Shown in pieces: positions 1 to 27,002 of a stretch of DNA of 27,002 nt. The stretch is from IMG/VR virus record IMGVR_UViG_3300045911_000772, positions 1 to 27,002 of that record; one strand, 5' to 3'. A program made the translations under genes and the position numbers. Position 1 is the stretch's first letter. Every line of letters starts with the position of its first letter. Below the pieces are notes generated by a model, which was not told the origin of the DNA, did no database searches, and saw nothing but the letters and a program-made list of their open reading frames with translations. The DNA is from a virus.

Positions 1-234
1 TCACGACTTGGAGAGATCCGCGCTGCATAATGATCGTGCCTCGACCTCCAGAAGCCACTGCTCCACAGCCTGGCGCCGGAACAATAGCCGGCGGCCCACG
101 CGAATCACAGGGAGCGGTGGCAGACCAGGCCTGTGGCCGTTGACGATCGCCCAGAGTGTGCTCGGCGAGATCTGTAGTAGCCTGGCAGCTTCACGCCGAT
201 TTAAAAGTTCCATTTGCGGCTCACACACATTCAT
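1..234 (-). CDS. AlpA/excisionase-like helix-turn-helix protein
   Basis: A 77-residue protein (70 residues if the second ATG at 213 is used). The core matches the MerR-like excisionase/AlpA fold: a leucine-rich N-terminal helix-turn-helix (NRREAARLLQISPSTLWAI), a short wing with PVIRVGRRLLFRR, and a C-terminal helix with the EQWL pattern. Such proteins bind att-arm DNA or promoters and steer integrase toward excision in phages and satellites. The homologue in element B is at 8893-9111, directly before the integrase gene, so the integrase of element A is expected just left of base 1. The gene overlaps the end of the upstream hypothetical gene by 14 bases. The start is uncertain because neither ATG has a strong ribosome-binding site. 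Confidence 0.8.
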   Translation of the reverse strand: MNVCEPQMELLNRREAARLLQISPSTLWAIVNGHRPGLPPLPVIRVGRRLLFRRQAVEQWLLEVEARSLCSADLSKS

Positions 235-640
235 GGCTCGTTTGTGACGGTCCGGGCAACTCAAAAATCCCTGCGGCGGCTTGAGGCGCGTACCTGCGAC
301 CGCCGCCGGAGCCATCAGGAGTTGATGGAACGTCTGGCCGGATGCGCCAGCTTGGAGCTTGGCTGTGTCGCCGGGGGCGCCCGAAGAGGCGGCCAGGCAG
401 CGGCTCGGCCTCGGTTGACGGCGGCATCATCCAACCACTGCGGCTGTCGGCTGTCGCCATCAGCATGATGTACGCTGCCTTCCCGCGGCCACGCCAGACC
501 GCCTGCCCGCGTCGGACGGCTACTGAGGCGGCCTCGATGGCCACATGGCCGAGCAGCGATCCCGCAGCGTCGCGCACAGGCACTCCCGGCCTCCCGCGCC
601 GGCTGGGGCATTGCCGGTTGGCCCGTCGAAGGGCAGTCAT
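221..640 (-). CDS. Hypothetical protein, translationally coupled to the MerR-like gene
   Basis: A 139-residue, arginine-rich protein whose family I do not recognise. The start is supported by an ATGA overlap: its ATG at 640 shares bases with the TGA of the MerR-like gene (637-639). The middle (GHVAIEAASVAVRRGQAVW, then AAYIMLMATADS) has a regular hydrophobic pattern. The C-terminal half is low in hydrophobic residues and rich in Pro, Arg and Gly. No membrane segment or known catalytic motif is visible. High GC makes long open frames common here, so the case rests on coupling and gene packing rather than on homology. Confidence 0.45.
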   Translation of the reverse strand: MTALRRANRQCPSRRGRPGVPVRDAAGSLLGHVAIEAASVAVRRGQAVWRGRGKAAYIMLMATADSRSGWMMPPSTEAEPLPGRLFGRPRRHSQAPSWRIRPDVPSTPDGSGGGRRYAPQAAAGIFELPGPSQTSHECV

Positions 641-1098
641 CCGGCGGGCTCCAAGTAGGACTTCGCGCGGGAAAAAATTTCTTCGACCGCGGCTCGAAGA
701 TTCACGACGATGCACGATGCCGGGGCTGGGCGTCCAAACGGGGCGATGATCTTTGTCAAGTCCTCGACCTGCTGCACAGCCGCGAACTCGAAGCCATGCG
801 CGTCGGGAATCAACACGCCGTACTGGTGGCGTCCGTCCAGCGCCGAGTCAACGACCTCCGCTGCGAATCGCAGTGCGACTTCTGCGCGAACACCGACGTC
901 GGTCAACACCGCGCCAACCCGCAGCCGGACAAGGTCGCGGTAATCGAAGAGCCGCACGCCCCGGCCGCGGCCACCGGTTCGGCCCGCCGGAAGGACGAGT
1001 TGCCTGTCCAGCCAGCCTTTGAGGGTCGGCGACTTTACGCCGGCCAACTCGACGGCGTCGGCGATTGAGAACCAGGCGTGTCTAATATCCGTCTTCAT
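637..1098 (-). CDS. MerR-like helix-turn-helix regulator (element A)
   Basis: A 153-residue protein with an N-terminal MerR-type winged helix (residues about 9-60: FSIADAVELAGVKSPTLKGW, then a wing with RGRGVRLFDYRDLVRL) and a C-terminal region of unknown function. The same architecture occurs in element B at 13346-13897, suggesting a regulator class shared by these elements. The start at 1098 is chosen because the helix-turn-helix begins just after it and because a promoter (boxes 1129-1134 and 1105-1110) lies immediately upstream. The -10 box is only about 6 bases from the ATG, so the mRNA may be leaderless or nearly so. It probably controls its own operon or the head genes; the target is an inference. 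Confidence 0.75.
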   Translation of the reverse strand: MKTDIRHAWFSIADAVELAGVKSPTLKGWLDRQLVLPAGRTGGRGRGVRLFDYRDLVRLRVGAVLTDVGVRAEVALRFAAEVVDSALDGRHQYGVLIPDAHGFEFAAVQQVEDLTKIIAPFGRPAPASCIVVNLRAAVEEIFSRAKSYLEPAG

Positions 1099-1104
1099 GG
1101 TTAC

Positions 1105-1134
1105 ATAATAACGCGAGCGGAAATTCGATCTCAA
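1105..1134 (-). promoter_or_regulatory. Sigma-70-like promoter of the element A MerR-like gene
   Basis: On the minus strand a -35 box TTGAGA (1129-1134) is followed after 18 bases by TATTAT (1105-1110), five of six matches to the -10 consensus. Transcription would start at or within a few bases of the ATG at 1098, leaving essentially no leader for a Shine-Dalgarno sequence. Confidence 0.55.
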
Positions 1135-1229
1135 CCCCTTGCAAAAAAAAATGCGCGCGGGGAGGAGCAGGCCCCGTGCGCCTTCGAACGGGCCTGGCCG
1201 CCAGCGCGGCCCTAGCCACAGGAGGGGCT

Positions 1230-1445
1230 TCAATAGCCGGGTTGACCCCGTACTGCGCCGGCGCGCCGCGGCCGGTCAGCCCGGGCTCGATCCCGCGATT
1301 CACGCCGACGCAGCTCGCCGACCAGCGCATGAAACAGTCCATTCAGATCGTGGATCGCTGCGCGCAGGTCCTCTTGGGGTATCGCGCCGATCGGCGCGCC
1401 AGCGTATTTTTCAAGCATGCACGGCACGTTCAACCGCAACCGCAT
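1230..1445 (-). CDS. Small protein following the capsid gene (possible head-joining protein)
   Basis: A 71-residue protein starting 2 bases after the TAA of the capsid fusion gene, with a GGAG Shine-Dalgarno about 8 bases before its ATG at 1445. The first ~45 residues are predicted helical (EDLRAAIHDLNGLFHALVGEL) and the tail is very Arg-rich. In element B the equivalent slot, immediately after the capsid gene, holds a gpW-like head-tail joining protein of 72 residues. Position and size suggest a similar role, but I see no clear sequence match, so the function is inferred from context only. Confidence 0.55.
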   Translation of the reverse strand: MRLRLNVPCMLEKYAGAPIGAIPQEDLRAAIHDLNGLFHALVGELRRRESRDRARADRPRRAGAVRGQPGY

Positions 1446-1447
1446 GA

Positions 1448-3538
1448 TTAGACTCCATCGGCCCGATGCGCCCCACGATGATCGAGCACTCCGCACCCAA
1501 AGTCCAAGCGGCAGCGCCACTCCACGCCGTCCACCTCGAAGCCCTGGCGGAAATCCACCATCGGCCCCTCCTGGCCCTCGAGGTACGAATACTCGAGCAC
1601 GGGCGCCAGGTCGGGCGAGGCGAACAGATACCACGCCGTTGCGCTCGCCGCGTCGAGCCGCGGATCGGTCACCAGAGTCAATTGACCAGTGAACAGATTG
1701 GCCTCGGTGATTGACGTCGGGTAGATCGTGCTGGCGAGAAGCTGCTGGCCCGTTGTCTCCAAGCTCGCCGGCACAACCAGGAACGCGGCCGCGATATCGA
1801 GCACCGTCGCGCCATCCAGACCCTTCTGAACACGCATCGCCTTGCGCGCCGAGCTCAGCGCCGTCAGGCCCAACGCGCTCCCCGATCCAGTGCTCAAGTT
1901 CCCGTGGTTGGCGTGAAACAGCGCCACGCCGTCATTCATGACCGGGTTGATGATCAACAGGTCCGCGAGCAGCTTCCCCTCGACCTGCGCCGCCGCCTGG
2001 CCATAAGCGCGCGCGAAATCGGCGAATGCGCCCAGATCGTCGTTGACGAGGGCCTGCCGCGTGATGCTAAAGATGCGCGCATAGGTCGCCAGCCGGTAGC
2101 TCTGCTTTGTTTCGGCCCGGCTGCCATAGGTGATTTCGCCACCCTCGTTCACCTTGAGCAACTGCGGCATCTCGCCAAGCCGGAGCACCGCCTTGTCGCG
2201 AAAATCCCGCGCCGTCGAACGCCTGGCCACGCGTTTGATCTGCGGTTCCGCGGCGTGGTAGGCGTCCAGCATCATGCGTTGGCCGGCGCCGCTCAGCAAA
2301 TTCGGAAAATCCGAAGTTGTGTGCATCGCCATCTTGATCAACTCCGCCGGCCGCCGCGTGGTGACCGATACGCCACCCGCGATCAGACACTCCCGCGCCA
2401 GCTCGTGCAGCGGCACGCCCATCCACTCCCGCGCGCCTTCGCTCGGAGCCTTGCCCGAATAGCGGCAGGCCACAGCCTCGCCCATGCGCTCGGCGAGGTT
2501 CTCGCGATAGTCGCGCGTCACCACAGCCGAATGGCTGCGGATCGGCACACGCTCGCTTTCAGCGGCCAGCTTGTCGAGCACGGCCGATCGCGCTTGCTCG
2601 ATGGTGGCGCCAGCCGCCACCAAGCCCTCTGCGAAGTCTTTGGGCAGGCGCGCCGCCAGCACGATCCGGCGGATTTCCGCCGCCGGATCCACGCTGGAGC
2701 CGCCTCCAATCATCGTTTCGTTCTTCTGCATCTGAACCTCCCTTTTCCGTCCTTTGAATCCGGCCCCTGGATCGGCGCCGATGGGGACGAGGGAGACTTC
2801 CTCGGGCTCCCAGTCGGTCGCCAACATTTGTTTGACCTGGTCGCCGTCCTTTGTGATATCGACCAGTTTGTGAATCGCCACGCCCATGCTGGCATTCTTC
2901 AAAATGCCGTCCTGGACGTCCTGCCAGATCGGATCCACGTCGGTGCGCTTCGAGAACCGCACCTGCGCAACCCCCCTGCCGCCTTCCAGCCACGCCTTCT
3001 CTACGACGCCGATGACGTCATCGACCGTAAAGTCGCGGTGCGAATTGAGCAGCGGTGCTCCGTCGTTCAAGCGCCCCAAGCGCACATTCGCGGGGTCCAT
3101 GCTGAATCGCAAGTCGTATGCACCGCCCGGCCCCTGGCGCCGCACTGGCGCGCCCGAATAGAAGACCAGCCGCGCCGTCCGGTCCTCGCGGTTCACCGCG
3201 CCCTCGAAATGCGCCGCCAGCCGCTCAATCCCCAGAGTCACGCGCTGAGGACCGCCATCCAAATGCGTCATCTCCGTCGTGCTCGACGAGGCCTGATGCG
3301 CGCTCTTGTCGAAATTCTGATCCACCCATTGCTGCGCTTTCGCGAGGGTCCATCCATCCTCTTTCGGAAACCGCAGCGCCTGGATCGTAGTGTTGGTCTC
3401 GCCCTTGAGCTTCCCAATGACGGCGAACACGCGCGGCTTGTCCGCCTTCAGCGTAATCGTCCGGAAGCTGTCGGTCTGGAAGTCGTTCGGATCGCGCACG
3501 CGATGCAGAATCTCGGTTGCAGTCTGTTCCCAAGGCAT
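1448..3538 (-). CDS. Prohead protease / major capsid protein fusion (element A)
   Basis: A 696-residue protein. Residues 1-85 form an extra N-terminal domain (SFRTITL, FAVIGKLKG, GWTLAKAQQWV) absent from the element B homologue. Residues about 100-260 are an HK97-type prohead protease, with NSHRD around H167 and ILKNASMGV around S217 as the probable catalytic His and Ser, ending in EEVSLVPIGADP. The remainder is the capsid domain (LLKVNEGGEITYG, ARIFSITRQALVNDDLGAF, NPVMNDGVALFHANHGNL, ending VDGVEWRCRLDFG). This is the known protease/capsid fusion architecture of some tailed phages: it cleaves and builds the shell. The start at 3538 follows a GAGGAGG site about 9 bases upstream; a TTG further upstream at 3556 is less likely. 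It is the only morphogenetic gene recognised in element A. Confidence 0.88.
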   Translation of the reverse strand: MPWEQTATEILHRVRDPNDFQTDSFRTITLKADKPRVFAVIGKLKGETNTTIQALRFPKEDGWTLAKAQQWVDQNFDKSAHQASSSTTEMTHLDGGPQRVTLGIERLAAHFEGAVNREDRTARLVFYSGAPVRRQGPGGAYDLRFSMDPANVRLGRLNDGAPLLNSHRDFTVDDVIGVVEKAWLEGGRGVAQVRFSKRTDVDPIWQDVQDGILKNASMGVAIHKLVDITKDGDQVKQMLATDWEPEEVSLVPIGADPGAGFKGRKREVQMQKNETMIGGGSSVDPAAEIRRIVLAARLPKDFAEGLVAAGATIEQARSAVLDKLAAESERVPIRSHSAVVTRDYRENLAERMGEAVACRYSGKAPSEGAREWMGVPLHELARECLIAGGVSVTTRRPAELIKMAMHTTSDFPNLLSGAGQRMMLDAYHAAEPQIKRVARRSTARDFRDKAVLRLGEMPQLLKVNEGGEITYGSRAETKQSYRLATYARIFSITRQALVNDDLGAFADFARAYGQAAAQVEGKLLADLLIINPVMNDGVALFHANHGNLSTGSGSALGLTALSSARKAMRVQKGLDGATVLDIAAAFLVVPASLETTGQQLLASTIYPTSITEANLFTGQLTLVTDPRLDAASATAWYLFASPDLAPVLEYSYLEGQEGPMVDFRQGFEVDGVEWRCRLDFGCGVLDHRGAHRADGV

Positions 3539-3552
3539 TTGATAAGCCCTCC

Positions 3553-3816
3553 TCAATTAATCGAGATCAACGGCGCGCGCCAGAGCGTCTTGTCCACGCC
3601 AGAGGCCGCCGCCTCTGGCCTCGCCCCGTCTACGGCCTCCTGCGCCTGCCGCGCTTCGATCTGATCGGCAAGCAGCAACAGCGCGCCGGCCAGCGTGCGC
3701 GCCTGGCTTGGCTCGAGCGGCAGGATGTACTCCTGCCCGTCCACCACACTGTGAAAGTGCAGCATCGGCTCGATCCGTAGAGCCAGCGCCAACGGCTTGA
3801 GTTTTCGTTGTTTCAT
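3553..3816 (-). CDS. Small hypothetical protein upstream of the capsid gene
   Basis: An 87-residue protein with a beta-rich N-terminal half (LRIEPMLHFHSVVDGQEYILPLEP) and a helical stretch (QARTLAGALLLLADQIEARQAQEAV). I do not recognise a family. It lies between the Nu1-like HTH gene and the capsid fusion with 14-base spacing, so it is likely in the same operon. The start region is odd: a strong GAGGAGG site precedes a first ATG at 3824 that opens a three-codon frame (Met-Lys-Gln-stop), whose TGA overlaps the ATG at 3816 used here. The two ATGs belong to a perfect 8-base duplication, ATGAAACA. Confidence 0.6.
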   Translation of the reverse strand: MKQRKLKPLALALRIEPMLHFHSVVDGQEYILPLEPSQARTLAGALLLLADQIEARQAQEAVDGARPEAAASGVDKTLWRAPLISIN

Positions 3817-3836
3817 TGTTTCATTCGACCTCCTCG

Positions 3837-4073
3837 TTAAATGCCCATCGTTGCCTCGTCCGCCCGCCAGCGCCGCCGCAACTCCTGGCCCAGCGGGCCG
3901 ACTCGCTTTGTCCACCAGCCTTCAGACGGCGACCAGTAGCGGTACAGCAGTTCCATCGTTGCCGCGGAGTCCACTCGTCCGTCCTTACCCAGCATCACCA
4001 GCCCTTGAGCCACAAGCTTGGTCACGTACGGTTGGCTGATGCCAAGGTCTCGGGCCAGCTCGGTTTTCGTCAT
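3837..4073 (-). CDS. Short helix-turn-helix protein, terminase-small-subunit-like N-terminus
   Basis: A 78-residue protein opening with a clear helix-turn-helix (TKTELARDLGISQPYVTKLVAQGLV), like the N-terminus of Nu1-type phage small terminase subunits. It resembles in part the element B small terminase (SPQYIGKLAKAGILVM). It lacks the coiled-coil and terminase-contact part, and no large terminase follows. It may be a reduced small terminase used as a DNA-binding or packaging-redirecting factor, or just an operon regulator. It begins with an ATGA overlap with the upstream gene and its TAA lies 20 bases before the next start. Confidence 0.65.
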   Translation of the reverse strand: MTKTELARDLGISQPYVTKLVAQGLVMLGKDGRVDSAATMELLYRYWSPSEGWWTKRVGPLGQELRRRWRADEATMGI

Positions 4074-4438
4074 TGCGTCATCCCCCCGTCAACTTCACTG
4101 AATTTTTCGTCCTGCCGGTAGCCGCAGCGTGCAATCGCGCCACCCGCCGCCGAGACACCACAGGAAGGACCCAGACGTGCCTCGCATCTTCGGAATTTCC
4201 GAAGATGGCTCACCGCTCGACCAGGCGCGCCGTGCATGGCCGCCTTGCCGCCACAGTGGGGTGATGCCCCCGGGCTTGGCCGGCGGTCAGCCGCCACAAC
4301 TTTCTCAAGCAGAGGCGGGAGATCCTCGAGCGGGCCCAAACGATCCTCTGGGATGCGGCCGAGCAGCGCCGCCAGCTCGCGGCAGAGATGCCATGCTCGG
4401 GCAACGTCGCTCGGCGGTGGCGATTCAAATGGTTTCAT
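4070..4438 (-). CDS. Hypothetical protein after the element A origin
   Basis: A 122-residue protein without a recognised family. Two features support it: an AGAGAGGAGA ribosome-binding site about 8 bases before the ATG at 4438, and an ATGA overlap between its stop and the next gene. The N-terminal 50 residues look like a real protein (ARAWHLCRELAALLGRIPED, LEDLPPLLEKVVA); the rest is low-complexity and Arg/Gly-rich. A perfect palindrome lies inside it (4186-4206), encoding HLRKFRRCE, which suggests a repeat unit inserted in or read through a once shorter frame. A truncated or fused gene is possible. Confidence 0.5.
   Translation of the reverse strand: MKPFESPPPSDVARAWHLCRELAALLGRIPEDRLGPLEDLPPLLEKVVAADRRPSPGASPHCGGKAAMHGAPGRAVSHLRKFRRCEARLGPSCGVSAAGGAIARCGYRQDEKFSEVDGGMTQ
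4186..4206. repeat. Palindromic repeat unit, copy 1
   Basis: A perfect inverted repeat with 10-base arms ATCTTCGGAA and TTCCGAAGAT around a single T. The identical 21 bases recur at 11479-11499 in element B. Here it lies inside a predicted coding region; there it lies in the gap between the portal and capsid genes. It could be a dispersed genomic palindrome or a binding site shared by the two elements. Confidence 0.85.
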
Positions 4439-4573
4439 TCGTTCGTCTCCTCTCTGTGCCTGGGGTTCTTCCCGCGTCGGGAGTGACACAGCGCGGCCCC
4501 CAGGCGGACGCCGGCGGATGCCCCGCCTAGCCGCCGGCGGCAGCGCCAAAAATCCTTTGGCCAGCCCGGTCAG

Positions 4574-4779
4574 GTCACGCGCGTGACGCCACACGCCGCC
4601 TGACGTCACGCCACCCTCTAGTTTTTTCAATGACTTACCACAGGCGTGACGTCACGTGACGTCAAAATCGGTAAAATCATATACGCGAGGGTTTTACTAA
4701 GGGGATTTTGTCGAAAATGACGTCACGAAACGTCACGCGCCGTGTTTTCAAATACTTAGCGCAGGGTAGTGGCGTCACG
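4574..4779. other. Probable replication origin of element A (iteron cluster)
   Basis: The 336-base gene-free stretch 4439-4774 holds four copies of the palindrome TGACGTCA (4601-4608, 4647-4654, 4657-4664, 4718-4725) and further half sites with GTCACG or CGTGAC at 4574-4579, 4582-4587, 4731-4737 and 4773-4779. Between them lies an AT-richer segment (about 4664-4717), a candidate unwinding region. The cluster abuts the 3' end of the primase-helicase gene. Satellite P4 is known to use iterons bound by its own primase-helicase alpha protein, and this arrangement suggests the same logic. The region could also act as an operator for the gene at 4438. Confidence 0.6.
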
Positions 4780-7144
4780 CCTCTCCATCCACTAGCAAAC
4801 CGATGCCCCGCCACCCTCTGCCTGTGTGCTTCCGTTCAGTTTGGCATCCCCTTGCCTTTAACCCGTCAGCAAAGTCTCGCGCGTTGAGCACGTGGCGTTC
4901 GCCGTTCTCCTTGCAGTACTTCTCGTAGGCCTCCCGTAGCTTCGCCGCTGGCGTCCAGGCATGTGGAGCCAGGACGCAGCAATCGGCGATGAAGTCTCTC
5001 AGCGGGTCCATGTCGAGGCGGTATTGCTCGGTGGCCTCCTCCACCACCTCGGGGACGCCGAGACCCTCTTCCTGCCATCGGAGGCAGCCTTCCACGGCCC
5101 AGGCGAGGATTGCCGGGCCGGATTCCTCGACGTCCTTCAGCCGCGCCTTAACGCTGGGGTCCCGCCGCGCCTGTGGAATTACACTCTCGAAGGGGATGCG
5201 CAGGATGCGCCGCCACATCGCCGAATCGTCATGGCGCACACGCGGCGCGTGATTCGCGGCCAGCCATAGTTTGAACTGGGGCACATACTCGAATGCCTCC
5301 TGGTAGAGAAAGCGTGCCCGCACGGTGTCGCCGCCGGTCAGCAACTTGATCAGGCCTTCGGCGAGCTTCTTCCCTTCGTCAACCTCGATGGAGACCACGA
5401 ACCGCCGCCCCGCCAGCTCCGCGATATCGTTCCGGACGGCTCCGGCTTCCCGCCGCTGCACGAACGACTCGAAGTCAGCCGTCTTGGCGTAGTCGCCGAG
5501 GGCGGCCTTGATCGCCTCGAGAAAAGTTGACTTCCCCGCAGCCGCCGGACCGTGGACAAAGAACAGCTTCTCTTCGGCGGCCGATCCCGTGAGGCTGTAG
5601 CCCACCGCGCGTTGCAGGAAGGAGATCAAGTCCTCATCGCCGCAGCACGCCTCCCGCAGGAAGCGCTCCCATAGCGGGCTTCGCGCGGATGCGTCGTAGA
5701 CAACCGGGGCAAGTTTGGTGCAGTAGTCTTCGCGCCGGTGCGGCCGCAGCTCGCCGGTTCGCAGGTCGATGGTCCCGTTCAGGCAGTTCAACAAGAACTG
5801 GTCCGCATCAAAGTGCTCCGGCAGGATTGGAATACCCGGCTCCGATTGTGCGGATACCAATGCGGCCTTCTTCTTGTCGGTGGATTCGCTCCGGATGGCC
5901 CACAGCGCTGTCTGCTTCTTCCGGTCCGCATCGGGGATCTCCCAGGCCGCCTGATAAAGTTCCCTCGCCACAGACTTGGCCAGATCCATTACTGCGCCGT
6001 TGCGGTCGGGTTCCCATCGGCGCCCGGTCCACACCCACCAGGTTTTCTGCGGGTGGCAGTAGCGAAGGTTCTCGCCGTGGCGCAGCACCAGGCGCTCGGC
6101 GTTGCCGCTGTCGGTCAGCGGGAACCGAAGGAAGCGATCATCTTGATGCTCTCCGGAATCCGTATCGGGCAGCGGCTTTGCTTCTGGCGCCGTTCCCGAA
6201 GGCCCCCCCGCCTTGCCTTTGACGCGCCGGCCCGGTCGGTAGAACTCTGTCGCGCCGTCCAGCGCGCGGGCGATGGTCGCCTCGCGATAGTCGGCTCGCT
6301 CCCACTTATCCCTCATCAACCCGGACTGGCGGAACAGGCGGTCGATCCGCGCGTGATCGCCGCCGGCCCAGAACGCCAGCAAGGCGCACAGCGCCAGGTC
6401 GGCCTCAGACTGCGAGGCGTAATCGGCCTGCCATTCGCCTCGCCACAGCTTGAGGAACTTGCCGCCATCTTTGGCCTCTGAGGCCTTCCGGATCAATTCC
6501 TGATCGTCCAGGTCAACCTCGGCCCCCCCGGCACCACCAGCGCCCTGTGTGCGCGCCTGGCGGCCGTTCTGCGCGAAGACCTCGGCGTGCAGCGCCGCCA
6601 GTTCTGTTGTACGGTCTCCGATGCCGCACTCGTTCAGTCGCGCGCCTGTAATCGTGAAGAAGCGGCCGGAGGCATAAACTTCGATCTGGCCTTTTCGCCG
6701 GCGACCGGGCGGCAGCGCACCTCGGCAGAGGATATGCACGCCGGTGCCGCTGGGCGAGCCCTCAGCATAGGAGCGCAGCCGGTCGATGATGGTCTGCGCC
6801 CACTCCTCGATTGCGCCAGTCTCTGGGTCCCGGCAGTGGTCAAGATCGATGCCTGCCCAGCCGTCACCCAGCATGAAGCCAATTCCGAGGCTGGAATCTC
6901 GCCGCGAGGCCTCCAGACAGGCCTCAAACGTGTGCCACGTCGAAGGGTCGTTTGATTTAGCGGGTCTACCATCCGGTTGGACAGGCACCTTGGTAGGCTT
7001 GCCATTGCGGCTCTTGGTAGGCTTGCCATTGGGGCTCTTGTAACGCCAGCAGACCCATCGCCGCTCATGCAGCATCTCGCGCGGAAGCGCGGAGGCCTCG
7101 GGTTTGGGTGGTACAGGTCCACGTGCTGGAGCTGCTGTCGTCAT
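4775..7144 (-). CDS. PrimPol-D5 primase-helicase, replication protein of element A
   Basis: A 789-residue protein that should prime and unwind the element's DNA. Residues about 20-200 form an archaeo-eukaryotic type PrimPol domain, with GIDLDH (acidic pair D100, D102), SPSGTGVHI (H137) and GRFFTITG. Residues about 340-520 are a D5-type N-terminal region (LLNCLNGTIDLRTGEL). Then comes an SF3 helicase with Walker A GPAAAGKST (532-540), followed by a C-terminal winged-helix-like part. The D5 half is clearly related to the element B protein, but that one has a CHC2/Toprim primase instead. The ATG at 7144 overlaps the stop of the upstream gene (ATGA). Near the N-terminus the octapeptide NGKPTKSR is tandemly repeated. 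Confidence 0.9.
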   Translation of the reverse strand: MTTAAPARGPVPPKPEASALPREMLHERRWVCWRYKSPNGKPTKSRNGKPTKVPVQPDGRPAKSNDPSTWHTFEACLEASRRDSSLGIGFMLGDGWAGIDLDHCRDPETGAIEEWAQTIIDRLRSYAEGSPSGTGVHILCRGALPPGRRRKGQIEVYASGRFFTITGARLNECGIGDRTTELAALHAEVFAQNGRQARTQGAGGAGGAEVDLDDQELIRKASEAKDGGKFLKLWRGEWQADYASQSEADLALCALLAFWAGGDHARIDRLFRQSGLMRDKWERADYREATIARALDGATEFYRPGRRVKGKAGGPSGTAPEAKPLPDTDSGEHQDDRFLRFPLTDSGNAERLVLRHGENLRYCHPQKTWWVWTGRRWEPDRNGAVMDLAKSVARELYQAAWEIPDADRKKQTALWAIRSESTDKKKAALVSAQSEPGIPILPEHFDADQFLLNCLNGTIDLRTGELRPHRREDYCTKLAPVVYDASARSPLWERFLREACCGDEDLISFLQRAVGYSLTGSAAEEKLFFVHGPAAAGKSTFLEAIKAALGDYAKTADFESFVQRREAGAVRNDIAELAGRRFVVSIEVDEGKKLAEGLIKLLTGGDTVRARFLYQEAFEYVPQFKLWLAANHAPRVRHDDSAMWRRILRIPFESVIPQARRDPSVKARLKDVEESGPAILAWAVEGCLRWQEEGLGVPEVVEEATEQYRLDMDPLRDFIADCCVLAPHAWTPAAKLREAYEKYCKENGERHVLNARDFADGLKARGCQTERKHTGRGWRGIGLLVDGEA
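6990..7037. repeat. 24-bp tandem duplication inside the primase gene
   Basis: Two consecutive 24-base units (6990-7013 and 7014-7037) differ at one base. They encode the tandem octapeptides NGKPTKSR and NGKPTKVP in the primase N-terminus. The duplication is in frame and adds eight basic residues, which looks like recent slippage. Confidence 0.9.
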
Positions 7145-7416
7145 TGCCGCACCTCCTGGGCAAGGCGCACGAGAATGTCGCCGCACAATGGGCGAAGTTG
7201 GATCACCCCGCGCCTGGCGAGCGCCTCGATGCTTTTGAGAAGCAAATTTCGGTTAGCAGGAAGGACGTTAAAACAGAGCGTCTTCAGCGTCACGCCTTGA
7301 CGGCGGGGAGGCGCGTCCAAGTAATCCAGGACTACTTGTTCAGCGGCGCCCAGGAGAAGGGACTGTGATCCAACTCTCGGATCATGTAATCTGGGGTTGT
7401 CGGGTGCTACCGACAT
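7141..7416 (-). CDS. Small winged-helix-like protein upstream of the primase
   Basis: A 91-residue protein with a helical core (LLLGAAEQVVLDYLDAPP, then VTLKTLCFNVLPANRNLLLKSIEALARRGVIQLRP) reminiscent of a winged-helix DNA-binding domain. No family is recognised. It has a GAGGTG ribosome-binding site before the ATG at 7416, and its stop overlaps the primase start (ATGA), so the two are translated together. It is the first gene of the rightmost operon of element A. A role in replication control or as operon regulator is inferred from position. Confidence 0.65.
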   Translation of the reverse strand: MSVAPDNPRLHDPRVGSQSLLLGAAEQVVLDYLDAPPRRQGVTLKTLCFNVLPANRNLLLKSIEALARRGVIQLRPLCGDILVRLAQEVRQ

Positions 7417-7433
7417 ATTTCCACCTCACAATC

Positions 7434-7464
7434 AGCCCTGCCGGCCAGCAGGGCTTTTCTTTTT
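7434..7464 (+). terminator. Rho-independent terminator-like hairpin
   Basis: The stem AGCCCTGC / GCAGGGCT (7434-7441 and 7448-7455) with a 6-base loop is followed on the plus strand by TTTCTTTTT-like sequence. It points toward element B. No plus-strand gene precedes it, so it may stop antisense transcription, or act as a leader hairpin for the minus-strand operon. Confidence 0.55.
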
Positions 7465-7480
7465 GCGAGGCGGTCAGGTT

Positions 7481-7496
7481 GTACGACAGTACGACA
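7481..7496. repeat. Tandem 8-bp repeat near the right end of element A
   Basis: GTACGACA occurs twice without a gap, about 100 bases from the att core at 7593. By analogy with the TACTCCATT repeats of element B it may be an arm-type integrase site for element A, or an operator for the operon starting at 7416. Confidence 0.5.
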
Positions 7497-7592
7497 TGCT
7501 GACGGACTTCCAGATGCAACTTATTGAAACCGCATGGAACGAACAAGACTGGACTAGACCGGAAAGTACTTGAGAATCAAGTGAGTCACGAA

Positions 7593-7640
7593 TTCCCAAG
7601 CTGGACGTCGTGGGTTCGAGTCCCATCTCCCGCTCCATTT
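7593..7640 (+). other. Attachment site: tRNA-Gly(CCC)-like 3' fragment between elements A and B
   Basis: The 48 bases cover the anticodon loop (TTCCCAA), the 3' anticodon stem, the variable region, the T-arm (stem GTGGG/CCCAT, loop TTCGAGT), the acceptor 3' strand CTCCCGC, a T discriminator and CCA. The 5' half of a tRNA is missing, so this is a recombination product and not a working gene. A near-identical copy is at 26768-26815 in the same orientation. The intact tRNA gene is expected on the plus strand left of the window. Confidence 0.9.
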
Positions 7641-7674
7641 TTCAAACACTTAGGAACACCTACCGATTCCTCTG

Positions 7675-7692
7675 TACTCCGTTTACTCCATT
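7675..7692. repeat. Arm-type repeat, left end of element B
   Basis: TACTCCGTT followed directly by TACTCCATT and then AAG. It matches the triple repeat at the right end (26640-26666), with the same orientation and 9-base period. It overlaps the stop codon of the integrase gene, the usual place for integrase arm-binding sites. Confidence 0.65.
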
Positions 7693-8839
7693 AAGCCGAC
7701 TTGCGCCATGCTGACGGCTGGGGTTGCGGTTTGTACTCCTTCTGCCGGACGGCGGCTTCCAGAGCCCGAAGTGCGGCTCGCTTATGCTCCAGGTCGGAGC
7801 TCGTGTAGACTTCCAGGCTGACGCCGAGCCCGTGGCCCCTCTGGTCGGCGGCGACCTTCGGATCGACGCCCGCCTTCTTCGACAGGCTGGCGTTGGTCTT
7901 GCGCAACACCTGAAAGGTGGCCCACTCCATGCCGATGGCCTCGAGCGCCGGACGCATGTTCCTGCGCCAGAGGTTGTCGAGCGAAATGGGCGTGGTGACT
8001 TTCTCGGACGGAAAGACGAAACCATCCGGGCTCGGGTCCTGCGCCAGTTCGGCCCACTCCTTCAACAACTCGAGCGTGCCGTCCGACATCGCGCCTTCGC
8101 GGGTCTTGCCGTTCTTCGGCGTGTTGAACTTCCGCTTGTAGACGCGCTCCTCCACCCGGATGATTTCGCCGGCCACCGACTTCCACCGGAGAGCCAGGAT
8201 CTCGCCCGGGCGCATGCCTTCGAAGATTGCGAGCCGTGCGATCAACTTCTCGCGGAGGCCGAAGGCCTCCAGGTATGTGTGAACCTCCTCTTCCGTCAGC
8301 GGGCGCATCGCACGCCCCGGCTGACATCGTTTGGGGATCTTCAACTCGGCCGCCGGATTCCCCGAGATGAGGGAGTCCGATGACGCGAGCTTGAAGATGC
8401 CGTTCAGGAACCACCGCAGATGGGCCACCACGCTGAAGGACAACTCCGCCGCCTTGCGGTCGAGGAAATCCTGCAACTGGTCTCTCCGGATTGTGTGGAG
8501 CAGATCGTTGGCGAACTCCGGAAGGAGATGCTTTCGGATGATCTGCTCCGATGTCCCCGCGGTCGATTCCTTCCAACCGCGGCGGCCATGCGGCAGGTAC
8601 ACGTCCTCGACGAACTGCCCGAACGTGTACACCGGCCTGGGGCCCCGCGCTGTGCCCTCGTTGATCGGCTGGAGGATGGCCGCCATCGCGGCCTCCGCTT
8701 CCCCCTTGGTCATCTTCGAGCACAGCCCGAGCACCTTGGACCGGCGGCTGCCGTCTTCCCACCAGGAGGCAACCCACACGCGATGCCGCCCGTGTTTGCG
8801 GGCTTGCAGGCTGCCTTTCTGGAAACGCTTTCGACGCAT
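7691..8839 (-). CDS. int: Tyrosine recombinase integrase (element B)
   Basis: A 382-residue integrase that should insert element B into the tRNA-Gly 3' end. It has an N-terminal AP2-like arm-binding region (GSLQARKHGRHRVWVASWW), a SAM-like core-binding domain (TFGQFVEDVYLPHGRRGWKEST) and a C-terminal catalytic domain. The catalytic Arg is in EGMRPGEILALRW, Lys in PKNGKTREG, the second Arg in FQVLRKT, His in QRGHG and the nucleophile Tyr in LEVYTSS. The usual His of HxxR is Gln here, a substitution I recall in related integrases of this type. The ATG at 8839 has an AGAGG site 8 bases upstream, preferred over the longer frame. The gene ends beside the att core, as expected for an integrase next to attP. 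Confidence 0.92.
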   Translation of the reverse strand: MRRKRFQKGSLQARKHGRHRVWVASWWEDGSRRSKVLGLCSKMTKGEAEAAMAAILQPINEGTARGPRPVYTFGQFVEDVYLPHGRRGWKESTAGTSEQIIRKHLLPEFANDLLHTIRRDQLQDFLDRKAAELSFSVVAHLRWFLNGIFKLASSDSLISGNPAAELKIPKRCQPGRAMRPLTEEEVHTYLEAFGLREKLIARLAIFEGMRPGEILALRWKSVAGEIIRVEERVYKRKFNTPKNGKTREGAMSDGTLELLKEWAELAQDPSPDGFVFPSEKVTTPISLDNLWRRNMRPALEAIGMEWATFQVLRKTNASLSKKAGVDPKVAADQRGHGLGVSLEVYTSSDLEHKRAALRALEAAVRQKEYKPQPQPSAWRKSA

Positions 8840-8892
8840 TTTCTTGCCTCTTTCCTGCGCCGAAGGCGTTGACTCTTGGCATGACCCGGATA

Positions 8893-9111
8893 CTACCATT
8901 CGCTGGTGGCCTCCAGGTGGCCTTCTTCAATCCAGCGGTCCAGCCATTCGCGCCGGATGAGGATGCGGCGGCCCACGCGGAAAACACGGGGAGGACGCAC
9001 GCCCGGCACCTTGCCGTTGATCACGTTCGAGAGGTGCGCCTTGGAGACACGCAGATATTCCGCAGCCTCCTCGAGCGTCATGATCGGCTCGGCTGGCGTG
9101 ATCGTGGGCAT
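8893..9111 (-). CDS. Excisionase/AlpA-like helix-turn-helix protein (element B)
   Basis: A 72-residue protein with a MerR-like helix-turn-helix (MTLEEAAEYLRVSKAHLSNVI), a wing (PRVFRVGRRILIRR) and a C-terminal helix (EWLDRWIEEGHL). This is the common excisionase/AlpA family that controls integration direction, and often activates the int-xis operon in satellites. It lies directly upstream of the integrase on the same strand. It is homologous to the protein at 1-234 in element A. The ATG at 9111 could be replaced by an internal ATG 10 codons later, which begins exactly at the domain. Confidence 0.88.
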   Translation of the reverse strand: MPTITPAEPIMTLEEAAEYLRVSKAHLSNVINGKVPGVRPPRVFRVGRRILIRREWLDRWIEEGHLEATSEW

Positions 9112-9127
9112 GGCCTCCTCCGGTTGG

Positions 9128-9478
9128 TTACGCGGGTCCGGTCTGGGCGGTGGGCATCAACAGGCAGTTCACGGTGGTGACGCCGTTGCCGGCGGCGACC
9201 GTGGCCACGCCCACCATGGGCTTGCTGCCCGTGCCCGCGGTCTTTGTCAACTTGGCCTGGCCCGAGTCCCAGTAGAGCTTGTCGCCCTGGGCGATGACGT
9301 CCGTGGCCACCTTGGGTAACTCGAAAACACCTTCCACTGTGACCTCCACCTCGGCTCCAGAGGCGGCATCGAACGCGGCGACGCCCACAATCGAGCCGGC
9401 CACCACCAACTGGCCGCTGGTGACGTTCGCGGGCGCGGTGACCGTGATGGTCTTGCCTTCCTGAACGAAGTTCTTCAT
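9128..9478 (-). CDS. DUF2190-family capsid decoration-like protein
   Basis: A 116-residue, beta-rich protein without Cys in its first 100 residues. It shows the typical DUF2190 pattern: MKNFVQEGKTITVTAP, GQLVVAGSIVGVAAFDAASG, VTVEGVFELPK, GDKLYWDSGQAKLT, PMVGVATVAA. Members are found next to capsid genes in tailed phages and are thought to decorate or cement the shell. Here it is the last gene of the head cluster, two genes after the capsid fusion and just before the excisionase. It has no counterpart in the visible part of element A. Confidence 0.88.
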   Translation of the reverse strand: MKNFVQEGKTITVTAPANVTSGQLVVAGSIVGVAAFDAASGAEVEVTVEGVFELPKVATDVIAQGDKLYWDSGQAKLTKTAGTGSKPMVGVATVAAGNGVTTVNCLLMPTAQTGPA

Positions 9479-9481
9479 GGA

Positions 9482-9700
9482 TCAGATTCCTTTCGGAGTG
9501 ATGACAACCTGGCGGGGCGACGTGCTGCCGCCGCCCGCCTGTTCGATTTCCTTGTTGATGGTTGTGAGAGCCGCCTGCATCTCCGAGACGCTGCGGTAGG
9601 TCATGGAGCGGCCCTCAAATTCCACGCGCAGCGTTCCGCTGCCGATGGCGGCTATCAGGGCGTCGCGCATGCCCTGGAGTTCGGTGAGCGAGAGGGCCAT
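9482..9700 (-). CDS. gpW-like phage head-tail joining protein
   Basis: A 72-residue protein. The N-terminus (MALSLTELQGMRDALIAAIGSG), followed by TLRVEFEGRSMTYRSVSEMQAAL, matches the lambda gpW-like head-tail joining family, which plugs or extends the portal channel. The ATG at 9700 lies 2 bases after the TAA of the capsid gene, and its stop lies 3 bases before the DUF2190 gene, so all three are one operon. In a satellite this protein would form the interface to a helper tail. Confidence 0.85.
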   Translation of the reverse strand: MALSLTELQGMRDALIAAIGSGTLRVEFEGRSMTYRSVSEMQAALTTINKEIEQAGGGSTSPRQVVITPKGI

Positions 9701-9702
9701 GC

Positions 9703-11448
9703 TTAGGCTCCTGGATTCGCGTAGATGCCCCGGAAGTCCAGCGCGCCCGCGCCGAAATCGAGACGCGCGCGGATCTGGATGCCATCCACTTCAAAGCCTG
9801 CGCGGGTTTCCACCTGGACGCCTTCGCTGCCCGCCAGATAGGCGAACTCGATGCTCGGGAACATCATGGGGTCCGCAGCGACGTACCAGCGCGTGGCCGA
9901 CTTGGCATCGAGCCGCGGATCGACGATGAGCGTGAGCTTGCCGGCGAACGGGTTGACGTTCGCGGCCTGCGCCGGGTAGATGCTGGCGAGGTACTTCTCG
10001 GCGGTGGTTTCCAACTCGGCCGGCACAACCAGGAATTTCCCGGCGATGTCGAGCGGCGTCTTGCCGTCGAGACCTTTCTGCGAGCGCAGAGCGAGCCGCG
10101 CGGCCGCCAGCGTGGTGTCCGAGATCGCGCCGCCGCTCGCGGCGAGGTTGCCATGCGCGGCGTCGAACAACTTCTTGTTGTCCGACATCACCGGGCCCAG
10201 TCCACTGTTGGCGGTGATCAGGTCCGCGATGAACTGCGCCTCGAACTGCGCGGCCGCCGAGGCGAACAGCCGCCCGATGTCGGAGAACGCCGACAGGTTG
10301 TTGTTGACGATGGTCTGGCGGTTGATGCCGAAGATGCGGCCATAGGTGTCGAGCTTGTAGGATTCGCGGCCCTCGGCGATGGTGCCCGATTTGAACTCGC
10401 CGTTCTCGTTCACCTTCATGAGCGTGGGTGCTTGCCCCAACTGGATCGAGTAGCGATTGCGGAAATCGTTGATGGTCGCCTTGCGGCAGATCTGCTTGAT
10501 GGGCGCGGGCGCCTCGGCCATCTGCTCCTGGACCACCTTGTTGGCGACGTCGCCCAGCAGCAACGGAAAATCACTGGTGGAGCGGAGGGCGCGATCCACG
10601 ATGGAGGCGTCCGACAGCCCGATGGTTTCGATGCCACGAATGCGGAGAAGTTCTTCCGCCTGCCGGACCAGGCTGCGGCCAATGAACGGGCGCGCCGCCT
10701 CGCCCGCCTTGTGCGTCGGGTTGATCCTCATGTAGATCGCATCCGCCATGGCGGCGCGCAGGAACAGGGGATCGTCGTACCCGCTTGCCGCCACTACCGG
10801 CTGCGCCGTTCGGATCGGAGGACCAGCGCGGCGCTTCATGGCCTCGAAGGCCTCGGCGCGGGCCTGGTCCAGGGTCAGGTTGCGGGCGATCATGTCGTCG
10901 GCCTGAAGGCCGGCGATCTGGGCGATCACCCGGATTTCGTTTTCGTGGGTCTGCTCCATCGTTGCTCCTCTCACCTTCGCGGCGGGGTCGGCCCCGATCG
11001 CCACGAGGGAAATCTCTTTGCCGGTCCAGGCAGTCGCCACAATCGTGCGCGCGCCTGTGGCCGGATCCTTTTCCACGCGCCGTTGGTTCACCACGTAGCC
11101 GACCGAAATCGACCGGATGATGCCGTCGCGAATGTCATTGAGAATGGCCGCCGCGCGCTCGCTGAACCGGAGCCGGGCAACGCCGCGCTCGCCATCAACC
11201 TGCGCGCTTTCCACCACGCCGAGGATGCTGTTCACGTCCATGCGGTCGTGGGAGTTGAGCACCGGGCCGCCGATCAACTGCGAAAGGTCGACTGCCGTGG
11301 GCGACAGGTCCAGCCGCTCCTGGTAGGGCCCTTCGAGATCGAACCGGCGCACAGGCGCGGTGGTGGCGAAGACCACCTCCACAGTGCGGCGTTCCGGATC
11401 GAACGTGGCCGGCTCGAGCGTGGCCGTGCGGGTAACGAGTTCTTCCAT
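9703..11448 (-). CDS. Prohead protease / major capsid protein fusion (element B)
   Basis: A 581-residue protein. Residues 1-160 are an HK97-type prohead protease with VLNSHDR (H67) and RSISVGY (S115) as likely catalytic residues and KEISLVAIGADP at the end. Residues about 165-581 form the capsid domain (FPLLLGDVANKVV, LMKVNENGEFKSG, GRIFGINRQTIVNNNLSAF, DAAHGNLAASG, ending QIRARLDFGAGALDFRG). It builds the procapsid and matures it. It is homologous to 1448-3538 but lacks that protein's N-terminal ~85-residue domain. The ATG at 11448 is chosen because a near-perfect AAGGAGG site lies 4 to 5 bases upstream; the open frame extends further but through a palindrome. Confidence 0.92.
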   Translation of the reverse strand: MEELVTRTATLEPATFDPERRTVEVVFATTAPVRRFDLEGPYQERLDLSPTAVDLSQLIGGPVLNSHDRMDVNSILGVVESAQVDGERGVARLRFSERAAAILNDIRDGIIRSISVGYVVNQRRVEKDPATGARTIVATAWTGKEISLVAIGADPAAKVRGATMEQTHENEIRVIAQIAGLQADDMIARNLTLDQARAEAFEAMKRRAGPPIRTAQPVVAASGYDDPLFLRAAMADAIYMRINPTHKAGEAARPFIGRSLVRQAEELLRIRGIETIGLSDASIVDRALRSTSDFPLLLGDVANKVVQEQMAEAPAPIKQICRKATINDFRNRYSIQLGQAPTLMKVNENGEFKSGTIAEGRESYKLDTYGRIFGINRQTIVNNNLSAFSDIGRLFASAAAQFEAQFIADLITANSGLGPVMSDNKKLFDAAHGNLAASGGAISDTTLAAARLALRSQKGLDGKTPLDIAGKFLVVPAELETTAEKYLASIYPAQAANVNPFAGKLTLIVDPRLDAKSATRWYVAADPMMFPSIEFAYLAGSEGVQVETRAGFEVDGIQIRARLDFGAGALDFRGIYANPGA

Positions 11449-11478
11449 TTGCCTCCTTGTGATGGTTGGAAGTCGGCT

Positions 11479-11533
11479 ATCTTCGGAATTTCCGAAGATG
11501 CTGTTTGGGCGCATCTGAGGGATTTCCTCAGAT
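11479..11533. repeat. Pair of hairpins between portal and capsid genes
   Basis: Two adjacent inverted repeats. The first (11479-11499) has arms ATCTTCGGAA and TTCCGAAGAT around T and is identical to 4186-4206. The second (11513-11533) has arms ATCTGAGG and CCTCAGAT around GATTT and contains the portal stop codon. Neither is followed by a T-run, so they are more likely mRNA processing or stabilising structures, or protein-binding palindromes, than terminators. They sit just before the strong ribosome-binding site of the capsid gene. Confidence 0.75.
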
Positions 11534-12916
11534 GGCGGCCGGGTTGCCTTGCTGGGTGACCTTGCGAGGGTCGGAGTCCAACACGATGCCGGCGGCGTCG
11601 GCCGCCGCGTTGCCTGCCGCGATCTGCGCGTCCACCTCGGCCAGGTCATAGCCGAGCGACGCTACTGCCATCTCCCGCGAAATGAGTCCGGCGCGGATCG
11701 CCCGCACCATGGCGTCCACCTCGCGTTGCGGATCGGTCATCTGCATGGCAGGCGGCACCCAGGAGATGTTGTCCAGGTACTCCTGAACGCCGCCGTCCAC
11801 AGGAGGCAGCGCGCCGCGCAGGATCTCGAGTTCGAGCCAGCGCTGGAACACCGGGCGGCAGAGCATGTGGATGAACTGCCATTGCAGGGCGTCAATGTAC
11901 TTGCGAAGCTCGATCCGCCCCACGCGCGCCGAACTGTAGCTTGTGTCCGAGAGGTCGCCGGTGACCACGTCGTAGGGCAGCCCAAGACCGCTGGCGATGA
12001 GCCGCAGCTGCGTCTTGGCGAAGTCCGAGTAGCCCGCGGTCTCGGGGGGATCTGAGAACTCCATGGACTCGCCGGGAGAAAGACGTTGGATCGTGCCCGG
12101 CTCCAGGCTGGCGGTCCATGCGCTGTCCTCGGCCCTGCTCGCGCCGAGCGGGTTTTCGTTCGGTGTCGTGATGAAGCCGGTGAGCAACGCGCCGGTCTTC
12201 TGCTTGACGAGTGTCGCGCGGTCGAACTGGTCCAGGTCGTTCAGCCGCCCAAGGATCGCCATCAGTTCCGTCACGCCACGAAGCTGGCCGGGCGTCTTGG
12301 GCCGGAAGATGTGCAATACTTCGAACGACGGAATGCGGATGCTCCGCGGTAGGCGGCCCGGCTGCCCGGGATGCCACTCGTAGATGTAGTAAGCCGAGCG
12401 GCGTGCGCCCGCGAACTCGATCCCGGCGATCACGTTGTCCCGCGTGATCGTGGTGTCGATGAACTCGGCTGGCAGCAATTGCAGCCGCAGCACGCCGTCG
12501 TTGTCCGTGAGCATCCGGACGAAAACCTCGCCATCGACGAACATCGACCTGGCGGCGAGGGCTTGCTGCCCGTACCAGTTCAGCATCCCGTCCGCGTCGG
12601 AAACTTCGGTCCAACGGTTCCACCGGTTGAGGAGCAGGCCCTTGAGCGCGGCGTCTCCAATCTTCGGCAGCAATGTGATGCCCGGACCGATCACGTTGTC
12701 GACGAAGGCCTGCGCCGCTCGCGCCGCGACGGCGTTGTTCGCCACCAGGTAACGAGCCTGGTTCCGCAGCAGCGGACTCGGCGCGACGCGGCTGTAGTCG
12801 GGCACAGGGTTGTTCCACAGCCCGATGCTGCGCCGCTCGCGCGCAAGGTCGGCCGCGGCAGAGCGCACCTCGTCATTCCGCCCTGCGAAGCGGTTCTTGA
12901 AGATCCAATGGAGCAT
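11528..12916 (-). CDS. Phage portal protein, lambda type
   Basis: A 462-residue portal of the lambda gpB-like family, the dodecameric channel for DNA entry at the capsid vertex. Typical features are the N-terminal YSRVAPSPLLRNQARYLVANNAVAARAAQAFVDNVIGPGITL, the middle SAYYIYEWHPGQPG and VLHIFRPKTPGQLRGVTELM, and the C-terminal GLPYDVVTGDLSDTSYSSARVGRIELRKYID. The length is near the family norm. The ATG at 12916 lies 3 bases after the stop of the preceding small gene. Together with the GpA-type terminase it makes a complete packaging motor for element B. Confidence 0.93.
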   Translation of the reverse strand: MLHWIFKNRFAGRNDEVRSAAADLARERRSIGLWNNPVPDYSRVAPSPLLRNQARYLVANNAVAARAAQAFVDNVIGPGITLLPKIGDAALKGLLLNRWNRWTEVSDADGMLNWYGQQALAARSMFVDGEVFVRMLTDNDGVLRLQLLPAEFIDTTITRDNVIAGIEFAGARRSAYYIYEWHPGQPGRLPRSIRIPSFEVLHIFRPKTPGQLRGVTELMAILGRLNDLDQFDRATLVKQKTGALLTGFITTPNENPLGASRAEDSAWTASLEPGTIQRLSPGESMEFSDPPETAGYSDFAKTQLRLIASGLGLPYDVVTGDLSDTSYSSARVGRIELRKYIDALQWQFIHMLCRPVFQRWLELEILRGALPPVDGGVQEYLDNISWVPPAMQMTDPQREVDAMVRAIRAGLISREMAVASLGYDLAEVDAQIAAGNAAADAAGIVLDSDPRKVTQQGNPAAI

Positions 12917-12919
12917 TGG

Positions 12920-13294
12920 CTATTGCTTGAAGTGGATGGTGTTCATCTGGCCTCCAACCCCGCTTTTCGCCCGCGCTGGCTGTTGCGGCCACGTCTTTGC
13001 GCCCTTAAGTACTCGGTTCAGCTCGACATCGCGTGCGATCTGGGCGCTCTCGCGAAGGTCCGCCTTTATCTGCCTCTCGCAACCGAACCGTTCCGGCCGG
13101 TAGCGGACGCCCTCTGGTTTCACGTACCGGATGCGGCTGTGATTGCCTACGCCGACGTAGCCGGTGAGAATGATCCTGGTCGCAACCTCCACACCTGAGG
13201 TTGACAGGCGAACCCGTCCCGAATAGTCCACCACCTCGACTGGCGTTGTCTGCCTGCGCAGGATCTCCTCCAGTTGTTCTCCACAGAATTGCAT
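12920..13294 (-). CDS. Small hypothetical protein upstream of portal
   Basis: A 124-residue protein of unrecognised family. The sequence starts MQFCGEQLEEILRRQ and has a beta-rich core (PVEVVDYSGRVRLSTSG, ATRIILTGYVGVGNHSRIRYV) and a basic C-terminus. A GGGAGA ribosome-binding site lies about 9 bases before the ATG at 13294; a GTG two codons earlier is possible. Its slot between terminase and portal is where lambda-like phages keep small head-completion proteins, but no gpW signature is visible here. It could instead belong with the MerR-like gene just upstream. Confidence 0.55.
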   Translation of the reverse strand: MQFCGEQLEEILRRQTTPVEVVDYSGRVRLSTSGVEVATRIILTGYVGVGNHSRIRYVKPEGVRYRPERFGCERQIKADLRESAQIARDVELNRVLKGAKTWPQQPARAKSGVGGQMNTIHFKQ

Positions 13295-13317
13295 GGGCAC
13301 ATTTCTCCCAATGGTGG

Positions 13318-13339
13318 GCCCCGGCTTTGCCCGCGGGGC
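13318..13339. other. GC-rich hairpin between the MerR-like gene and the small gene
   Basis: Arms GCCCCG (13318-13323) and CGGGGC (13334-13339) enclose a 10-base loop. There is no T-run on either strand, so a simple terminator is unlikely. It may slow or attenuate read-through from the regulator gene into the portal operon. Confidence 0.35.
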
Positions 13340-13345
13340 GTGGGC

Positions 13346-13897
13346 TTACGAACGCGATTGAGCCGACTGTTCCTGTAGCAGGCGCTCAACCTCGAGCAAG
13401 ACAGGGTGTACAACGCCCATGAGGTCGATGATCAACATGACGGTGTCGCCCTTTGGCGGGCGCATCTGCGTTTTTCGTTCTTCAGTGAAATCCTTCTTGC
13501 GGATCGTCCAAGGACGTTGGGTGGTGTAGAACTTGCCGTGCTTGTCTTTGCCGATTGCGACCCAGAAGGATTCGTACTCCGGGAATTCGCCTGTGCGCTC
13601 ATTTCTAAGCCACTTCGTAGTGTCCAGTGCCTCTGCTTGAAACATCCGATCGAGGGCGTCCGCGATTTCGGCTGCCAAAGAGACAGGAAGACCCCACTCG
13701 GTGACGCGGCCCATGACGGTTAACGAGATGATGTTCTTCAGGGAGTAAAATCGCCGCTGACCGTGGCCGGGGTTCTTCTCCGATGCCGGCGTGATGAGTC
13801 CGCGATTTACCCAAGTCTGGATAGTAGCCATGGTCAGGCCAGTCGCCCGCATCACTTCGGCGTTCACGAACTGCGGGTCGTTCAGACTGATCAACAT
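13346..13897 (-). CDS. MerR-like helix-turn-helix regulator (element B)
   Basis: A 183-residue protein with an N-terminal MerR-type winged helix (residues about 10-75: FVNAEVMRATGLTMATIQTWVNRGLITPA, then a wing with GQRRFYSLKNIISL). Its C-terminal domain is of unknown function (SFWVAIGKDKHGKFYTTQRPWTI, GDTVMLIIDLMGVVHPVLLEVERLL). It is related in layout to the 637-1098 protein of element A. A promoter with a perfect TTGACA and a 9-base-arm palindrome over the -10 region lie directly upstream, so it likely binds there and regulates itself. It stands between the cas operon and the portal operon, so it may set the expression of the head genes downstream. Confidence 0.8.
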   Translation of the reverse strand: MLISLNDPQFVNAEVMRATGLTMATIQTWVNRGLITPASEKNPGHGQRRFYSLKNIISLTVMGRVTEWGLPVSLAAEIADALDRMFQAEALDTTKWLRNERTGEFPEYESFWVAIGKDKHGKFYTTQRPWTIRKKDFTEERKTQMRPPKGDTVMLIIDLMGVVHPVLLEVERLLQEQSAQSRS

Positions 13898-13916
13898 CGG
13901 CGTCGCTCCGTCCTAT

Positions 13917-13936
13917 CAAGTAGCATGTGCTACTTG
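13917..13936. promoter_or_regulatory. Palindromic operator of the element B MerR-like gene
   Basis: A perfect inverted repeat with arms CAAGTAGCA and TGCTACTTG separated by TG, ending 20 bases upstream of the regulator ATG. It overlaps the proposed -10 box, the position of a repressing or DNA-distorting operator. A dimeric MerR-family protein would be expected to bind such a site. Confidence 0.75.
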
Positions 13937-13950
13937 CTGCGTTCTGTCAA
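13922..13950 (-). promoter_or_regulatory. Promoter of the element B MerR-like gene
   Basis: On the minus strand a perfect -35 box TTGACA (13945-13950) is followed after 17 bases by a weak -10, CATGCT (13922-13927), lying inside the palindrome. A strong -35 with a poor -10 buried in an operator is typical of an activator-dependent or tightly regulated promoter. The rest of the 149-base gap to the csb2 stop holds no further recognised signal and no CRISPR-like repeat. Confidence 0.55.
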
Positions 13951-14046
13951 TACTTGCCGCTGCCTCGTATTTAGGCCTTTAGAATCAATGGATTGCTTGA
14001 CTGGTCGCTGCGGTGCGGTAGCCGTTAATTATGCGAGCGCCCCGGA

Positions 14047-15618
14047 TCACAAAGGTAGAAAAAGGCCATAGCCCTGGTAGCGGCGATCACCGAGGATGAG
14101 GGGACCCCTGACTGGCTCGACGAATTCAAGACGTGCATGGGTGAGCACAGCAGAGTCACCTGGCGTCCGATAGCACTCAGCGCGGCGAGTACTCGGTAAG
14201 AGCGGCGACGGCGTGAGAATCACGGAACAGGAAGCAGCCACATCTTCTGGGATGCAAATGTGACGCAAGCTGGAGCGGAGCAGGTCCGTCCACTCGGCCA
14301 GCCTCCGGAGGTGTCGCTCATTGGCTGACAGTCTGCGCGACCCGTCCGGCGAGTGTGTAGGCACCTTGAATCCGCGCGCAAGCGCGACCGGAATCACAGA
14401 CTGCCAGATCCGGCTGGAACGTATGAACTGTGACCAAACCTTGTCCCGCTCTGGCCGACCCGGAACCTGCAAGAGCTGGTACGCCGATGTCCCCTTCTCG
14501 ATGACCTCTCCGTCCATCGCGGCGCACAACACACGGTAAATCTCATGTGCCACACTCTCGATGCCAGCGGCGGTGTAACCCAAAAGCGCGAAACGCCGGA
14601 CACGACCATCGGCCCTCCCGTGGACGCTGACGGACGGTAATGGCACAAATGCGAGGTGGGGTTGTTCGGTTCGCTTCTCCTCGCCGGGAGGATGCCCCGA
14701 AATCAACTCCTGAGCAAGTTCAGGCTGGTCCCAACGCTCCGACCGGAGAGCAATATCCACAGCCCTCTCTCTGATCAGACTACGCCAGAAACCAACGTTC
14801 TCGGGGTCGCAGGAAAGCGGCAATACGTCAGGGTCGTCAGTAATTGGAACGAGTTGAAACAGTGAAACATGTATCGGAAGCAAGCCCGTGACCGCTTCGC
14901 GCACATAGCCTTGGCGGCTCAGAAACCTGCTCGCCGGCGATCTGCGAGTCCGGGCTGGAACAACCTGAGCATGGTTACGGATCAAGTCATCCGTTGTGCC
15001 CGACTTGGCGACCAAAAGATCAACCTCGTAGCCTTGGCTCCTCGGCCACCATTTTTCGTTCTCAACGTCGTTATCCCAGGAAGGGACTTCCCCCAGTAGA
15101 ATTTGGCCCTCGACACGATCCTCGGCGCGCCCGAGATAACGGACCTGCGCCGTCAAATCCCTCAACGTCTGAAACTGCTGTTCAGCAGCTTGTTGGGAAA
15201 CAACGTCTTCCAACTGCCAGGTGTATGTAACTGAGAGCGGGCCGCGTGAACGCCCAACAGCGCGGCGCGGCAGCGTGGGAGCAAGCAGAATGGATGTTCG
15301 CGTCAGATCGGACTTTGCCGGATTGTTCTGCGGGATCGCCAGTCGAAAGCGCGTTGCCGAAACGTCATCTTCGAAAATTGGTGAGGCGATGATTCGCGGA
15401 GGGGGCTGCTTCTCGAGCCAGCGCAGCGCGTCCAACGCATCCTTCGCCAGTTGCTGCTCGTGTCCCTTCGGGATGCCGGTCAAGGCAGCAGCCATTAGCG
15501 CCTGATGCATCCGCGCTGGCGAAGGTGGCCAGTCCAGCACCTCTTTCCGATCCTCAGTCAGCCGGACTCCTTGGTAGCTGTGTGCAACAAAGGTCCAGCG
15601 GAGAACAAGTGCTTTCAT
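14047..15618 (-). CDS. csb2: Csb2, type I-G (I-U) Cas5-Cas6 fusion
   Basis: A 523-residue protein of the GSU0054/Csb2 family, the fused Cas5-Cas6 subunit of type I-G Cascade. The N-terminus (MKALVLRWTFVAHSYQGV, then DWPPSPARMHQALMAAALTG) and the central QVRYLGRAEDRVEGQIL are characteristic. The C-terminus carries the glycine-rich RAMP loop (GPLILGDRRYQGYGLFLPL). Cas5 caps the crRNA 5' handle, and the Cas6 part should process pre-crRNA, although no array lies inside this element. The gene overlaps the csb1 stop (TGATG); an in-frame GTG just before, at 15621, is an alternative start. It is the last gene of the cas operon. Confidence 0.9.
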   Translation of the reverse strand: MKALVLRWTFVAHSYQGVRLTEDRKEVLDWPPSPARMHQALMAAALTGIPKGHEQQLAKDALDALRWLEKQPPPRIIASPIFEDDVSATRFRLAIPQNNPAKSDLTRTSILLAPTLPRRAVGRSRGPLSVTYTWQLEDVVSQQAAEQQFQTLRDLTAQVRYLGRAEDRVEGQILLGEVPSWDNDVENEKWWPRSQGYEVDLLVAKSGTTDDLIRNHAQVVPARTRRSPASRFLSRQGYVREAVTGLLPIHVSLFQLVPITDDPDVLPLSCDPENVGFWRSLIRERAVDIALRSERWDQPELAQELISGHPPGEEKRTEQPHLAFVPLPSVSVHGRADGRVRRFALLGYTAAGIESVAHEIYRVLCAAMDGEVIEKGTSAYQLLQVPGRPERDKVWSQFIRSSRIWQSVIPVALARGFKVPTHSPDGSRRLSANERHLRRLAEWTDLLRSSLRHICIPEDVAASCSVILTPSPLLPSTRRAECYRTPGDSAVLTHARLEFVEPVRGPLILGDRRYQGYGLFLPL

Positions 15619-16919
15619 CACGCCTTCTTTTGCCTGCGCGCAGGCTTCGAAGCACCCCCTTCGGCAGGATTGGCTGGCGGTAGTGTTGCGCCTGTCGCAG
15701 ATGCAACGCTGAAGTCCTCCCTCAGGGACTCCCTCGTGAGAACAAAAGGCCCTGTTTGGTCCGGGATCTCCAGGATACCCTTCGCTTGCTTCGCGACCGC
15801 TATCAGCATGCGGCGATCCTCGTAGAGCTTCTTCAGCGCCTCCTCCTCCGCGTAAGACCCATCGCCTCCTCGGAGTTCTAATTTGCGGGAGATCGTCAGC
15901 AACTCGCAGCCCGAACGCAGCCGGTGGCTACCGGTTAAGCGAGGGTACGCCTCAGCCAGAGCGGCCAGCGCGAAGAGATACCGCCTCGCGGCGTCTGTCT
16001 TTGCTACGTCAGTCTTATTGTCTTTGTCCTGACAATTCAGCCGGGCAATGTCCGTTAGCGAAATCAGCGCCAGACGTTCAATTCTTCCTTTCACAAGGAC
16101 ACCCCCAAGCCCCTCACTAAGTGCGTTGATGTAGCCTCGCTCGGCCATCTTGTCCTGATCTGATTTGTCGGCCGCCGGCTTATCCAGTACCGCTTTGGCG
16201 AACTCGTCGGCGGAGTATGGGCCGCTGTACAGGGCGTGTCGCCGACAGGGAACTACATCGAACGCATCGATCCGCGAAAGCAGGACGCGGGCATGCTTGT
16301 GCTGCGCTTCTTCTGCGCGACTGTCCCAAAAGCCAAAGACGACACTGGTGGGCATCAGTTTCAAAAGCTTCAAGGCATCGCCATTCGCAAACGCGCTGAT
16401 CGCGGTCTTCACATCCTCCTTTTTGTCCGACAGCCGAACGCGAAAGTCAGCTACTCGATGGGGGAGCCGGAGGACGCTGTCTCCACCTCTCTTCTCACTG
16501 GATCGAGGAATCGTCACAGTCGCTTGGGGGACTAATGGCTGGAGGTCCGGGTCGTCGAGGAACGCTTCTTCCATTCGATTTGCCTGCGACTGGGGCGAGT
16601 CTAGCGCGCAACGCTCCGCACTGATGATCTGCTGGCGTTGCACAGTCGTCTTTCCCTTCCCACGAATCGTCTCTTGAACCTGACTGTACACGACGCCAGA
16701 AAGATCATAAACAGGCGGGTCATTATCCCCGGTTCCGGCGTACGATGCGGGGAATACCGGAAAGTCCATTCCGCCCGCGGGTTCCAGCGATTCGAGAACG
16801 CGAATCACTGCTGGTAGTTTTACGGCCGCGCCGGGTTTCCTGGTGTTCACACTCATCAAACGATCAAGTAGCTCGATAGCTTTGCTAAGATCGTCTTCCT
16901 GCACCTGGGATTCGGTCAT
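15618..16919 (-). CDS. csb1: Csb1, type I-G Cas7 backbone subunit
   Basis: A 433-residue protein of the GSU0053/Csb1 (Cas7) family, which forms the helical backbone of the type I-G complex along the crRNA. Diagnostic stretches are VIRVLESLEPAGGMDFPVFPASYAG near residues 40-65, SAERCALDSPQSQANRMEEAFL near 100-125, and RLPHRVADFRVRLS near 150. A C-terminal Lys/Arg-rich tail ends in RRQKKA. The ATG at 16919 is preferred because AGGAG lies about 9 bases before it; an in-frame ATG at 16928 directly abuts that site. The csb3 stop overlaps the ribosome-binding site, so the genes are translationally linked. Confidence 0.92.
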   Translation of the reverse strand: MTESQVQEDDLSKAIELLDRLMSVNTRKPGAAVKLPAVIRVLESLEPAGGMDFPVFPASYAGTGDNDPPVYDLSGVVYSQVQETIRGKGKTTVQRQQIISAERCALDSPQSQANRMEEAFLDDPDLQPLVPQATVTIPRSSEKRGGDSVLRLPHRVADFRVRLSDKKEDVKTAISAFANGDALKLLKLMPTSVVFGFWDSRAEEAQHKHARVLLSRIDAFDVVPCRRHALYSGPYSADEFAKAVLDKPAADKSDQDKMAERGYINALSEGLGGVLVKGRIERLALISLTDIARLNCQDKDNKTDVAKTDAARRYLFALAALAEAYPRLTGSHRLRSGCELLTISRKLELRGGDGSYAEEEALKKLYEDRRMLIAVAKQAKGILEIPDQTGPFVLTRESLREDFSVASATGATLPPANPAEGGASKPARRQKKA

Positions 16920-16931
16920 GATGCGCATCTC

Positions 16932-17738
16932 CTATTTTTGTTCTTCGAGTATGGCCTCCGGGAAAAACCGGTAGGCGGCGCCTTTTCCGTAGGCGGCGCC
17001 GCGGGTTGTGGTCCGATAGCGCCGCGCGGGGAATCCATCAAGCCGCCCTGCAACAGCATAAGGCACTAGGCAAAGTGAGATTGGCTGGAGCCAGATGGAA
17101 TACGAAACTGAGGCCTCACCTACTTGCCATGCTTGAACGGTGGCAAAGAATGAAGCGGTCGCGATGCTCAACAGTTCTATCGCCGGATAGACTGGATCCA
17201 GGTCCCCACTGCCGTCGTCATTGGAGCTGAAGCCGAGGTCGTATGCGTGTGAACCGACACGGCAGTCGAATCCCCAACTCCCGGCGCCACGTGCCAACTG
17301 GCAGAGCCAGGAATTCGTATGAGCCGGCAATAGAAGGCGCTGTTGCTGGTCCCTTAACAGCTTCTCTGGCGTGACCTGCGCTGAGAATGTCTTGAATGGT
17401 GAGGTCTTCTTCTTGCCGCTGGCCTCGGCGAGCAAAATGAAAGGGTTGCAGCCGATTTTGCTGCCGGCCACGAAGGTCCCTTGCTCCGCCGATCCGAAGC
17501 CTGGGACCCAATTCATGCGACGTACAAATCTGTCGGCAGCTTGGAACAAACTTGTCTCGGTAAGAGCCGTTTGCAAGACGAGCCCCTTATCACTCCACCA
17601 ACATTGAGATTCGATCCGCCCGCCGTCAGAAGTTCTTCTCCTCGCGGCAAGGGCAATGAGCGCAACTCCGGAAAGAACATGGGCTAGATTGCGTTCGTCC
17701 AACGGGAAAGACAGTTCAGAGAGGCGATCACTGCTCAT
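16932..17738 (-). CDS. csb3: Csb3, type I-G Cas8-like subunit (GSU0052 type)
   Basis: A 268-residue protein matching the Csb3/GSU0052 subunit by order and sequence style: LDERNLAHVLSGVALIALAARR at the start, then CWWSDKGLVLQTALTETSLFQAA, SKIGCNPFILLAEASGKKKTSPFKTFSAQVTPE, and a C-terminal LWLQPISLCLVPYAVAG-like beta region followed by RYRTTTRGAAYGKGAAYRFFPEA. It is presumed to be the large-subunit equivalent that recognises the target site, although the role is less well defined than for Cas8 of other subtypes. The ATG at 17738 overlaps the end of cas3 by 11 bases (ATGAGCAGTGA). The longer open frame upstream lies in cas3 and is rejected. Gene order cas3-csb3-csb1-csb2 equals the Geobacter sulfurreducens GSU0051-GSU0054 order. 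Confidence 0.85.
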   Translation of the reverse strand: MSSDRLSELSFPLDERNLAHVLSGVALIALAARRRTSDGGRIESQCWWSDKGLVLQTALTETSLFQAADRFVRRMNWVPGFGSAEQGTFVAGSKIGCNPFILLAEASGKKKTSPFKTFSAQVTPEKLLRDQQQRLLLPAHTNSWLCQLARGAGSWGFDCRVGSHAYDLGFSSNDDGSGDLDPVYPAIELLSIATASFFATVQAWQVGEASVSYSIWLQPISLCLVPYAVAGRLDGFPARRYRTTTRGAAYGKGAAYRFFPEAILEEQK

Positions 17739-20700
17739 CGGCGTCGTCCTCTTCATCCGCTTGGCTCGCCGCAGTATCGGCTGCCTTGACCAATGCCTCC
17801 AGATAGGCCAGCCGCCAGGGGCCAAGCAGACGCTGGAGTCGGGAAAAACGCTCGGCTGATTCAACGCGTATCGCGGATTGCCGCTGCTTCGAGTACGGAT
17901 GTTTCTCCAAGATGCGGTCGGCAAGCCAAGGCCTAACGTGCCCGTGGTGAGATGCGATCAAGTGACGCCAAAGATCGATCCAGATCTGCTTCTCAGAATC
18001 GGACAGTGCTGGCTCCAGGTTGGGCTGCTGTCCGCCAGTCAACTTAAGAAGTGACTCCCACTCGTGCCGGAATCCGCCCATCCTTGCTGGCTGTACAACC
18101 AGTGGCTTCGCCACAGGGTTCTTAAGATCCCTGTTCCCCATTGCCGACTGCCATTTGGGGTTGTTCTTCCCGAGGTCATGCACGCTCGATGCCTCGGAGA
18201 TCAGAGAACGTAGGAATTCGCTTCTTGGGGCTACGGTCTCCGCTATCCGGCCGCCCACGTCTTCCGCGCGTCTCAGATGTTCGTTTAAGAGCTGCGGTGA
18301 TTGCACCAGAGTCTTCACTTTAAGGTAGACAAATCGAAATTTGGCGGTACCGACGTCGAATGTTTGACTCACGCACTGCCGCCATACTTTACCCGCGGGC
18401 GGGTCGGGAGGTCGGTCACCAACAGAAGCACAGCCTGGTGGGTGCGATTCTCCAGCTGTGTTTACCGGCTCGATTCGCGAAGCTCCGTCTCCTGAAGTCA
18501 GCCGATGGTCACCAGGGTGGACTTCTTTCACTTGCCGCCAGTAGGAAGGACGTTGGGTCGACACTCCCCCCAGCACGTCACAAGTGGCAACATCGCCTGT
18601 ATCCTCCAGTAGCTCGTTTAGACTATTGTGGCCTCTCGCCAATGTCGGCAGAACCAGGATCGCATCTGGCTTCAGGATGAACCCGCTCTTGCGGTCCAAC
18701 CCGACCCGCCATTCCTCACCGTCAAAAACGGCGACTGGAATCTTCGACGCCTCCGAGGATTCGAGCCACGTCCTGGCCGCGGACATAGGAATATAGTGGA
18801 GTTCGGCGCGGCAGGGCGGAAACATCGTGAAAATCTCTTCGACACGGCCCCTGGTGGATTGCTCCTCTGATTCGTCTTCATGTTCAGGGCGGGACGCTGC
18901 TAGCCCGTCCATCTCCAGCCGGAAAGCGACACCGATCAGAGGAGTGCCTTCCTCGTCGGGTAGGATGCCGTAGAGAAACGGATGCACAGGCGTGAAGTAG
19001 TTTTGCGGGCTGGTGGTCGCCGACCAGTGCTCTATTTGAGAGGAGGTAAGGACCGGCACGGCGACGGGCCCGCCCGTTACAGGAGCCAGCCTGTGCTTTA
19101 GCCAAGAGGTGGGTGAGCGAGCATCAAGGACGCCTCGTGTGCCGAAACGAGCCCCCAGTAAAACTCTTTGCGTGGCCGCACTAATGAGTTCGGCTGGATC
19201 AAGTCGTTTTGGCTTTTTACCTCCGTTTCCCCCAGCCTCGATTTCATCGGCATTGTCTGCTCCTGCGCCGTTCGCATTAACTCCGGCTTGCTTCGAAGTG
19301 GCCATGTTCCAGTGAGCACCCACCAAGAACGAAGCCGAAGGGACATTTTCGTTCGGCAGTTCGGCGCGCAATGCTCGCGCCAACTGGATGATCCGCCGTC
19401 GAACGTCGCGCGGTGGCACATCCGGCTTGACGAAGATGGTCATGGTAGGCGCTTCGCACTGCCCAGCACGAAACCGTTGGCTGAGCCTACCGCGACGGTC
19501 CAACCGCCCAAGCCTCTGAAGCAAAGTGGGCAGCGAGGCAAAATCGCAGAGAACCGCTGATGCATCCGCATCAAGGCCAACTTCTGCCGCAGCAGTTCCG
19601 ACCAGAAAGACGCTGTCCTTGATTTCGCCTGCTTCTTCGCCTTCCTCAGAAGGACGGAAGCGTATGAATACGGGGTGTTTCTCGATCCGATCACGTTCGT
19701 ATCCGCGAAGTCGCCCCGTAATTGTCAGAACCCGGTCCTTGAACCGCTTCTGGAGATGTTTTTTGATTTTGTTCGCGACGCCTGGCTCGCGTACGAACAC
19801 AGCAATGTTCTGGTTCGCCCGGCCGAGCGCTGCGGCCTCCGCCCCAATTACTTGGTCGAATTTCTCGTCCGCGGTAATCCATCTGATCTTCACCTGTCGT
19901 GTTTGTGCGGCTATGAGACGATCAAGGAGGCGTGGATCGTCTTCGTCGTCAGGAATGAGTGTGAAGATCGAATCTGCGTTGGGTGGTGGCAGGGACGGAG
20001 TCGCGGACAGCTCCGTGGCCCAGAAAGAAAGGTGTTCGAACGTAGCGGAAAGCGCCGCAGGAATATCTCGGTCGGCCTGTTCAATGAGCCGGCGCGCTTG
20101 ACGGAGCGTAAGCAGGAACTCCGGTACGAGGTGGGCTTCGTCTACACAGATCCAAGCATCTACTCCCAGGAGAGCAGCCTGCAAAGGTCGGCTCCATTTG
20201 CCGAGACCGTACCCTTGGAACAGGAGCCGGCTGCCGATCTGGTCAACTGTACCGATAATGAGTTGTGGCACCGAGGGGACAACAGACCACTCTCGGTCAT
20301 CCACCAATTGACCCCGAAGTTGGACAACCCGAAAAATATCCGCTGGGTCTCCGCTTAAGGACACCAGTCCCTTCCGTAGTTCAGAGAGCTCGCAATTGCC
20401 TGCCGAGAGCTTGGCCTCAAGCTGGCGGGCCAAGCGAAAAACCTGCTGCACAAGCACGCGCCGATTCACGACCCAAACGAGGCGCCGAGGGACCGGCTTC
20501 CGCGAACCCCGTTCCAGCCCATACCATGCCAACGCCAGGATCCAGATAACGGTGACGTCGGTTTTGGCGGCCCCAGTGGGGAGGTCAATAAGGTTTGGAT
20601 GCCATCCCTCCGTGAGTCTCTCGAACAGCCTATGCATCCATCTCATGGGAGGCTGATCTCGCAGCGCGGTGTAATACCATTCGAAGAACTGCTCGGGACT

Positions 20701-20739
20701 TTGAGGCGAGAACTCGGTGGGTTGGATGTCCGTTTGCAT
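17728..20739 (-). CDS. cas3: Cas3 helicase-nuclease, type I-G, with C-terminal HD domain
   Basis: A 1003-residue Cas3 of the GSU0051 type. The helicase comes first: P-loop LPTGAAKT (53-60), DEAH (200-203), LSATP (244-248), motif V around 381-394 and motif VI QRLGRLDRRGR (408-418). The HD nuclease is C-terminal, as usual in this subtype: H854-D855 in SSVHDLGKNN, H892 in FRHEW, H931-H932 in SHHGH and D988 in KAADTAAS, all present. The oddity is Ala at residue 58, where Gly normally precedes the P-loop Lys; the codon reads clearly as GCC. The ATG at 20739 is 20 bases after the large terminase stop, with only a weak GAG site. The earlier open frame overlaps terminase and is rejected. GC is visibly lower than in the terminase gene. 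Confidence 0.93.
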   Translation of the reverse strand: MQTDIQPTEFSPQSPEQFFEWYYTALRDQPPMRWMHRLFERLTEGWHPNLIDLPTGAAKTDVTVIWILALAWYGLERGSRKPVPRRLVWVVNRRVLVQQVFRLARQLEAKLSAGNCELSELRKGLVSLSGDPADIFRVVQLRGQLVDDREWSVVPSVPQLIIGTVDQIGSRLLFQGYGLGKWSRPLQAALLGVDAWICVDEAHLVPEFLLTLRQARRLIEQADRDIPAALSATFEHLSFWATELSATPSLPPPNADSIFTLIPDDEDDPRLLDRLIAAQTRQVKIRWITADEKFDQVIGAEAAALGRANQNIAVFVREPGVANKIKKHLQKRFKDRVLTITGRLRGYERDRIEKHPVFIRFRPSEEGEEAGEIKDSVFLVGTAAAEVGLDADASAVLCDFASLPTLLQRLGRLDRRGRLSQRFRAGQCEAPTMTIFVKPDVPPRDVRRRIIQLARALRAELPNENVPSASFLVGAHWNMATSKQAGVNANGAGADNADEIEAGGNGGKKPKRLDPAELISAATQRVLLGARFGTRGVLDARSPTSWLKHRLAPVTGGPVAVPVLTSSQIEHWSATTSPQNYFTPVHPFLYGILPDEEGTPLIGVAFRLEMDGLAASRPEHEDESEEQSTRGRVEEIFTMFPPCRAELHYIPMSAARTWLESSEASKIPVAVFDGEEWRVGLDRKSGFILKPDAILVLPTLARGHNSLNELLEDTGDVATCDVLGGVSTQRPSYWRQVKEVHPGDHRLTSGDGASRIEPVNTAGESHPPGCASVGDRPPDPPAGKVWRQCVSQTFDVGTAKFRFVYLKVKTLVQSPQLLNEHLRRAEDVGGRIAETVAPRSEFLRSLISEASSVHDLGKNNPKWQSAMGNRDLKNPVAKPLVVQPARMGGFRHEWESLLKLTGGQQPNLEPALSDSEKQIWIDLWRHLIASHHGHVRPWLADRILEKHPYSKQRQSAIRVESAERFSRLQRLLGPWRLAYLEALVKAADTAASQADEEDDADEQ

Positions 20740-20759
20740 CTCGATGGTAAATCGGTATT

Positions 20760-22559
20760 TTACTCCTGCATCCACTGGCTGCGTGCTACCCGCGGCACAA
20801 GCGGAGGCGTAAGTCGCGCAGCTAGGGCATCGATACGGTCTGCCTCTCGCTCCAACGACAACCCCATCGAGATGAGCGCCTGGAGTGCGGCGAAGGCGTA
20901 GACGCGGCAGTCGAAGGCCTCGCCGCGCGTTGCCTTCTTCCGCCGCCACTCCCGTACTGGTGCGCCGCGTGAGTAGGTCGTCACCAGGATCTCGGACAAC
21001 AGTTGCTCGAAGTATTCCTGGCTCCGATCCGCCGGGAAGTGGCAGAAGCCGGGAGAGGGCTCGACGATCTTCAGGCGTCCGTAGACCGTCGACTTGGCGC
21101 TGTCCACGCCCACGGTGTAGAGTAACGTCCCGTTCTTGCGGCTCGGGCGTTTCGGCCACACCGGCAGTGGCCCGGCCTTGCCCTTGATCGCGAAGACCCG
21201 CTGGTGGAACCGGCCGCGCGCAAACTCGTAGACCTGCTGCGTGTGAAAGCCCGAGTCGATACAGCATGCCGAGACTGGCAGCGTGATGCCACGCTCATGC
21301 GTCCACGGCTGCGCCAGCAGTTCGTCGAGAGACTGCCATACAGCCGGCGCGGAGGGGTCGCCCGGCAACACCTGGTATGCGACGGACCAGGACTCCTCGC
21401 CGCGGCCCCAGCCGACGAGTTCCACTTCGAGCCGGTCGGCCTGCACGTCCACGCCGCACGTCAGCAACGCCACCCCGCCTGGCAACTTCGGTATGTAATG
21501 CTCGCGGCGCGCGATCAACGTGGCGAGGTCCACCGAGGTATGCGCTTCGTCGTCCCACGGCTCGCCGAGCGCAGTGTTGATGAATGTGCGAAGCGTCTCT
21601 GGGCTTTCCTTGGCCTCCAGAAACTCGGCGGCAGTCTCGCCCCACTCTTTCCACGGCGAGTACAACTGGTTGATCCAGAAACCCGCGACCTTCGAGCCAG
21701 GATTCGCCGGCCGCCACTCACCGCACGCCAGCATCCACGGCTTCTTGAACGCCGGGATGTGGACAGCGCAATGCTCGCAGAGATACGCCGCGCCCTCCGG
21801 ATCAGTGTCTGGCCACTCTACGCTCGGCCAGCGAAGGATCTGGAAGTGCCCACACTCTGGGCACGGCACCCAGTAGCTCTGCCGGTTCGATTTCAGCCAG
21901 GCCGCCTCCACCCGGGATGCGGCCTTCACCGTCGGCGAGGAAACCATCACAATCTTACGATTCCAGAACGTCGCCGTGCGCTTGATAGCCAGCGCCACCG
22001 GGTCGCCTTCAGTACCAGCGCTGGCTGGATAGCGGTCTACCTCGTCGAGCAGGACATACCGGATGGGCCGGGCGGCGAGGCCTGCCGCAGAGTTCGCGCC
22101 GGCGATAGTGATGTGGCCTCCGGGGAAACGCTTGTGGAGCGTGGTGTTGTTTGCTTCGCGCGTCCGGACGTCCGAAACCTTGCCACGCAAGCACGGCGTG
22201 TCGCGCAGCATGGGCGCGAAGCGGTCCTTGGACCATGACTTGCCGTCCTCGACGCGCGGCTGTACGACCAGCAGCGGGCCCGGATCGCGGTCCACGATGT
22301 AGCCGACGAAGTTGTTGAGGATCTCGGTCTTGCCGATCTGGGAACTGCTCATCACCACGACCCGCTCGTACGGGCTGTAAGGAGAGAGCGCGTCCATGAT
22401 GGCGCGCTGGTAGGGCGCGCGGTCGGTGCGCCAGTCGCCGCGCTCGGCCGACGCCTCCGACGATAGACGGCGGTTCTGGTCAGCCCATTCGGAGACCGTC
22501 TGGCGCGGCGACGGCTCAAGCGAATCCGCCAGGCGCGTCACGCAGACCTCAAGCCCCAT
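20760..22559 (-). CDS. terL: Large terminase subunit, GpA family
   Basis: A 599-residue packaging ATPase-nuclease of the lambda gpA-like family. ATPase motifs: SSSQIGKTE (71-79) as Walker A and YVLLDEVDRYP with D172-E173 as Walker B. A zinc-binding insert has CPEC (232-235) and CEHC (260-263). The C-terminal nuclease region carries CGVDVQADRLEVELVGWG and later ACCIDSGFHTQQV, GVDSAKSTVY and a closing KATRGEAFDCRVYAFAA. The length fits the family. It overlaps the small terminase gene by 11 bases. Directly after its stop comes cas3 rather than the usual small head gene and portal, so the cas operon is inserted in the packaging cluster. Confidence 0.95.
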   Translation of the reverse strand: MGLEVCVTRLADSLEPSPRQTVSEWADQNRRLSSEASAERGDWRTDRAPYQRAIMDALSPYSPYERVVVMSSSQIGKTEILNNFVGYIVDRDPGPLLVVQPRVEDGKSWSKDRFAPMLRDTPCLRGKVSDVRTREANNTTLHKRFPGGHITIAGANSAAGLAARPIRYVLLDEVDRYPASAGTEGDPVALAIKRTATFWNRKIVMVSSPTVKAASRVEAAWLKSNRQSYWVPCPECGHFQILRWPSVEWPDTDPEGAAYLCEHCAVHIPAFKKPWMLACGEWRPANPGSKVAGFWINQLYSPWKEWGETAAEFLEAKESPETLRTFINTALGEPWDDEAHTSVDLATLIARREHYIPKLPGGVALLTCGVDVQADRLEVELVGWGRGEESWSVAYQVLPGDPSAPAVWQSLDELLAQPWTHERGITLPVSACCIDSGFHTQQVYEFARGRFHQRVFAIKGKAGPLPVWPKRPSRKNGTLLYTVGVDSAKSTVYGRLKIVEPSPGFCHFPADRSQEYFEQLLSEILVTTYSRGAPVREWRRKKATRGEAFDCRVYAFAALQALISMGLSLEREADRIDALAARLTPPLVPRVARSQWMQE

Positions 22560-23016
22560 GGCGGATGTCCTCGGCGAGGCCCTTCAGAATGACGGTCACC
22601 TCGGTGTCGAGGATCTCGCGGACCCGGCGCACGTCAGTCTCGGCAGCCAATTGCGGCGCAAGCTTGCTGGCGATCCCGAGCACGCGGTCACGGATCTGGC
22701 GGCCCAGCGTGTACCACTTGATGCTGACTTCGTCAGTCGGGACGAGCTTCCCAATCCGCGTCTCGTACTCCAGCTTCTTCAGCTTCGCGGAGAACACCTC
22801 GCGCGCCAGCCGGGCCTGCGCAAACGTGGTCGGCTGCTGGCTGACGGGCGCCTCGTCGGGTCTGTCATCCAGCACGGCGTCCGACGCGGTGGCATCCGCC
22901 ATGCGCCCGCGCATAACCAGGATGCCCGCCTTCGCCAGTTTGCCGATGTACTGCGGGCTCTTGCCGCGATGCCGGGCGTATTGCGCCTGGGTCATAAGGA
23001 TGGAGTTGTTGTTCAT
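22549..23016 (-). CDS. terS: Small terminase subunit (Nu1-like)
   Basis: A 155-residue DNA-recognition subunit of the packaging motor. It has an N-terminal helix-turn-helix (MTQAQYARHRGKSPQYIGKLAKAGILV), a linker, a coiled-coil-rich middle (FAQARLAREVFSAKLKKLEYETRIGKLVP) and a C-terminal helical part (IRDRVLGIASKLAPQLAAETDVRRVREILDTEV). This pattern is typical of phage Nu1-like small terminases. The start is taken at the ATG at 23016; an in-frame TTG at 23028 is possible. It is divergent from the toxin-antitoxin operon, whose probable promoter lies in the same short gap. Confidence 0.85.
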   Translation of the reverse strand: MNNNSILMTQAQYARHRGKSPQYIGKLAKAGILVMRGRMADATASDAVLDDRPDEAPVSQQPTTFAQARLAREVFSAKLKKLEYETRIGKLVPTDEVSIKWYTLGRQIRDRVLGIASKLAPQLAAETDVRRVREILDTEVTVILKGLAEDIRHGA

Positions 23017-23036
23017 TGGTGTCGGCAACCTGCTGA

Positions 23037-23042
23037 TATACT
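23037..23042 (+). promoter_or_regulatory. Probable -10 box of the toxin-antitoxin operon
   Basis: TATACT lies 15 bases before the antitoxin ATG, with AGGA as ribosome-binding site in between. No convincing -35 box is seen at 16-18 bases, so this is tentative. The box is within 25 bases of the divergent small terminase start. Confidence 0.4.
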
Positions 23043-23057
23043 GAAACCAGGATCGGT

Positions 23058-23306
23058 ATGGACATTCATCTCGATTCGCGGGGCGAACACCTGATCGAGC
23101 AGCAGCTCCGATCGGGCCGCTATCACTCTGCCGAGCAGGTCGTTGTCAGCGCGCTCGAGGCCCTCGCCGGAAACGGTACCCCTCGCACCGATGACGAGCG
23201 ACGCAAGGCTGTACAAGACATGCTGGCCTTCGCGGAAAAGCATCGTTTGACGTTGGGGGAAGGCGTCCGCATTCGCGACCTGATCCACGAGGGGCACAAG
23301 TACTGA
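23058..23306 (+). CDS. Antitoxin, ribbon-helix-helix ParD-like
   Basis: An 82-residue protein. Residues 1-40 look like a ribbon-helix-helix ParD-type DNA-binding domain (MDIHLDSRGEHLIEQQLRSGRYHSAEQVVVSALEAL). The C-terminal half is charged and likely wraps the toxin (ERRKAVQDMLAFAEKHRLTLGEGVRIRDLIHEG). It precedes a PIN toxin by 3 bases, the normal antitoxin-first order. Such antitoxins neutralise the toxin and repress the operon. It is one of only two genes of element B on the plus strand. Confidence 0.82.
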   Translation: MDIHLDSRGEHLIEQQLRSGRYHSAEQVVVSALEALAGNGTPRTDDERRKAVQDMLAFAEKHRLTLGEGVRIRDLIHEGHKY

Positions 23307-23309
23307 TCG

Positions 23310-23726
23310 ATGTCTCCGTTCGTGGTAGACGCCTCGATGACGTTGAGCTGGTGCTTTTGGGACGAGGCGACACCACAGAGCCGCGCCGTGCTTGCCGCCC
23401 TCCAAACCACCTACGCCGTCGTGCCAGCATTGTGGCCGTTCGAAATCGCGAATGGCCTGGCAATTGCCGAACACCGGAAACGCATCAGCCAAGACCAGAT
23501 CGCGGAATTCCTGGAAACGCTGCGGAGGCTCCCGATTCAGGTGGAACGGCGGGAGGCCGTCTGGCTATGCCAGGCGATCATACAACTTGCCCGTGACCAC
23601 AAGCTGACGGCGTACGACGCCGCCTACCTGGACTTAGCGAGGCGGGAGCAACTGAGCCTCGCCACTCTGGATCACGACCTTCGAGAGGCTGGCCTTGCCC
23701 TCGGTGTGGCAGCCGTTGCCTTTTGA
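23310..23726 (+). CDS. vapC: PIN-domain toxin, VapC type
   Basis: A 138-residue PIN ribonuclease. The acidic catalytic set is visible: D7 in FVVDASMTLSW, E45 in LWPFEIANGLA, D103 in LTAYDAAYLDLA and D121 in LATLDHDLREA. VapC toxins cleave tRNA or rRNA when the antitoxin is lost. Length and order fit the family. In an integrated satellite the pair probably stabilises the element or acts as abortive defence; the sequence does not distinguish these. It converges with the primase gene, and the origin region lies between them. Confidence 0.92.
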   Translation: MSPFVVDASMTLSWCFWDEATPQSRAVLAALQTTYAVVPALWPFEIANGLAIAEHRKRISQDQIAEFLETLRRLPIQVERREAVWLCQAIIQLARDHKLTAYDAAYLDLARREQLSLATLDHDLREAGLALGVAAVAF

Positions 23727-23840
23727 AGTCTCCCACGGCATCAACCTGTAAACCCGTTTTCTGGCCTGTCACTGGCCAAAGCGTGCCATCGTTTCACCCG
23801 CCGCCCGGCTCGCGAAAAGGGTACCAACGCCGCCGGTCCC

Positions 23841-23966
23841 GGTGACGGGTTCGAGCCTGTGACGGCTTGTGACCGGTTTTTCTCAAAAACGGTCCTTATA
23901 CGCGCGGGGCGAAGAATGTTTTGAGAAAAAGGCATCACAACTCGTCACGCCGCAAACCCGTCACAC
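23841..23966. other. Probable replication origin of element B (iterons plus inverted repeat)
   Basis: The gene-free stretch 23727-23960 holds GTGAC-type repeats: GGTGACGGG (23841-23849), TGTGACGG (23858-23865) and TGTGACCGG (23868-23876). In opposite orientation are CGTCACG (23943-23949) and a CCGTCAC site at the primase stop. Between the two groups is an AT-rich inverted repeat, TTTTTCTCAAAA (23877-23888) and TTTTGAGAAAAA (23919-23930). As in element A it abuts the 3' end of the primase-helicase gene and shares the GTCAC core. An origin is the best explanation; a bidirectional terminator between convergent genes is the alternative for the inverted repeat alone. Confidence 0.6.
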
Positions 23967-26330
23967 CTCTTCTCCCGAGGCGCCGCCTTGGGCCAGCAGG
24001 GCGATGCCGGCGTAGACCGTGCCGTGCCGCCGGTGTTCCTTCGCGAAGCCCCGATCCTTCAGCCGCCTGCCGAAGAGCGTCTCCGTGATGGCATTCTCGC
24101 CCGCGCCCTCGGCCCACGTGCGGTAGCACTCGTACAGTTGGCGGGCTTTGCCGGTGAACGAGTCGGCGACCACGCAGCACTCCTCGATGAAGCGCCCGAG
24201 TTGGTCGTTCTCCGCGCGCCAGTCGTCGTTGGCGGCGACAACTTCGGGAGGCTTTTCGAGGCCATGCTGCCGCCACAGCTTCGCACCTTCCACCGCCCAG
24301 GCGAGAATGCCCTCGGCTTCTGCCAAGAGCTTCCTGGGCAGGCCTTTGTCGATCTCCTCGGGCGGGATCGTGACCGTGAACGGGATCGGGTGCAGGCGAT
24401 TGAAGGTGGCCTGGTCGTCCGCGGCGCGGATCGTGGGCTTGGAGTTGGTGTCCATCCACAACTTGTGCGTCTCGGGGAACTCGATGGGATTCTCGTACTT
24501 GCGCGTAGCTTTGATCTTGCCCATGCCTTGCGTGATGCGCTTCAGCTTGCCTTGTGAGAGGCGTTGGCCCTCCTCCGTTTCGGACGTCATCACGAAGCGC
24601 GCGCCGCGAAGGTCGGCGAGATCCGCCTGGGTGTTGTTGCTCTCCTGGCGCGCCATCAACGTGTCCACCTGGAGCAGGACGGAATACTCCTCAAGCAACA
24701 GCAGGAACGTCGAGAGCAAAGTGGTCTTCCCGTTGTTGCCCTTTCCGAATGGGACGAAGACGGCTTTCTCCTCCGTGGTGCCGGTCAGCGAGTACCCGAG
24801 CGCGCGCTGCAAATAGTTGACCATGCGCTCGGCGCGGTCGAGTTCCGGTTCGGAGGCGTCCGGATGGTTGCCCATCATGCGCGCGACGACGGTCTGGAAC
24901 AGCGGGCAGCCGGCCTGAGGATCGTAATTGTGATGGACGAGCTTCGTGATGAAGTAGGCTTGGTTGTGCGGCGCCAGTTCGCCGGTGCGAAGGTCCAGAG
25001 TGCCGTTGAGGAAGTTGATCAGGAACGGGTGCGTGTCGAGTTCGCCGGGCGTGATCACCAGCTCGCATTCCGCCATTGTCAGGAGGTTGGCTATCCGGCG
25101 CGCGTCGAGCGACACGTAAGCGAAGTGCTGGTGATCTTCGTCCTCGGCGTGGGTGGCTTCCGCGAGGTAGTCGAGCATGGCCTGCTTTGCCAGGCGGCGC
25201 GCCGCACCCTTGTCGTCCACGGCCCAACGGCGGTCGTCCCAGACGAGCCATTTCTGCAACGCTGGACAGTACCGAAGCCGGTCACCGAATTTCAGAATCA
25301 GGCGGTCGGCATTGCCGGTGTCGTTGCGCAGGAACTCCAGGAGGGGGAACTTCCGGGAGACGACTTCCGCCGAATCTGGCGGAAGTGAAGGTGCCGGGCG
25401 AGCGGAAGGCAACTCGACGGACTTCACGGTCTCAACCAACGACCGCAATTGCTCCGCGGTACCTCCCCCTTCGATCCAATCCCAAAGGTCGCCCTTCGAC
25501 GGCAAACCAGGCAAGCGAATGATCTTCACTTCTGGAACATGCGGGGCGAGGGCCTTGGACACGACTTCACCATGGGTCTCACCCTTCTGGTCGCGGTCGA
25601 CGATGACGCGGAGGCGCTTGCCGACAAGCGGTCTCGTGTAGTCGGCGCACCACTTGCCCTCACCGTCGGGCGAGCAGGTGGTGACGATGTCCAATTCGGC
25701 CGCGCCGCGGTCGGCGGCCTTCTCGCCGTTCACAATGAAGACCTCCTCCGCGGCCGCGAGCGTGTTCAAGCGGTAGAGGATCGGATGCTTACCGGCCTTC
25801 TTCCGCGCGACCCAGCCGCCGTTCGAGGAGAGCGCATACTGCCGGAAGGTCTTGTCGTTCTGCTTGTCGATGAAGCGGACCTTGACGTAGGAGAAGCGCC
25901 CATCGGCTTCGAAGTACGGGTAGATGGCGCTGTGCTTCCAGCTCTGCTCAGCCTCGACCTTCTCAATCCGCCGGCGCAGATACTCGTGCTGCCAACCCGG
26001 CAGCCCCCACTTCATCTGCGGCTCCGGTTCGATGGGGCGTAGGTCCGGCCTGCCGACGATGCGGCGCACCTCGCGTGCGGCGTCGGGAAAGTCGGCGCTC
26101 GACAGTGCCATCTCCAGGTCGTAAATCGACCCGCCGCGTCCGCACTGGCTGTGGCACATCCAGAGGCCGGTCTCGGCGTTGACAGAGAAGTTGTCGCCCT
26201 CGCCGTCGTGGATAGGACACGGCGCGCGCCACTCGCGCCCCCGTTGGTTCAGGCGCGGCAGCCTGGCGGCGTAGTAGGCCGAGATCTCCACGGGCGTCAG
26301 GTCGCCATGGGAATGGACAGCCGTGCTCAC
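23961..26330 (-). CDS. CHC2-Toprim-D5 primase-helicase, replication protein of element B
   Basis: A 789-residue multidomain protein. Residues 30-70 form a CHC2-type zinc ribbon (C38, H41, C59, C63). Residues about 195-250 are a Toprim domain (FIVNGEKAADRG with E203; VIVDRDQKG with D245 and D247). Residues about 330-500 are D5-like (NFLNGTLDLRTGELAPHN). An SF3 helicase follows, with Walker A GKGNNGKTT (529-537), then a C-terminal segment ending in a winged-helix-like region. It should prime and unwind the element's DNA at the nearby origin. It starts with GTG at 26330, overlapping the upstream stop (GTGA), with AAGGAG before it. The D5 half is homologous to the element A protein; the primase half is unrelated. 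Confidence 0.93.
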   Translation of the reverse strand: MSTAVHSHGDLTPVEISAYYAARLPRLNQRGREWRAPCPIHDGEGDNFSVNAETGLWMCHSQCGRGGSIYDLEMALSSADFPDAAREVRRIVGRPDLRPIEPEPQMKWGLPGWQHEYLRRRIEKVEAEQSWKHSAIYPYFEADGRFSYVKVRFIDKQNDKTFRQYALSSNGGWVARKKAGKHPILYRLNTLAAAEEVFIVNGEKAADRGAAELDIVTTCSPDGEGKWCADYTRPLVGKRLRVIVDRDQKGETHGEVVSKALAPHVPEVKIIRLPGLPSKGDLWDWIEGGGTAEQLRSLVETVKSVELPSARPAPSLPPDSAEVVSRKFPLLEFLRNDTGNADRLILKFGDRLRYCPALQKWLVWDDRRWAVDDKGAARRLAKQAMLDYLAEATHAEDEDHQHFAYVSLDARRIANLLTMAECELVITPGELDTHPFLINFLNGTLDLRTGELAPHNQAYFITKLVHHNYDPQAGCPLFQTVVARMMGNHPDASEPELDRAERMVNYLQRALGYSLTGTTEEKAVFVPFGKGNNGKTTLLSTFLLLLEEYSVLLQVDTLMARQESNNTQADLADLRGARFVMTSETEEGQRLSQGKLKRITQGMGKIKATRKYENPIEFPETHKLWMDTNSKPTIRAADDQATFNRLHPIPFTVTIPPEEIDKGLPRKLLAEAEGILAWAVEGAKLWRQHGLEKPPEVVAANDDWRAENDQLGRFIEECCVVADSFTGKARQLYECYRTWAEGAGENAITETLFGRRLKDRGFAKEHRRHGTVYAGIALLAQGGASGEEV

Positions 26331-26515
26331 GGCTTCTCCTTCACCACCTCGCGGATGGCGCGCCGCTGGACGCGCATCATCACGAGCATCGTGGTCTCGA
26401 CCTCCGGGTCGTGGCGATGGTCCGGATCGGCCAGGCGCAGCAGATGGTCGATGATCTTCTGCGTGGTGGCGCTCGGCGTCCCGCGTTTGGGCGCACGAAT
26501 CCTCTTCTGTTTCAC
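26327..26515 (-). CDS. Small basic protein upstream of the primase
   Basis: A 62-residue protein with an Arg/Lys-rich N-terminus and a helical remainder (TTQKIIDHLLRLADPDHRHDPEVETTMLVMMRVQRRAIREVV). No family is recognised. The start is taken at GTG 26515, preceded by AAGGA 8 bases upstream; a GTG at 26557 would add 14 residues. Its stop overlaps the primase GTG, so the two are coupled. It occupies the same place as the 7141-7416 gene in element A, at the head of the replication operon, without visible similarity. Confidence 0.6.
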   Translation of the reverse strand: MKQKRIRAPKRGTPSATTQKIIDHLLRLADPDHRHDPEVETTMLVMMRVQRRAIREVVKEKP

Positions 26516-26632
26516 GTTGGGTTTCCTTGACGGCTGCGGCTTCCGGGGACCGCGCACAACGGACGCTGCGCGTCCTGTGCGCGGGGAAGCGGCGCGATTA
26601 TGCCGTCAGGATGGGAAGGGCAAAATGGGGAA

Positions 26633-26677
26633 CCGCCGTTACTCCATTTACTCCATTTACTCCATTAAGGACGGCGG
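26633..26677. repeat. Arm-type repeats in a hairpin, right end of element B
   Basis: Three perfect tandem copies of TACTCCATT occupy 26640-26666 and are followed by AAGG. They are enclosed by the inverted repeat CCGCCGT (26633-26639) and ACGGCGG (26671-26677). The same 9-base unit, twice, followed by AAG, lies at 7675-7692 beside the other att copy. Placement on both sides of the att core suggests binding sites for the integrase N-terminal domain. The rest of the 307-base gap between 26516 and 26822 holds no gene I can support. Confidence 0.65.
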
Positions 26678-26767
26678 CGAAAAACGGGTACGAGGAATCA
26701 GTGAGTTACGTGGCCAAGAATCAACGCCTTGGACGCATAAGTCTTTTGTTTACAAACGGCGCTTAAT

Positions 26768-26815
<48 letters not shown>

Positions 26816-26822
26816 CTTCTCT

Positions 26823-27002
26823 CTACGTCTTTACTGGGGGAAGTACTGCCTCCAACCTTCTCAACATCACGATACGTTCAATTTTTTGCCGGTTGTTTTT
26901 GAAGTTGCGGCAGCCGTAGGCTTGCCGCTGCATCACCTCCATCTCGGTGTGGAATCCCTCGCTGATGCTGTTGTTGCGGGTGAAGCGCCACATGGTGGCC
27001 AT
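26823..27002 (-). CDS. C-terminal end of an ISL3-like transposase (partial)
   Basis: Fifty-nine residues before a TAG stop at 26823-26825, with the frame still open at the window edge. The pattern TRNNSISEGFHTEMEVMQRQ, then AYGCRNFKNNRQKI, is the conserved C-terminal signature of ISL3-type DDE transposases. The gene lies 7 bases outside the right att copy, so it belongs to the flanking chromosome or to a further mobile element. Terminal inverted repeats are not visible. Confidence 0.75.
   Translation of the reverse strand: MATMWRFTRNNSISEGFHTEMEVMQRQAYGCRNFKNNRQKIERIVMLRRLEAVLPPVKT

Follow-up and report, generated by a model that had tools for sequence, protein, structure and literature searches.

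This analysis indicated that a complete set of type I-G CRISPR interference genes, an intact and overlapping operon in the order cas3-csb3(cas8g2)-csb1(cas7g)-csb2(cas5-6g) on the minus strand (14047-20739), is carried by a 19.2 kb capsid-encoding satellite lying between att copies at 7593 and 26768 of the window, that is, of the whole 27,002-nucleotide stretch of viral DNA analysed. In the explanation that we favour, with moderate confidence, this operon is a defence cassette and a complete I-G interference machine, housed in the accessory slot of tail-less capsid-forming satellites at the tRNA-Gly(CCC) of Acidobacteriota and most likely guided by host arrays; within it, the guides in trans, their processing, the target and the benefit are the parts that we infer. 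Put forward more tentatively is the possibility that this guide-less effector in a capsid-forming satellite is armed by the crRNAs of whichever I-G array the host carries. An earlier note had interpreted this DNA as an effector-only I-G set in a phage satellite that could attack a helper phage, rival satellites or host defence plasmids, and this interpretation is partly supported: the effector-only set, the capsid satellite and the position between terL and portal all stood, while the spacer comparison described below named no target.

The operon call, the gene order and the I-G assignment of that note were borne out by curated cut-offs and by profile-profile comparison. Csb2 (14047-15621, minus strand, as for all four genes), a Cas5-Cas6 fusion with a predicted role in crRNA processing, carries the type I-G signature, with 166 bits for TIGR02165 against a cut-off of 45 bits. 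Csb1 (Cas7g, 15618-16928), the backbone subunit, exceeded the cut-offs of both PF09617 and TIGR02570 (74 against 38 bits), and Cas3 (Cas3g, 17728-20739), in which a helicase is followed by a C-terminal HD nuclease, scored 436 bits with TIGR02621 against a cut-off of 400 bits (E 6e-130). Pfam and PADLOC agreed with these calls. The product of csb3 (16932-17756), a small variant of the large subunit (Cas8g2), had no direct match to any library model; a profile combining it with its homologue from genome G689, found in the same place, matched 54 Cas8g2/Csb3 homologues with 98.6% probability and an E of 1e-15 in hhalign, and Csb1, used as a control in this comparison, gave 0.1%. The start of csb3 is better placed at 17756 than at 17924, with MKRTTPMSSD as N-terminus. 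All genes overlap or abut, by 29 nt for cas3/csb3 and by 4 nt for csb1/csb2. Cas3 retains its Walker A, DEAH, motif VI and HD-nuclease residues, which are invariant, and Csb2 retains a C-terminal His495, 95% conserved, which probably corresponds by position to the catalytic H503 of T. sulfidiphilus (PMC9638904). The Csb2 fusion, Csb1/Cas7g, a Cas8g large subunit and the active-site motifs of Cas3g, the four features of a type I-G effector module, were thus all found. No sequence match to solved structures was obtained for Csb1, Csb3 or Cas3.

The carrier was described in the earlier note as having its own integrase, primase, terminase, portal and capsid and neither tail nor lysis genes, bounded by the two att copies, and gene-by-gene annotation agreed with this description on both counts. 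The att copies (7593-7640 at the integrase end and 26768-26815 at the primase end, plus strand, direct repeat D2) are 48 nt long, 96% identical, and match tRNA-Gly(CCC) at its 3' end. Relatives whose backbone proteins are 85-96% identical lie next to the intact tRNA. The two copies bound one element. The DNA to the left of 7593 proved to be part of a second, tandem satellite of similar plan at the same site, correcting the earlier reading. From the integrase end, and on the minus strand throughout, the element encodes a tyrosine integrase (7691-8899, phrog_1; 96% identical in genome G447 and 90% in genome G775, both beside tRNA-Gly), an AlpA-like excisionase (8893-9111, phrog_66), a head decoration protein (9128-9478, phrog_122), the head-tail adaptor Ad1 (9482-9700, phrog_2545), a prohead protease-major capsid fusion (9703-11649, NF045541, 669 bits), a lambda-type portal (11528-12916, TIGR01539), a small backbone gene kept in relatives with 40-96% identity (12920-13300) and a MerR-like regulator (13346-13897, PF13411). 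Upstream of merR lies a predicted promoter with 19-bp spacing and a dyad (about 13905-13950), conserved in locus L007. Beyond the cas operon come a GpA-type terL (20760-22559, PF05876 and PF20454), a Nu1-type terS (22549-23028, phrog_57), a VapBC-like pair and a P4/D5-type primase-helicase (23961-26330, PF08706 and TIGR01613). No tail or lysis gene was annotated in the element, which, judging from its predicted products, carries the genes typical of a capsid-forming satellite and would depend on another phage for tails.

Several lines of evidence point to the cas operon being swappable defence cargo. Backbone identity with relatives ends, in blastn alignments, at the terL stop (20759-20764) and begins again at 13951 or 13003, and these boundaries delimit a cargo slot running, in the window, from the terL stop to the merR promoter (13951-20760, minus strand). 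The contents of this slot differ in every relative except G447, and most are defence-like: an nSTAND NTPase in L004, a type II methylase accompanied by an HNH-like protein and IS3 in L006, an Hhe/PDC-S37-like helicase in G775, an Eco57I-type methylase in L193, a type I specificity subunit in L194 and, in the more distant G762, two methylases; the slot of L007 holds WG-repeat and PIN-like (DUF5615) genes, with no clear defence match. Base composition is also distinct, with a slot GC of 0.58-0.60 in the four loci measured (0.58 in the window; L004, L006 and L007) against 0.64 in the backbone, and a GC3 of 0.62-0.64 in the cas genes against 0.83-0.86. A common site, differing and mostly defence-related genes and a distinct composition together describe a defence-cargo slot, which strengthens the earlier idea of a defence role and makes such a role more likely. 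Since cas3 starts about 20 nt past the terL stop on the same strand, and since no minus-strand promoter rose above chance, the operon may be transcribed together with the packaging genes; the promoter result also weighs against the favoured explanation.

The claim that no cas1, cas2, cas4 or array lies between the att copies was upheld by independent searches of the window, which is a complete IMG/VR entry and the whole assembly; neither such genes nor a CRISPR repeat turned up anywhere in it. Eight Cas1, Cas4-1 and Cas2 proteins used as tblastn queries gave a best E of 0.07, against 5e-127 for a Csb2 query used as positive control. No pair of direct repeats spaced 40-109 nt was detected in the window, and a search for the handle motif revealed no array. 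A covariance model of 33 sequences, built from I-G repeats taken from homologous loci and run with filters off, reached at best 10.5 bits in the window (E 0.7), which is chance level and indicates no I-G repeat; the same model recovers arrays outside its training with 22-46 bits overall, namely 22-24 bits for the L151 array and up to 46 bits for the 115-repeat array of G689. The window thus lacks both the adaptation genes (cas4/1 and cas2) and the I-G-repeat array of a complete I-G locus. Guides must come from elsewhere.

As to its origin, the closest complete relative is the I-G locus of G689, an Acidobacteriota genome of the same bacterial class, with divergent cas2, cas4/1 and 115 repeats. 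Identity to G689 is 48% for Csb2, 54% for Csb1, 39% for Csb3 and 41-51% for Cas3, and the Cas3 proteins of the window, G447 and G689 group together in a fully supported clade; in an earlier tree built without G447 and G689, the Cas3 of the window stood on a long lone branch, which was resolved on adding both. On these comparisons, the satellite operon represents the interference part of an I-G lineage that is already known from this class. Both G689 and a Cereibacter plasmid (CP031754), whose I-G systems also use Cas8g2, share the order and orientation cas3-cas8g2-cas7g-cas5/6g with the satellite; they possess, however, cas4/1, cas2 and arrays (115 and about 27 repeats, respectively), none of which the satellite has. 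No GenBank phage matched Csb1 or Cas3. The sole other I-G operon found in IMG/VR (L190) falls in another clade, lies next to a phage integrase and a WYL regulator, and is probably host DNA; these scans used single sequences and alignments with exact short patterns, so that absence from them is no proof.

A second copy of the junction was found in G447, where contig C10 begins within cas3, runs into terL and aligns to positions 18697-21366 of the window with 89% nucleotide identity. The earlier note had proposed looking for the operon between terL and portal in related genomes, and the terL-cas3 junction is reproduced in one of them. The first 675 residues of the G447 Cas3 are open and 87% identical to those of the window. 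Over 672 codons, dN/dS between these two copies was 0.37 with a synonymous excess (p 1.8e-9), Cas3 alone being measurable; from this codon comparison, Cas3 is under selection and kept functional. The G447 copy may nevertheless have decayed in part, or been split during assembly, because neither csb1 nor csb2 was found in that assembly and its terL is cut to the last third and abuts chromosomal genes; its integrase end lies on a separate contig, C14. This incomplete copy, together with the fast turnover of the slot and the lack of array and adaptation genes in the window, is what would be expected if the effector half had been caught by chance during slot exchange and, deprived of guides, were heading for loss. 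We regard such an orphan as unlikely, given four intact overlapping genes with conserved catalytic residues and the dN/dS measured between the two satellite copies.

With regard to guides, the best mechanism, although unproven, is the borrowing of host guides in trans. It is made plausible by the occurrence of I-G Csb1 in 36 of the 399 sampled genomes of the host class (about 9%), and by the presence of I-G-type repeats in G447 (about 40 bits) against none in G775 and G496, whose satellites carry no cas genes where readable. The G447 repeats lie at the C19 contig edge, beside chromosomal genes and with no cas gene on that contig; they are few, partly degenerate, and closer to the L119 type (AATTCCGCGATCAATTGATCGCGGCCCCATTGAAGC) than to the G689 repeats. 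This pattern of arrays and cassettes fits guides in trans and rests on three genomes. From a mechanistic point of view, pre-crRNA transcribed from a host array outside the satellite would be cut by Csb2, Csb1 subunits and Cas8g2 would gather on the guide, and the resulting complex would recruit Cas3, which would unwind and degrade matching DNA; host and satellite could in this way be protected from phages or competing elements. Spacers were also compared with satellites, as the earlier note had advised: 692 + 116 spacers of related I-G arrays gave no convincing match, none being better than chance.

The same subunits without an array, in a class where about one sampled genome in eleven encodes I-G Csb1, could also serve a different end, Csb2, Csb1 and Cas8g2 absorbing or re-aiming resident I-G crRNAs so that the satellite would evade host immunity or bring it under its control. 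A decoy of this kind needs no Cas3, yet Cas3 is complete and under selection, which makes this use of the operon rather improbable. We give equally little credence to guides supplied by another mobile element, such as a helper phage, a plasmid or a second satellite. The tandem neighbour does show that several satellites can share a cell and a site, but it contains no I-G repeat within the window according to the covariance model, nor do the satellite loci L191, L195 and L200, searched with R1, and the arrays seen so far in the class adjoin chromosomal genes or cas loci. Finally, although the window is a single metagenomic record, the joining of host cas genes to a satellite contig by the assembler is very unlikely, since G447, from separate data, has the same terL-cas3 junction at the nucleotide level and the slot begins and ends where it does in other relatives.

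The satellite and its operon have partial counterparts among known systems. Capsid-forming satellites have already been described (PMC10803314; PMC11389934), and the present element resembles cf-PICI in its integrase, AlpA-like excisionase, primase, TerS, TerL, portal, capsid and adaptor and in its lack of tail and lysis genes. It differs from them in length, 19 kb against typically 14 kb, and in being found in Acidobacteriota, outside the described cf-PICI hosts, which are Enterobacteriaceae, Lactobacilli, Enterococci and similar bacteria (PMC10803314). Effectors without adaptation genes are also known on mobile elements (PMC9071438; PMC12596717). The type I-B systems of haloarchaeal proviruses are likewise interference genes without cas1/2/4 (PMC12596717), but they have their own spacers, belong to another subtype and are carried by another kind of element in another host domain. 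Orphan cas loci on plasmids are effectors without arrays (PMC9071438), and crRNAs in trans have been proposed for the array-less III-G (PMC12669027); both resemble the satellite operon in being array-less, and differ from it in subtype and carrier. The phage ICP1, a helper, carries CRISPR-Cas with spacers against PLE satellites (PMC12987554), which is likewise CRISPR in a phage-satellite conflict; here, by contrast, the satellite holds the cutting half, without spacers. In the open-access literature searched, no report of a cf-PICI with CRISPR effector cargo was found, nor any report of phage satellites in Acidobacteriota, and satellites go unmentioned in a 2024 review on CRISPR in mobile elements. 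Within that literature, the kind is known and the combination, a I-G effector in a capsid-forming satellite, is new; CRISPR in phage-satellite conflicts was known there only with the helper phage as holder. Acidobacteriota are reported here to harbour a family of capsid-forming satellites that has a slot for defence genes, and a selected, guide-less I-G effector in a swappable slot makes the borrowing of guides testable: if it is true, matching arrays should be present in the bacteria that harbour such satellites, and host crRNAs should be able to guide the effector. The operon would then amount to portable shears without memory, which move between cells and receive their guides from the host.

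The host itself is probably an acidobacterium, most likely near Bryobacterales, because the tRNA-Gly(CCC) beside relatives is 97% identical to that of two Bryobacterales genomes, related TerL proteins occur in 29 of 399 genomes of that class (the best, with 95% identity, in G775), and the related integrases of G447 and G775 lie beside tRNA-Gly. An alphaproteobacterial host, to which tRNA matches in Roseomonas and Microvirga had pointed at first, was rejected, since TerL identity is only 54% there and the Bryobacterales tRNA matches at 97%.

The left part of the window (1-7592) is a portion of another satellite, in tandem with the main element at the same tRNA-Gly site, and carries genes for an excisionase, a MerR protein, a protease-capsid fusion, a short TerS-like product and a P4-type primase; TerL and portal genes were absent from the portion present. 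A perfect 22-nt dyad, ATCTTCGGAATTTCCGAAGATG, was found in identical copies, one in each tandem satellite (4186-4207 and 11479-11500), with a third, related copy at 11513, and could possibly act as an operator shared by both satellites.

Another dyad, AAGTAGCACATGCTACTT, accompanies a promoter (TTGACA-19 bp-TGCTAC) located 5' of merR on the minus strand (13905-13950), which is also kept in the related satellite locus L007. Its spacing, of the MerR type, suggests that MerR regulates either merR itself or the head genes. A VapBC-like toxin-antitoxin pair lies on the plus strand between terS and the primase gene (23058-23726).

Elsewhere, three proteobacterial type I-G loci (L140, L102 and L118), which form a separate Cas3 clade, are limited to interference with the array retained, cas1, cas2 and cas4 being absent within the fetched flanks. 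The IMG/VR contig L190 carries a different I-G operon, csb1-csb2-cas3, whose neighbors encode phage replication functions, an integrase and a regulator of the WYL type; this is probably host DNA flanking a prophage. Finally, an additional Cas1/Cas2 region with a Csx/CARF-like neighbor (L305, contig 12) in G447, the second genome sharing the terL-cas3 junction, probably belongs to another CRISPR type.

Follow-up and report, generated by a model that had tools for sequence, protein, structure and literature searches.

The window, by which we mean the whole stretch of DNA that was analysed (the 27,002-base IMG/VR viral record IMGVR_UViG_3300045911_000772, positions 1 to 27,002), contains a 19.2 kb element that is bracketed by 48-nt direct repeats at 7593–7640 and 26768–26815 (96% identical). 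The genes relevant here (terS-terL, the cas genes and the head module) are all located on the minus strand, and the features of the element are as follows:

7593..7640 (+), att direct repeat at the integrase-side end of the element; 3′ end of a tRNA-Gly gene
7691..8899 (-), tyrosine integrase (Phage_integrase 5.8e-14)
8893..9111 (-), excisionase-like HTH protein (phrog_66 5.8e-8)
9128..9478 (-), head decoration protein (phrog_122 4.3e-33)
9482..9700 (-), head-tail adaptor (phrog_2545 1.7e-16)
9703..11649 (-), fused protease/major capsid protein (Phage_capsid_4 6.4e-55, Peptidase_S78 8.5e-4)
11528..12916 (-), portal, lambda type (Phage_portal_2 2.1e-85; TIGR01539 2e-82)
12920..13300 (-), connector-position protein, conserved in relatives; right flank of the hotspot
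13346..13897 (-), MerR-like regulator, first gene of the head module (MerR_1 2e-6; L005 copy 86% identical)
13922..13950 (-), promoter-like sequence TTGACA-17-CATGCT of the head module, conserved and coinciding in part with a palindrome; putative function
14047..15621 (-), csb2 (Cas5-Cas6 fusion), the type I-G signature gene (TIGR02165 1.3e-48; PADLOC Cas56g 2.3e-52)
15618..16928 (-), cas7g (csb1) (PF09617 1.9e-26; TIGR02570 1.1e-20)
16932..17735 (-), cas8g of the small type (PADLOC Cas8g E 0.0045; blastp 1.3e-8 to the cas8-position protein of L147)
17728..20739 (-), cas3g helicase-nuclease (TIGR02621 6e-130, 435.6 bits against a cut-off of 400)
20740..20762 (-), terL stop codon and 20-nt gap to cas3, where homology to relatives breaks; left edge of the hotspot
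20760..22559 (-), terL, GpA family (GpA_nuclease 1e-93; GpA_ATPase 1.1e-89, also given as 1e-89)
22549..23028 (-), terS (phrog_57 5.2e-31)
23961..26330 (-), primase/helicase, P4 family (TIGR01613 5.8e-70)
26768..26815 (+), att direct repeat at the primase-side end, second of the 48-nt pair

The att repeat corresponds to the 3′ end of tRNA-Gly(ccc), as the same 45 nt overlap tRNA-Gly(ccc) in L089; ARAGORN detected no tRNA in the window, which is expected if only the 3′ end of the tRNA-Gly gene is present. The protease/capsid fusion may in fact start at an internal ATG near 11514. A family-model search found no match for the connector-position protein, which is 40–44% identical in the relatives L002 and L004, 75% in L005 and 96% in L214. 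The listed genes account for 96% of the element and include neither tail genes nor cas1, cas2 or cas4, and the relatives have a similar run of portal, capsid, adaptor, decoration, xis and int genes in which tail genes are absent.

The gene set of a capsid-forming PICI (cf-PICI) is therefore complete (integrase and excisionase-like gene, P4-type primase, terS-terL, portal and capsid of its own, and att repeats at a tRNA gene, without tail genes), and on this gene content the element resembles a tailless, capsid-encoding phage satellite. Most cf-PICIs described so far come from Enterobacteriaceae and Bacillota groups (PMC10803314); the satellite studied here differs from them in its probable Acidobacteriota host, its GpA-type terminase, lambda-type portal and protease-capsid fusion, and its size (19.2 kb versus an average of 14 kb). 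As a cf-PICI-like element, it would presumably be induced by a helper phage and obtain its tails from it. Among named genomes, the nearest relative was found in a Bryobacterales MAG, its terL being 95% identical, which points to Bryobacterales (Acidobacteriota) as the host group.

Positions 1–7592 hold part of another element of comparable class, arranged in tandem, which has the att copy at 7593 in common with the satellite and includes a primase (7186–4775), a protease-capsid fusion (3556–1448) and small regulators, with the rest lying outside the window. An identical 22-nt palindrome, ATCTTCGGAATTTCCGAAGATG, is present in both tandem elements (4186–4207 and 11479–11500) as well as in L002 and L004, and is possibly a regulator site common to these satellites. 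Next to the primase gene, inverted repeats of 30 nt separated by 30 nt (23859–23948) form a candidate replication origin or terminator, while the edge of an apparent ISL3-type transposase gene, recognised by eye, lies just past the att site (26822–27002).

The terL-cas3 junction and the cargo interval

The terL ORF (22559..20760) ends with a stop codon at 20762–20760 and the cas3 ATG is located at 20739, and hence cas3 starts 20 bases past the terL stop, exactly as the original prediction had it. The four cas genes were likewise correctly described as tightly coupled, with an 8 nt overlap of cas3 and cas8, a 3 nt gap between cas8 and cas7 and a 4 nt overlap of cas7 and csb2, and the ribosome binding site of cas3 is indeed weak: a Shine-Dalgarno sequence is missing at normal spacing, and an AGGAG motif is located ~23 nt upstream of the start, inside the last codons of terL. 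A scan for σ70-like promoters on the minus strand upstream of cas3 gave none, but this is weak evidence since this stricter scan also missed the promoter-like site that the head module has. Under relaxed settings, terL gave a single promoter-like pair, versus a mean of 3.97 in shuffled sequence. Given the shared strand, the 20-nt spacing and the unrecognised promoter, read-through or translational coupling from terL into cas3 is plausible.

The cas operon had further been proposed to be spliced into a packaging/head gene cluster, which is right for the gene order; in terms of transcription, however, the cargo seems to separate two units, terS-terL on one side and the head genes on the other. 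The promoter-like site of the head module is kept in L005 as TTGACA-18-TATGCT, with a better -10 sequence, and with this conserved site of its own the head module could be expressed without read-through from terL.

A comparison of gene order among relatives, named as a check in the original prediction, was made with four viral relatives (L002–L005) with 90–92% identical terL, and showed other cargo in place of the cas genes. Homology of all four to the window ends at 20759–20764, that is, at the terL stop. In the three relatives that reach this far, it is regained either at 13003, which lies within the connector gene, or at 13951, ahead of the regulator. Over the relatives with 90–95% identical terL, the pattern is one of homology lost at the terL stop and recovered at the connector or its regulator. 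The GC content at third codon positions (GC3) is 61–64% in the cas genes versus 82–86% in terL, terS, primase and portal, and together with the break in homology this shows that the exact placement at the terL stop is not due to chance. The interval from terL to the head genes is 6.4–7.8 kb in relatives with 90–92% identical terL, versus ~0.35–1.2 kb in most of the more distant terminase relatives.

The contents of this interval differ between relatives. L002 has a STAND NTPase-domain protein that matches mad8 weakly, as well as a DUF3489 protein, and L004 has a methyltransferase-like protein (type II model match 5e-150) together with an HNH-like gene and an IS3-like transposase, both recognised by eye. 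A DUF5615 protein and WG-repeat genes are present in L005, and L082 contains a DUF3489 protein (identified by its resemblance to the one in L002) as well as a helicase that has an MTES_1575 nuclease domain and matches the PDC-S37/Mokosh models. Two further relatives, found through their portal, have an Eco57I-type methyltransferase (L215) and a type I specificity fragment (L216) at the same flank. The cargo adjoining terL is antiparallel to terL in four of five relatives (L002, L003, L004 and L082) and mixed in L005. Close relatives thus have different cassettes between one and the same pair of conserved genes, and the interval between terL and the regulator-connector genes is a cargo hotspot of this family that mostly holds defence-like genes.

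Published satellite hotspots are also flanked by conserved genes (psu-int in P4, gpA-gpQ in P2 and prim-fis in PICMI; PMC9122126, PMC10803314), so a hotspot within core genes is usual. The hotspot described here is like the antiviral hotspots of P2, P4 and PICMI in its high-turnover, mostly defence-like cargo between two core genes, but differs in its site, as terL and the regulator-connector genes lie within the packaging/head order, and in that one of its cassettes is a multi-gene CRISPR effector. This site was not among the published hotspots that we found. A vapBC-like gene pair, recognised by eye on the plus strand between the primase and terS (23058–23726), lies where relatives also differ, and the breaks in homology at 23739 and 23016 suggest that it marks a second, smaller cargo site.

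The original prediction had set the position of the operon against that of typical defence cargo, and had read from it an action during packaging. The first contrast is not borne out, as relatives hold other, mostly defence-like cargo in the same interval and mostly on the reverse strand. Since those other cassettes face the opposite way, the position also says little about the timing of cargo action, and a junction that is a cargo hotspot provides no evidence for a packaging-linked CRISPR function. A late function, in which the operon would be co-transcribed with terL on induction and act in packaging or helper infection, possibly against helper or competitor DNA, is in our view unlikely: it would fit with terL and cas3 being on the same strand, 20 nt apart and without a recognised promoter between them, and re-initiation after terL is plausible, but the same point carries unrelated, mostly opposite-strand cargo in other members, the head genes are preceded by a conserved promoter-like site of their own, and the element has no array or spacer to supply a packaging-related target.

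Composition and conserved residues of the type I-G operon

The effector set of a type I-G system is present together in one operon, in the order cas3-cas8-cas7-csb2, with the signature protein Csb2 scoring 166 bits against a cut-off of 45 for TIGR02165. The start of cas8g is likely to be at 17735 rather than at the 17924 given by the ORF caller, and although its product is only weakly recognised by the model, homology to the cas8-position genes of L147, L143 and L149 supports its identity. The AlphaFold model of Cas8 was poor (pLDDT 38.8), and that of Csb2 was of medium quality (65) with weak matches to other RAMP/Cas5/Cas6 proteins; sequence searches of the PDB did not retrieve I-G Cascade entries. 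The operon shares the cas3, cas8g, cas7g (csb1) and csb2 signature with the Thioalkalivibrio and chromosomal Bryobacterales I-G systems, but differs from these in lacking cas4-cas1, cas2 and an array, in its small Cas8, and in the Walker A sequence TGAAKT of Cas3. There was no CRISPR array in the window, where a hidden single repeat or mini-array was also sought and rejected; the I-G repeat end had zero matches with fewer than three mismatches in the window, and the number of matches with three mismatches was at chance level.

In the published I-G system of Thioalkalivibrio, crRNA is made by Csb2, and plasmids as well as phage are subject to interference by Cascade acting with Cas3 (PMC9638904). 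The published active site residue of Thioalkalivibrio Csb2 is H503 (PMC9638904), and the satellite Csb2 retains all residues that are invariant in the alignment, including H495. As H495 is kept in nearly all copies, while the histidine of the C-terminal GRH motif is variable (Y or F in array-linked loci), the active site of Csb2 is likely to be intact. The HD and DEAH residues and those of motif VI are conserved in the satellite Cas3, whereas motif I (near 20575) reads TGAAKT versus GKT in 43/43 aligned Cas3g copies, some of which are from overlapping loci. With a glycine preceding the lysine in all of these 43 copies, this sequence suggests that full DNA degradation by the satellite Cas3 may be impaired.

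The motif I change, unique among the aligned copies, the absence of the array and of cas1/2/4, and the low identity of the Cas proteins to all relatives (about 25–39% over most of each protein) could also indicate a decaying passenger, in which a complete I-G locus was captured, has lost its array and adaptation genes, and is now eroding in function. We consider this improbable, as the four ORFs are full-length and without frameshifts, their tight coupling is preserved, and so are the HD, DEAH and motif VI residues of Cas3 and the invariant residues of Csb2, H495 among them. An effector that does not cleave or only nicks, with Cas3 nicking without unwinding and the complex blocking or marking targets such as host or rival genes, is very unlikely: the Thioalkalivibrio Walker A mutant K39A, which bound and nicked its target without degrading it (PMC9638904), and the intact HD site beside TGAAKT make it conceivable, but the Walker A lysine itself is present in the satellite Cas3, where the change is from glycine to alanine, and TGAAKT was read from a single contig and may be a base-calling error.

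Host arrays and a proposed role for the operon

Chromosomal type I-G systems are frequent in Bryobacterales, with cas7g in 42/257 genomes, and most of the sampled loci share the gene order of the satellite operon. All of the 16 sampled genomes with chromosomal I-G loci contained cas1, often beside the I-G genes. Repeats in the arrays of these loci are 36 nt long; their hairpin varies, whereas their end, GGCCYCATTGAAGC, is constant, and the repeat-end pattern was found in 91/257 genomes, ~40 of which had five or more matches (counted from the table). As this repeat end is common in Bryobacterales genomes, an effector without an array could find crRNAs in many hosts. A search with 261 spacers of sampled host I-G arrays against the window and its relatives gave zero full-length hits among the matches listed, these being short (15–20 nt) and at chance level.

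Functioning in trans has precedents, as a type IV-A system acquires spacers through the host I-E system (PMC11656645), and a provirus carries an adaptation-less I-B system (PMC12596717). The latter, from a haloarchaeal provirus, resembles the satellite operon in that an integrated virus carries the interference genes and lacks cas1/2/4, and its reliance on another system for adaptation was proposed; it differs in having its own spacers, whereas the operon described here has no array, is of type I-G, and is located on a satellite rather than a virus.

Our preferred reading, to which we assign a probability of about 0.6, is that of a cf-PICI-like satellite whose hotspot between terL and the head-module regulator/connector holds an array-less I-G interference operon as cargo, with this operon serving as a mobile defence system that uses host crRNAs and is expressed by read-through. 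The satellite Csb2 would process transcripts of the resident host I-G arrays, and Cascade-Cas3 would then target those phages or rival elements for which the host has matching spacers, with cas expression consisting of basal transcription plus terS-terL read-through that would rise on induction. A more elaborate version, in which a memory-less effector raised together with the packaging genes borrows host crRNAs, and the satellite in the course of its own cycle turns host immune memory on phages or satellites that compete with it, possibly by nicking or blocking because of the altered Cas3 helicase motif, seems rather doubtful to us.

We did not find a description of CRISPR-Cas on a capsid-forming satellite in the open literature, the coverage of which misses many papers. 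In this family of tailless satellites, the CRISPR effector represents one swappable cassette of the hotspot, and, with arrays that share a near-universal repeat end being common in the host order, an I-G module without array and adaptation genes makes such a borrowed CRISPR memory directly testable.

Type I-G modules on other mobile elements

Only one satellite with these cas genes was found, and the collection yielded no close viral relative of Cas3, Cas7 or Csb2. In viral contigs, no relative was detected when single proteins (Cas7, Cas3) or alignments (Cas7, Csb2) served as queries, and the alignment search with Cas3 had a sole match, L152; phage records gave no match, and plasmids gave six distant I-G loci. 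L152 is a prophage-like IMG/VR contig in which an integrase, a WYL regulator and cas7g-csb2-cas3g are located in a row (4138–13057). It is similar to the satellite in having cas7g, csb2 and cas3g on a mobile element, but its gene order differs, and the genes adjoin the WYL regulator and integrase rather than occupying a terL-head slot. Two other loci (L134 and L135) belong to one 29-kb contig, G005:C11, with decayed phage genes, tail-like genes, a serine recombinase, and a terL remnant that is 83% identical over 109 residues to the satellite terL. This contig, on which cas1 and an array are absent, has a different, csx17-like I-G operon after the phage genes. Considering L152 and G005:C11, I-G effectors appear to occur on several kinds of phage-like elements.
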